Part shown: positions 1 through 46,460 of the stretch, in pieces
Layout: the number at the start of each line of letters is the position of its first letter
Numbering within the stretch: position 1 is the first letter of the stretch
Origin: an uncultured Bacillus sp.
Lineage (GTDB): Bacteria; Bacillota; Bacilli; Bacillales_B; DSM-18226
DNA: 46,460 nt
Assembly: GCF_946478885.1 (NCBI RefSeq)
Contig: NZ_CAMLDX010000013.1
Span: forward strand, 1 to 46,460
Direction: 5' to 3'
Notes under the pieces: model-generated
Seen by the model: the letters and a program-made list of their open reading frames with translations, nothing else
Database searches by the model: none
Told to the model about the DNA's origin: nothing
Position numbers and translations under genes: made by a program

Positions 1-205
1 CTTCCATTGGTGAATTTGATTTATGGGTTTCATTCATATAGTAAAATTCAATTTACAAAAGTAAAGTTGATGCTTACAATATCTTTAAGTACACGAAAAC
101 TTAAAGGGAGGATTTAAGAGTATATTTTTTAAAAGGAGGGAAAAAGAAGGGTAAAAATACAGACTATTCTAAAATATCAATACATTATAGTTTGGGGGAA
201 TAGCT

Positions 206-3121
206 ATGTTAATGAATAACTTGAAAGCTTTGGATCAGTATACTTGCTTAAGAACAGAAAAGCTGAAGCTTGAACGTGAATGGGAAAAGTTTATTTCTGG
301 TAATAGCACAACCCCAATTATTCGCCCTTTAATGCATGATTCATGGCAGCGTTGTGTCGAACAAGGTATAAATCCGTTTCAAAATAAGACTTCCATCAGT
401 CTCAGTGAGGAGCAAATAAAGGATTATATGTCAACCGATCTTTTATTCCGCACTATAAAACCGGTACTTGCTCAATTGAAGGATACGTATATGGATTCTG
501 GCTATTTGATTTCTTTTTGTGATTCTTCAGGCGATATGGTTTATTTAGAGGGGGATTTGTCGTTAATACTAAAAGCGGAGGATATGAATTTTGTTGCTGG
601 ATCGTCTTGGACAGAAAATAACGCAGGTACGAACGCGATTGGAATGGCACTTGCCACTGGTTATCCCGTTCAAGTATTTGCTGGAGAACACTTCTGCCAA
701 GAGGTACAAAATTGGACATGTTCAGCTGCTCCTATCCGGGATCCAGCTACTCAAAAAATTTTGGGAGTGATTGACTTAACTGGGTTATGGACGCTTAATC
801 ATCCTCATTTTTTGTCAGTAGTAACGTCAGCGGTGCAGGATGTAACTGTGATGCTAAATAACCAATTAGAATTGGAACGCTCAAAATTATCTGAATATTA
901 CAAAATTATAGAGATCTCACAACAGTCAAAGTCTTATTTAGCAGTCTTGGATCGCGGATGGAAAGTGATAAAGGCATCACCTATCTTATATGAACAAGGG
1001 TTGATTGATTCAAACCATCATTTGATCAGCTCTCCTTCTTTATCCTCCTCCTTAATATCAAGGTCTCATTGGAAATTTGAAAACCAAAAAGGAATTTGGA
1101 GTTTTGAGTTGACCCCTTACATCTATGGAGGAATACCAATTGGTGCGGTAGTTCAAGTGAAGGATAAATCCTTTACTCTAAAATATTCCTTGCCTAATAC
1201 CATAGATAGTAAGATTCCATTTTCAAAAAGCATAGATAACGGGAAAATAATCACAAATATCAATAATAAGGAACAGGCTATGGGAAAAAAATCGATTAAA
1301 TGTACAGAATTTTATAAATCTCTATTTGATCATAATCCTGACGGTATCTATTCTTGTGATTTGCAAGGAAAATTATTGGATGCAAATCCGGCTTTGGAAA
1401 GAATCGCTGGATATACGGCTGAAGAACTGCAAAGTATAGATGCTAATTTATTGGTTCTCCCGGAATATGTCGAAACTAGAATGAGAAATATTGAAAAAAC
1501 AAAGCAAGGAAAGACTCAAGTTTATGAGGTAGCAATTAAGCATAAAAATGGATATCGAGTAGATTTAAAAGTAAAAAGCTTTCCGATGATCATAAACAAT
1601 GAGATTGTTGGAGTTTGTGAAATCATAAAGGACATTACCCAAGATAAACAAATGAAAGAAGAACTGCAATCAACCAACCAACAATTGGACCTATTCCTAA
1701 AAAATACAGTGGATTCTATCATTATATTCGACTTACAATTTCGTGTTATAAAAGTGAATGAAGCCTTTGAAGAGGTATTTGGCTGGACGGAACAAGAATT
1801 AATCGGAAGAATACTGCCGATTATCCCGGATTCCTTGGCTGATCAGTGTATCGCCAACCTGCAAAAAATAATGAGCATCAGGCATGTTATGTCATTTGAA
1901 ACGATCCGGCAACGAAAAGATGGAAGCCTTATCGATGTCAGCAACTTCGTTTCCCCAATTGTAAATGCAAAGGGGAATGTGAGCGCTTTTGTATCTATAT
2001 TGAGAGATATTACGGAACATAAACGAATGGAAGAAGCATTGAAAGAAAGTGAGAAACGATTACGGACGTTAATTAATGCCATGCCTGACCTTGTTGTTTT
2101 TAAGGATGGTGAAGGGAGATGGCTTGAAGCAAACGATCAAACACTTTCTTATTATGAGCTTGAACATGTTCCTTATCAGGGAAAAAAAGATAGCGAATTA
2201 GTGGTCTACAATCCACTTTATAAAGAGGTCTTATGTTATGGCGAGAAAACTGATCAAGAGGCATGGAAAAATGGCCGGGTAACGCGTGGCAATGAAGTAA
2301 TTTCACAGCCTAATGGCAAAGCCATTATTTTCGATATGATCAAGGTTCCTATTTTCTATTCAGATGGCAGACGGAAAGGGCTTGTGACAATTGGACGTGA
2401 TATTACAGAATTGAAACAAACAGAAGAATTGTTAAGAAAATCAGAGAAACTTGCTGTAGTCGGTCAATTATCAGCAGGAATTGCCCATGAAATTCGAAAT
2501 CCGCTGACCTCTCTAAAAGGATTTCTCAGTTTATTGCAATCATCTGTAGATAAGCGTAATGAATGGTATTTCGATGTGATGGTATCCGAAATTGATCGAA
2601 TTGAAGCCATCACGAATCAATTTATGGCAGTAGCGAAGCCGCAGGCGGGCATCATTCAACTTCAAGATTTGCGAATATTGCTCGAAGAAGTCTCAGTGGT
2701 TGTTCAGCCAGAAGCAACACTGAATAATATACAAATTATGATAGATTCGGAACGTGATCTTCCACTGATTCAATGTGAAGTGAATCAACTAAAGCAAGTT
2801 TTTATTAACATCTTAAAAAACGCCATTGAAGCTATGAATGGAGGAATCATAGTAGTTCAAATAATGAAACTCGATGAAAACCTTCTATCTATTCGTTGTG
2901 TGGATCAAGGATGCGGGATTCCTAAAGAGCGAATCCCCTATCTCGGAGAACCTTTTTACAGCCTTAAAGAAAAAGGAACCGGCTTAGGTCTTATGATGTG
3001 CTATAAAATTATCGCAGAGCATCAAGGAAAGATCATGATTGAAAGTGAACTGGATAGAGGAACTACGGTTGAAGTGGTTTTACCTATTTTACCATTAGTG
3101 GATGAGGTGAATTCGGATTAA
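206..3121 (+). CDS. Orphan multi-sensor histidine kinase (AcoR-like GAF, three PAS, HisKA, HATPase)
   Basis: Sensor histidine kinase of 971 residues with no membrane segment seen, so probably cytoplasmic. The first ~220 residues resemble the sensory half of AcoR-type sigma-54 activators: SWQRC...GINP near residue 47, then a GAF-like domain with GTNAIG and WTCSAAPIRDP. Three PAS domains follow at about 368-490, 492-610 and 615-735. The HisKA H-box is GIAHEIRNP with His761, and the ATPase domain has NILKNAIEA, a G1-like DQGCGIP and GTGLGL. Start ATG follows TTTGGGGGAAT. No response regulator is adjacent, and downstream genes are spore-related, so a KinA/KinE-like entry into the Spo0 phosphorelay is plausible. 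The kinase call is firm; the signal and partner are inference. The 205 bases upstream show no other gene. Confidence 0.9.
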   Translation: MLMNNLKALDQYTCLRTEKLKLEREWEKFISGNSTTPIIRPLMHDSWQRCVEQGINPFQNKTSISLSEEQIKDYMSTDLLFRTIKPVLAQLKDTYMDSGYLISFCDSSGDMVYLEGDLSLILKAEDMNFVAGSSWTENNAGTNAIGMALATGYPVQVFAGEHFCQEVQNWTCSAAPIRDPATQKILGVIDLTGLWTLNHPHFLSVVTSAVQDVTVMLNNQLELERSKLSEYYKIIEISQQSKSYLAVLDRGWKVIKASPILYEQGLIDSNHHLISSPSLSSSLISRSHWKFENQKGIWSFELTPYIYGGIPIGAVVQVKDKSFTLKYSLPNTIDSKIPFSKSIDNGKIITNINNKEQAMGKKSIKCTEFYKSLFDHNPDGIYSCDLQGKLLDANPALERIAGYTAEELQSIDANLLVLPEYVETRMRNIEKTKQGKTQVYEVAIKHKNGYRVDLKVKSFPMIINNEIVGVCEIIKDITQDKQMKEELQSTNQQLDLFLKNTVDSIIIFDLQFRVIKVNEAFEEVFGWTEQELIGRILPIIPDSLADQCIANLQKIMSIRHVMSFETIRQRKDGSLIDVSNFVSPIVNAKGNVSAFVSILRDITEHKRMEEALKESEKRLRTLINAMPDLVVFKDGEGRWLEANDQTLSYYELEHVPYQGKKDSELVVYNPLYKEVLCYGEKTDQEAWKNGRVTRGNEVISQPNGKAIIFDMIKVPIFYSDGRRKGLVTIGRDITELKQTEELLRKSEKLAVVGQLSAGIAHEIRNPLTSLKGFLSLLQSSVDKRNEWYFDVMVSEIDRIEAITNQFMAVAKPQAGIIQLQDLRILLEEVSVVVQPEATLNNIQIMIDSERDLPLIQCEVNQLKQVFINILKNAIEAMNGGIIVVQIMKLDENLLSIRCVDQGCGIPKERIPYLGEPFYSLKEKGTGLGLMMCYKIIAEHQGKIMIESELDRGTTVEVVLPILPLVDEVNSD

Positions 3122-3284
3122 ATAGAACATGCATTGACACAATACGGAAAAAAGATACCCTTGTTCAAAGGTTGCAGCACATCCTATAAATGGAACAATA
3201 ATAAAGAATGAGGCATTCCTGTTAGAAGGTTAATGTTTTTGTATAAAATAACCAACTTAAATAATAGAATAAAGGGAGTAAGCA

Positions 3285-3885
3285 TGCAAAGAAGTATTGG
3301 GAAGAACTGCTGAACTGTTCTTTCCGTTTTTTCTTATTCCACTTATGATGCTTCTCATTTTAGTGAGTCCGGATTATAAAATAGAAAATTTGTTTCCTAT
3401 GTTTGACAGAGGAGTAATGCCCGTCATCAAGGGTACCATTGTGCCAGCGGGATGGTATTCTGAATTTTTTCTTGTCATTTTTCTTTTTTCATTTTCAACT
3501 GATAGGAAAAAAGGAAAGAAATACGGGATAATCACGGTATTTGCTGTAATGCTGATATTAGTTTTCGTCAATTTAATTGCCTGCCGTCATGGCGATTTGG
3601 GTCTTAGGGGCATTTGTCAAAACCTCGATGTTTTATTATGTGTCTGCTGTAAGTACGGCACAATTGCTGAATCTTTCGGATTACAGACCCATCGTATGGC
3701 CGTTAGGGATTTTGATCGTTGAATTTGGCTTTTGAGGGTATCCTGATATCATGTCAGTAACACGTTTTGATGTCGCTGCCTTCCCTGTCTACGGATTATT
3801 AATTCAAATGATTATTCCTTTCATATTGTTAGTATTTGCTATTGTTAGAAAAAGAAAAAGGTCATCTAAAGTTAAGGAAATATAG
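3285..3885 (+). pseudogene. Decayed GerAB-type spore germination permease (C-terminal half)
   Basis: Remnant of an endospore germination permease of the GerAB/APC family. About 95 readable codons after position 3297 (GRTAELFFPFFLIP..., ...GWYSEFFLVIFLF) match the hydrophobic middle of that family. Near 3575-3589 the reading frame changes and family sequence appears to be missing. The C-terminal segment then continues in another frame from 3589 (MAIWVLGAFVKTSMFYYVS) and is interrupted by TGA at 3734-3736 before a final TAG at 3883. The N-terminal transmembrane half is absent, and no gerAA or gerAC partner is nearby. Family assignment rests on recognised sequence character. A sequencing error could explain the TGA, but not the missing N-terminal half. 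Confidence 0.75.
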
Positions 3886-3913
3886 TGCACTGTTATAAAG
3901 AAAAGGGCAAAAA

Positions 3914-4537
3914 CTAGATTAATGAACTAGTCGTGATAATAGGATAAAGCTTCCCATCAATCGCAAAAGAAACCTTTCCTGTTTCTTCAGAAACAACCAG
4001 AATAAGAGCATCGCTTTGTTCAGTTAGACCCAATGCAGCACGGTGGCGAGTTCCCAACTTTTTTTCGCCGATCACTCTGTTTGACAGAGGTAAAACGTTT
4101 GCTGCAGAGAATATTTGATTGGCACGAACCAAAACAGCTCCATCATGGAGTGGATTTCCGGGATAAAAAATTGACTCCAATAATGAATGTGTCAATGTCG
4201 CACCAATAGGAGTACCAGGTCGGATTAAAGAATCCAGATTATGTTTGCGCTCAATTACAATTAATGCTCCATGTCTTTGATTTGAAAGATGTTGGATACA
4301 AGTGGATAAATCTAAATATTTATCAGTAAACGGAGATAGATAACAATTTAAATAAAAAGACGCAGCAACAGTTTCTATTTGTTCAAATTCTCCCTTTATA
4401 TTCTCAAGTTTCTCTAACAGACAATAGTTTTCATTTTTTAATGATTCTACGCCTTTGTTAATTTCAGTCGAAACATGTTCTAGTTCTTCAATTAATGTGT
4501 GTTTAAGTGGTGAAAAGTCACAGCTATTTTGCTTCAT
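3914..4537 (-). CDS. cdaS: Sporulation-type diadenylate cyclase
   Basis: Makes the second messenger c-di-AMP from two ATP. The 207-residue product has an N-terminal helical segment (about residues 10-60) followed by a DAC/DisA_N domain with the catalytic HDGA motif (131-134) and GTRHRAALG (162-170). No membrane segment is seen, which separates it from CdaA, and it lacks the DNA-binding part of DisA. Length and two-part layout match B. subtilis CdaS, where the N-terminal helices restrain activity. The ATG at 4537 is chosen because the upstream in-frame GTG lies inside the GAGGTG ribosome binding site. CdaS is known to be forespore-specific in B. subtilis and to affect germination, which fits the neighbouring cortex-hydrolase-type gene and gerAB remnant. 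Confidence 0.9.
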   Translation of the reverse strand: MKQNSCDFSPLKHTLIEELEHVSTEINKGVESLKNENYCLLEKLENIKGEFEQIETVAASFYLNCYLSPFTDKYLDLSTCIQHLSNQRHGALIVIERKHNLDSLIRPGTPIGATLTHSLLESIFYPGNPLHDGAVLVRANQIFSAANVLPLSNRVIGEKKLGTRHRAALGLTEQSDALILVVSEETGKVSFAIDGKLYPIITTSSLI

Positions 4538-4569
4538 AAACCAATACACCTCGTTTAATGGAAATCATG

Positions 4570-4594
4570 AAAAGGGTGATGTGTCCTATCACCC
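4570..4594 (-). terminator. Rho-independent terminator after the LysM-GH18 gene
   Basis: On the minus strand GGGTGAT and ATCACCC form a 7-bp stem with a short loop, followed by TTTTC. It sits between the end of the LysM-GH18 gene and the start of cdaS, so the two are probably separate transcripts. Confidence 0.6.
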
Positions 4595-4610
4595 AGATAG
4601 ATTTTGAAAT

Positions 4611-5936
4611 TTATTTTACTTTAAATTCTTCCAGAACTAGTTCTTCAGTTTGAGGCATAGTCAAGCCTAAATGCCAGCACCCCATTCCGGCTAAGTTATA
4701 TTCCTTAACAAGTCGAAATTTTTTCAAAAGACTTCGGGGATCTTCAAACCATACTTCGTGCAATGTTCCTTGTTTATCGACATAGCGAAACCATGGTGCA
4801 GCAGCGTTTAAATCATACTGAATTTGACTCTGATAACCTATATATAGATCTATTGCATGTTGAGTTGAGTAGGCTTTACCAGACTTTTTTTCTCCGGAAA
4901 TCGTCCAATCATAGGCATATTGCGGGATACCGAGCATAAGTTTTGAGCGTGGTACTACATGAACTGCATATTGTATGGTTTCTTTTACTTTATCAATTGG
5001 AGCAATCGGACCCGATGGCCCACCAGGCCAATGCCAATCATATGTCATTAAAAACATCTTATCTAAGTATTTTCCTAGCGTTCTGTAGTCATATGCTGCA
5101 GAATAAGATGGTATTTCATCTCCTTGTTTAGGAGGAACTGCCATTAATATTTCCATTCCTGCAGGATGTAGCTTTTCAGCTAATTCCTTTATAAATTTAT
5201 TTAGGTTGGAACGATCCTTAGGTCGTACTTGTTCAAAGTCTATTACTACTCCCTTATAATCATTAGTGTGTAAGAGGGTGTAAATATTATTGATGAATTT
5301 TTTCCGTTGCCACATATTCTTGATCAAATGATGCGTTAAATCCGGGTCAAAACCTTTTTCGCTTAAATTTGAAAGCGTTGCGTAAGGGGGTAAATTTTGC
5401 TTCCATGCGAGTTTGTGTGCATCATTTTCTTCAAGACCAATGATATTGCCTTCGTAATTTGGTTTATATTCAAACACAAATATACTTGATAAGGTACTAC
5501 TATAATTACTTAGAATCCAGGCGTTTGTATTTTTATCCTTAGGAACAAAATAAGTTCCAGTCCAAATTTTCTTTTGTGTGGAGTGAGGAATGCTTAGCTT
5601 TTGTCCGGGGATAACTACTTTGCTTGCTAGTTGGTTATTACGCATCAATTGCTCTTCGCTGATTGCGTGACGGTAGGCAATTTCCCATATGCTTTCGCCT
5701 GGTCGAACAAAGTAATTTGAGCCTGGAATGACAAGAGCTTGTCCTAATACAAGTTGAGCATTTTTGGCTAAACCATTTAGCTTTGCTAATTCATCTCGAT
5801 CTAGTTTGTATTGTTTAGATATCTTATCAAGGCTATCACCAGATTTCACTTCAAATATTATTTGTGCTCGAGTAAAAGCAGGTGCAAATAGAACAAAAGT
5901 AAAAGTTGTTAGCAACAACAAAATTTTTTTATTCAT
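4611..5936 (-). CDS. LysM-GH18 spore-cortex-type hydrolase (SleL/YaaH/YdhD-like)
   Basis: Secreted peptidoglycan-active protein of 441 residues. It has a signal peptide (residues 1-24, ending FTRAQ), two LysM repeats (about 28-72 and 75-117), and a GH18 domain with the acid pair in GVVIDFEQ (Asp233 and Glu235). This is the layout of B. subtilis YaaH and YdhD and of B. cereus/anthracis SleL, N-acetylglucosaminidases that process spore cortex fragments at germination. The ATG at 5936 is preceded by AGGAGGAACGTAT, a strong site. It is upstream of cdaS in the same direction but separated by a terminator. The exact bond cleaved and the paralogue name are not decidable from sequence alone. The 230 bases between this gene and the DeoR gene hold nothing I recognise. 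Confidence 0.88.
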   Translation of the reverse strand: MNKKILLLLTTFTFVLFAPAFTRAQIIFEVKSGDSLDKISKQYKLDRDELAKLNGLAKNAQLVLGQALVIPGSNYFVRPGESIWEIAYRHAISEEQLMRNNQLASKVVIPGQKLSIPHSTQKKIWTGTYFVPKDKNTNAWILSNYSSTLSSIFVFEYKPNYEGNIIGLEENDAHKLAWKQNLPPYATLSNLSEKGFDPDLTHHLIKNMWQRKKFINNIYTLLHTNDYKGVVIDFEQVRPKDRSNLNKFIKELAEKLHPAGMEILMAVPPKQGDEIPSYSAAYDYRTLGKYLDKMFLMTYDWHWPGGPSGPIAPIDKVKETIQYAVHVVPRSKLMLGIPQYAYDWTISGEKKSGKAYSTQHAIDLYIGYQSQIQYDLNAAAPWFRYVDKQGTLHEVWFEDPRSLLKKFRLVKEYNLAGMGCWHLGLTMPQTEELVLEEFKVK

Positions 5937-6166
5937 ATACGTTCCTCCTGAAGAAGTATCTTATGGAAAATAGTATATGTAGTTGTGCTAATGTTAGACA
6001 GCAATTTTATTACCGTATTTCTCCATTTTTATCATCATAACGTCGTTGTTTATTCCTTGATGGCCTTTAAATCCTTAGTTGGTTGGTAGACTGGTCGATA
6101 CAGTAGTAGCTTGTTGTAGAAAACGATTGTGGCTCTAAACGATTCAATTCTGTATGCTCTTTTGAA

Positions 6167-6931
6167 TTATGAGTCTGAAAGAATTAATTTTGTGCTTGTT
6201 TTTTTAAATTGATTGATAAAATGTATATTTAAGTTTTGATCTGTAATAATGCAATCAATTTTGTTAAGCGGTGCAATCCCAACGGTAACGTCCCTTCCGA
6301 ATTTTGTACTATCAGATGCAACATAGACCTCATTCGATAATTCAATCATTTTTTTTCGGGTAATAGCTTCTTCAACATTATAGTCAGAAATCCCCTTTTC
6401 TACAGTAATGCCGCTTGCACAAATAAATGCCTTCTGGATATTCAATTGACTAAAGTTAAATAAATATTCATACGTTACGACTGATCGTTCATTTTTTCTT
6501 ACCTTTCCACCAATTATGATCAGTTCGGTGTCACTGTTCATTAGTTCGATTACAACAGGGATTGAATTAGTGATGACCGTAAGCATTTTTTTATTTTTAA
6601 TATATTTTGCGATTTGATAGGTTGTCGATCCACTATCAATATATATACAATCACCATCATTAATAAAATTGCTGCATGCTTGGGCAATGCTTTCTTTTTC
6701 CTTTAAATGATTGATCATGCGCTCATCTATGGAAGATTCTCCAAATTTCGATTCAATTAATTTAATACCTCCATAAATTTTTTCGATTTTCCCTTGTTTG
6801 GCAAGAAAGTTTATATCTCTGCGCAGCGTATCCATAGAAACCTTCAGTTCTTCAGTGAGTTCAGTCATTTTTAAAACTTTTTTTATCATTAATAATTCGA
6901 TAATTTTTTTTTGTCTCTCCAGCGGAAACAT
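6167..6931 (-). CDS. DeoR-family transcriptional repressor, divergent from the AEP operon
   Basis: 254-residue regulator. It has an N-terminal DeoR-type HTH (FPLERQKKIIELL... with MDTLRRDINFLAKQGKIEKIYGG) and a C-terminal sugar-phosphate-sensor fold with the family signatures YIDSGSTTYQIAKYI, VITNS, IIGGKV and VASDSTKFG. The start at 6931 is preferred because CAGGTGAA lies just upstream of that ATG; a further in-frame ATG at 6946 would sit upstream of it. It is transcribed away from the ABC transporter, phnW and phnX genes, and the shared intergenic region holds an 11-bp phased AATTT array that could be its operator. Family members usually respond to small phosphorylated metabolites, so an AEP-pathway intermediate as effector is a reasonable but untested inference. 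Confidence 0.88.
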   Translation of the reverse strand: MFPLERQKKIIELLMIKKVLKMTELTEELKVSMDTLRRDINFLAKQGKIEKIYGGIKLIESKFGESSIDERMINHLKEKESIAQACSNFINDGDCIYIDSGSTTYQIAKYIKNKKMLTVITNSIPVVIELMNSDTELIIIGGKVRKNERSVVTYEYLFNFSQLNIQKAFICASGITVEKGISDYNVEEAITRKKMIELSNEVYVASDSTKFGRDVTVGIAPLNKIDCIITDQNLNIHFINQFKKTSTKLILSDS

Positions 6932-7001
6932 AGTCTTCACCTGCATTCATTATTGGTATTTTAATATTTATTTTTAAAAAAATTCAATAGAAAATGGCTT
7001 T

Positions 7002-7107
7002 AATTTCATTCTAATTAAAACATAAAGTATGAACAATATGGTATGAATTTGGTTAAAATTTATGCATAATTTACATGCAATTTACGAAAAAAGTTATTTC
7101 AATTTAC
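7002..7107 (+). promoter_or_regulatory. 11-bp phased AATTT array, candidate DeoR operator or curved promoter DNA
   Basis: Heptamers begin every 11 bases: AATTTCA 7002, AATTAAA 7013, AAAGTAT 7024, AATATGG 7035, AATTTGG 7046, AATTTAT 7057, AATTTAC 7068, AATTTAC 7079, AAAGTTA 7090 and AATTTAC 7101. The copies at 7046-7085 and 7101 are the clear ones. A -10-like TATACT follows at 7118-7123 and the ribosome binding site AGGAGGTG at 7135-7142. The region is very AT-rich, so the weaker copies may be chance. Confidence 0.5.
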
Positions 7108-7149
7108 AAACTAATCTTATACTAGGATTGTACTTAGGAGGTGAACGGT

Positions 7150-7902
7150 TTGCTGGAATTGAAAAATATTAGTAAACAATTCAAAGATAAAGTCATTTTA
7201 ACAGATATAAATTTAGCCATCCGTACAGGAGAGATTGTATCTCTGCTGGGACAAAGCGGAAGCGGGAAGACAACCTTATTAAATATTATTTTGGGGTTAA
7301 CCAAAATGGATAGTGGAAAAATCATTTTTAATGATGTGGATGTCAGTCATGTACCGATGAAGGATCGAGGTTTTAATATCGTTTTTCAAGACTACGCCCT
7401 TTTTCCTCATTTAAATGCTTATGAAAATATCGTTTATGGATTAAGAAATAAGAAGGGATTAGTGTCAGAGAAGGAAATTCAGGATTATATTGAATTCTTA
7501 GAGCTAAAGCCTCATTTGACTAAGAAAATAGGAGAATTATCAGGTGGCCAGAAACAAAGAGTGGCGCTTGCAAGAACATTAGTAACGAAACCGAAAATCT
7601 TATTGTTAGATGAGCCTTTGAGTGCATTAGATGGAGTTATAAAAGAATCAATTAAGGAACGTATTCAGTCCATTGCAAAGGAATTCAAACTTACAACCAT
7701 TATTGTTACACATGATCCTGAGGAAGCCTTAACCATGTCGGATAAAATTCTAATCATTCATAATGGCAGCATTTCACAGTTTGGAACACCTCATGAAATT
7801 ATTCATCATCAAGGTAATAATTTTGTGAAAGAATTTATACTTAAACAATTACAAATAAAAAGGCAAAACATTTTAAACCTGTTTGGAGAGGCACATGTCT
7901 AA
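7150..7902 (+). CDS. ABC transporter ATPase, 2-aminoethylphosphonate import (PhnT-like)
   Basis: Cytoplasmic ATPase of 250 residues powering a phosphonate importer. Visible motifs are Walker A GQSGSGKTT (about 34-42), the Q-loop in VFQDYALFPH, signature LSGGQKQR, Walker B ILLLDEPLSALD and the H-loop VTHDPEEAL. The GTG at 7141 lies within the AGGAGGTG ribosome binding site, so the TTG at 7150, seven bases after it, is preferred. The end overlaps the permease start by 8 bases. It belongs to the class that includes PhnT, PotA and FbpC; the phosphonate substrate is inferred from phnW and phnX downstream. Confidence 0.88.
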   Translation: MLELKNISKQFKDKVILTDINLAIRTGEIVSLLGQSGSGKTTLLNIILGLTKMDSGKIIFNDVDVSHVPMKDRGFNIVFQDYALFPHLNAYENIVYGLRNKKGLVSEKEIQDYIEFLELKPHLTKKIGELSGGQKQRVALARTLVTKPKILLLDEPLSALDGVIKESIKERIQSIAKEFKLTTIIVTHDPEEALTMSDKILIIHNGSISQFGTPHEIIHHQGNNFVKEFILKQLQIKRQNILNLFGEAHV

Positions 7903-9517
7903 TGTAAAACGAGAAATGAGATTTATTTTCACTGCGATCATTGCGGTATTTGCTATTTTTCTTTTATTACCGCTTGCTGTTTTATTTATTCGATCATTTG
8001 AAACAAGTCAAGGGTTCACCTTTTCAAATTATTTTGCTGTATTATCTGATCCGGGTCTAATGGGATCCATTTGGAACAGTGTTAAAATTTCAGGGCTTAC
8101 GGCCGTGATTACCACGATCTTGGCATTTATTCTAGCATATTCTATCAACTATACTAGAATCTATCGTCCATTAAAAGCTTTCATTAAAATAGGGATCCTT
8201 ATTCCGATGTTACTTCCTACTATTACGTATGGATTTGCCATTATCTATTCTTTTGGGAAACAGGGATTGATCACGAAGCTCTTTGGACGAGATTTATTTG
8301 AAATTTACGGATTTAACGGATTATTAATTGGGTATGTTGTTTATACAATTCCTGCTGCTTTTCTTTTAATTAATAATTCCTTTACGTATATTGATAGGAA
8401 ATTTTTGATTGTTTCACAATTAATGGGTGATGGTGTGTTAAGAAGCTTCATTCATACGATCGTTCGCCCGTTGTTAGGAGCATTGGGAGGCGCTTTTGTT
8501 CTCTCCTTTATCCTAAGTTTTACCGATTTCGGCATACCGGCTTCCATTGGAGGAACGTATAACGTTGTAGCATCTCAGTTGTATCAAGTGATGCTTGGTT
8601 CTATTCCTAATTTTAATAATGGGGCAGTCATCGCCATTTTCATGTTACTGCCAGCGGTGTTTGGGGTCTTACTCTTACACTATCTGGAAAGGTTTAATTT
8701 CCATTATGATCAATTCTCTGAAATTGAATTGATCAGGAATAAACGAAGAGACATTTTCTTTGGAATGCTCTCATTTGTCCTTATTGTGGGGATGCTTTCC
8801 GTTTTTGTGGTCATGTTTATTGCACCTTTTTTAAATGGATTTCCTTATGATTTAACTTTCACATTGAAGCATTTTACAGCTGTATTTGAATCGAGCGATT
8901 TAAGAGCAGTATATAAAAATTCTATTATTATCGCTGTATTAACAGCTGTATTGGGGACATGCATCGCGTATGGCTCAGCTATTCTTAATGTTCGAACATC
9001 TTTAAAATGGAAATCAGCGATGGACATTTTCTCAATGATGACAAATACGGTACCGGGTATGGTGTTAGGGCTGTCCTATCTATTGCTTTTTAATGGCAGC
9101 AGTTTAAAAGGGACATTAATCATTATTATTCTATGTAATGTTGTTCACTACTTTACAACTCCTTATTTAATGGCTAAAAATTCCTTGGCCAAAATGAACC
9201 CTTCTTGGGAAACAACGGGTGAATTATTGGGAGATAGCTGGATAAAGACCATTTATCGAGTGATTTTACCAAACTCGAAATCAACAGTGATCGAGATGTT
9301 TAGCTACTATTTTATCAATGCAATGGTTACCATCAGTGGAGTTATTTTCTTAGTATCGGCTCAAACCCAAGTCGTTGCAAGTAAAATTAAAGAGCTGCAG
9401 CATTTTGCTAAATTTAATGAAATTTTTGTCCTATCTTTACTTATCTTTTTTACGAATCTATTGGCAAAGCTCATCTGTGACTATATGCAAAAGAAACGAT
9501 CATTAAATCATTTATAA
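7895..9517 (+). CDS. Fused two-domain ABC permease (PhnU-PhnV-like)
   Basis: Membrane permease of 540 residues with two tandem BPD_transp_1 domains. Each is a set of about six hydrophobic segments, the second beginning after about residue 280 (RNKRRDIFFGMLSFVL). EAA-type loops are present in both halves (SQLMGDGVLRSF and TGELLGDSWIKTI). One chain thus supplies the whole membrane pore, where PhnU and PhnV are separate proteins in Salmonella; the fused form also occurs in Fbp-type iron importers. ATG 7895 follows TTGGAGAGG. It overlaps the ATPase gene by 8 bases and is 16 bases from the binding-protein gene, so the three form one operon. Substrate assignment comes from the neighbours. Confidence 0.85.
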   Translation: MSNVKREMRFIFTAIIAVFAIFLLLPLAVLFIRSFETSQGFTFSNYFAVLSDPGLMGSIWNSVKISGLTAVITTILAFILAYSINYTRIYRPLKAFIKIGILIPMLLPTITYGFAIIYSFGKQGLITKLFGRDLFEIYGFNGLLIGYVVYTIPAAFLLINNSFTYIDRKFLIVSQLMGDGVLRSFIHTIVRPLLGALGGAFVLSFILSFTDFGIPASIGGTYNVVASQLYQVMLGSIPNFNNGAVIAIFMLLPAVFGVLLLHYLERFNFHYDQFSEIELIRNKRRDIFFGMLSFVLIVGMLSVFVVMFIAPFLNGFPYDLTFTLKHFTAVFESSDLRAVYKNSIIIAVLTAVLGTCIAYGSAILNVRTSLKWKSAMDIFSMMTNTVPGMVLGLSYLLLFNGSSLKGTLIIIILCNVVHYFTTPYLMAKNSLAKMNPSWETTGELLGDSWIKTIYRVILPNSKSTVIEMFSYYFINAMVTISGVIFLVSAQTQVVASKIKELQHFAKFNEIFVLSLLIFFTNLLAKLICDYMQKKRSLNHL

Positions 9518-9533
9518 AAAGTGAGGGGAAATC

Positions 9534-10526
9534 ATGTTTAATTCAATGAAGAAAAGGGTCCTGTCTTTCGTCATCTTAAGTCTAGTTTTAGTATTAGCAG
9601 CTTGTAGCAGCAAAAGCTCGAGTGAAGGTGAACAAGTGGTTATCTACACAAATGGGGATGAGGAAGCAGTCACAGCAATGGAAAATGCTTTAAATGGAGC
9701 TGGATATGAAGGAAAGTATATCGTTCAATCTTTAGGTACTTCTGAATTAGGAGGAAAGCTACTAGCGGAAGGCAATCAGATTGAAGCCGATTTAGTTACT
9801 ATGAGCTCCTATTTTGTAGAAAGTGCTCAAAAACAGTATTCCATGTTTGAGGATTTATCTTTTGAAACAAAAGCGATTGATGAGTATCCATCGTTTTATA
9901 CACCGATTTTATCCAATACTGGTGCAATCTTTGTAAACACTGAAGTGCTGAAGGAACATGGCTTAGAAATGCCAACTTCTATCAAAGATTTAACGAAACC
10001 TGAATTTAGCGAATTAGTGTCCATTCCAAATATTTTCGATTCTTCAACAGGATGGTTGTTAATTCAAGCGATTATGAGCGAAAATGGTGAAGAAGAAGGA
10101 AAAACAGTTCTTCATGATTTAATCGCAAACGTGGGTCCGCATCTTGAAAGTTCCGGTTCAGGTCCAATTAAAAAGGTACAGGCAGGGGAAGTAGCAGCAG
10201 GTTTTGGGCTTCGCCATCAAGCTGTACAAGCTAAAGAATCAGGAGCACCTATTGATTATGTTGATCCAATTGAAGGAAATTTCTCACTAACAGAATCGAT
10301 TGCTGTTGTTGATAAAGAGAATGCAACAACTGACCTAGCCATGAAAATGGCAGAAGTGATTATTAATGATGCAAGAGAAGAGTTATTATCATACTATCCG
10401 GTTGCTCTTTATGAAGGTGAGACAGTTGATGATAACAACAAACCAGCCCATTCTATGAAATTTGATCAACCATTAACAGTTGAATTATTAGAACAACACC
10501 AGAAATTCTTTGATTCAGCAAAATAA
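9534..10526 (+). CDS. Extracellular solute-binding lipoprotein, 2-aminoethylphosphonate (PhnS-like)
   Basis: Lipid-anchored binding protein of 330 residues. It has a basic N-terminus, a hydrophobic stretch and the lipobox LAAC with lipidated Cys24, followed by a Ser-rich linker and a type II periplasmic-binding fold starting VVIYTNGDEEA, similar in style to Fbp/PhnS-family proteins. The ATG at 9534 follows GTGAGGGGAAATC. It sits between the fused permease and phnW. It captures the transported solute outside the membrane; 2-aminoethylphosphonate is the likely ligand because both AEP catabolic enzymes follow directly. Binding-protein sequence alone would not distinguish AEP from other phosphonates or from iron. 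Confidence 0.82.
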   Translation: MFNSMKKRVLSFVILSLVLVLAACSSKSSSEGEQVVIYTNGDEEAVTAMENALNGAGYEGKYIVQSLGTSELGGKLLAEGNQIEADLVTMSSYFVESAQKQYSMFEDLSFETKAIDEYPSFYTPILSNTGAIFVNTEVLKEHGLEMPTSIKDLTKPEFSELVSIPNIFDSSTGWLLIQAIMSENGEEEGKTVLHDLIANVGPHLESSGSGPIKKVQAGEVAAGFGLRHQAVQAKESGAPIDYVDPIEGNFSLTESIAVVDKENATTDLAMKMAEVIINDAREELLSYYPVALYEGETVDDNNKPAHSMKFDQPLTVELLEQHQKFFDSAK

Positions 10527-10548
10527 AATAGGGGAGTTATTGATCGAT

Positions 10549-11646
10549 ATGAATAATTATAAACTATTAACACCCGGGCCGCTAACAACAACAAGCACGG
10601 TTAAAGAGGAAATGCTCTTTGACCGTTGTACTTGGGACAATGATTACAAAGCGATTACGCAAAAAATTAGAGCTCAGCTCCTTGAGATTGCCGGTGTAAG
10701 AAATGAAGATTACACGGTTGTACTTATGCAAGGAAGCGGTACATTCGTAGTTGAATCCGTAATGACTTCAGCCATTAAAACGGATGATAAAGTATTAATC
10801 TTAACAAACGGTGCCTATGGTGAGCGTATCGTTAAAATGGCTGAATATATCGGGCTAAATTATCGACAATATAGTGTTGCATATAATCAGTACCCTAATG
10901 AAGCTGATATTAAAAGCATTTTAGAGAAGGATCCGAGTATTACACATATGGCGATGGTTCATTGTGAAACAACGACAGGAATTATTAATCCAATTGATAT
11001 GGTTTCAAAATTATCTAAAGATTATGGCAAAACATTAATTGTTGATGCTATGAGCAGTTTTGGCGGCATGGAAATCAACGTATCTTCTCTTGGAATTGAT
11101 TATTTGATAAGCAGTGCCAATAAATGCATCCAAGGAGTCCCTGGATTTGGATTTGTTATTGCCAAGCTTGAAAAACTTTTAACCTGTAAAGGAAATTCTC
11201 GCAGTTTATCCTTGGATTTATATGATCAATGGAAGGCAATGGGCAAGGATGGAAAATGGCGCTACACATCCCCAACCCATGTTGTGGCGGCATTTTCAAA
11301 AGCCATTGATGAATTAAAGGCAGAAGGTGGGGTTCCGGCGAGGTTTCTTCGCTATCAAAATAATAATCGAATGTTGCGCGAAAGACTGGAAAAAATCGGA
11401 TTCCAGGCTTTCATTACAGGTGAAAAACAATCACCGATCATCACAACCTTTCTTTACCCAAATGAACAATTCAATTTTGAGGATTTTTATTCCTATGTAA
11501 AAAATAGGGGGTTTGTCCTCTATCCAGGAAAGCTAACAGATGCAGAGACATTCCGAATTGGAAATATTGGTGAAATTTATGAAGAAGATATTCAAGCATT
11601 ATGTAATAGTATCGAGGAATATATGGGAGTGATGCCAAATGCATAA
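10549..11646 (+). CDS. phnW: 2-aminoethylphosphonate-pyruvate transaminase
   Basis: PLP enzyme of 365 residues that moves the amino group of 2-aminoethylphosphonate to pyruvate, giving phosphonoacetaldehyde and alanine. Class V aminotransferase features are visible: the N-terminal YKLLTPGPL motif, the cofactor-binding LIVDAMSSFGG, and the Schiff-base lysine in SSANKCIQGVPG (Lys192). ATG 10549 is chosen; GGGGAG at 10531-10536 is 12 bases away, and an in-frame TTG at 10540 is a less likely alternative. The stop overlaps the phnX start by 8 bases, indicating translational coupling. Pairing with phnX makes the assignment firm. Confidence 0.93.
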   Translation: MNNYKLLTPGPLTTTSTVKEEMLFDRCTWDNDYKAITQKIRAQLLEIAGVRNEDYTVVLMQGSGTFVVESVMTSAIKTDDKVLILTNGAYGERIVKMAEYIGLNYRQYSVAYNQYPNEADIKSILEKDPSITHMAMVHCETTTGIINPIDMVSKLSKDYGKTLIVDAMSSFGGMEINVSSLGIDYLISSANKCIQGVPGFGFVIAKLEKLLTCKGNSRSLSLDLYDQWKAMGKDGKWRYTSPTHVVAAFSKAIDELKAEGGVPARFLRYQNNNRMLRERLEKIGFQAFITGEKQSPIITTFLYPNEQFNFEDFYSYVKNRGFVLYPGKLTDAETFRIGNIGEIYEEDIQALCNSIEEYMGVMPNA

Positions 11647-12466
11647 AGTTGAAGGAGTTATTTTTGACTGGGCCGGAACAACGGTTGATTTTGGATGCTT
11701 TGCACCGGTAAATGTATTTATTGATATTTTCAAGAATATAGGGATTGAAGTTACGATGGAAGAAGCAAGAGCACCTATGGGAATGTTAAAGATTGACCAT
11801 ATTCGTGCTATGCTATCTATGCCGAGAATTTCACTTTTATGGGAAGAAAGGTTTGGCAGAGTATTCAATGAAGAAGATGTAGAACATTTGTATTCAGAAT
11901 TTGAACCTGCACTCATGTCTTCTTTAATTGAATATACAGATCCCATACCAGGAATTGTTGAAACTGTACAAATTTTAAGAGGCCAAGGATTGAAGATTGG
12001 TTCAACAACAGGATATACACAATCTATGATGGATTTGGTTGTTCCTAATGCATTGAAAAAAGGATATGGTCCAGACTTTTATATTACTCCTGATGGAACA
12101 AATTCCTTTGGGAGACCTTATCCTTACATGATTTATCACAATATGGAGGCACTAAAATTATCAGCGCCATGGAAGGTAGTAAAAGTAGGAGATACTCTTT
12201 CTGATATTAAAGAGGGAGTGAATGCCGGGGTTTGGTCAGTTGGTGTCATGATTGGGAGCTCTGAAATGGGTTTAAGGTTAGATGAATTCAACTCTTTATC
12301 AGAAACGGATCAAGCAACAATAGTCGCAAATACTGAACAGAGCTTTGTACAAAATGGTGCAGATTTTACCATCCAATCGATGAATGAACTGCCACAATTA
12401 ATTGAAAAGATTAATCGTTTAATTTCAGAAGGTAAGAGACCTTCATGTAAGATAAGCGAAATCTAA
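11639..12466 (+). CDS. phnX: Phosphonoacetaldehyde hydrolase (phosphonatase)
   Basis: HAD-superfamily hydrolase of 275 residues that splits the C-P bond of phosphonoacetaldehyde to acetaldehyde and phosphate. The nucleophile lies in VIFDWAGTTVDFGC (Asp10). The Schiff-base lysine that is special to phosphonatases is seen in APMGMLKIDH (Lys51). HAD motif II is GSTTGYT, and the acidic motif is VGDTLSDIKEG. It begins inside the end of phnW (ATGCATAA overlap) and is the last gene of the AEP operon, followed by a hairpin. The acetaldehyde product could enter general C2 metabolism. No arsenical or C-P lyase genes are present. Confidence 0.94.
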   Translation: MHKVEGVIFDWAGTTVDFGCFAPVNVFIDIFKNIGIEVTMEEARAPMGMLKIDHIRAMLSMPRISLLWEERFGRVFNEEDVEHLYSEFEPALMSSLIEYTDPIPGIVETVQILRGQGLKIGSTTGYTQSMMDLVVPNALKKGYGPDFYITPDGTNSFGRPYPYMIYHNMEALKLSAPWKVVKVGDTLSDIKEGVNAGVWSVGVMIGSSEMGLRLDEFNSLSETDQATIVANTEQSFVQNGADFTIQSMNELPQLIEKINRLISEGKRPSCKISEI

Positions 12467-12515
12467 ACTGCGAAGGTATAGTAACTTTAAATGGATGGCC
12501 TTGATAAACCCAAAA

Positions 12516-12543
12516 AAAGCCTGAAATCCATCTTCAGGCTTTC
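12516..12543. terminator. Bidirectional terminator between phnX and the response regulator
   Basis: AAAGCCTGAA and TTCAGGCTTT form a stem of about 10 bp. Read on the minus strand it is followed by six T residues, which makes it a good terminator for the two-component operon. On the plus strand the T-run is short, so termination of phnX would be weaker. Confidence 0.75.
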
Positions 12544-12569
12544 ATACATCTCTGCTAAGATCATATGAA

Positions 12570-13322
12570 TTAACCATATGATCGCTTTTTTTGTCCCTTT
12601 CGGTAGGCAATTGGGGATTGCTTTTCGTATTTTAGGAACACCTTGCTGAAGTAGGCAGCATCTGAGAATCCCAAATCGGATGCAATTCTGTAAATCGGCA
12701 ATTCACTGTCCAGCAGAAGCCTTTTCGCCCTGCCAATCCGTAATTTGCTCACGTACTCTGTAAAGGTCAATCCGGTTTCTTTCTTAAAAAGCCTGCTGAA
12801 ATATTGCGGATTCAGGTGAACTAAATCCGCTGCTTCCTGAAGCTTTAGATCCTTTGTGAAATTACTTTCAATAAAACGAATAGCTTTTAGTAAAACAGGC
12901 TGATCAGCTGGATCTGTATTCTTGGTTTGGGATGTAAATGAATCTGCTATTCGGATTGCTTCAATGACATGATCAATCGCTTTTTTGATTTCCTCTGGTT
13001 TCGCAGGTTTTAAAAGATAGTCGCAAACCCCATATTTAATGGATTCTTGGGCATATTTAAAATCACTGTAGGCGGTTAAAATAATACTCTTTACGGTTGG
13101 ATGGAATTGAATAATTTTCTTTTGGGCCTCTATTCCGTTTGTTTCGGGCATACGAATATCCATTAAAATAATATCTGGCCGGTGTAATTTCGCTTTTACA
13201 ATCGCTTCAGTACCATTCTTTGCATCTTCAATAATATCCACATTATGTAATTGCCGATTTATAATTTTTCTCAAGGCCGCTCGTTCTAAAGGTTCATCTT
13301 CGACAATCATTAATTTATACAT
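12570..13322 (-). CDS. AraC-type response regulator of the BMC locus
   Basis: 250-residue two-component regulator of the YesN class. An N-terminal receiver carries the phosphoacceptor Asp55 in IILMDIRMPE, the acidic pair in MIVEDEP, and Lys in YLLKPAKP. A C-terminal AraC DNA-binding domain of two HTH motifs (LQEAADLVHLNPQYFSRLFK and IYRIASDLGFSDAAYFSKVF) follows. The ATG at 13322 has GGGGAG upstream and overlaps the end of the kinase gene by 8 bases, so the pair is co-translated. Divergence from the microcompartment operon, with a PocR-domain partner, strongly suggests it activates that operon when substrate is present. Its DNA sites are probably in the 1-kb gap upstream of the first shell gene, but I could not define them. 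Confidence 0.9.
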   Translation of the reverse strand: MYKLMIVEDEPLERAALRKIINRQLHNVDIIEDAKNGTEAIVKAKLHRPDIILMDIRMPETNGIEAQKKIIQFHPTVKSIILTAYSDFKYAQESIKYGVCDYLLKPAKPEEIKKAIDHVIEAIRIADSFTSQTKNTDPADQPVLLKAIRFIESNFTKDLKLQEAADLVHLNPQYFSRLFKKETGLTFTEYVSKLRIGRAKRLLLDSELPIYRIASDLGFSDAAYFSKVFLKYEKQSPIAYRKGQKKRSYG

Positions 13323-14562
13323 GTGTACGCTCCCCCTGTTTAGGATAGTCTTGAATGCATGGAATATGAACGTAAACTTTTGTCCCTTTATTAGGGCTGC
13401 TTTCAAACCTTAAGCCAAACTGATCGCCAAAATAATTCTTAATTCGTTCCTGTGTGTTTACGAGTCCTATTCCTAAAGAGTCATTGTTTGCCTTATGTAA
13501 TTCGTTTAGATGCTTTAAAAGTTCCGGTTCAATGCCTGTGCCATTATCAGAAATGATGAGGACGATACTGTCATCCTTCCTAGCATGCCCGCTGATCTTG
13601 ATTTCACCTCCCTCTATTTTTGTTTCCAGACCGTGGACCATGGAATTTTCAACGAGGGGCTGCAGAATCATAGAAGGAATCCGAAAGTCAAGAATATCCT
13701 CATCCATGTTAATTTGATAGCTGATACGATCACTGAATCTTAGAGATTGGATGAATAAGTAGCGGTTAATATTATCTATTTCATTCTTAAGTTTGGGAAA
13801 TTCTTCAATGTTTTTTAAATTGTAGCGCAAGAGATCTGAAAGTTTATAGATTAAATCTTCGGTTTGCGGCGCATCTTCCATTAAGGCCATTCTCGCGACT
13901 GAGTTTAGAGTGTTAAAAAGAAAATGGGGATTAATTTGGGCTTGAATGGTCTTTAACTCCATTTTTTTTGTTTTTTGTTCAAGCAGCAGTTTTTCTCTTT
14001 CTTCCTGCAATAATTTCTCCTGTGTCAGTCTGTGTACGCCTAATTCAGCAAAATGATTGGCGAGAAAGTTATAAAAATTCAAGCAGCTTTCTACGTATTC
14101 CTGTGAAACGATTTGAATCTGTTCTACAGCCTCTCTTAATTCATGCAGCGGAAGATCAAATTCCTTGGCAATCCTATGGATATCTATCGAATGCTTTGTT
14201 TTTTCTCCCTCAATCAGGACCTGGCCTCCTAATACAGAACCCAAAAAAATATCATTTACAATAATAGGGGCCACGCAATCCTTCAGACCCATATGACAAT
14301 CATAGATTTGCGGATCCCGTTTCTGCACCGCTGAATGGCCTGCACGAACATCGCAGGATATACACTGATCCGCTCCTTTTTTTGAAGAACGAATTAACTC
14401 GCAAAAGGGAGTGAAATTATTTTTCCCTATTGGCTTACCATCACAATCGACGGTGACGATAGGAAAATTTACTAATTTGGCCAGTTTGTTTTGGATATCT
14501 CCTAATGTTTGGATTTCAATAATATCCGTCAGCAGAGGATTTTCGGTTTCAGTTAGAGTCAT
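13315..14562 (-). CDS. PocR-domain sensor histidine kinase of the BMC locus
   Basis: 415-residue cytoplasmic sensor kinase. The first ~180 residues form a PocR ligand-binding domain with several conserved cysteines (Cys54, Cys67, Cys70, Cys89 and Cys96). A coiled linker (about 180-205) leads to a LytS/YesM-type kinase core with the phospho-acceptor in QINPHFLFNTLNS (His213) and an ATPase domain with LQPLVENSMVHG and SDNGTGI. PocR domains are known from the propanediol regulator of Salmonella and are thought to bind small diols or similar hydrocarbons; the cysteines may bind metal or sense redox state. ATG 14562 follows AGGAGGAGCAT. It is the first gene of the regulator pair, with a cre-like site 54 bases upstream. 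The ligand is inferred to be the substrate of the glycyl radical enzyme. Confidence 0.9.
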   Translation of the reverse strand: MTLTETENPLLTDIIEIQTLGDIQNKLAKLVNFPIVTVDCDGKPIGKNNFTPFCELIRSSKKGADQCISCDVRAGHSAVQKRDPQIYDCHMGLKDCVAPIIVNDIFLGSVLGGQVLIEGEKTKHSIDIHRIAKEFDLPLHELREAVEQIQIVSQEYVESCLNFYNFLANHFAELGVHRLTQEKLLQEEREKLLLEQKTKKMELKTIQAQINPHFLFNTLNSVARMALMEDAPQTEDLIYKLSDLLRYNLKNIEEFPKLKNEIDNINRYLFIQSLRFSDRISYQINMDEDILDFRIPSMILQPLVENSMVHGLETKIEGGEIKISGHARKDDSIVLIISDNGTGIEPELLKHLNELHKANNDSLGIGLVNTQERIKNYFGDQFGLRFESSPNKGTKVYVHIPCIQDYPKQGERTHV

Positions 14563-14615
14563 ATGCTCCTCCTAACATGAAGCTGTTGTCATCCCAAATT
14601 GATGAAAGGTCATGG

Positions 14616-14629
14616 TGGAAGCGCTGTTA
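14616..14629 (-). promoter_or_regulatory. cre-like site upstream of the PocR kinase
   Basis: TGGAAGCGCTGTTA matches the CcpA consensus TGWAANCGNTNWCA at 12 of 14 positions and lies 54 bases upstream of the kinase start. Weaker than the other three cre-like sites in the window. Confidence 0.35.
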
Positions 14630-15516
14630 TCTCTATCCATCAAATCATACATATACGAATTTTTAAAGGCTACAAATTTTCTATGAGTAATATTGCAACA
14701 TCATAGGGAGGATAGATAGAATGGCTCAGCACTAAACAGCTAACTGTTTTCTCAGTATTTTTAATTCAATTATAAATTCAAGTGTTATATTGCGCAATGA
14801 ACAATTAAGGACAAAAAACTTCTGCTTTTTATAAGACTATCAAATCGATGAAAGCAATTGAAAAAAATAATATGTTGCAAGACATACAAACTAAAACCTT
14901 TGGAGATGTGTTCTTGGCTTTAGTCATATTCTAATCAGCAGCCCGGATGATTAGGGTTCGGTCTGTTCCTATCTTGTTATTTACTTGTTCAAAAGAAGAA
15001 CTAGTTTGCTCTTTCTGAAAAAGAGGTGTGTGATTTATCTTGATAAACGATTTATTGTTCAATTTGATGCCACATTTGATTGTCTCCCAATACAAAAATG
15101 GGAGCTTCTTTTCTCTTTTCAGTCTAAAGCTCTTGCTTTTTTGTACAGATTTAATAAGGGTGTTTTAAACGAGAAAGAGGTGTAATGACATGATAAAACA
15201 AAAGAGTCAATTTTGACTATCTCTAATATTTGTACCTCGATCATTTCTGCAAATAGGCGGACTCAAATTAGTCAATACTGCCTTCTACTTTCTTCAATTC
15301 TTCTCAATTACTCATAAATCTCTCATATATGAATGAATTTAAATTAAGGCTGAAGAAAATAAATACATCAAGCAAACATTTTATGAGAGTAAGGGATAAA
15401 CACCGCTTACCCTTCGTGTGGATATATAAATACATTGAAATTGTATTTAATAGGCAATGCATTCTAGTATTTTATTGCATAATATCAAAAAAGTACAAAT
15501 GAATGTCCTAGCTATT

Positions 15517-15545
15517 TTGCAATTTTCGGTCGAAATAGTTAAATA
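15517..15545 (+). promoter_or_regulatory. Candidate promoter of the BMC operon
   Basis: TTGCAA (15517-15522) and TAAATA (15540-15545) are separated by 17 bases and lie directly before a cre-like site. The -35 is fair and the -10 is poor, as expected for a promoter that needs an activator such as the PocR-linked response regulator. Confidence 0.3.
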
Positions 15546-15547
15546 TA

Positions 15548-15561
15548 TGAAAGCGCTTAAA
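15548..15561 (+). promoter_or_regulatory. cre-like CcpA site upstream of the first shell gene
   Basis: TGAAAGCGCTTAAA fits TGWAANCGNTNWCA at 13 of 14 positions, with A instead of C at position 13. It is 46 bases before the GTG start of the first shell gene, a place where CcpA would block transcription initiation or elongation. Confidence 0.6.
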
Positions 15562-15606
15562 TTGTTATAGTTATATTGTAACCATAATTTTCGGAGGTGT
15601 ATTTTT

Positions 15607-15888
15607 GTGGGACAAGAAGCATTAGGTATGATTGAAACCAAAGGATTAGTTCCAGCAATAGAAGCAGCAGATTCAATGGTCAAGGCTGCAAACGTAAGTT
15701 TAATTGGATATGAAAAAATTGGCTCAGGGTTGGTAACCGTAATGGTACGCGGTGATGTTGGTGCTGTAAAAGCTTCAACAGATGCCGGGGTTGCTTCAGC
15801 AAAGCGCGTAGGAGAAGTTGTTTCTGTCCATGTAATTCCAAGACCACATGTTGATGTAGAAAAAATATTGCCAAAGTTTTCTGAATAG
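15607..15888 (+). CDS. BMC-H hexameric shell protein (PduA/PduJ-like)
   Basis: Single BMC-domain protein of 93 residues that would form the hexagonal tiles of the microcompartment facets. Typical features are [24 protein letters not shown], then [26 protein letters not shown], with the pore loop around KIGSG and a short tail. The GTG at 15607 is used as start because GGAGGTG ends about 8 bases upstream and no ATG fits. It is the first gene of the operon, the usual place for an abundant shell protein. PduA, PduJ, EutM and similar names cannot be separated by sequence reading alone. Confidence 0.93.
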
Positions 15889-15907
15889 GCAGTAATGAGG
15901 TGGGAAA

Positions 15908-16744
15908 ATGGATGAATTATTGTTTCAAAAGGTGCTGGAAGAGGCTAAAAGACAGTTAAATGCTGACAAAAGTGAAACTCTTCCCAATGGCAATACCTTT
16001 GGGGAAATCGAAGGTCAAGATGAGGGAAAGAAGGTTGAAACAATGATAATTGATACGCCGACAATTACAGAATATGTTGGTTCTGCTATTGGTGATACGG
16101 TGGGATTAGTCATTGCAAATTTAGACTGGCATCTACATGAAGGTGTCGGTCTGGATCCCAAATTTCGCTCAATTGGAATTGTCAGTGCAAGGACTGGTGG
16201 AGGGCCCCATGTAATGGCAGCAGATGAGGCTGTTAAAGCAACAAATACAGAAATTGTATCCATTGAAATGGCAAGAGATACAAAAGGCGGAGCCGGACAT
16301 GGTGCAACGATTATTTTTGCAGCCGAAGATGTTTCGGATGCAAGAAGAGCTGTAGAAGTTACTTTAGCAGAACTGGAAAGAACATTTGGTGATGTATATG
16401 GATGTGATGCAGGTCATATTGAGCTTCACTATACAGCACGGGCAAGTCTGGCTCTTGAAAAAGCCTTTGATGCTCCGATTGGAAAATCCTTTGGAATTGT
16501 TGTTGGTGCACCCGCTGCAATCGGTTTATTGATGGCAGATACAGCACTGAAGACAGCAAATGTTGATATCGTCACATATGCAAGTCCTGATAAAGGAACC
16601 GCCCACTCAAACGAAATCATTGTAACAATTACGGGAGATTCAGGTGCAGTAAAACAATCTCTGCTTTCAGCACGCGATGTTGGTTTATCTGTATTAAGAG
16701 CCATGGGGCAAAATCCACAATCTACAACAAAACCCAATCTGTAA
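15908..16744 (+). CDS. pduB: BMC-T trimeric shell protein, PduB/EtuB-like
   Basis: 278-residue tandem-domain shell protein of the PduB type. Recognisable stretches are EYVGSAIGDTVGLVIANLD, KFRSIGIVSARTGGGP, DTKGGAGHGATIIFAAEDVSDARRA and GIVVGAPAAIGLLMADTALK. About 55 residues precede the first BMC domain and begin with an amphipathic helix (DELLFQKVLEEAKRQLN). In Salmonella PduB an equivalent N-terminal extension tethers the enzyme core to the shell, so the same role is inferred here. Trimers form pseudo-hexameric tiles with a gated central pore. ATG 15908 follows GAGGTGGGAAA. It is followed by a ~200-base gap without a gene before the PduK-like gene. Confidence 0.92.
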   Translation: MDELLFQKVLEEAKRQLNADKSETLPNGNTFGEIEGQDEGKKVETMIIDTPTITEYVGSAIGDTVGLVIANLDWHLHEGVGLDPKFRSIGIVSARTGGGPHVMAADEAVKATNTEIVSIEMARDTKGGAGHGATIIFAAEDVSDARRAVEVTLAELERTFGDVYGCDAGHIELHYTARASLALEKAFDAPIGKSFGIVVGAPAAIGLLMADTALKTANVDIVTYASPDKGTAHSNEIIVTITGDSGAVKQSLLSARDVGLSVLRAMGQNPQSTTKPNL

Positions 16745-16945
16745 GCAGAGCTATTTTCATCATATAGTCCGTTGAGCTAAAGATTACGTTAGATGCTCCA
16801 TTAAAATTCTTAGTGTGAATAGAAAACTGAATTCTTTGGCTCTTCGGTTGTGGTGAAAGACAGACGGATTACTTATTAAAGCAGTGATGCTTAGAGAATA
16901 AGAAAGAAAATAAGGGTTTGTCAGTAAAGCATAGAGGTGTTAACC

Positions 16946-17500
16946 ATGACCCAGTGGGCACTAGGTTTAATAGAGGTAAAAGGACTACCCGCAGCACTAG
17001 AAGCGGCAGATACTTGTCTAAAATCCTCCAATACTCAATTAATAGGATATGAAAAAACAACAGGTGGATTGGTAACGGTAAAAATACAAGGTGATGTAGG
17101 GGCCGTAAAAGCGGCAATTGACGCTGCTAAGATAAGTGCAGCTAAAATTGGTCCAGTAGTTTCAAGCTTAGTGATACCTAGACCAGCTGCAGGAATTAAT
17201 GGTGTGATTTATTCTGTAGAAACGGTTCTTTCTGAAGGTAAAATATTACAGAAAAAGGAAAATATGACATCGGTTAGTGGACTTACAGATAAGGAAGAGA
17301 CAAGTCCATTAAGCCCTGTAGAGGATATCCCGTCAGCAGAACATACAGCGGAAGAATCTGAGGTAATCCAACAGGAGCAGCAAAATGAGGAGTCTCTTGA
17401 AGAAGGATATACTTGTAATCTTTGTCATGATCCTAATTGTCCGCGCACAAAAGGGCAACCTAGGAAACAATGTATTCATCATAATGATAATCAAAAATAA
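16946..17500 (+). CDS. pduK: BMC-H shell protein with C-terminal Cys-rich tail (PduK-like)
   Basis: 184-residue shell protein. Residues 1-90 are a BMC-H domain (ALGLIEVKGLPAALEAADTCLKS...). An acidic, probably disordered linker of ~65 residues (Glu, Ser, Gln-rich) follows, then a compact C-terminal motif with Cys157, Cys160, Cys165 and Cys176 (CNLCHDPNCPRTKG... ending KQCIHH). The same kind of tail is known in Salmonella PduK, where it may bind a metal or iron-sulfur centre. The ATG at 16946 is chosen because the upstream in-frame GTG falls inside the AGAGGTG ribosome binding site. As a minor shell tile it could carry a redox or metal function; that role is not established. Confidence 0.88.
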   Translation: MTQWALGLIEVKGLPAALEAADTCLKSSNTQLIGYEKTTGGLVTVKIQGDVGAVKAAIDAAKISAAKIGPVVSSLVIPRPAAGINGVIYSVETVLSEGKILQKKENMTSVSGLTDKEETSPLSPVEDIPSAEHTAEESEVIQQEQQNEESLEEGYTCNLCHDPNCPRTKGQPRKQCIHHNDNQK

Positions 17501-17521
17501 CGTAAGAAAGAATGAGAAGTT

Positions 17522-18172
17522 ATGCTACTAGATGAAATTCTGATGAAAGAGTTAGCTTCTGAAATTGTAAAAAAAACCTTTATTAAGGACAGAAGTCAAT
17601 CGATACCTGTTGGTGTTTCGAATAGACACATTCATCTCTCTCAGGAAGATTTGGAAATCTTATTTGGAAAGGGGTACGAATTGACGATAAAGGCTGACCT
17701 TAAACAGAAACATCAATATGCTGCCGAAGAAACAGTATGTATAGCAGGTCCGAAAGGATGTTTTACAAATGTACGTATACTGGGACCGGTCAGAAATCAT
17801 AGTCAGATTGAGATTTCCAAAACAGATGCCTATACATTAGGGATAAAGCCGCCTGTTCGAAATTCCGGTGATATAAAAGGTTCAGCTAGTCTTTGCGTGA
17901 TTGGGCCTAAGGGAATGAAAGTTTTTGCGGAAAAAGTAATTATTGCAAAAAGGCATATTCACATGTCACCGCAGGATGCTGAGCATTACGGCATACAAGA
18001 TAGAGAGGTAGTAAATGTAGAATCAGTCGGTGAAAAAGGGGCAGTTTTTCATCATGTTTTTGTAAGAGTAACAGATTCGTCAACGCTTGAATTCCATATC
18101 GATACAGATGAAGCAAATGCATTAGAGCTGAAGAATGGAGATTTGGTCCGAATTACTAGTAAGAATGGGTGA
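17522..18172 (+). CDS. pduL: Phosphate propanoyltransferase (phosphotransacylase)
   Basis: Converts propionyl-CoA and phosphate to propionyl phosphate and free CoA, recycling CoA inside the compartment. The 216-residue product has the two PduL beta-barrel repeats, each with a zinc-binding His-x-His: NRHIHLS (His36 and His38) and KRHIHMS (His145 and His147). The first ~20 residues ([19 protein letters not shown]) form an amphipathic helix joined to the barrel by a short linker, a typical encapsulation peptide. The stop overlaps the next open frame. No acyl kinase is present in the locus, so ATP formation would rely on a housekeeping kinase such as AckA. Confidence 0.93.
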
Positions 18173-18177
18173 GAATG

Positions 18178-18996
18178 ATGGAATCAGTCAATGCCATGAT
18201 TAAGGAAATGGAAAGCAAAATATTCAGTGAAGAAATTGACCCTGAATGTGATTTAACTTCCGGATTAAAGGTTGGGGTTGATTTAGGAACCTCTAACATA
18301 GTCATTATCGTCCTAGATAAAAATAATAAACCCGTTACTGGTGCAATGGAACGGGCTAAAGTTGTAAAAGATGGAATCGTGGTAGATTTTATTGGCGCCA
18401 TTAATATTGTAAGACTATTAAAAACAAAAATTGAAACGAGATTAGGAATGGAGTTAACAGAGGCTGCAACTGCCATACCGCCCGGAATATTAGAGGGAAA
18501 TGTAAAAGTCATTACAAATGTAGTTGAAGCTGCAGGTTTTTCTGTTACAAATGTGGTCGATGAGCCTGAAGCGGCTGCTAGAGTTTTAAAAGTTCAGGAC
18601 GGTGCAGTAGTGGATATAGGAGGGGGTACAACAGGAATCACTGTATTAAAAAACGGCGAAGTACTTTATTCAATTGATGAAGCTACCGGAGGCACCCATT
18701 TAACTCTAGTTGTTGCAGGGAGTATGCAACTTGATTTTGATGAAGCAGAAAAGATTAAACATGACCCGGAAAATTACAGAAAGATATTTCCACTTGTACA
18801 GCCTGTCTTAGAAAAAATGGCTGCAATAACAAAAAAACAAATTACGGAAGAAGTGAAGGAGCTTTATCTGGTCGGAGGGACATGTTGTTTAGATGGCGTT
18901 GAACAGGTATTTCAAAAGTATACACATATTAAAACAACAAAACCCTATAATCCTTTATTAGTTACTCCACTCGGAATTGCCATGTGTGCAAGTTGA
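18178..18996 (+). CDS. eutJ: EutJ-like Hsp70-fold BMC protein
   Basis: About 273 residues with the actin/Hsp70 ATPase fold: phosphate loop GLKVGVDLGTSNIVI, second phosphate motif GAVVDIGGGTTGI and adenosine motif YLVGGT. It corresponds to EutJ, a putative chaperone of ethanolamine and glycyl radical microcompartments; its exact job is unknown. Start choice is uncertain. ATGs at 18175 and 18178 follow GGGTGAG, and a GTG at 18169 overlaps the pduL stop. It is not the large subunit of the B12 diol dehydratase reactivase (PduG), which is much longer, in keeping with the absence of PduCDE. Confidence 0.88.
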   Translation: MESVNAMIKEMESKIFSEEIDPECDLTSGLKVGVDLGTSNIVIIVLDKNNKPVTGAMERAKVVKDGIVVDFIGAINIVRLLKTKIETRLGMELTEAATAIPPGILEGNVKVITNVVEAAGFSVTNVVDEPEAAARVLKVQDGAVVDIGGGTTGITVLKNGEVLYSIDEATGGTHLTLVVAGSMQLDFDEAEKIKHDPENYRKIFPLVQPVLEKMAAITKKQITEEVKELYLVGGTCCLDGVEQVFQKYTHIKTTKPYNPLLVTPLGIAMCAS

Positions 18997-19012
18997 TTGG
19001 AGGGGAGAGAAC

Positions 19013-19792
19013 TTGGAACTCGAAAATCTTGTAAAAAATATGCTGAAGGAAATGCTGCCCTTACTCGAAAAGAGAGTTTTAATATTTTTATGCGGAGGAT
19101 CTGTTAATGCAGATATTCTTCTAAAGAGTTTGGCGGATTTAAAATATAAACATTTTGATCTCGTGATTTCTGAAAGCGGAAAGTCAATGTTGAACGAGGA
19201 AGCTGTTCAAAAGCTGAATGGGAGAATAATCGAAACCGTTTTCGCTTTGGAAGAAGCAGTATCTAATTCTCACCTTGTTTTGATCCCGGTTATGACAAGA
19301 AACACGCTGGCAAAAACGGCATTAGGAATTGCGGATAATCTCGTGACGACTGGGATTGCAAGAGCCATTATGATGAATAAAGAGGTGCTTGCGGTAAAAG
19401 ATTGTTTTGATGCAAATCATCCAATTAACATCGCGAATGATTTATCTCATAACAGCTCTTATAATTCTATGTTGGAAAACTATGAAAATCAGCTTCAGAA
19501 GTTTGGTGTCAAATTCATTGATTTATCTGAGTTTAAGAGAGTCGTACAGAAAAAGATAACTTTTCTTTCATCAGAGTTCAATACTAGTAATTCAGGTAAT
19601 AAACGAAGTTCCAGCAAGGAGATTGCAAAGCAAAATGAGGTTCATTTAACCTCCTCTATTCTAACTTTAACAGATTTAAGAGGATATTCAGAGAATGCAG
19701 TGATAAAAATTAAACCAAACACCATTGTAACCCCTTTGGCTAAAGACTTTATGGCCAGCCATCATATGAGGCTTCAGTCCTTGAATGAGTAG
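19013..19792 (+). CDS. BMC-associated flavoprotein-fold protein with EutT/EutQ-like C-terminal segment
   Basis: About 259 residues. Residues 20-150 look like a flavoprotein (FMN-binding, PF02441-like) domain: VLIFLCGGSVNADILL near the start and LVLIPVMTRNTLAKTALGIADNLVT in the middle. The last ~40 residues, after a Ser-rich linker, read LTLTDLRGY...IKIKPNTIVTPLAKDFMASHHMRL, resembling the short N-terminal segment of EutT and EutQ. The start is probably the TTG at 19013, five bases after AGGGGAG, because no ATG fits; it lies 16 bases after eutJ. Homologues occur in glycyl radical microcompartment loci without a settled function. A redox or cofactor-handling role is inference. Confidence 0.75.
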   Translation: MELENLVKNMLKEMLPLLEKRVLIFLCGGSVNADILLKSLADLKYKHFDLVISESGKSMLNEEAVQKLNGRIIETVFALEEAVSNSHLVLIPVMTRNTLAKTALGIADNLVTTGIARAIMMNKEVLAVKDCFDANHPINIANDLSHNSSYNSMLENYENQLQKFGVKFIDLSEFKRVVQKKITFLSSEFNTSNSGNKRSSSKEIAKQNEVHLTSSILTLTDLRGYSENAVIKIKPNTIVTPLAKDFMASHHMRLQSLNE

Positions 19793-19828
19793 TTAAAAGG
19801 GACTTCAGATTAAGCGGGAGGTAGAAAA

Positions 19829-21292
19829 ATGGACGTTCTTTATGATAAGGATTTGGCTTCAATACAAGAAACAAGAAGTTTGATTGCCGAAGCTAAAAAT
19901 GCACAAAAGGAGTTTGCCCAATTCTGTCAACAAAAAGTGGATGGTATTGTTCAAAGAATTGCTGAAGCCGCTGCTGCCGAAGCTGTAAGGCTGGCAAAAT
20001 TAGCTCATGAAGAAACAGGTTTTGGAACCTGGGAAGATAAAGTGATAAAGAATCAATTTGCCAGCTTAACAGTGTACCAATATATAAAAGATTTAAAAAC
20101 CGTTGGCATTATAAGTGATGATAAAGATAAGAAAATCATGGAGATTGCAGTTCCGGTTGGAATTATCGCTGGACTCATTCCTTCAACAAACCCGACTTCA
20201 ACAACCATTTATAAGACGTTAGTTTCTTTGAAGGCTGGAAATGCAATTATTATTTCACCACATCCAAGTGCACAGGATTGCATAATTGAAACGGTTAAAG
20301 TGCTACAAAAGGCAGCAAAAGATGCGGGAGCTCCTGATGGACTCATTGGCTGTATTTCCAATCCGACACTTCAGGCAACGAATGAACTTATGAAGCACAA
20401 GGATACTGCTGTCATTCTTGCTACAGGTGGAGAAGCAATGGTAAAAGCGGCATATAGTTCAGGAACTCCGGCCATTGGAGTTGGACCAGGGAATGGACCG
20501 GCTTTTATAGAAAAAACAGCGGATGTCCACTTGGCTGTAAAAAGAATTATCGACAGCAAGACCTTTGATAATGGAGTGATCTGTGCATCTGAGCAGTCCA
20601 TCATTGTTGAGAAAGACATCAAAGAATATGTCATGCAAGAGCTTAAAAATCAAGGAGCTTATTTCCTTTCTATAGAAGAATCGGATCACCTTGGAAAATG
20701 GCTTTTAAGAGCAAATGGTACGATGAATCCACAGATTGTCGGCAAAAGTGCGAAGGCCATTGCAGAGTTAGCGGGTCTCAAAATACCGGCAGGGATCAAG
20801 GTTTTAATCTCCGAACAAGAGTCTGTTTCTAAGAAAAATCCATATTCACGTGAAAAGCTTGCTCCTATTTTAGCCTTTTATAGTGTAGAGAACATGGAAC
20901 AAGCGTGTGAGCGTTCGATCGAATTATTGTTAAATGAAGGAAAAGGCCATACATTTATCATTCATTCCAATAATGAAGAGATCATTAAGAAATTTTCCCT
21001 CAAAATTCCTGTTTCAAGAATTTTAGTGAACAGTCCGGGAGCTTTAGGAGGAATTGGTGGCACAACAAATTTAGTTCCAGCTTTAACCTTAGGTTGTGGC
21101 GCTGTGGGAGGTAGCTCCACCTCTGATAATGTAGGTCCTGTGAACTTATTCAATATCCGCAGAGTATCGTATGGGGTCAGAGAATTGGAGGATTTACAAA
21201 GAAATGGAGCTGATACTTCAACAACAAAAGCTATTTCTGAGAAAGAGGTAGAAGAGCTATTAAAAAATCTCCTTCAGCAGTTAATTGGATAG
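19829..21292 (+). CDS. pduP: CoA-acylating aldehyde dehydrogenase (PduP/EutE-like)
   Basis: Oxidises propionaldehyde, or a similar aldehyde, with CoA and NAD+ to acyl-CoA and NADH inside the compartment. The 487-residue sequence has the ALDH fold with [21 protein letters not shown], the cofactor motif [25 protein letters not shown], and the catalytic cysteine in [10 protein letters not shown] (Cys252). A linker and a final amphipathic helix (residues 470-487, [18 protein letters not shown]) look like a C-terminal encapsulation peptide, placed as in several glycyl radical microcompartments rather than at the N-terminus as in Salmonella PduP. ATG 19829 follows GGGAGGTAGAAAA. Confidence 0.93.
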
Positions 21293-21326
21293 TTTAAATA
21301 AAGCTCAATCAAAGGAGACTAAAACA

Positions 21327-21590
21327 ATGTTTATAGCAAAAGTCATTGGAAAAATTGTTTCCACACAAAAAGCAAATAAGCTCATGGGTTCAAAATTGCT
21401 CATCATTAAAACGCTGGATGAGCATATGGAAGAGGTTGAAGAAAATGCATTGGTAGCTGTTGATGGAGTTGGCGCGGGAAAAGATGATATTGTTCTCGTT
21501 GACTGGGGAGATACAATATATGAAAATTCCAAGCTATCCGTTGATATGGCTATTGTGGGAATAATAGATGAAATACAACTGGACCATTAA
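21327..21590 (+). CDS. BMC-P pentameric vertex protein (EutN/CcmL/PduN family)
   Basis: 87-residue protein that caps the vertices of the shell. Family features are FIAKVIGKIVSTQKANKLMGSKLLII, then LVAVDGVGAGKDDIVLVDWG and a C-terminal VGIIDEI. The ATG at 21327 is preferred, with AAAGGAG 11 bases upstream; an earlier in-frame ATG at 21285 overlaps the aldehyde dehydrogenase end and lacks a good site. Only one pentamer gene is seen in the locus, which is enough for a closed shell. Confidence 0.93.
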   Translation: MFIAKVIGKIVSTQKANKLMGSKLLIIKTLDEHMEEVEENALVAVDGVGAGKDDIVLVDWGDTIYENSKLSVDMAIVGIIDEIQLDH

Positions 21591-21633
21591 AGAACTGGAA
21601 AAGTTAATCAAATAAAAAGGGGGTGGAGAAAAG

Positions 21634-22779
21634 ATGGAGCGTTTCATGATTAAACCGGAAATTTACCATGGTACAGGGGCAATGGAATATTTAACGATGC
21701 TTAATAATGAGAGGGCATTGATTATTACAGATCCTGCAATGGTCCAGTCTGGGTTATTGGAACAACTGATTAAAATATTAAAAAGTTCTGTAGATGATTA
21801 TCATGTATTTTCTGACATAGTGCCTGATCCCTCCATTGATATCATAGCGCAAGCTGTTAGTCAGATGAACATGATAAAGCCAGACTTAGTTATCGTATTA
21901 GGAAGCAGCAGTACAATTTTCGCAGCAAAAAACATTCTATGGGCTACAAAACAAATTGCTCGTTATCTGAATTTGCAACACTATCAAAAGCCACAATTCA
22001 TTGCTATTCCCACTGCCGGTGAAACCGGTTATGAAATGGCATCCGTTTCTTTTGTTACCATTGGTGATAAAAAAATTCCACTCTTTTATAATGAGCTAAT
22101 GCCGGATACAACCATTATTGATCCTATTTTCGTTAAATTGGTTCCTCAGCAAATTATTGCTGATCTAGCCATTGCAGCATTAACCCGTTCCGTAGAAGCT
22201 TATGTTTCTAAAGACTGTACGGATTATACAGATGCGCTAGCCGAAAAAGCTGTTAAAATCACTTTTGATTTTTTACTACCAGCTTACAAGGACGGAAATA
22301 ATCTTTTGGCAAGGCAGAAGCTGCTCAATGCATCTTGTATGGCGGGTATGGCAGCAGCGAATGCTTTACTCGGTTTAAATCATAGTATGGCGCATGCTTT
22401 GAGTGAAACTTTTCAGATGCCGTACTCCATAGCAAATGCAATATTATTACCAACTGTGATCAAATTTAATGCCAATCTTGAAAGCGGTAAAGTAACAAAA
22501 GCGGCAAAACGGTATGCAGAACTAGCCAAACTAATGGGTCTTCCTGCTGCGACCGTTTTTGAAGGAGTAATCAATTTTACTGCAGCAGTTAAAATTCTTT
22601 TACAAGAAACGAACTGTCCTTCATCTTTAGAAGAAATCGGTATTCCAAAAGATGCGTTTCTTGATAAGCTTACGGCTATGAGTATAACTGCAATGAACCA
22701 TGCATGCATAGCAACGAATCCGAAAGCTATCAGGACAGAGGAAATTGCAGCACTCTATGCAACCATTTACAGCAAATAA
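21634..22779 (+). CDS. Iron-dependent alcohol dehydrogenase homologue lacking metal ligands (probable pseudoenzyme)
   Basis: 381-residue protein with the iron-ADH (family III) fold, in the operon position expected for PduQ or EutG. Active members bind Fe2+ with one Asp and three His, as in the two FucO-like genes of this window. Here the first ligand motif reads IAALTRSVEAYVS, with Ala181 for Asp and Arg185 for His. NHSMAHAL keeps His250, and MPYSIANAILLP has Tyr264 for the last His. The NAD motif GGGS-x-x-D is changed to LGSSSTIF (89-96). The frame is intact, spacing is normal and the ribosome binding site (GGGGGTGGAG) is strong, so the protein is probably made. A structural, regulatory or scaffolding role is inferred; alcohol dehydrogenase activity is unlikely. 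Confidence 0.88.
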   Translation: MERFMIKPEIYHGTGAMEYLTMLNNERALIITDPAMVQSGLLEQLIKILKSSVDDYHVFSDIVPDPSIDIIAQAVSQMNMIKPDLVIVLGSSSTIFAAKNILWATKQIARYLNLQHYQKPQFIAIPTAGETGYEMASVSFVTIGDKKIPLFYNELMPDTTIIDPIFVKLVPQQIIADLAIAALTRSVEAYVSKDCTDYTDALAEKAVKITFDFLLPAYKDGNNLLARQKLLNASCMAGMAAANALLGLNHSMAHALSETFQMPYSIANAILLPTVIKFNANLESGKVTKAAKRYAELAKLMGLPAATVFEGVINFTAAVKILLQETNCPSSLEEIGIPKDAFLDKLTAMSITAMNHACIATNPKAIRTEEIAALYATIYSK

Positions 22780-22948
22780 ATAGATCTAAGCTAGCTTGTA
22801 CATGATTAATTTTTGGGGGAAATACCAGCATATAAAGAGACTACATAAGAAGAGAATTCTAGAAAGATCATGATATCACATCAAAATGTTACAGGCTTAT
22901 TTATTTTTATCATACAAAAAAGAGTAAAAATAGTAAAGATCAAGAGAA

Positions 22949-22962
22949 TGAAAACGTTCTAA
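22949..22962 (+). promoter_or_regulatory. cre-like CcpA site upstream of the glycyl radical enzyme gene
   Basis: TGAAAACGTTCTAA matches TGWAANCGNTNWCA at 13 of 14 positions and ends 37 bases before the start codon, inside a 220-base gap. The gap suggests that the glycyl radical enzyme gene also has its own promoter. Confidence 0.55.
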
Positions 22963-22999
22963 AATCATATTAGCTCCATCTTGAAAGGAGAAATTATGC

Positions 23000-25531
23000 A
23001 TGCAGACTGTTAATTGTGAACCATCACCGCGTATTCAGAAGTTGATTGATGATCTATATTCTGTAACGCCACAAATTGAAGCAGATAGAGCCGTATTAAT
23101 TACTAAGTCCTATAAAGAAACGGAAGCATTTCCTACTGTTATTCGAAGAGCGAAAGCACTTGAAAATATACTAAGCAACATGAATATTGTTATTCGTGAT
23201 GACGAATTAATTGTGGGTAATCTTACGGCAAGTCCGAGGGCAGCTCAAATTTTCCCTGAGTTTTCAAATAAATGGCTTTTAGATGAGTTTGATACTTTGG
23301 CTAAAAGAAAAGGCGACGTTTTTTTAATTTCGGAAGACACAAAGGCGAAATTACGTGAAGCATTTGACTATTGGAATGGCAAAACTACAAACGAATTCGC
23401 AACGGAATTAATGTTTTCTGAAACAAAAGAGGCAATGGATGCAGGTGTTTTTACAGTAGGAAATTACTATTTCAATGGAGTAGGCCATATTTCAGTCGAT
23501 TATGCCAAAGTATTAAAGAAAGGTATGAACGGCATTATAGCTGAGGTGGAAGAAGTCAAGGCAAATTCTGATAAAACTGCTCCAGATTATATTGAAAAAG
23601 ACTATTTTTTGAATAGTGTTCTCATTACATCCAAGGCGGTCATGACATATGCACAGCGCTTTGCTGAGGAGGCGAGAAGACTTGCCGCTCAAACATCGGA
23701 TAACAGACGTCAAAAAGAGCTTTTACAGATTGCTGAAAACTGTGAACATGTTCCTGCTCATCCAGCGCGAAATTTCTATGAAGCCTTGCAATCATTTTGG
23801 TTTGTACAAGCCGTCATTCAAATTGAATCTAACGGCCATTCTATATCCCCAATGAGATTTGATCAGTATATGTACCCTTACTATCAAAAGGATCTTGACA
23901 GCGGTGTATTGACAATCGAATCTGCCCAAGAATTGTTGGATTGTTTATGGGCTAAATTCAACGATGTGAATAAAGTACGTGATGCTGCATCAACAAAAGG
24001 ATTTGGTGGTTATCCAATGTTCCAGAACTTAATTGTTGGTGGACAGACTCCAGATGGCAGAGATGCTACAAATCAATTATCCTTTGCTTGTCTTGAGGCA
24101 ACTTCACATACAAAATTGCCACAGCCTTCTATTTCAATTCGTGTATGGAATAAAACTCCCGATGAGTTAATGTTCAAGGCTGGAGAAGTAACCCGATTGG
24201 GATTAGGAATGCCGGCTTATTATAATGATGAAGTTGTCATCCCATCATTAGTTAACCGTGGAGTTTCCTTAAGTGATGCCCGTGATTATGGCATTATAGG
24301 CTGTGTTGAACCTCAAAAGGGTGGGAAAACAGAAGGATGGCATGATGCTGCTTTCTTCAATATGGCTAAAGTATTAGAAATTACCATTAATAATGGAAAG
24401 GCTGATGGTAAGCAGATTGGGCTGCAAACAGGTGAATTTACTTCCTTTTCCACCTTTGAAGCTTTTTTAGAGGCCTACCAAAGGCAAATGGAATATTTTG
24501 TTAAGTTATTAGTGAATGCGGATAACTCTGTAGATTTGGCACATGGTAAAAGAGCTCCGCTCCCGTTCTTATCATCAATGGTTGAAGACTGCATCGGTCG
24601 CGGTCAGTCTCTGCAGGGAGGCGGAGCTGTGTATAACTTTACTGGTCCGCAGGGGGTGGGAGTTGCGAATGTCGGAGATTCATTGATGGCAATTAAGAGA
24701 TTAGTTTTTGAAGAGAAGAAAATAACCTTAACTGAATTAAAAGAGGCTTTAGATACAAACTTTAGTACTCAAATCCAATCAGGACAACAGTCAACAGACT
24801 TAAGTAAATTCACTCAAGAAGCATTAATTGAATTAATTAAAAAACTTATTCTTGAGGGAAATAATGTTTCATTGGAAGAACTGAAAAAAGCGACTAATGT
24901 AAAAGTCGATTTAGGAACTAATGGAGATAAAGAATATATCCGCCAAATGCTTGAAAATGGAGCACCTAAATTTGGCAATGATATGGATGAAGTTGATGAT
25001 TTAGCACGCGAAGCCGCGTTGATTTATTGCAGTGAAGTTGAAAAATACCGCAATCCACGTAAAGGCAGCTTCCAACCTGGATTATATCCTGTATCTGCAA
25101 ACGTTGCCATGGGGGCTCAAACAGGCGCAACTCCTGATGGAAGAAAAGCTGGAGCGGCCTTGGCAGATGGCGTTTCACCTGTTTCTGGAAGGGATAAAAA
25201 GGGACCGACGGCGGCTGCAAATTCAATTGCTAAATTAGATCATCATATTGCATCAAACGGAACGTTATTTAACCAGAAATTCCATCCATCAGCTATCGCT
25301 GGACAAACAGGATTGGAAAACCTTTCAGCTTTGGTGCGGGGCTATTTTGATCAAAAAGGTATGCATGTGCAGTTTAACGTAGTTAGTCGCGAAACATTGT
25401 TGGAAGCACAACAAGATCCTGAGAAATATAAGAATCTTGTAGTTCGGGTTGCAGGCTACAGTGCACACTTTACAACTTTAGATAAATCCATTCAAGATGA
25501 CATTATTAATCGAACTGAGCAAGCATTTTAA
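23000..25531 (+). CDS. Glycyl radical diol/glycerol dehydratase-type enzyme
   Basis: 843-residue B12-independent radical lyase. The radical site is in VRVAGYSAHF (Gly819) and the thiyl cysteine and base are in GCVEPQ (Cys435 and Glu437). Residues that bind the diol in C. butyricum glycerol dehydratase are all present by motif: His163 and Asp167 (GHISVDY), His280 and Ser281 (NGHSIS), and Asp449 (EGWHDAAFFN). This favours 1,2-propanediol or glycerol over choline or isethionate. The sequence is longer than the ~790 residues of that enzyme because of extra sequence at about 588-640. The N-terminus is short, without the extension that targets some homologues to the shell. ATG 23000 follows AAAGGAG. 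Propanediol is favoured over glycerol because the operon is otherwise pdu-like; that choice is inference. Confidence 0.9.
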   Translation: MQTVNCEPSPRIQKLIDDLYSVTPQIEADRAVLITKSYKETEAFPTVIRRAKALENILSNMNIVIRDDELIVGNLTASPRAAQIFPEFSNKWLLDEFDTLAKRKGDVFLISEDTKAKLREAFDYWNGKTTNEFATELMFSETKEAMDAGVFTVGNYYFNGVGHISVDYAKVLKKGMNGIIAEVEEVKANSDKTAPDYIEKDYFLNSVLITSKAVMTYAQRFAEEARRLAAQTSDNRRQKELLQIAENCEHVPAHPARNFYEALQSFWFVQAVIQIESNGHSISPMRFDQYMYPYYQKDLDSGVLTIESAQELLDCLWAKFNDVNKVRDAASTKGFGGYPMFQNLIVGGQTPDGRDATNQLSFACLEATSHTKLPQPSISIRVWNKTPDELMFKAGEVTRLGLGMPAYYNDEVVIPSLVNRGVSLSDARDYGIIGCVEPQKGGKTEGWHDAAFFNMAKVLEITINNGKADGKQIGLQTGEFTSFSTFEAFLEAYQRQMEYFVKLLVNADNSVDLAHGKRAPLPFLSSMVEDCIGRGQSLQGGGAVYNFTGPQGVGVANVGDSLMAIKRLVFEEKKITLTELKEALDTNFSTQIQSGQQSTDLSKFTQEALIELIKKLILEGNNVSLEELKKATNVKVDLGTNGDKEYIRQMLENGAPKFGNDMDEVDDLAREAALIYCSEVEKYRNPRKGSFQPGLYPVSANVAMGAQTGATPDGRKAGAALADGVSPVSGRDKKGPTAAANSIAKLDHHIASNGTLFNQKFHPSAIAGQTGLENLSALVRGYFDQKGMHVQFNVVSRETLLEAQQDPEKYKNLVVRVAGYSAHFTTLDKSIQDDIINRTEQAF

Positions 25532-25547
25532 TCTGAAAATATGATTA

Positions 25548-25571
25548 GGAGGGGTTGTGCTGAACTCCTCC
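25548..25571 (+). terminator. Hairpin between the glycyl radical enzyme and its activase (partial terminator or processing site)
   Basis: GGAGGGGTT and AACTCCTCC form a 9-bp stem with one G-T pair and a 6-base loop, followed by CATGTTTTG. The T-run is short, so it may reduce rather than stop transcription. This would give more dehydratase than activase, the ratio such systems need. Confidence 0.5.
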
Positions 25572-25599
25572 CATGTTTTGAATCGGCAGGTGTGAAGAA

Positions 25600-26511
25600 A
25601 TGAAACAAACAACAAAAGGAATTGTATTTGATATTCAACGCTTTTCGGTTCATGACGGCCCTGGAATCAGAACGATTGTCTTTTTAAAAGGATGCCCACT
25701 TAGATGTCACTGGTGCAGTAATCCCGAATCGCAGCACAAAGAACTTCAATTAATGTATATAAAGCGAAATTGTATAGGTTGCAAGCGCTGTACAGAAGCT
25801 TGCCCAAGGGAGGCCCTAAATTTTCATCCTGCTTTTAACGTAGATTATAAAAAATGTGACTTGTGTGGAAAGTGTGTAGATGTTTGTTATAGTGAAGCCC
25901 TTAGTTTATCAGGTCAATATCAAACGGTTGAACAGATAGTTGATGAGTTAAAGAAGGATAATATTCACTATAAAAAATCCGGTGGCGGAATTACTCTATC
26001 TGGGGGAGAGCCCCTTTCACAGCCAGAATTTGCTGTTAAACTTCTTCAGGCATGTAAAGGAAAAGGCTGGCATACAGCAATTGAAACAACTGCATTTACC
26101 AGTCAATATGTATTAGAGCTAGTTTTACCTTGGTTAGATTTAGTTCTGTTGGATATTAAACACATCGATAACAAGAAACATCAGGAATTTGTAGGGGCAT
26201 CTAATGAAATGATCTTAAGTAATGCCAGATATATAGGGCAATCTGGAGTTTCAATGATTATTCGGGTTCCGGTTATTCCTGGCTTCAATGATCAGACAGA
26301 TGATATAAAAGACATTGTCACTTTTGCCAAAAGTATAAAGGGAGTGAAAGAAATCCATTTACTTCCCTATCATCGGCTGGGAGAAAATAAATATGAGTAT
26401 TTAAACTATGATAATAGAATGAAAGGAACTGTACCTCCAACAAAGGAGAAAATGCAATCTCTTAAGAATGTTGTGGAAGAAACAGGACTTATATGTAAAA
26501 TAGGCGGTTAA
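25600..26511 (+). CDS. Glycyl radical enzyme activase (radical SAM)
   Basis: 303-residue radical SAM enzyme that abstracts hydrogen from the glycine of the adjacent dehydratase. The SAM-cluster motif is GCPLRCHWCSNP (Cys32, Cys36 and Cys39). Two ferredoxin-type 4Fe-4S sets follow: Cys58, 61, 64, 68 (NCIGCKRCTEACP) and Cys86, 89, 92, 96 (CDLCGKCVDVC), typical of activases of non-formate-lyase glycyl radical enzymes. A GGGITLSGGEPL motif binds SAM. ATG 25600 follows GGCAGGTGTGAAGAA. Oxygen-sensitive clusters imply that this pathway works only without oxygen. Confidence 0.95.
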   Translation: MKQTTKGIVFDIQRFSVHDGPGIRTIVFLKGCPLRCHWCSNPESQHKELQLMYIKRNCIGCKRCTEACPREALNFHPAFNVDYKKCDLCGKCVDVCYSEALSLSGQYQTVEQIVDELKKDNIHYKKSGGGITLSGGEPLSQPEFAVKLLQACKGKGWHTAIETTAFTSQYVLELVLPWLDLVLLDIKHIDNKKHQEFVGASNEMILSNARYIGQSGVSMIIRVPVIPGFNDQTDDIKDIVTFAKSIKGVKEIHLLPYHRLGENKYEYLNYDNRMKGTVPPTKEKMQSLKNVVEETGLICKIGG

Positions 26512-26562
26512 AAATAATCGAGTACTGGCAATGGTCAATACCTTATTTATTACAGGAAATAT

Positions 26563-27927
26563 ATGATTACAAGTTTTAGTGATTGGGGCGGTACAAAATT
26601 GAGTCTTCTAGATATGGTAAAAGAGGCTGGTATTATCGGTGCAGGCGGGGCAGGGTTCCCCACTCATGTGAAATTGGCATCACAGGCAGATTATATACTT
26701 CTTAATGGTGCAGAATGTGAACCTTTATTAAGAGTGGATCAGCAGTTGATGGAGCTGTATCCAGATGAGATCATTAAAGGTTTTGTAGCTGCAGGAAAGC
26801 TTGTAAGGGCAGACAAAGCTTTTATCGGTATTAAAGGAAAACATAAAGAAGTCATATCAATTCTCAAGCAGCGAATTGAATCGCTGCAGGTTAGCGATTT
26901 CGTCGAAGTAAAAGAGCTTAAAGATATTTATCCAGCAGGCGATGAGCAGGTTTTAGTCTATGAGTTGACAGGGAGAGTAGTTCCTGAAGCAGGTATTCCT
27001 ATTCAGGTTGGATGTGTAGTCATCAATTCAGAAACGGCATTAAATATATATCGAGCTACCAAGAATAAGCCGGTTACGGAAAAATATGTTACCGTTGCCG
27101 GAGATATACCTAAGCGTTTAACCGTGAGGGTCCCCGTAGGTACACCTATAATAGATTTGTTAAAGTTAAGTGGGATTGAGAATTTCGATGATTACGCGGT
27201 TATTGATGGAGGACCTATGATGGGTCCTGTTATGACCGGTATAGCTGGATTTGTCACCAAAAAAACTAAGGGCCTGGTAATTTTAAAAAAGGATCATAAA
27301 TTAATTAAAAGAAAAACCATTAAATTGGAACAAGCACGCCGGGTTAACAAGGCTTCCTGTGAGCAATGTCGTATGTGCACAGATATGTGTCCTCGTTATT
27401 TACTTGGACATAACATGCAGCCGCATAAAATAATGAGGGCAATTAATTATTTCCTGAATAATGAAGACGAGCAGAAGATCGCTTTGCTTTGCTGTGGATG
27501 TAATTTATGTGAATTGTTCTCATGTCCAATCGGACTATATCCAAAGTCCGCAAATATGGCTATGAAACAAAAATTGGCTGAAAAAAATATTCGGTATGCT
27601 CCTATACAGACAGAGTTCAATGCTCGTAAAAATCGTGAATTTCGTTTGGTTCCGAGCAAGCGTCTTATAGCAAGATTAGGCTTGAAGGATTTCGATCAAC
27701 CAGCACCAATGACAGATACGAAAATGGTTCCAGAAGTTGTATATATCGCAAAAAGGCAGCATGTCGGAGCACCGGCAATCCCTGTTGTTTCAATTGGTGA
27801 TCATGTAGATGAGGGACAGTTGATTGGGATTATTCCAGAAAATAGCTTGGGTGCTGCAATCCACGCTAGTATTTGTGGAACAATTATAGCAACTGAAAAT
27901 GATTTTATTGCAGTAAGGAGGGATTAA
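26563..27927 (+). CDS. pduS: PduS/RnfC-like electron-transfer flavoprotein
   Basis: 454-residue protein related to PduS and RnfC. The N-terminus has the flavin/NADH-binding GIIGAGGAGFPTHVK (about 23-37) and NGAECEPLL. Two 4Fe-4S sets are visible at Cys266, 269, 272, 276 and around Cys310-321 (CCGCNLCELFSC). The C-terminus ends in a small barrel-sandwich region (VSIGDHVDEGQLIGII). PduS oxidises NADH inside Pdu compartments and passes electrons out, probably through PduT. The gene lies directly before a PduT-like gene, one base apart, which supports that pairing. ATG 26563 follows ACAGGAAATAT, a weaker site than in most genes here. Confidence 0.92.
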   Translation: MITSFSDWGGTKLSLLDMVKEAGIIGAGGAGFPTHVKLASQADYILLNGAECEPLLRVDQQLMELYPDEIIKGFVAAGKLVRADKAFIGIKGKHKEVISILKQRIESLQVSDFVEVKELKDIYPAGDEQVLVYELTGRVVPEAGIPIQVGCVVINSETALNIYRATKNKPVTEKYVTVAGDIPKRLTVRVPVGTPIIDLLKLSGIENFDDYAVIDGGPMMGPVMTGIAGFVTKKTKGLVILKKDHKLIKRKTIKLEQARRVNKASCEQCRMCTDMCPRYLLGHNMQPHKIMRAINYFLNNEDEQKIALLCCGCNLCELFSCPIGLYPKSANMAMKQKLAEKNIRYAPIQTEFNARKNREFRLVPSKRLIARLGLKDFDQPAPMTDTKMVPEVVYIAKRQHVGAPAIPVVSIGDHVDEGQLIGIIPENSLGAAIHASICGTIIATENDFIAVRRD

Positions 27928-27928
27928 T

Positions 27929-28477
27929 ATGCCGAGTTCAATAGGCGTAGTCGAATTTCTAAGTATTGCCCGCGGTATTTACGCTGCTGATCAGATGGTG
28001 AAAGTTGCAGATGTAGAGATAATCACCGCTAACTCCAGTTGCCCGGGCAAGTATATTGCTATTGTTCATGGTGACGTTTCAGCCGTTAATGATTCAGTAG
28101 CAATGGGTGAAAGGATAGCAAAAGAATATTTTGTCGATTCTATGATTATACCTAATGTAAGTCCGGAAATATTCCCTGCTATTACCGGGGCAACCATGCC
28201 TGAAAAAATTCAGGCACTTGGTATTATGGAATCTTTCTCCGTGGCAACAATGATTTTAGCTGCAGATGCCATTCTTAAGGCTGCTAATGTTCAAGCGATT
28301 GAACTTCGTCTGGGAAATGGACTTGGGGGAAAAGCATACTTTACATTTACAGGTAATGTGGGTGCTGTTGAAGCAAGTGTTGATGCAGGAAAAGAAATCG
28401 CAGAAGAGAAAGGATTATTGGTAAATGCAGAGATAATCCCATCGCCATCTGACAGACTGATTCCATGTTTATTTTAA
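27929..28477 (+). CDS. pduT: BMC-T shell protein with pore cysteine (PduT-like)
   Basis: 182-residue protein with two tandem BMC domains (GVVEFLSIARGIYAADQMVKVADV and LGIMESFSVATMILAADAILKAANV). The loop ANSSCPGKY puts a cysteine at residue 38, the position that holds a 4Fe-4S cluster in the pore of Salmonella PduT. The trimer could therefore conduct electrons across the shell from PduS. AGGAGG precedes the start and the gene is one base after pduS. It is the last gene of the BMC operon. After it, 28478-28747 holds no clear gene and only a weak hairpin (GAAAAG...CTTTTC), so the end of the operon is not well defined. Confidence 0.92.
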   Translation: MPSSIGVVEFLSIARGIYAADQMVKVADVEIITANSSCPGKYIAIVHGDVSAVNDSVAMGERIAKEYFVDSMIIPNVSPEIFPAITGATMPEKIQALGIMESFSVATMILAADAILKAANVQAIELRLGNGLGGKAYFTFTGNVGAVEASVDAGKEIAEEKGLLVNAEIIPSPSDRLIPCLF

Positions 28478-28747
28478 GATGATTGGTTAGAAATACATAA
28501 AAACTTCTATTCATAAAAGCTAAATGAAAAGTAATTGGCTTTTCGTTAGTTGGTATGCCCACCAGACATTGAGACAATTATGGTCTAGAATCTTGCATTA
28601 TGAAGGTATTTAAGGCTCGTCGCCTATAAAAAAGTATACTCTCCAAAGACTCCCTATGAATGACTATTTCTTGCCTGGCGGGCATCTTGCATTTGACTAG
28701 ATGCCACGACCTTCTCAGAACTGCTCTCGCTAGGAAAAACCTGATTT

Positions 28748-29509
28748 TTAGTATAATCTATATCCAAATTTTTTTGATAACTCCAGACCAGCCTTTTTCA
28801 ACAAATTTATATATTCGTTTAGTTTCTCGTCATTTACTTCAGAAATTAAAGTAGAGATACTAATGGCAGCTAATATTTGATTATCGTAGTTACGAATAGG
28901 TACAGCAATACAACGTACACTTTGTTCATTTTCTAGATTATCTACCGCGTAACCTTGTTGATTTACTCTTTCAAGCTCCTCCAGCAATTCAGCTTCACTT
29001 TTAATAGAGTGTTCAGTTTGAATGGTGTATACATATCCTGTTAATATACGTTGAATCTCTTTAGGATCTTGGAAGGCCAAGAGAACTTTTCCGATAGCTG
29101 TAGAGTGCAGCGGGATTCTCTTCCCAATACGAGAGTAGCGTATCACTGCCTTCTCTCCTTCAACTTTTTCGATATATACTCCTTCCTGGCCATCTAAGAT
29201 ACCAAGGTGTGTAGTTTGTCCCGTTTTTCTTGATAAATCATGAAGATATCCTTTAGCCACTTGTCTTATATCCAAGGTATTAACAACCAAGTTTCCCCGC
29301 TCAACAAGTTTCAAGCCTAATTTATATTTTCCGTTCTCAGGATTTTGGGCAATATAGTGATGTTCCTGGAGGGTTTTTAATAAAGAATGAACTGTGCTTT
29401 TGTGTAGCTGCATTCTTTCACTAATTTCCGTAATTTTCAGTTCAATTTCATATTCGTCAAATAAATCTAATATTAGAAGAGCTCGTTCTACTGATTGAAT
29501 AATGGGCAT
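28748..29509 (-). CDS. IclR-family transcriptional regulator
   Basis: 253-residue regulator. It has an N-terminal winged HTH (SVERALLILDLF...ITEISERMQLHKSTVHSLLKTLQEH) and a C-terminal effector domain with SRKTGQTTHLGILDG, the RIPLHSTAIGKVLLA motif and RCIAVPIRN. The ATG at 29509 is chosen because AGGAGG lies 8 bases upstream; an open frame continues upstream without a matching site. It diverges from the YagE-like aldolase operon. In E. coli, IclR regulators control yagEF (XynR) and are linked to yjhHG, the closest known parallels to this gene set. Two near-identical palindromes, one before each divergent gene, are probable operators. Confidence 0.92.
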   Translation of the reverse strand: MPIIQSVERALLILDLFDEYEIELKITEISERMQLHKSTVHSLLKTLQEHHYIAQNPENGKYKLGLKLVERGNLVVNTLDIRQVAKGYLHDLSRKTGQTTHLGILDGQEGVYIEKVEGEKAVIRYSRIGKRIPLHSTAIGKVLLAFQDPKEIQRILTGYVYTIQTEHSIKSEAELLEELERVNQQGYAVDNLENEQSVRCIAVPIRNYDNQILAAISISTLISEVNDEKLNEYINLLKKAGLELSKKFGYRLY

Positions 29510-29525
29510 GGAAAATCCTCCTGAT

Positions 29526-29542
29526 GTTTTATAATATAAAAT
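29526..29542 (-). promoter_or_regulatory. Candidate IclR operator, own promoter
   Basis: GTTTTATAATATAAAAT is a palindrome with 7-bp perfect arms about a central base, 17 bases upstream of the regulator start. It is nearly identical to the palindrome before the aldolase gene. Confidence 0.5.
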
Positions 29543-29734
29543 TATGTTTAAAAATACAATATAATATTTTTTTACAAATATCAACCATATTAAGTGTTGT
29601 ATACTCGGTTTAATTTCTGTGATAAATGTCTTACTTGTTTACCTTTTTGTAACTAAACAAATAAGAAGAAAACGGTTAATTTTTCAAATGATATGATATA
29701 ATCAAATTATTGAATTGCTAAATTGTGAAACTTA

Positions 29735-29751
29735 GTTTTATATTATAAAAC
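29735..29751 (+). promoter_or_regulatory. Candidate IclR operator, aldolase promoter
   Basis: GTTTTATATTATAAAAC is a perfect palindrome with 8-bp arms around one central T, 56 bases upstream of the aldolase start. Together with the copy at 29526 it fits the operator pair of a divergently transcribed IclR regulator. Confidence 0.55.
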
Positions 29752-29807
29752 AAAAAAAGACTTTACATTAGCTTTTCAAAAAAACAAAGAAAAGAGGTGA
29801 ATACATA

Positions 29808-30731
29808 ATGGAACCAAAAAATTTTAGAGGAGTCATTCCTCCAGTATCGACTCTATTTGATAAAGCAGGGAATATTGATGAAAAGTCAATGAGAATTCTC
29901 ATAGATTCTTTGCTAGAAGCAAAAGTAGATGGGTTATTTTTTCTCGGAACTGGCGGAGAATTTTCTCAAATGTCAGTGGAAGAAAGAAAACAATTTGCAG
30001 AGTTTGTAGTCCGTTATGTTGATCAAAGGGTACCGGTATTAATCGGTACTGGCAGTACTAGTACACGTGAGACAATCATGTTAAGTCGGCATGCTGAAAT
30101 GATTGGAGCTGACGGAGTCGTTATTGTTAATCCATATTATTGGATATTAACAGAGGATAATTTATTTAAGCACTATAGTGAGGTAGCTGAATCAATTAAT
30201 CTCCCTATTCTGTTGTACAATTTTCCAGATCTTACCGGACAAGATTTAACTCCTGATTTTGTTTTAAAACTTGTAGACAAGTATCCTCATATTGTTGGTA
30301 TTAAAGAAACAATTGATTCTATAGGCCATATTTCGGAAATGATTCTAAAGGTCAAAGGAAAACATCCACATTTTTCCGTATTGTGCGGGTTTGATAATCA
30401 TTTGTTGAATACATTGCAAATAGGCGGGGACGGAACTATTTCTGCAAGCGGTAATTTTGCTCCGCAGCTATCTGTTGGAATTTATCAGGCATTTATCAAG
30501 GGGGACTATGCGGAAGCAATTAGGTTGAATAAACAATTGACAGTCTTGCCATTCTTATATCAGATCGACAGTCCGTTTGTAAATGTTGTGAAAGAAGCAA
30601 TAAAAATAAGCGGGATAGATATTTCGACATATGTTTTACCTCCATCTAGACCTTTAAGTGAAGAAAAGATTGAGCAGGTCAAAAAAATTATGGAACTTTC
30701 GGAGGTAATTCCGACAACTATTTCTAAATAA
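29808..30731 (+). CDS. 2-keto-3-deoxy sugar-acid aldolase (DapA family, YagE/YjhH-like)
   Basis: 307-residue class I aldolase of the DHDPS family. Sequence closely recalls E. coli YagE/YjhH: GLFFLGTGGEFSQM, the stretch NPYYW, YNFPDLTGQDLTP and GTISASGNFAP. The Schiff-base lysine is Lys166 (HIVGIKETIDS) and the catalytic tyrosine is Tyr137. YagE and YjhH split 2-keto-3-deoxy-D-gluconate or 2-keto-3-deoxy-pentonates to pyruvate and an aldehyde. ATG 29808 follows AAAGAGGTGAATACATA. An IlvD/Edd dehydratase and IclR gene accompany it here as in E. coli yagEF and yjhHG, supporting a xylonate-like pathway. The chain length of the natural substrate is open. Confidence 0.88.
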   Translation: MEPKNFRGVIPPVSTLFDKAGNIDEKSMRILIDSLLEAKVDGLFFLGTGGEFSQMSVEERKQFAEFVVRYVDQRVPVLIGTGSTSTRETIMLSRHAEMIGADGVVIVNPYYWILTEDNLFKHYSEVAESINLPILLYNFPDLTGQDLTPDFVLKLVDKYPHIVGIKETIDSIGHISEMILKVKGKHPHFSVLCGFDNHLLNTLQIGGDGTISASGNFAPQLSVGIYQAFIKGDYAEAIRLNKQLTVLPFLYQIDSPFVNVVKEAIKISGIDISTYVLPPSRPLSEEKIEQVKKIMELSEVIPTTISK

Positions 30732-30766
30732 TGAAATGGTACGGGCCTCTAATAGAAAAAGAAAAA

Positions 30767-30807
30767 GTGTATTAGAATTTGACTGGAAATGTCAAATCTA
30801 AATACAC
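30767..30807. other. Imperfect inverted repeat between the aldolase and the first FucO-like gene
   Basis: GTGTATT...TTTGAC pairs with GTCAAA...AATACAC: two 7-bp stems around a 3-base internal bulge, with a 7-base loop. It could act as a partial terminator or RNA-processing site. No T-run follows on the plus strand. Confidence 0.4.
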
Positions 30808-30965
30808 AGAAAAAATAATACAATGCTTAAATTATCACCGTTTTTTATGGTTTTGTCAAATAACTAGCTTCAATTTCCAAATCAAGATTAAATCATTAAG
30901 TTCATTATGTTAGCTGTCCTTCTTTTGAAACTAAGAAATAATTAGAGAAAAGAGAGTGATCATTC

Positions 30966-32147
30966 ATGTTAACTCCTAGAACCATTTATTGGCCTCCTAT
31001 AAATCTTGTAGGACCTGGCAGTGTAAAATTGGTTGGACCCGAAGTGAAAAAGTTAGGCTTGGCAAAAGCATTACTCGTAACCGATAAAGTACTGAATTCA
31101 AATGGAGTTGTAAAAGAAATCACTGACGTTCTTGATGAAGCGGGTGTTGCTTACACCATTTTTGATCATGTTAAACCAAATCCAACAACCACAAACGTGC
31201 ATGAAGGATTTTCTATCTTTCAAAAGGAAGGCTGTGATTTCATTATTACAGTCGGCGGCGGTTCTCCGCAAGATACTGGTTCAGCTATTGGCGTCCTATC
31301 TACAAATGGTGGAAATATTGCTGATTATGAAGGGATGCATAAATCAAAAAACAAATCGGTGCCCATTGTAGCAATTAGCACCACTGCAGGCACAGCCGCT
31401 GAAGTAACCATCAACTATGTAATCACTGATGAGGCACGTAAATTGAAAATGATCATGATTGATCCTAACGCTCTGCCAACCATTGCAGTAAATGATCCGG
31501 TATTGATGCTTAAAAAACCAAAGGGTTTAACAGCTGCAACCGGTTTAGATGCCCTTACGCATGCAATTGAAGGATATACAGCCAAAGGAGCCTTCGAACT
31601 ATCAGATGCAATCGCTTACAAATCAATCGGATTAATTGGTAGATATCTAGAAAGAGCAGTAGAAAACGGATCAGATCTTGAAGCTCGCTCAGGTATGGGC
31701 TGGGGATCGTTTATTGCGGGGCTTTCATACTCGAATGCCGGCCTTGGTATTGTTCATAGCATGGCGCATCAATTGGGCGGAGAATATGATTTGGCGCACG
31801 GTGTTGCCAATGCCATGTTACTTCCTTATGTTATGGAATTCAATATGGATGCTTGCCCAGAAAAATTTGCTGATATTGCACGTGCATTAGGTGTGGATAC
31901 AGCCGGTACAACGGTTGAAGAAGCTGCCAAGATGGCTGTTGCAAAAGTACACGAGATTTCAAGAACGGTAGGAATTCCTTCGTTGAGAGAGTCTGCTTTT
32001 AGAGTAGAAGATGTAGAAAAATTAGCAGAACAAGCATTAAAAGATGCTTGTACAGGAGCAAATCCTAAGCAGGTAACCAAAGAAGATCTTGTAGGAATTT
32101 TTATGACCGCATATAATGATGCGCCAATGCCTGTTGCCGCTCAATAA
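30966..32147 (+). CDS. Iron-dependent alcohol dehydrogenase, lactaldehyde reductase-like (copy 1)
   Basis: 393-residue family III alcohol dehydrogenase close to FucO. The NAD motif is VGGGSPQDTGSAIG (about 97-110). All four metal ligands are present: Asp195 and His199 (GLDALTHAIEGY), His264 (IVHSMAH) and His278 (LAHGVANAMLLP). FucO-type enzymes reduce lactaldehyde to 1,2-propanediol or glycolaldehyde to ethylene glycol, which fits the aldehyde expected from the aldolase upstream. ATG 30966 follows AGAGAGTGATCATTC. The gene is the first of a tandem pair; residues 199-378 are encoded by a tract identical in DNA to copy 2. Confidence 0.9.
   Translation: MLTPRTIYWPPINLVGPGSVKLVGPEVKKLGLAKALLVTDKVLNSNGVVKEITDVLDEAGVAYTIFDHVKPNPTTTNVHEGFSIFQKEGCDFIITVGGGSPQDTGSAIGVLSTNGGNIADYEGMHKSKNKSVPIVAISTTAGTAAEVTINYVITDEARKLKMIMIDPNALPTIAVNDPVLMLKKPKGLTAATGLDALTHAIEGYTAKGAFELSDAIAYKSIGLIGRYLERAVENGSDLEARSGMGWGSFIAGLSYSNAGLGIVHSMAHQLGGEYDLAHGVANAMLLPYVMEFNMDACPEKFADIARALGVDTAGTTVEEAAKMAVAKVHEISRTVGIPSLRESAFRVEDVEKLAEQALKDACTGANPKQVTKEDLVGIFMTAYNDAPMPVAAQ
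31560..32100 (+). repeat. 541-bp identical tract, copy in first FucO-like gene
   Basis: Bases 31560-32100 are identical to 32833-33373 at a spacing of 1273. The identity stops at a G/A difference at 31559 and a T/A difference at 32101. The N-terminal third of the two genes is clearly diverged, so this looks like a conversion tract. Confidence 0.95.
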
Positions 32148-32238
32148 AAAGCATAATGTTCAAATCAACATGGATTTCTAAAGGATAATTAGGTTTGCTT
32201 ATTATCTTGGTAGGTATCTGTGAAAAGAGAGTGATTCT

Positions 32239-33420
32239 ATGTTAACTGCTAGACGAATTTATTGGCCCTCCATTAATTTTGTAGGCCCTGGCAGTGTTAA
32301 GTTTGTTGGGGAAGAAGTAAAGAAATTAGGATTAAAAAAAGCATTACTTGTTACAGGTGGAGTATTGAATCGAAATGGAGTAGTAAAGAAAATCACTGAT
32401 ATCCTTGATCAATATGATATTGCCTATACTATTTTTGCTGATGTTAAACCTAATCCAACAACCACAAACGTGCATGAAGGATTTGCTATGTTTCAAAAAG
32501 AAGACTGTGATTTCATTATTACAGTTGGCGGCGGTTCTCCGCAAGATACTGGTTCAGCTATTGGCATCCTATCTACAAATGGCGGGAATATTGTTGATTA
32601 CGAAGGGATGCATAAATCAAAAAACAAATCGGTGCCCATTGTAGCGATTAGCACCACTGCAGGTACAGCTGCTGAAGTTACCATCAACTATGTAATCACT
32701 GATGAGGCACGTAAACTGAAAATGATTATGATTGATCCAAATGCTCTGCCAACCATTGCTGTTAACGACCCAGAATTAATGCTTAAAAAGCCAAGGGGTT
32801 TAACAGCTGCTACTGGTTTAGATGCCCTTACACATGCAATTGAAGGATATACAGCCAAAGGAGCCTTCGAACTATCAGATGCAATCGCTTACAAATCAAT
32901 CGGATTAATTGGTAGATATCTAGAAAGAGCAGTAGAAAACGGATCAGATCTTGAAGCTCGCTCAGGTATGGGCTGGGGATCGTTTATTGCGGGGCTTTCA
33001 TACTCGAATGCCGGCCTTGGTATTGTTCATAGCATGGCGCATCAATTGGGCGGAGAATATGATTTGGCGCACGGTGTTGCCAATGCCATGTTACTTCCTT
33101 ATGTTATGGAATTCAATATGGATGCTTGCCCAGAAAAATTTGCTGATATTGCACGTGCATTAGGTGTGGATACAGCCGGTACAACGGTTGAAGAAGCTGC
33201 CAAGATGGCTGTTGCAAAAGTACACGAGATTTCAAGAACGGTAGGAATTCCTTCGTTGAGAGAGTCTGCTTTTAGAGTAGAAGATGTAGAAAAATTAGCA
33301 GAACAAGCATTAAAAGATGCTTGTACAGGAGCAAATCCTAAGCAGGTAACCAAAGAAGATCTTGTAGGAATTTATATGACTGCATATAATGACGCGCCGG
33401 TGCCCGTTGCTGCTCATTAA
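32239..33420 (+). CDS. Iron-dependent alcohol dehydrogenase, lactaldehyde reductase-like (copy 2)
   Basis: Tandem paralogue of the preceding gene, also 393 residues, with the same complete metal site (Asp195, His199, His264 and His278) and NAD motif. Differences cluster in the first ~90 residues (for example LNRNGVVKKITDILDQYDIAY against LNSNGVVKEITDVLDEAGVAY), the region around the cofactor side of the fold. The leader is also duplicated: both genes start after AAAAGAGAGTGATT. The second half is identical at DNA level to copy 1. Two enzymes with one catalytic half and different N-termini could differ in cofactor preference or partner, which is inference. ATG 32239. Confidence 0.9.
   Translation: MLTARRIYWPSINFVGPGSVKFVGEEVKKLGLKKALLVTGGVLNRNGVVKKITDILDQYDIAYTIFADVKPNPTTTNVHEGFAMFQKEDCDFIITVGGGSPQDTGSAIGILSTNGGNIVDYEGMHKSKNKSVPIVAISTTAGTAAEVTINYVITDEARKLKMIMIDPNALPTIAVNDPELMLKKPRGLTAATGLDALTHAIEGYTAKGAFELSDAIAYKSIGLIGRYLERAVENGSDLEARSGMGWGSFIAGLSYSNAGLGIVHSMAHQLGGEYDLAHGVANAMLLPYVMEFNMDACPEKFADIARALGVDTAGTTVEEAAKMAVAKVHEISRTVGIPSLRESAFRVEDVEKLAEQALKDACTGANPKQVTKEDLVGIYMTAYNDAPVPVAAH
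32833..33373 (+). repeat. 541-bp identical tract, copy in second FucO-like gene
   Basis: Partner of 31560-32100 with no mismatch over the whole tract by direct line-by-line comparison. It is flanked by silent and non-silent differences on both sides. Confidence 0.95.
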
Positions 33421-33450
33421 AAAATTCAGTGAATAAGAGGGGGCAATGTA

Positions 33451-35181
33451 ATGTCAAATCAAATTAAACAGCGGAGCTCAGAAGCACGAAAAATTTGGTC
33501 ACAGTTTGATGCATTACAATTAGGAATGAATTGGTCTGAAGAGGATATTACAAAACCGCAAATTTTGGTGGAAGATGTATATGGAGACAGTCATCCTGGA
33601 AGTTACCATTTAAATAAACTAACTGAACAGGCGAAAATTGGTATATATGAAAAAGGAGGCCGTCCTGCACAATTTCATGTTACAGATGTTTGTGACGGCT
33701 GCGGACAAGCACATGATGGGATGAACTATATTCTTCTTTCCCGAGAAACCATTTCGGATATGATCGAAGTTCATGCAATGCATCAGCCATTTGACGGCTT
33801 AATTCTTAGTTCTTCTTGCGATAAATCAATTCCAGCTCATTTAAAAGTTGCCGCTCGTTTGGATTTGCCGACAGTATTTATTCCAGGTGGAAGTATGAGA
33901 CCAGGTCCAAGTTGGCAAGATTCCGTTCATGGAGCAGAAATTGATCTGAAGATTAAGCGAGGAGAAGATGCTTATAAGGAACTGCGAAATTATAAGCTAA
34001 CGGGATGTCCATCTGTGGGGGCTTGTCAATTTCTTGGAACAGCAAGTACTATGCAAACAATGGCAGAAGCCTTAGGGATGACTTTACCTGGTGCTGCTTT
34101 AATGCCTGCAACAATGCGCGACATTGTCGGTATGTCTAGACAAGCTGGTAAGAAAATTATGGAGTTGGTAGAAAAAGGTATAACTACCAGTCAAATACTT
34201 ACTGAAGCTGCTTTTAAAAATGCCATTATTGTTCATGCAGCTATCGGCGGCTCCACAAATGCAATGATTCACCTTCCAGCTATTGCTCGTGAAGTAGGAA
34301 TCATAATTAAACCTGAACTATTTGATGAAATAAACCATAAGATCCCACATATTGGGAATATAACCCCTAGTGGTCAATGGCATACTGAATGCTTCTGGTT
34401 TGCGGGGGGAATTCCAATGGTGCAATGGATTCTTCGTGATTATCTGGATTTAAGTGTGATGACAGCTTCCGGAAAAACACTTGGAGAGAATCTTCAAGAT
34501 TTATGGGAAGATGGATTCTTCGATAGATATACTGGTTATCTGCATAATTATGGTTTATCACGTGAAGATCTGATAAAACCGCTTGAATCTGTTGAAGAGA
34601 TAGGTTCGTTAGCGGTATTGAAAGGAAACTTGGCACCTGAAGGAGCCGTTATTAAATATGCTGCTGCATCACCTCAAATGCACGAACATGTCGGTCCTGC
34701 AAGAGTATTTGACTCTGAAGAGGATTGCTATGATGCGGTTGTGAGAAAAGTAGTACAACCTGGAGAGGTGTTGTTTATCCGATATGAAGGACCACGTGGT
34801 TCGGGTATGCCTGAAATGCTGATGACTACAGAAGCTATTGTAGTTGACGAACGTCTAAACGGATCGGTAGCTCTTGTTACAGATGGACGTTTTTCAGGAG
34901 CAACTCGTGGACCTGCTGTTGGACACGTTTCACCTGAGGCAACGGTGGGAGGTCCCATCGCATTAGTTGAAGATGGTGATTTAATTGAGTTAAGCGTGAG
35001 TAAACGTGTAATTCAAATTGTAGGTATTGCCGGAAAACGATGCAGTGAGCAGGAAGTAGAACGTGTACTTGCTGAAAGACGTACGAAGTGGGAAGCACCT
35101 GATCATTCACATAGAAAAGGGATCTTCAAACGTTATACGGCAAATGCAACATCTGCAATGAAAGGCGCTTATTTAGAATAA
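33451..35181 (+). CDS. IlvD/Edd-family sugar-acid dehydratase
   Basis: 576-residue dehydratase that would remove water from an aldonic acid to give a 2-keto-3-deoxy acid. Fe-S ligand candidates are Cys81/Cys84 ([12 protein letters not shown]), Cys123 ([11 protein letters not shown]) and Cys192 ([16 protein letters not shown]), the three-cysteine pattern of this family. The C-terminal part has [21 protein letters not shown], with the catalytic serine position in GRFSG. Length is like L-arabinonate/D-xylonate dehydratases (~580), shorter than E. coli YagF/YjhG (655). It lies between the FucO-like genes and a transporter, in one direction with the aldolase. Branched-chain synthesis (IlvD) is unlikely in this setting. 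Confidence 0.87.
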
Positions 35182-35239
35182 TTCGTTCAAACTAATATAA
35201 TTCACCTTTATAAGACCTTGTTAAACATATTGTGTGTCA

Positions 35240-35310
35240 ACCATTGGTGTTTGTGTCTATTAAGCTATTTATTTTGAATAACATACAGGACACATACCAA
35301 TGGTCATTTT
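35240..35310 (+). terminator. Long-loop inverted repeat with T-run between dehydratase and transporter
   Basis: ACCATTGGT (35240-35248) pairs with ACCAATGGT (35296-35304), extended by GTGTC/GACAC. The loop is long and AT-rich, and CATTTTTT follows. Probably an attenuator or weak terminator that separates the transporter gene from the upstream enzymes. Confidence 0.45.
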
Positions 35311-35357
35311 TTGTGAAATTGCAAAAATAACATTCCGATATTGGAGGTTTTAACACG

Positions 35358-36641
35358 ATGACTGATGTAAAAAGTATTCCTAAAGGCCGTTGGCTACATA
35401 TTATTCCAGCGTGTGTTATTGTATATATCGTTGCCTTCCTAGACCGTGGTAACATTAGCTTTGCTATTGCAGGTGGAATGGATAAAGAATTAGGGATGGC
35501 AGCAAGTATTTCGGGTTTAGCTGCAGGTATCTTCTTTGTAGGTTACTTAATACTGCAAGTGCCTGGCGGACATATAGCAGAGAAAGGCAATGCGAAAAAG
35601 TTTATCGCCTGGACCATTGCTGCATGGGGCGGATTAGCGATCTTAAACGGTTTTGTTCAAAGTACAAACCAATTATTATTAGTTCGGTTTCTATTAGGGG
35701 TTGCAGAAGGTGGAGTATACCCTGCTATTCTAACGATTATTAGCCACTGGTTCCCTAGTGAAGAACAAGGTCGTGCCAATGCATATTTCCAAATGAACGT
35801 AGCAATCGCTAATATTATTGCGGGTCCTTTATCAGGTTTTATTATCCAAGCTACTGGATGGCGCGAGCTATTTATCATTGAAGGTGTGTTATCTTTAGCA
35901 TTAATTTTTGTTTGGCTTCCATTGATCAGCAATAGACCAAGTGAAGCAAAGTGGATCTCAAAAGAAGAGCTTGAATGGATTGAAGGAAAAATTGCTGAAG
36001 ATCAAGCATCTATTAAAGGCGGGTCCCAGAGAAAAGTGTCAATGGGCGAATTATTTAAAAATATTAATATGGTGAAACTAATTGCTATTTATTTCTTTAT
36101 GCAAATTGGTTTCTACGGATTTTCTCTATGGCTGCCAACTCTATTAAAATCGATTTCATCCGGCGGCATGGGAACAATTGGACTTCTAAGTGCAGCTCCT
36201 TACATTATGTGTATTGTTGGACAATATGTATTTGCCAATCTCTGCGACAAAACTCAAAATCGCAAACTGTATACAGCACTTCCTATCCTTGGCTTTGCCG
36301 TATGTCTAACACTTGCAACACTCACTAAAAACAGTGTCTGGGTTTCCTATGCCTTTATGGTTCTTTGCGGAACATTTTTACAAGCGGCAACAGGGCCATT
36401 TTGGACATTGCCTTCAAACCTATTCCCAGCAGAGGTTGCTGGGGCAGGTCGTGGTATCATCAATGCTTTAGGAAACTTAGGTGGATTTGTCGGTCCATAC
36501 ATGGTCGGATTTATTATCCAATACATGAATCAAAGTGCAGGAACGTATTCTTTAGTATTCTTCCTTCTTTTAGGAGTTGTGTTGGTGTTCACTATTCCTT
36601 CTTCTGTAAATGGTATAAAACCGCATTCAAAGGTTGCTTAA
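35358..36641 (+). CDS. MFS transporter, anion:cation symporter family (sugar-acid uptake)
   Basis: 427-residue membrane protein with about 12 hydrophobic segments and the ACS-family (GudP/ExuT/GarP-type) character. It begins RWLHIIPACVIVYIVAFLDRGNISFAI, and has GGHIAEKGNAKKFI in the loop after TM2, RFLLGVAEGGVYPAIL and HWFPSEEQGRANA in TM4-5, and a central cytoplasmic loop (WISKEELEWIEGKIAED). Such carriers take up hexuronates, aldarates and aldonates with protons. It is flanked by two dehydratase systems, so a sugar acid is the likely cargo. ATG 35358 follows TTGGAGGTTTTAACACG. The exact substrate cannot be read from sequence. Confidence 0.9.
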   Translation: MTDVKSIPKGRWLHIIPACVIVYIVAFLDRGNISFAIAGGMDKELGMAASISGLAAGIFFVGYLILQVPGGHIAEKGNAKKFIAWTIAAWGGLAILNGFVQSTNQLLLVRFLLGVAEGGVYPAILTIISHWFPSEEQGRANAYFQMNVAIANIIAGPLSGFIIQATGWRELFIIEGVLSLALIFVWLPLISNRPSEAKWISKEELEWIEGKIAEDQASIKGGSQRKVSMGELFKNINMVKLIAIYFFMQIGFYGFSLWLPTLLKSISSGGMGTIGLLSAAPYIMCIVGQYVFANLCDKTQNRKLYTALPILGFAVCLTLATLTKNSVWVSYAFMVLCGTFLQAATGPFWTLPSNLFPAEVAGAGRGIINALGNLGGFVGPYMVGFIIQYMNQSAGTYSLVFFLLLGVVLVFTIPSSVNGIKPHSKVA

Positions 36642-36678
36642 TGATACAGATATAGGTTTAGAGTCGGATTAAAAAAGG

Positions 36679-36718
36679 GTAACAGTGCAATTGCTTATGT
36701 AAACGGTTGCACTGTTAC
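36679..36718 (+). promoter_or_regulatory. Perfect 12-bp hairpin overlapped by a cre-like site, upstream of the uxaA/larA genes
   Basis: GTAACAGTGCAA (36679-36690) and TTGCACTGTTAC (36707-36718) are perfect arms with a 16-base spacer. TGTAAACGGTTGCA at 36698-36711, covering the spacer and the start of the right arm, matches the CcpA consensus at 13 of 14 positions. No T-run follows on the plus strand; on the minus strand TTTTTT follows. It may be an operator, or the end of the transporter transcript. Confidence 0.5.
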
Positions 36719-36876
36719 TTCAATCATATATAAAAATTTAGTTTTATCATACAAAATCAGCTTATCCTCTTGAAAAGTCATGGTAAGAAACGATCTAATT
36801 ATTAAAACGATCCGTTTTTTGGAGAGATAGATTAAGCTGCTTTTCTGGAGATATTTGTTGAATAGGAGGGAAATAT

Positions 36877-37170
36877 ATGGAACGTAATATTAATGCTCTC
36901 ATCATTAAGCCAATAGATTCGGTGGCTGTTACGGTTACCCCCCTAACTAAAGGGGATCTCGCCGTTTATTTGGTAAATGGAGAAGAAAAACAAACCCCCG
37001 TTATGCAAAATATACCTATCTATCATAAGCTCTCATTGATAGAAATTAAAAAGGGCGATGCAGTAATAAAATATGGTGAAAGTATCGGCACTGCAAGCAG
37101 GGATATTCATATTGGCGAGCATGTTCATACTCATAATGTTACAAGTAATCGGGAACAAATCCGGCATTAA
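36877..37170 (+). CDS. UxaA-family hydro-lyase, small SAF-domain subunit
   Basis: 97-residue protein matching the N-terminal SAF domain of altronate/galactarate dehydratases: NALIIKPIDSVAVTVTPLTKGD near the start, then HKLSLIEIKKGDAVIKYGESIGTA and a metal-binding-like GEHVHTHN. In many enzymes this is fused to the large catalytic domain; here it is a separate gene 17 bases before the large subunit, as in sulfolactate sulfo-lyase SuyAB and some other UxaA-family pairs. ATG 36877 follows ATAGGAGGGAAATAT. With the large subunit it would dehydrate or eliminate from a hydroxy acid. The substrate is undetermined. Confidence 0.85.
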   Translation: MERNINALIIKPIDSVAVTVTPLTKGDLAVYLVNGEEKQTPVMQNIPIYHKLSLIEIKKGDAVIKYGESIGTASRDIHIGEHVHTHNVTSNREQIRH

Positions 37171-37187
37171 ACAAAGGAGGAGAACAG

Positions 37188-38348
37188 ATGAAATTCAAAG
37201 GATATAAAAGACCTGATGGAAAAGTAGGAATTCGAAATTATGTATTGCTTTTGCCGGCAAGTGCTTGTGCCAGTGATACTTGTCGCTTTGTGGCACAGGA
37301 AGTAAATGGAACGGTAAATATTATTAATCAAAACGGCTGCGCCCAGGTAGAAAGCGATCTTAAGATTACGCAGGATGTTCTTGCCGGTTTTGCTGCTAAT
37401 CCGAATGTGTATGGAACCATTTTGATTTCTTTGGGTTGTGAAACGAACCAGATAGACCAAATGGAACGAATAATCAAATCGAAAACGAATAAACCATTAA
37501 AAACGTTTATTATTCAAGAAGATGGCGGAACGGTGGAGGTTACAAAAAAGGCAGCTGAAATAGCTCGTCAAATGACAGCAGAGGCTTCGGCCTTAGTACC
37601 TGAGGAATTTGATATTTCTGAACTGATTGTCGGAACCAATTGTGGTGGGTCTGATCCGACATCTGGTCTTGCCTCGAATCCGGTTGTTGGAAACTTGAGC
37701 GATCGTCTGGTCGATTTGGGCTCTACATCAATATTATGTGAAACCACCGAGTTTATCGGTGCAGAGCATATTTTGGCCAAGCAAGCTGCGACACCTGAAA
37801 TTGCTGACCAAATCTATTCAATTATTAAGCGTTACGAAGATCATTTAGCTAATGTTGGTGAGTCACTGAGAGACGGAAATCCTTCTCCGGGGAACAAGGC
37901 GGGAGGACTTACGACAATTGAAGAGAAATCACTTGGCTGTATCCATAAAGGAGGCCATCGCCCGATTGTAGAGGTGTTTGATTATGCCCAGGCTCCAACT
38001 AAGAAGGGTTTAGTTATCATGGACACTCCAGGATACGATCATGCTTCTGTTACCGGTGTAGCTGCAGGTGGTGCTCAACTGTTAGTATTTACGACAGGAC
38101 GCGGACAGCCTTGTGGAAACCCAATCATGCCTGTAATCAAACTTACAGCCAATAAACAAACCTATGATAAGATGACAGATAATATCGATTTAGATGTCAG
38201 CCCGGTTCTTCGTGGAGAAAAATCAGTGGAGGATATGGGTGAGGAATTATTGAACTTAGTTGTTGAAGTCGCAAATGGAAAACAACCGAGAGCTGAATAT
38301 TATGGATTTAGTGACATTGCAATTAGTCGGGTTTGCAATTACGTCTAA
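37188..38348 (+). CDS. UxaA-family hydro-lyase, large catalytic subunit
   Basis: 386-residue UxaA C-terminal-type protein. Family motifs include GYKRPDGKVGIRNYVLLLPAS at the start, NQNGCAQ, LISLGCETNQ, VGTNCGGSDPTSGLASNP, CETTEFIGAEH and TGRGQPCGNPIMPVIKLTAN. Conserved cysteines and acidic residues in these motifs bind the catalytic metal in relatives. Known activities of the family are altronate, galactarate and sulfolactate elimination. A sugar acid is favoured by the IlvD/Edd, aldolase and transporter neighbours, but the split arrangement also recalls SuyAB. ATG 37188 follows AAGGAGGAGAACAG. Confidence 0.87.
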   Translation: MKFKGYKRPDGKVGIRNYVLLLPASACASDTCRFVAQEVNGTVNIINQNGCAQVESDLKITQDVLAGFAANPNVYGTILISLGCETNQIDQMERIIKSKTNKPLKTFIIQEDGGTVEVTKKAAEIARQMTAEASALVPEEFDISELIVGTNCGGSDPTSGLASNPVVGNLSDRLVDLGSTSILCETTEFIGAEHILAKQAATPEIADQIYSIIKRYEDHLANVGESLRDGNPSPGNKAGGLTTIEEKSLGCIHKGGHRPIVEVFDYAQAPTKKGLVIMDTPGYDHASVTGVAAGGAQLLVFTTGRGQPCGNPIMPVIKLTANKQTYDKMTDNIDLDVSPVLRGEKSVEDMGEELLNLVVEVANGKQPRAEYYGFSDIAISRVCNYV

Positions 38349-38440
38349 GGTCCTGAAAATTACCTTTATACTGGAATTGACTTGAATTGAAAGTAATCCT
38401 TACATCGTATTGATAATTCCTGAGTGGAGATGAAAATAAA

Positions 38441-39742
38441 ATGGAATCATTAGATTTAAGTAAATTTCCTAAAATCGACTTACCGCGTTTTCTAAAAATC
38501 AAACAACATTTTAACTCCAAAAAGGTAGAAGACATCCCAACAGAAGTTCGAACTAAGATGGAACCTCATTTACAAGATTTAGAGGGTAAACGGATTGCTG
38601 TTGGAGTAGGTAGCCGTGGAGTAGCTAATATTGCGCTTATCACCAAAACAGTAGTTGACACTTTAAAAGAAGCTGGAGCATTACCATTTATTATTCCTGC
38701 CATGGGGAGTCATGGTGGTGCAACTTCGGAAGGACAAGCTGAAATGTTGGCTGGATTTGGCATTACTGAAGAAACGATGGGCTGTCCGCTTGATCCCTCC
38801 ATGGATGTTGAACCAATAGGGGAGCTTGATCCGGGACTTCCTATTTATGTTTGTAAAAGTGCCCTTGAAGCAGATGGAATCGTGATAATTCCTAGAATCA
38901 AACCTCATACCGCTTTTCGTGGACCTATTGAAAGCGGAGCTCTTAAAATGCTTTGCATTGGACTAGGAAAACAAATTGGTGCTGATTCAATCCATATGAA
39001 TGGGTTTGCCCGTTTCCACGATCTAATTCCAAGAACAGGAATTTTTATTGCGGGAAGAACGAATGTCCTATTCGCAGTATCCGTTGTGGAAAATGCCTTT
39101 GATGACACATATAAAGTAGAAGTTCTTTCAAAAGATGACATGATTGCCATGAATAAGGAAAAAGCATTGTTGAAGGAAGCAAAAAAAATAATGGCAAGTA
39201 TTCCATTCCAAACCTTTGACGTACTGGTCATTGATGAAATAGGTAAAAACATTAGCGGAGATGGTCAAGATCCGAATGTGACAGGCCTATTTTTCGGAAA
39301 ACATATGAGTGGGGGTCCTGAATTTAAGAAAAGTGTGATTTTTGATGTTACTGAAGAATCTCATGGCAATGCGTTAGGAGTCGGGATGGCCGATGTAACG
39401 ACAAGAAAACTATTTGATAAAACCAATTTTGTCTATATGTATATGAATGCATTTACTAGTACTGAGGTAGATACTGTTAAAATGCCAATGGTCGCTGCAA
39501 CATCCGAGGATGCCTTGCGAATTGCTGTAAAAATGTGTAATGGCGTAAATATGAAAGAACATAAAATCGTCTGGATTAAAAACACCCTGGAACTATCAGA
39601 AGTAGTGATCAGTGAACCGCTTCTTGCTGAAGCACAAGCAATGCCGCATGTGGAGGTGTTAACTGATCCTATCGAATTAACATTTAAGGATGGAGAACCG
39701 GAGAAAGAGCTTTTGTCTAGAAAAATTCCCGTACATGCTTAA
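38441..39742 (+). CDS. LarA-family nickel-pincer hydroxyacid racemase/epimerase
   Basis: 433-residue enzyme of the lactate racemase superfamily, using the nickel-pincer nucleotide made by LarB, LarE and LarC from the genes that follow. The region PHTAFRGPIESGALK holds His156 and Lys169; His185 is 16 residues after the lysine, the same spacing as Lys184-His200 in L. plantarum LarA. An early GSHGGATSEGQ motif gives His91, matching His108. The lysine is therefore the expected attachment site for the cofactor. The GPIESG form differs from the AGFGGGRK form of lactate racemase, placing it in another branch. Desguin and colleagues described LarA homologues acting on malate, hydroxyglutarate and gluconate. 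With sugar-acid genes next to it, a sugar-acid 2-epimerase is the leading guess. Confidence 0.85.
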   Translation: MESLDLSKFPKIDLPRFLKIKQHFNSKKVEDIPTEVRTKMEPHLQDLEGKRIAVGVGSRGVANIALITKTVVDTLKEAGALPFIIPAMGSHGGATSEGQAEMLAGFGITEETMGCPLDPSMDVEPIGELDPGLPIYVCKSALEADGIVIIPRIKPHTAFRGPIESGALKMLCIGLGKQIGADSIHMNGFARFHDLIPRTGIFIAGRTNVLFAVSVVENAFDDTYKVEVLSKDDMIAMNKEKALLKEAKKIMASIPFQTFDVLVIDEIGKNISGDGQDPNVTGLFFGKHMSGGPEFKKSVIFDVTEESHGNALGVGMADVTTRKLFDKTNFVYMYMNAFTSTEVDTVKMPMVAATSEDALRIAVKMCNGVNMKEHKIVWIKNTLELSEVVISEPLLAEAQAMPHVEVLTDPIELTFKDGEPEKELLSRKIPVHA

Positions 39743-40021
39743 AATATGAGAATGCTACGTAATAATCATTAAGGGGAAGAAAGGATAAGTGTTGTCAGAT
39801 TCGTTATGATTTTCATCTTAATGCTTGCACTAGGATAGGAATGAAGGAGTTTTTTACATCCTTGGAAACGATCATTGGAAAGCTTATCCTTTCTACTCTT
39901 ATTGCTCTTTTTTTGCCACTATGAAGGATGATTCATTGAATTTTTAACTATCCTTTTTCATTTTTAATCATTAAAAAAAGTTGTATAGATGAATACACTG
40001 CTTTGAAGGGGGAGCATGCGA
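39743..40021 (+). other. Structured larA-larE gap with a possible 27-codon hydrophobic ORF
   Basis: AGAAAGGATAAG (39778-39789) and CTTATCCTTTCT (39883-39894) are perfect 12-base inverted arms 93 bases apart. Between and after them, an ATG at 39841 opens 27 codons of a hydrophobic peptide (MKEFFTSLETIIGKLIL...), ending at 39924 and preceded by AGGATAGGA. It resembles the first membrane helix of DctQ-type proteins and may be a remnant or a tiny real gene. Confidence 0.35.
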
Positions 40022-40816
40022 ATGAAAGAGAAATATGAACATCTTAAACAAATATTAAAAGAAATGGAAAATGTCGTTGTTGCGTTTTCAGGCGGTGTTG
40101 ATAGTACATTTCTTTTAAAAGTAGCAGTAGATGTTTTGGGGGTTGAGAACGTTCTGGCGGTAACGGCTAACTCCGAATCTTATCCTGCTAGCGAATTGGA
40201 AGAGGCAAAATCATTGGCTAAATTAATTGGAGCATCACATAAAATAATCGATCACTCAGAATTGAATATTCCTGGGTATGCTGAAAATGATAAGAATCGC
40301 TGTTATTACTGTAAAAATGGATTGTTTGAAAAAATTGCACCTATTATGCAACAAGCAGGATATCGAAACCTTGTATATGGTTTAATTGCTGATGATATGG
40401 GTGATTATCGCCCTGGTGTCCGGGCAGCCAATGAACATGGAGTACGCGGACCTTTACAGGAAGCAGCACTTTTTAAAGAAGAAATTCGTGAACTGTCTAA
40501 ACAACTAAACTTGCCTACATATAATAAACCATCGTTAGCTTGCCTATCATCAAGAATTGCTTATGGAGAGAAAATTACTCAAGAAAAGCTAACAAAGGTT
40601 GAAAAGTCAGAGGGTTATCTAAAAGGATTGGGAATCGGACAAGTACGTGTCCGTACTCATCAGGAAATGGCTAGGATCGAAGTAGAGCCTCAAGACATGC
40701 AGCTCATTTTAACTCATCATAGTAAAATACTGCGTAATCTGCAGGGGTTTGGCTATAAATATGTTACTCTTGACCTGCAAGGCTACACGAGTGGCAGCAT
40801 GAATAAAATGATATAA
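40022..40816 (+). CDS. larE: LarE, sulfur insertase for the nickel-pincer cofactor
   Basis: 264-residue PP-loop ATPase that adenylates and sulfurates the carboxylated pyridinium precursor. The PP-loop is AFSGGVDSTFLLK. RCYYCKNGLFEKI is characteristic of LarE, and SLACLSSRIAYG contains the cysteine in the region of Cys176, the sacrificial sulfur donor of L. plantarum LarE. The ATG at 40022 is preferred, with GAAGGGGGAG nine bases upstream; another ATG at 40016 is too close to that site. First of four cofactor genes. Confidence 0.92.
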   Translation: MKEKYEHLKQILKEMENVVVAFSGGVDSTFLLKVAVDVLGVENVLAVTANSESYPASELEEAKSLAKLIGASHKIIDHSELNIPGYAENDKNRCYYCKNGLFEKIAPIMQQAGYRNLVYGLIADDMGDYRPGVRAANEHGVRGPLQEAALFKEEIRELSKQLNLPTYNKPSLACLSSRIAYGEKITQEKLTKVEKSEGYLKGLGIGQVRVRTHQEMARIEVEPQDMQLILTHHSKILRNLQGFGYKYVTLDLQGYTSGSMNKMI

Positions 40817-40843
40817 AAAGTCTGAACTAAGGGTGAGACCCAA

Positions 40844-41611
40844 ATGGAAAATAGAAATATTGAAGAGATATTAAACCAAGTGAAAGAAGGTAAGATAGAT
40901 GTGGATCAGGCTAAAGCGATGCTGGTCCAATTTCAAGACATGGGTTTTGCAAAACTTGATCATTTGAGACATGGTCGTACAGGATTTCACGAGGTGGTGT
41001 ATGGTGAAGGGAAAAGTGTAGAACACCTCATTACAATCATTTCCACCTTAAAGCAAAATATTAATCGTGTACTCGTAACTAGAGTGGAAGAGCAAAAGGC
41101 ATCAAAAATCATGGCTGCTGTTTCCGGTCTTACATACAATCCAGTGGCTAGAACATTATTTTGGAAGGCTGATTCTGAGCCAGAGATAATATATAACGGA
41201 TATATTGCCGTTGTATGTGCAGGAACCTCTGACTTACCAGTTGCGGAGGAAGCAGCCGTTACTGCTGAAGCATTTGGAGCTTCGGTAAAAAGAATTTACG
41301 ATGTAGGGGTGGCTGGAATTCATCGGCTTTTTCATTACCTTGATGCAATTGAGAATGCAACTGTTACCGTTGCAGTTGCCGGGATGGAAGGGGCACTTCC
41401 AAGTGTCGTTGGCGGTTTAATCCGCAATCCCATTGTTGCGGTACCGACAAGCATTGGTTATGGTGCTAATTTTCATGGCCTATCAGCCTTATTATCCATG
41501 CTCAATGCCTGTGCTCCGGGAATCAGTGTTATGAATATTGATAATGGCTTTGGTGCAGGGTATTATGCGACATTAATTCATAAAAATCATTTTAAAAATA
41601 TAAAAGAATAA
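40844..41611 (+). CDS. larB: LarB, pyridinium carboxylase/hydrolase
   Basis: 255-residue protein with a C-terminal domain related to the PurE class of AIR carboxylases (VVCAGTSDLPVAEEAAVTAEAFG, GVAGIHRLF, VAVAGMEGALPSVVGGL and IAVPTSIGYGA-like VPTSIGYGANFHG). LarB carboxylates nicotinic acid adenine dinucleotide and releases AMP, the first step to the nickel-pincer nucleotide. The N-terminal ~90 residues (EEILNQVKEGKIDVDQAKAML) are the usual LarB-specific part. It is 27 bases after larE and 12 before larC1, clearly one operon. ATG 40844 follows GGTGAGACCCAA. Confidence 0.93.
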   Translation: MENRNIEEILNQVKEGKIDVDQAKAMLVQFQDMGFAKLDHLRHGRTGFHEVVYGEGKSVEHLITIISTLKQNINRVLVTRVEEQKASKIMAAVSGLTYNPVARTLFWKADSEPEIIYNGYIAVVCAGTSDLPVAEEAAVTAEAFGASVKRIYDVGVAGIHRLFHYLDAIENATVTVAVAGMEGALPSVVGGLIRNPIVAVPTSIGYGANFHGLSALLSMLNACAPGISVMNIDNGFGAGYYATLIHKNHFKNIKE

Positions 41612-41623
41612 AGAGGAGAAAAA

Positions 41624-42385
41624 ATGAAAACTCTCTATTTTGATTGTTTTTCTGGAATTAGCGGGGATATGACCATTGGTGCTCTTATTGACTTAGGGGC
41701 AGACATACAATACTTCGAGAAGGAATTAAAAAAGCTAAACATAGATGAAGAATACAGTCTTAAATGGGAAAAGGTTGTTAAAAAGGGAATTTCGGCAACA
41801 AAATTCGATGTAATACTGTCTGAAAAGCAAACGAATAATCATGACGGTGAACACCTTCATCATCACGAGCATCACCATCGACATTATTCTGATATCGTCA
41901 CTATGATTAAAAATGCGAAATTTAAAGATAATGTCCAGACGATGGCGCTGTCTATTTTTGAAAAAATCGGCAGAGCTGAAGCAAAGATACATAATATCCC
42001 GTTTGAAAAGGTTCATTTTCATGAAGTCGGTGCTATTGATTCGATTATCGATATTGTTGGGACATGCATCCTCCTTGAACAATTGGGGATAACCAAAATC
42101 GTCTCTTCTCCTGTTCCTGTTGGGAATGGCTGCGTTAAAATTGCTCATGGACTGTATCCAGTACCTGCACCAGCAACTTTAGAAATTTTGAAAGGGCTGC
42201 CAATTAAGAAAACAGAGATTGAAGGTGAAGTGACAACCCCTACAGGAGCAGGTATTCTGTCAGCTCTCTCCGAAGAATATGGACCCATTCCGTCTTTTAA
42301 TGTTGTTTCAATCGGGTATGGGGCAGGAACGAAGGATTTCCCCGAACATTCGAATGTTCTACGTATAATATTAGGCACTATATAG
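41624..42385 (+). CDS. larC1: LarC1, N-terminal part of the nickel insertion cyclometallase
   Basis: 253-residue protein that, with LarC2, inserts nickel into the pincer cofactor using CTP. It begins LYFDCFSGISGDMTIGALIDLG and has the His-rich loop at residues 73-87 (H-D-G-E-H-L-H-H-H-E-H-H-H-R-H), typical of LarC and probably a nickel store. KVHFHEVGAIDSIIDIVG, then PVPAPATLEILKG and TPTGAGILSAL follow. TAG at 42383 ends the frame. In L. plantarum, LarC1 and LarC2 are joined by a programmed frameshift; here that looks impossible because the -1 frame also has TAG at 42388. Start ATG 41624 follows AAGAGGAGAAAAA. Confidence 0.93.
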   Translation: MKTLYFDCFSGISGDMTIGALIDLGADIQYFEKELKKLNIDEEYSLKWEKVVKKGISATKFDVILSEKQTNNHDGEHLHHHEHHHRHYSDIVTMIKNAKFKDNVQTMALSIFEKIGRAEAKIHNIPFEKVHFHEVGAIDSIIDIVGTCILLEQLGITKIVSSPVPVGNGCVKIAHGLYPVPAPATLEILKGLPIKKTEIEGEVTTPTGAGILSALSEEYGPIPSFNVVSIGYGAGTKDFPEHSNVLRIILGTI

Positions 42386-42405
42386 TCTAGAAGGTGGGAG
42401 CTTAT

Positions 42406-42873
42406 ATGTCACAGCATTTCTCGCATATTGAAGAGCATATTGATATAGACATGGTCAAGATGGAAGTAAACCTCGATGATATACCGGGGGAGTGGCTAGG
42501 CTACTTGATGGATCAATTATTTGAAGCAGGTGCGAATGATGTATTTTATACTCCTATTTATATGAAGAAAAATCGTCCAGGTGTCTTGGTTCAGCTATTA
42601 TGTAAGAAACAGAAAATTAACGAGATGAAAAAAATATTATTTGCTGAAACAACTACACTTGGCATTCGCTATTATCCATTATCTGTCCATCGATTAGCCC
42701 GGAAATTTTTAAAAGTCAAGACCGAGTGGGGGGAAGTTACAGTTAAACAAGGTATACATGAAGGTGAAATTATTCAATATGCACCAGAATATGAAGATTG
42801 TTATAAAATCGCAAAGGAATATAATGTTCCAATAAAAAAAGTTTATCAAAAAGTGTGGGAAGAATTAAAATAA
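42406..42873 (+). CDS. larC2: LarC2, C-terminal part of the nickel insertion cyclometallase, separate polypeptide
   Basis: 155-residue protein corresponding to the C-terminal CTP-hydrolysing part of LarC: VKMEVNLDDIPGEWLGYLMDQLFEAGANDVFYTPIYMKKNRPG is the recognisable core, given here only as an extent near residues 17-59. ATG 42406 has its own site AAGGTGGGAG; the GTG at 42394 lies inside that site and is not used. The start is 20 bases after the larC1 stop, so translation is probably coupled and the two chains associate after synthesis. Last gene of the operon, followed by an AT-rich hairpin. Confidence 0.9.
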   Translation: MSQHFSHIEEHIDIDMVKMEVNLDDIPGEWLGYLMDQLFEAGANDVFYTPIYMKKNRPGVLVQLLCKKQKINEMKKILFAETTTLGIRYYPLSVHRLARKFLKVKTEWGEVTVKQGIHEGEIIQYAPEYEDCYKIAKEYNVPIKKVYQKVWEELK

Positions 42874-42893
42874 ACAATACGTTTGTTTATTTT
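42867..42893 (+). terminator. Terminator of the lar operon
   Basis: AAAATAAACA and TGTTTATTTT form a perfect 10-bp AT-rich stem with a 7-base loop, overlapping the end of larC2. No long T-run follows beyond the arm, so its efficiency is uncertain. Confidence 0.55.
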
Positions 42894-43067
42894 GGCCCTA
42901 CTTTTTGATCATTTGTCATTTAACCGGTGATGAATGCCCGTGCTTAGATTCGGCCTGTATTACTGAACCCAGTATCGTTTTTTTCGCTTTTGTGGTACGA
43001 ATATTATCGAAGGCTTTGTCATATGGGGATTCGCAAACCCGTCAATATGCTTTACGATTTCGTATTT

Positions 43068-43260
43068 CATTTCACCCCCTTATCCTTTGCCCGTTAAATA
43101 AATTTCATTTGATGAATATTGGTTCTTGAAGGATTTGATCCCCAGAGGACAATTAAATTCGAATATGCCATCTTTTCAGGAGGCGGGCAATATTCGAGTG
43201 GAACATTATATGTTAACGCTTCTCGACCAGTACCGGAGCAAAGGTCGCCAAAGGAGCGAG
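43068..43260 (-). pseudogene. Fragment of a molybdopterin oxidoreductase
   Basis: Minus-strand reading from about 43258 to 43094 gives GDLCSGTGREALTYNV... and then VLWGSNPSRTNIHQMKFI before a stop, followed in the same frame by RAKDKGVK. The WGSNP-x-x-T-N-I-H motif is typical of the molybdopterin domain of DMSO-reductase-family enzymes. Only ~60 codons remain, with neither end of the gene, and it abuts the PucR remnant. I could not name the parent enzyme. The 42.9-43.07 kb stretch after it also reads as broken open frames. Confidence 0.5.
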
Positions 43261-43261
43261 A

Positions 43262-44007
43262 ATGAGGTCCAAAGCTCTGAGAATATATTTACGGGTTTTT
43301 CGATAGTCCTTGTTTTTGGTGAATGGAAGGAGGATGATCAGTTCCTCCCGCTTTTTTAAAAGTAAAGGAACGATTCCTTGACTGAGTAGATTTTTTTCAA
43401 AAATGCGATGTACCCTAGATAACAGTTCGTAATCCTTGGAATAGTGCTCATAATCTTGCAGTTCGACTACGATAACTGAATAAGGCAGTGAAAAATCTGC
43501 ATCTCAAAGCTCTCCCTTTGAAATAATATCCCTCACTGGTTTAATATTTCCATATAATATATCGAAAATAAAAGAGTCCTTATATTTTTGCCCTGCTTTT
43601 TCAGCTCTTGCTGTTTTTTTGCTCAATATTGACAAATTTAGCTAAAATGTCTGAGGCGGCTTCTAATTGATAATGTCACTTGATTTTTCCAAGAGTGCTT
43701 TTTTTGGGAATAAATAGCCAATCAGAACTCCCTGTTCGTACAGCGGGATATCGTAGGCCTACCACAGTTCATCTGTGGTATTTATTTTGATATGAAAAGA
43801 GGAGTTACCATGTATTTCCACCAAATTGGAGGTGAATATGTTATCCTCTGCTGTTACAAATGCTAATGTTTGAAAAAGGTCATCAGTTAGGAACGTATCG
43901 CGAGAGAAAAATCGGGAGAATTGCTTGGTCAATCCGGCAAATCCGTTTCCAATATTTAATTCATCCAGTAAAGAATTAAATAAATGCAGAAGCTGGTTTT
44001 CGTTCAT
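43262..44007 (-). pseudogene. Decayed PucR/CdaR-type transcriptional regulator
   Basis: The minus strand encodes a regulator broken by several stops and frameshifts. The first 80 codons are open from ATG 44007 (NENQLLHLFNSLLDEL..., ...FHIKINTTDELW) to a TAG near 43759. The next segment continues as YDIPLYEQGVLIGYLFPKKALLEKS, then LEAASDILAKFVNIEQK, KDSFIFDILYGNIKPVRDIIS, and a GGDEF-like CdaR stretch, VELQDYEHYSKDYELLSR through KREELIILLPFTKNKDYRK. The C-terminal HTH is missing. This order is that of PucR-family regulators. The junction to the molybdopterin fragment lies around 43260, so the two were probably joined by a deletion. Confidence 0.55.
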
Positions 44008-44273
44008 TCTGTTTATCTCCACTTCCGCTTTCGTTATTTACGAAGGCTTATCTAGTATTGACATATATTTTGCTTTCAAAGAAATAAAAACAATTGAATA
44101 TTTTTTACTATAATTAGGTATATTTTGTTTCAATCAGTACGCGATGTGTCTGTGGCGGACAGCGGAGACAGTGCAACATATACCGTTCTGAGTAGAGGGA
44201 GAGTACTGATATTAACGGGACTGAGCATGTTGATATACAACTGTCCAATGCGTATGATTTTTATCACAATCTG
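44008..44273. other. Gene-free stretch after the PucR remnant
   Basis: AT-rich at 44030-44130, where a promoter for the old PucR gene may have been, then a more GC-balanced piece (44140-44240) with short open frames on both strands that resemble no family I recognise. Confidence 0.4.
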
Positions 44274-44300
44274 AAAATAAAAACAGGAGCGATCGCCCCC
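44274..44300 (-). terminator. Terminator of the cytochrome c gene
   Basis: On the minus strand GGGGC and GCTCC pair around GATC, with one G-T pair, and TGTTTTTATTTTC follows, immediately after the stop codon of the cytochrome gene. Confidence 0.65.
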
Positions 44301-44304
44301 ATTT

Positions 44305-44706
44305 TTATTTTTTCTCAGCAAGCCATGACGCAACCTTCTCTGCATCCGCTCCTTTTAGGAGTCCGCCAGGCATTGTGTTTTGCCCTTTTTCGATGATGTT
44401 CATAATTTGATCCTTTGATAATTTAGAACCGATGGCGTTCAGATCAGGAGCCGTTCCGCTGACTAAATCTGCCCCATGGCAGGCAGCACAGCTTTGTTGA
44501 AATTTTGAATCGGCTTCACCAGCATCTGCAGTAGGAGTTGTCTCGTCAGCTTTCTGGCCATCGGCAGTAGTTTCGTCACCGGCTTGGTCATCCACTTGTT
44601 TTTCAGTCGTACCTGTATTCTGCTCTGCATCTTCTTCAGCGCCTCCGCAGGCAGTCAGGAAACCGAGACAAGCTAGGCAAACTAGAGCATAGATTAATTT
44701 CTTCAT
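44305..44706 (-). CDS. cccB: Membrane-anchored small cytochrome c (c551, CccB-like lipoprotein)
   Basis: 133-residue lipoprotein cytochrome. The signal ends in the lipobox LTAC, so it is lipid-anchored outside the membrane. An acidic, Thr-rich linker of ~45 residues follows, then a short class I cytochrome domain with CAACH haem attachment and the axial methionine in NTMPGG. This layout is that of B. subtilis CccB and related c551 proteins that donate electrons to cytochrome oxidases. The ATG at 44706 follows GGAGGTGAAATTA; the in-frame GTG at 44715 is part of the binding site. CccA is distinguished by a membrane helix instead of a lipobox. Monocistronic by its own terminator. Confidence 0.9.
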   Translation of the reverse strand: MKKLIYALVCLACLGFLTACGGAEEDAEQNTGTTEKQVDDQAGDETTADGQKADETTPTADAGEADSKFQQSCAACHGADLVSGTAPDLNAIGSKLSKDQIMNIIEKGQNTMPGGLLKGADAEKVASWLAEKK

Positions 44707-45035
44707 TAATTTCACCTCCGTAAAATAGATTTTGTTAATGAGATCTTTTTTATTCCTTAATGAAAACGGAAACGGCAGAACTGAGAAATTGTTTGCTTTG
44801 CCTTTTTTGTTATTCTACACTCCGGTGTGAAGCTGAACACTGCAAAGCCAATGTTGTTATCACGAAGGATATTCTATATGAATTGCGTGTAGTTCAGTAT
44901 GCTAATGTATCCTGTCTAACGGAAAGATAGAGCCCTGCTTTAAGATTATGAAAGGTTGAAGCTGGAAGAAGTATGTAGAATATTTTTTGTGAGAGGGAGT
45001 ATCCTAAAAAATAAAAATGAAGAGGAGTGACAATA
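44707..45035. other. Divergent promoter region between the cytochrome and DoxX genes
   Basis: About 330 bases without a recognisable gene. It must hold the promoters of both divergent genes, but I cannot assign boxes with confidence. Confidence 0.4.
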
Positions 45036-45539
45036 ATGGTCAAGTGGCTAAGAGAATCTATTACGTCTGCTATCCTCATGCTTCTATTCAGATTATATAT
45101 AGGTTCTTCATTTTTACGTTCAGGCTGGGAAAAGGTTACAGGTAATTTTGATGCTTCTGGTTTTATAAAAGGTGCTATTGGCAATGCGACAGGAGAGCAT
45201 CCTTCAGTACAATCCTGGTGGGCTTCCTTTCTTGAAGCATTTGCACTTCCAAATGTCGGCATTTTTAATGTTCTTGTTCCTTGGGGAGAATTACTGGTGG
45301 GTATTGCCTTAATCCTTGGTATCTTTACTACTTTTGCAGCACTAATGGGAATTACCATGAATTTCGCTTTTCTGTTTTCTGGTACGGTCAGCACAAATGC
45401 ACAAATGATATTATTAGCGATTTTTGTTCTTGTTGCTGGAGCCAATGCTGGCAGATACGGCCTGGATCACTGGATATTGCCGATGATTCGCCGCTATACG
45501 GGAAAAGAAGCAAACGAGAACCATTCCCCCAAAAAGTAG
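45036..45539 (+). CDS. DoxX-family membrane protein
   Basis: 167-residue integral membrane protein with about four hydrophobic segments and DoxX-family features: RLYIGSSFLRSGWEKVTGNFDASGFI in the first helix and loop, PWGELLVGIALILGIFTTFAALMG in the middle, and a last helix with LAIFVLVAGANAGRYGLDHW. Family members include terminal quinol oxidase-associated DoxD/DoxX and redox-stress proteins; the exact role here is unknown. The ATG at 45036 is preferred; GTG 45027 is within the AGAGGAGTG site. Divergent from the small cytochrome c, so a respiratory link is possible. Confidence 0.85.
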   Translation: MVKWLRESITSAILMLLFRLYIGSSFLRSGWEKVTGNFDASGFIKGAIGNATGEHPSVQSWWASFLEAFALPNVGIFNVLVPWGELLVGIALILGIFTTFAALMGITMNFAFLFSGTVSTNAQMILLAIFVLVAGANAGRYGLDHWILPMIRRYTGKEANENHSPKK

Positions 45540-45570
45540 TAACTTTTAATCCCCTTTAATCAAAGAAAAG

Positions 45571-45606
45571 GGCTGTCCCCTGTGCTTTTGGGACAGCTCC
45601 TTTTTA
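45571..45606 (+). terminator. Terminator of the DoxX gene
   Basis: GGCTGTCCC (45571-45579) pairs with GGGACAGCT (45590-45598), with a 10-base loop, and TTTTT follows. A strong rho-independent terminator. Confidence 0.9.
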
Positions 45607-45641
45607 TGGTAAATCATTCGTTTTATTATAGCAGTCATTAA

Positions 45642-45839
45642 TTAGGAAATTTCTTTTAATTTTTCTGTTAGCGCCATAAATTTTTCTTTATTTCTATTGA
45701 GTAGAGAGAAGTCAATTTCCTTTAATAATTGAGCTTTTTGGAAATCACGTAAGGCTTTGTCCAAAATCATTTCAGCGATTTGCAAATTTGTAATCTCAAC
45801 TTCAGGTTCTTGAGGTGCATTAAGAAAATTTCTTTTCAT
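45642..45839 (-). CDS. Small IDEAL-domain protein
   Basis: 65-residue soluble protein. The C-terminal half, LLKEIDFSLLNRNKEKFMALTEKLKE, has the pattern of the IDEAL domain: an (I)DxxL core, short acidic/basic turn, then a second helix. The N-terminal half is a helix rich in Ile, Leu and Glu (NLQIAEMILDKALRDF). IDEAL domains occur in small Bacillus proteins of mostly unknown function. ATG 45839 follows AAGGGAGTTGATTTCC. Convergent with the DoxX gene, from which it is separated by a terminator. Confidence 0.75.
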   Translation of the reverse strand: MKRNFLNAPQEPEVEITNLQIAEMILDKALRDFQKAQLLKEIDFSLLNRNKEKFMALTEKLKEIS

Positions 45840-45993
45840 TGGAAATCAACTCCCTTAATCTTTTTTCGATTATAACAAGGATAATTTTAAAATTCAATCG
45901 TTTTGTTTCTATAATTTTTAAATTTTTCCCTCTGATTTGAATAGATGAAATATTCTATCGAATAATAGGAGATTGAACAAATAAAAAGAGAAT

Positions 45994-46021
45994 AAAGGCG
46001 GTATCCGCAGATATCACCTTT
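45994..46021 (-). terminator. Terminator of the SR-repeat gene
   Basis: AAAGG-x-GATAT and ATACC-x-CCTTT-type arms (45994-46004 with 46011-46021) form an 11-bp stem with one mismatch and one G-T pair. On the minus strand ATTCTCTTTTTATTTG follows, so it ends the gene from the right edge. Confidence 0.6.
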
Positions 46022-46036
46022 AACTTTTATGATTGA

Positions 46037-46460
46037 TTAAACTTTTCTATTCGTCAGTTGCAGTAGACACATGTTTCCATCTTTCCAATATCGATTATGG
46101 TACTGGAAAGATTGTGACTCTTCCCTAGAACAACCGCAACGGCGTTGTCTCCTGTAGGAAGAACGTCTGCTTCTACGCGAGCCGCGAGTACCGCGGGAAG
46201 TACCGCGCGAGCTCCTTCGGGAAGAACGTCTGCTTCTGCGTGAATCGCGAGTGCTACGGGAAGTATCGCGTGAGCTCCTGCGGGAAGAGCCTCTGCTTCT
46301 GCGTGAATCGCGAGTACCGCGGGAAGTATCGCGCGAGCTGTTGCGGGAAGAGCCTCTGCTTCTACGCGAGCCGCGAGTACCGCGGGAAGTATCGCGCGAG
46401 CTGTTGCGGGAAGTATCGCGTGAGCTCCTGCGGGAAGAGCCTCTGCTTCTGCGTGAATCG
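46037..46460 (-). CDS. SR-repeat spore coat-like protein (CotG-like C-terminus), 5' end outside the window
   Basis: Open frame on the minus strand entering from the right edge and ending at TAA 46037-46039. The visible ~140 residues are mostly Arg-Ser repeats such as RRSRGSSRNSSRDTSRGTRDS, a 21-residue unit repeated about five times with small changes. The last ~45 residues are different: CGCSREESQSF, then NRYWKDGNMCLL and a basic end. B. subtilis CotG also has Lys/Arg-Ser-rich tandem repeats and a C-terminus with YWKDGNC, so a spore coat protein is the best reading. The start, length and neighbours (cotB, cotH) lie outside the window. CotG repeats are phosphorylated by CotH in B. subtilis; the serines here could be similar targets. 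Confidence 0.65.
   Translation of the reverse strand, partial: DSRRSRGSSRRSSRDTSRNSSRDTSRGTRGSRRSRGSSRNSSRDTSRGTRDSRRSRGSSRRSSRDTSRSTRDSRRSRRSSRRSSRGTSRGTRGSRRSRRSSYRRQRRCGCSREESQSFQYHNRYWKDGNMCLLQLTNRKV
46146..46460 (-). repeat. 63-bp tandem coding repeats of the SR-rich protein
   Basis: About five units of 63 bases, each coding 21 residues, extend to the window edge. The unit nearest the edge has an extra 7-codon insertion (a second SRDTSRNS-type segment). The repeats raise local GC well above the surroundings. Confidence 0.8.

What the first reader, a model, noticed from the sequence alone, without database searches (positions are those of the whole stretch)
36877..42873. LarA-family nickel-pincer enzyme in a sugar-acid operon: candidate new epimerase
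The LarA homologue keeps the cofactor lysine (Lys169) and His185 at the right spacing but has a GPIESG form unlike lactate racemase. It lies between a split UxaA hydro-lyase and a full larEBC set, downstream of an IlvD/Edd dehydratase, an aldolase and a sugar-acid transporter. Lactate genes are absent. A sugar acid, deoxy sugar acid or sulfo-hydroxyacid C2 epimerase that feeds one of the two dehydratases would be an undescribed pathway link.
Basis: partly seen in the sequence, partly recalled or inferred. Interest (0 to 1): 0.75.

Follow-up and report, generated by a model that had tools for sequence, protein, structure and literature searches.

The report
Nickel epimerase in deoxy-sugar-acid breakdown
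A bacterium carries a LarA-fold protein, from a family with no assigned substrate in the papers we could read, beside genes for nickel-pincer cofactor synthesis and two dehydratases of sugar-acid-type families; it likely flips carbon 2 of an imported sugar acid (probably a 6-deoxy one), which the neighbouring enzymes would then split into pyruvate and lactaldehyde, the latter predicted to become the propanediol that the microcompartment encoded next door would consume.

Summary

Best reading: a non-phosphorylating deoxy-sugar-acid pathway. LarA inverts C2, a dehydratase makes a 2-keto-3-deoxy acid, a YagE-type aldolase gives pyruvate and lactaldehyde, and FucO-like enzymes make 1,2-propanediol for the microcompartment. 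'Sugar-acid C2-epimerase' is well supported by context, '6-deoxy' moderately; the stereoisomer (my guess: L-rhamnonate) is open. The sulfo-hydroxyacid idea is not supported. The isomerase class is already named, so any novelty lies in substrate and pathway.

The parts
38441..39742 (+). LarA homologue, nickel-pincer isomerase group 22 (433 aa): predicted sugar-acid C2-epimerase
36877..37170 (+). UxaA1: SAF-domain small part of a split UxaA/GarD dehydratase (97 aa)
   Evidence: PF08666 28.4 bits, cut-off 21; N-terminal part of the galactarate dehydratase model, 35 bits
37188..38348 (+). UxaA2: large part of the split UxaA/GarD dehydratase (386 aa)
   Evidence: PF20629 328.6 bits, PF04295 133.6 bits; only PDB match galactarate dehydratase 6u7l
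40016..40816 (+). LarE, sulfur transferase of nickel-pincer cofactor synthesis
   Evidence: TIGR00268 362 bits, cut-off 150
40844..41611 (+). LarB, nickel-pincer cofactor synthesis
   Evidence: NF033503 289.6 bits, cut-off 175
41624..42385 (+). LarC1, N-terminal part of the nickel insertion protein
   Evidence: TIGR00299 225.3 bits, cut-off 90; PF01969 profile 1-234
42394..42873 (+). LarC2, C-terminal part of the nickel insertion protein; probable start ATG at 42406 behind a ribosome-binding-site-like stretch (by eye)
   Evidence: NF052512 153.2 bits, cut-off 50; PF01969 profile 243-375; sequence view
35358..36641 (+). MFS transporter, best model D-galactonate transporter: predicted sugar-acid importer
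   Evidence: PF07690 194 bits; TIGR00893 273 bits, below cut-off 395
33451..35181 (+). IlvD/EDD-family dehydratase
   Evidence: PF00920 349 bits, PF24877 209 bits; all NCBIfam models below cut-off, dihydroxy-acid dehydratase models score best
30966..32147 (+). FucO1, iron-type alcohol dehydrogenase, lactaldehyde-reductase-like
   Evidence: TIGR02638 476 bits, cut-off 523, best of the models
32239..33420 (+). FucO2, second copy; DNA identical to FucO1 over about bases 600-1080 of the alignment
   Evidence: TIGR02638 480 bits, cut-off 523; identity profile
29808..30731 (+). YagE-type DHDPS-family 2-keto-3-deoxy-acid aldolase
   Evidence: PF00701 277.5 bits; best PDB match E. coli YagE 383 bits, next 163
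28748..29584 (-). IclR-family regulator, divergent from the cluster; closest model KdgR
   Evidence: PF01614, PF09339; KdgR model 211.7 bits, below cut-off 275
15628..15888 (+). Small BMC shell protein (86 aa)
   Evidence: PF00936 98.6 bits
15908..22779 (+). Microcompartment genes PduB, BMC shell, PduL, EutJ, flavoprotein-like, CoA-acylating aldehyde dehydrogenase, iron-type alcohol dehydrogenase
   Evidence: NCBIfam, Pfam
23000..25531 (+). Glycyl-radical diol/glycerol-dehydratase-like enzyme (843 aa) with an insertion as in microcompartment types
   Evidence: 1r8w 1120 bits, 5i2a diol dehydratase 1045 bits; residues 591-644 absent from 1r8w, spanned in 5i2a
25600..28477 (+). Glycyl-radical activase, PduS-like and PduT-like proteins
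   Evidence: TIGR02494 390.6 bits, cut-off 174; RnfC model 228.9 bits, below 245.95; PduT model 140 bits, below 250; two BMC domains
12570..14562 (-). Response regulator (12570-13406) and PocR-domain histidine kinase (13315-14562), predicted propanediol sensing
   Evidence: PF10114 PocR 149.3 bits, PF06580; PF00072, PF12833

Best explanation
The gene at 38441-39742 encodes a group-22 LarA-fold protein that likely uses a nickel-pincer cofactor, predicted to be made by the LarE, LarB and LarC1/LarC2 encoded beside it, to invert carbon 2 of an imported sugar acid, most probably a 6-deoxyhexonate. Inferred steps: (1) the MFS protein imports the acid; (2) H91 and H156 act as the two acid/base residues while the nickel-pincer cofactor, bound to K169 and ligated by H185, carries the hydride, so that one C2-epimer becomes the other; (3) the epimer with the right C2/C3 configuration is dehydrated to a 2-keto-3-deoxy acid by the split UxaA enzyme or by the IlvD/EDD enzyme; (4) the YagE-type aldolase splits it into pyruvate and lactaldehyde; (5) the FucO-like enzymes reduce lactaldehyde to 1,2-propanediol; (6) the adjacent glycyl-radical microcompartment dehydrates it to propionaldehyde and on to propionyl-CoA and propanol. 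My single best guess for step 2 is L-rhamnonate (2R,3R) to 6-deoxy-L-gluconate (2S,3R), because the UxaA/GarD substrates D-arabinonate, D-altronate, L-fuconate and L-galactonate of PMC6336799 are 2S,3R (descriptors recalled) and L-rhamnonate is not. Shown here: families, fold, residues, gene order and co-occurrence. Not shown: activity, nickel, substrate, co-transcription.
For: Family and fold. Catalytic residues. Cofactor dependence: in the family of Neobacillus PS3-12 (G002), LarC occurs in 61 of 62 genomes with group-22 LarA (59 of 60, plus G001 and G002) and in 2 of 20 without, Fisher 6e-15, not corrected for kinship. Sugar-acid role of the family: UxaA within 5 kb at 20 of 120 places in 80 genomes, about 0.7 expected (without G001-G005, some of which I had seen before, 15 of 112 by count from that call); UxaA beside it also in Sporomusa, Loktanella and Sulfitobacter; P. 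cellulositrophicus has uxaC-larA-SDR-larE-larB-larC with gndA about 5.7 kb upstream, which reads as glucuronate to mannonate to gluconate. The divergent regulator is closest to KdgR, below cut-off. Deoxy-acid step: FucO-like pair, YagE-type aldolase, and the C. jejuni L-fucose cluster, with a split altronate dehydratase of 88 and 389 residues plus DapA, drawn as giving pyruvate and lactaldehyde (PMC9100392 passages). Propanediol end: and PMC6325248 passages. Linkage beyond the window: the cluster recurs in L001 and L002, and both genomes also carry the microcompartment genes; only 5 of 193 family genomes have a glycyl-radical match of 75% identity or more, and the only two with a LarA of 70% or more are among them.
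Against: In Neobacillus (G002) the glycyl-radical locus lies about 2.5 Mb from the LarA cluster and in G001 on another contig, so adjacency in the window is not conserved. G002 has no split UxaA, so UxaA cannot be the obligate partner there; IlvD/EDD is the more constant neighbour (91 and 93% identical), and it resembles dihydroxy-acid dehydratases more than the sugar-acid dehydratase models. In C. jejuni a Cj0483 knockout still used L-fucose (PMC9100392), so even that parallel is not settled. G385 has the UxaA-aldolase-LarA set but only a 36% glycyl-radical match. The FucO-like proteins score below the lactaldehyde reductase cut-off, so glycolaldehyde or glyceraldehyde are possible. The best PDB match of the glycyl-radical enzyme is a glycerol dehydratase. 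No sugar dehydrogenase or lactonase was found in the scanned ORFs. LarA D72 has no counterpart. In the phylum-wide sample 21 of 80 genomes with group-22 LarA have no LarC, no better than chance against 10 of 20 controls for the first 40 (Fisher 0.41). PMC7583248 itself found genomic context not always helpful.
Confidence: 0.5

Rival explanations
1. A hexonate C2-epimerase, for example D-mannonate to D-gluconate, working like GntE; the 2-keto-3-deoxy acid is then KDG and the aldolase gives pyruvate and glyceraldehyde.
For: Some group-22 relatives sit beside uxaC, SDR, FGGY kinase and 6-phosphogluconate dehydrogenase genes; the aldolase is closest to YagE, titled a 2-keto-3-deoxy-galactonate aldolase in the PDB; the transporter's best model is D-galactonate and the regulator's KdgR; the glycyl-radical enzyme could take glycerol.
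Against: Relatives with uxaC or with FGGY plus Gnd (L003, L062, L142; L070, L077) fall outside the window's 16-row clade, though in that clade only the window and L001 have a known context; the window cluster has no kinase or Gnd in the scanned ORFs but has two lactaldehyde-reductase-like genes and a propanediol-type microcompartment with a PocR-domain kinase.
Confidence: 0.2
2. A pentonate C2-epimerase (for example D-ribonate to D-arabinonate) feeding UxaA; the aldolase gives pyruvate and glycolaldehyde, which FucO-like enzymes reduce to ethylene glycol.
For: One UxaA/GarD-family enzyme takes D-arabinonate best (PMC6336799); FucO-type enzymes also reduce glycolaldehyde (recalled).
Against: Would give the adjacent propanediol-type microcompartment no substrate made by this cluster.
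Confidence: 0.12
3. A broad or small 2-hydroxyacid racemase (lactate, 2,3-dihydroxybutyrate, sulfolactate) that only happens to sit in a sugar-acid cluster.
For: Some LarA homologues are promiscuous (PMC11770544 abstract); some group-22 relatives sit beside GlcD-like oxidases and D-2-hydroxyacid dehydrogenases.
Against: Pairing with UxaA recurs far beyond chance and in Bacillota, Pseudomonadota and a Verrucomicrobia bin; sulfo-type glycyl-radical models are far below cut-off.
Confidence: 0.1
4. A LarA-fold protein that does not use the nickel-pincer cofactor.
For: 21 of 80 phylum-sample genomes with group-22 LarA lack LarC and none of these has LarB over cut-off; the Asp equivalent to D72 is missing; no sequence-level PDB match; Pfam DUF362 matches slightly better than Lar_N.
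Against: R59, H91, H156, K169 and H185 are kept, also in 13 of the 13 LarC-less genomes checked out of 21; in the window, L001 and L002 the cofactor genes stand in the same cluster; LarC co-occurs in 61 of 62 genomes of the G002 family.
Confidence: 0.05

Closest known systems
NCBIfam NF052515, nickel pincer cofactor-dependent isomerase, group 22
   Same: Same family by curated cut-off (509.8 against 400 bits)
   Different: Nothing tested here differs; the family name carries no substrate. That NCBI's 'group 22' equals group 22 of PMC7583248 is assumed; the groups tested there (Table 1) do not include 22
GntE, D-gluconate/D-mannonate 2-epimerase (Thermotoga maritima, PDB 4nar)
   Different: T157-A158 follow the second catalytic His where GntEs usually have E, V (PMC11770544; loop lengths differ, so the mapping is tentative); not placed in one tree here
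Lactate racemase LarA (L. plantarum, 5huq/6c1w)
   Same: Fold, catalytic His pair, cofactor Lys, nickel His, LarBCE genes
   Different: 14-15% identity in the structural alignment, loop between second His and Lys 3 residues longer than in canonical homologues, no D72 counterpart
Single-histidine LarA_Bw/LarA_Sp (9q3j, 9q3k)
   Different: Those have Asn in place of the second His; the window protein has His (H156)
Campylobacter jejuni L-fucose cluster (Cj0480c-Cj0490)
   Same: Split altronate-dehydratase-type pair plus DapA-type aldolase, lactaldehyde as drawn product (PMC9100392)
   Different: Has sugar dehydrogenase, hydrolase and aldehyde dehydrogenase, no LarA named; lactaldehyde goes to lactate; the Cj0483 knockout still used L-fucose
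GRM3/GRM5 glycyl-radical propanediol microcompartments
   Same: Diol-dehydratase-type glycyl-radical enzyme, activase, PduS/PduT-like genes
   Different: No fuculose-phosphate aldolase in the scanned ORFs; here a predicted non-phosphorylating acid pathway is next door instead

Membership tests
NCBIfam nickel-pincer isomerase group 22 | Score over curated cut-off | tested here: met
   509.8 against 400 bits
LarA superfamily | Two-domain LarA fold | tested here: met
LarA superfamily | Two catalytic histidines (H108, H174) | tested here: met
   H91 and H156 by profile alignment, 68/68
LarA superfamily | Cofactor lysine K184 and nickel histidine H200 | tested here: met
   K169, H185, spacing 16
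LarA superfamily | R75, phosphate/carboxylate contact | tested here: met
   R59, 67 of 68 rows
LarA superfamily | D72, ribose contact | tested here: not met
   No counterpart in the profile alignment; a residue-level structural superposition was not available
LarA superfamily | Bound nickel-pincer cofactor | not testable with these tools
   larE, larB, larC1/C2 present over cut-off
GntE (gluconate 2-epimerase) | Residues E, V at LarA 175-176 | tested here: not met
   T157, A158 after H156; the paper says 'usually' E, V; mapping tentative because of the loop length
GntE (gluconate 2-epimerase) | D-gluconate 2-epimerase activity | not testable with these tools
   -
Single-histidine LarA subfamily | Asn in place of H174 | tested here: not met
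   His in 68/68 rows
UxaA/GarD dehydratase superfamily (split form) | SAF part plus GD_AH_second and GD_AH_C parts | tested here: met
Sulfolactate sulfo-lyase SuyAB | Sequence subgroup of the split UxaA/GarD forms | not tested
   No SuyAB reference was fetched
1,2-propanediol glycyl-radical microcompartment (GRM3/5) | Diol-dehydratase-type glycyl-radical enzyme with about 60-residue insertion, activase, shell genes | tested here: met
   feature list from PMC6325248 passages; the encapsulation peptide itself and the vertex protein were not looked for
GRM5 microcompartment | Fuculose-phosphate aldolase in the locus | tested here: not met
   No such family among the ORFs scanned

The most novel reading that the evidence does not exclude
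A nickel-pincer 6-deoxyhexonate 2-epimerase opens an undescribed, kinase-free route from deoxy-sugar acids such as L-rhamnonate to a glycyl-radical propanediol microcompartment: C2 inversion, dehydration, aldol cleavage to pyruvate and lactaldehyde, reduction to 1,2-propanediol, and dehydration inside the shell.
Probability: 0.4. Interest if true: 0.65.

Novelty: new variant of a known kind. Interest (0 to 1): 0.5.

Why it matters
Group-22 LarA proteins are widespread: 93 of 398 genomes sampled from one phylum have a match to the window protein (seven of them weak), as do 113 plasmid records including Roseobacter and haloarchaeal ones; no substrate was found for the group in the papers read. 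The context points to sugar acids and gives a short, testable substrate list. If the deoxy-acid reading is right, nickel becomes a requirement for part of deoxy-sugar-acid use, and propanediol microcompartments gain a non-phosphorylating feeder pathway. It would also show how one dehydratase can serve both C2-epimers of its substrate.

Tried and rejected
Sequence search of the PDB with the protein and with its 68-row profile found nothing; the structure comparison did. Sulfo-hydroxyacid reading: set aside on glycyl-radical model scores; SuyAB itself was not compared. Lactate reading: no lactate-specific gene among the scanned ORFs. 'GPIESG' as a specificity motif: rejected, because ESG is invariant across the rows and the P varies. 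Nickel transporter beside larA in L001 and L002: dropped as evidence; the 218-residue protein looks NicO/UreH-like by eye, but in L001 PF03824 (29.2 bits, cut-off 27.7) ties with DsbD_2 (29.9), and in L002 only DsbD_2 is listed, and NCBIfam gives nothing. Promoter and terminator scan of 28400-43200 gave no excess over shuffles (50 against 47.4; 11 against 9.5), so transcription units are not defined. LarC co-occurrence as general proof of cofactor use: holds in the G002 family, not in the phylum sample (25 of 40 against 10 of 20, Fisher 0.41, 59 of 80). Literature searches; no title or abstract start listed there ties LarA homologues to UxaA, fuconate or rhamnonate; the supplementary tables of PMC7583248 could not be read. 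Papers: PMC12611868 section 4 read whole; PMC7583248 sections 5, 8, 9 and passages; PMC11770544 abstract and sections 4, 6; PMC6336799, PMC9100392, PMC6946681, PMC6325248, PMC11796402 passages only; the rest search listings.


Full report
What is there. The finding's coordinates hold, in order and on one strand, a split UxaA dehydratase (36877-37170, 37188-38348), a LarA homologue (38441-39742), LarE (40016-40816), LarB (40844-41611) and LarC in two parts (41624-42385, 42394-42873). Upstream on the same strand lie an MFS transporter, an IlvD/EDD dehydratase, two FucO-like alcohol dehydrogenases and a YagE-type aldolase, with a divergent IclR-family regulator at 28748-29584 whose closest model is KdgR, below cut-off. 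Gaps between genes from the regulator to LarC2 are 8 to 273 bases.

What the family does elsewhere. In 80 genomes with 120 group-22 places, a UxaA-family gene (PF20629) lies within 5 kb of 20 places; about 0.7 would be expected from the number of UxaA genes if genomes had 2.8 Mb. Leaving out G001-G005, 15 of 112 remain (counted from the same call). In 46 loci the recurrent neighbour clusters that I had annotated are TRAP transporter parts, IlvD/EDD, DHDPS-family aldolases, FGGY kinases, 6-phosphogluconate dehydrogenase, Zn- and short-chain dehydrogenases, FAD-binding GlcD-like proteins, D-2-hydroxyacid dehydrogenases and GntR regulators; many single neighbours were left unannotated. Of seven plasmid regions opened out of 113 matching records, one had no annotation; three carried UxaA beside LarA (Sporomusa, Loktanella, Sulfitobacter), one carried uxaC-LarA-SDR-larE-larB-larC with gndA about 5.7 kb upstream, and two carried mandelate-racemase-family genes without UxaA. 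The P. cellulositrophicus order reads as glucuronate, fructuronate, mannonate, gluconate, with LarA as mannonate/gluconate 2-epimerase; that is inference.

Cofactor. In the family of Neobacillus PS3-12 (G002) the nickel insertase LarC occurs in 59 of 60 genomes with group-22 LarA and 2 of 20 without; with G001 and G002 61 of 62, Fisher 6e-15, uncorrected for kinship. Against this, in the phylum-wide sample LarC is missing from 15 of 40 and 6 of 40 genomes with group-22 LarA and from 10 of 20 without, and all 21 LarC-less ones also lack LarB over its cut-off, although the catalytic residues were kept in the 13 of these that I checked. G026, whose contig C1 of 2.88 Mb is nearly its whole stated 2.9 Mb, has ten matches to the LarA N-terminal domain but no LarC and no LarB over cut-off. 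Incomplete assembly does not easily explain that case; cofactor uptake, unrecognised maturation genes or a cofactor-free function remain open. LarE was not searched in these genomes.

Why deoxy acids. Two FucO-like genes follow the aldolase; lactaldehyde reductase is their best NCBIfam model, 476 and 480 bits against a cut-off of 523. Directly upstream lies a microcompartment locus: shell proteins including PduB, PduL, CoA-acylating aldehyde dehydrogenase, alcohol dehydrogenase, a glycyl-radical enzyme, its activase, PduS- and PduT-like proteins, and behind it a PocR-domain sensor kinase with a response regulator; PocR of Salmonella is a 1,2-propanediol-responsive activator (PMC11264322, listing only). 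The glycyl-radical enzyme is closest to glycerol and diol dehydratases (1120 and 1045 bits), has the extra segment spanned by diol dehydratase 5i2a but not by 1r8w, and falls far below the cut-offs for sulfopropanediol dehydratase, choline lyase and hydroxyproline dehydratase. PMC6325248 (passages) describes GRM3, 4 and 5 loci as 1,2-propanediol users, GRM5 fed from fuculose- or rhamnulose-phosphate through lactaldehyde. The C. jejuni fucose cluster has the same split dehydratase (88 and 389 residues) plus DapA and is drawn as making pyruvate and lactaldehyde, though a Cj0483 knockout still used L-fucose (PMC9100392 passages). PMC6336799 (passages) assigns a heteromeric L-fuconate dehydratase of this family by gene context. 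So lactaldehyde is the simplest product that joins the two halves of the window.

How far the linkage goes. The cluster recurs as YagE-FucO-IlvD-MFS-UxaA1-UxaA2-LarA-(218-residue membrane protein)-LarE-LarB-LarC1-LarC2 in L001. In L002 it is YagE-FucO-IlvD-MFS-LarA-(218-residue membrane protein), then a large UxaA-like gene on the other strand, then MFS, an interrupted second LarA, LarE, LarB and LarC. Both genomes carry the microcompartment genes too (79 and 83% identical glycyl-radical enzyme), though not beside the cluster. In 193 family genomes only five have a glycyl-radical match of 75% or more, and the only two with a LarA of 70% or more are among them; by simple arithmetic that has a chance of about 5 in 10,000, ignoring kinship.

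Stereochemistry (from recalled descriptors). The UxaA/GarD substrates D-arabinonate, D-altronate, L-fuconate and L-galactonate are 2S,3R; IlvD/EDD sugar-acid dehydratases act on 2R,3S acids. A C2-epimerase alone therefore cannot turn a UxaA substrate into an IlvD substrate, but it can bring 2R,3R acids such as L-rhamnonate to UxaA, or 2S,3S acids such as D-rhamnonate to IlvD. This is why I take LarA to widen the input of a dehydratase rather than to connect the two dehydratases, and why I guess L-rhamnonate. The L002 cluster, which has IlvD but no split UxaA, would fit the second option; the choice is open.

Verdict. The reading 'sugar-acid C2-epimerase feeding a dehydratase' is well supported by context but concerns a family that NCBI already names as a nickel-pincer isomerase. 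The new part is the proposed 6-deoxyhexonate route into a propanediol microcompartment, which is moderately likely and directly testable.

Noticed in passing
G026 and 20 other phylum-sample genomes with group-22 LarA: 21 of 80 genomes with group-22 LarA have neither LarC nor LarB over cut-off; G026, whose 2.88-Mb contig is nearly the whole genome, has ten Lar_N matches and still lacks both. Possible cofactor uptake, unknown maturation genes or incomplete data.
   Followed up: partly
30966-33420: The two FucO-like genes are a tandem pair whose DNA is identical over about bases 600-1080 of the alignment, 98% in the next 60, and 58-97% in the other blocks of 60; L001 and L002 have one copy. Recent duplication or gene conversion, or an assembly effect.
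   Followed up: partly
41624-42873: LarC is split into two ORFs in different frames, LarC2 with its own ribosome-binding-site-like stretch and ATG; L001 and L079 show the same split, and P. cellulositrophicus is annotated with two LarC genes.
   Followed up: partly
6167-12466: DeoR-type regulator (- strand) and a + strand set of ABC transporter ATPase, permease, binding protein, class-V aminotransferase and HAD hydrolase: looks like an aminophosphonate-use operon (recalled resemblance).
   Followed up: no
L012:8676-9938 next to L012:9953-11230: A canonical LarA-like ORF directly precedes a group-22 LarA, behind a UxaA2-like gene: two LarA-type proteins of different groups in one cluster.
   Followed up: no
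L078 and L079 (G002), second LarA at L079:7328-8604: Neobacillus carries a second, interrupted LarA copy in the same region; the aldolase (L078) and LarC1 (L079) are also in pieces, so sequencing errors are possible.
   Followed up: no
L001:8864-9520 and L002:11346-12002: A 218-residue membrane protein directly after larA, absent from the window; NicO/UreH-like by eye (a nickel transporter would fit), but Pfam scores tie NicO with DsbD_2 in L001 and list only DsbD_2 in L002.
   Followed up: partly
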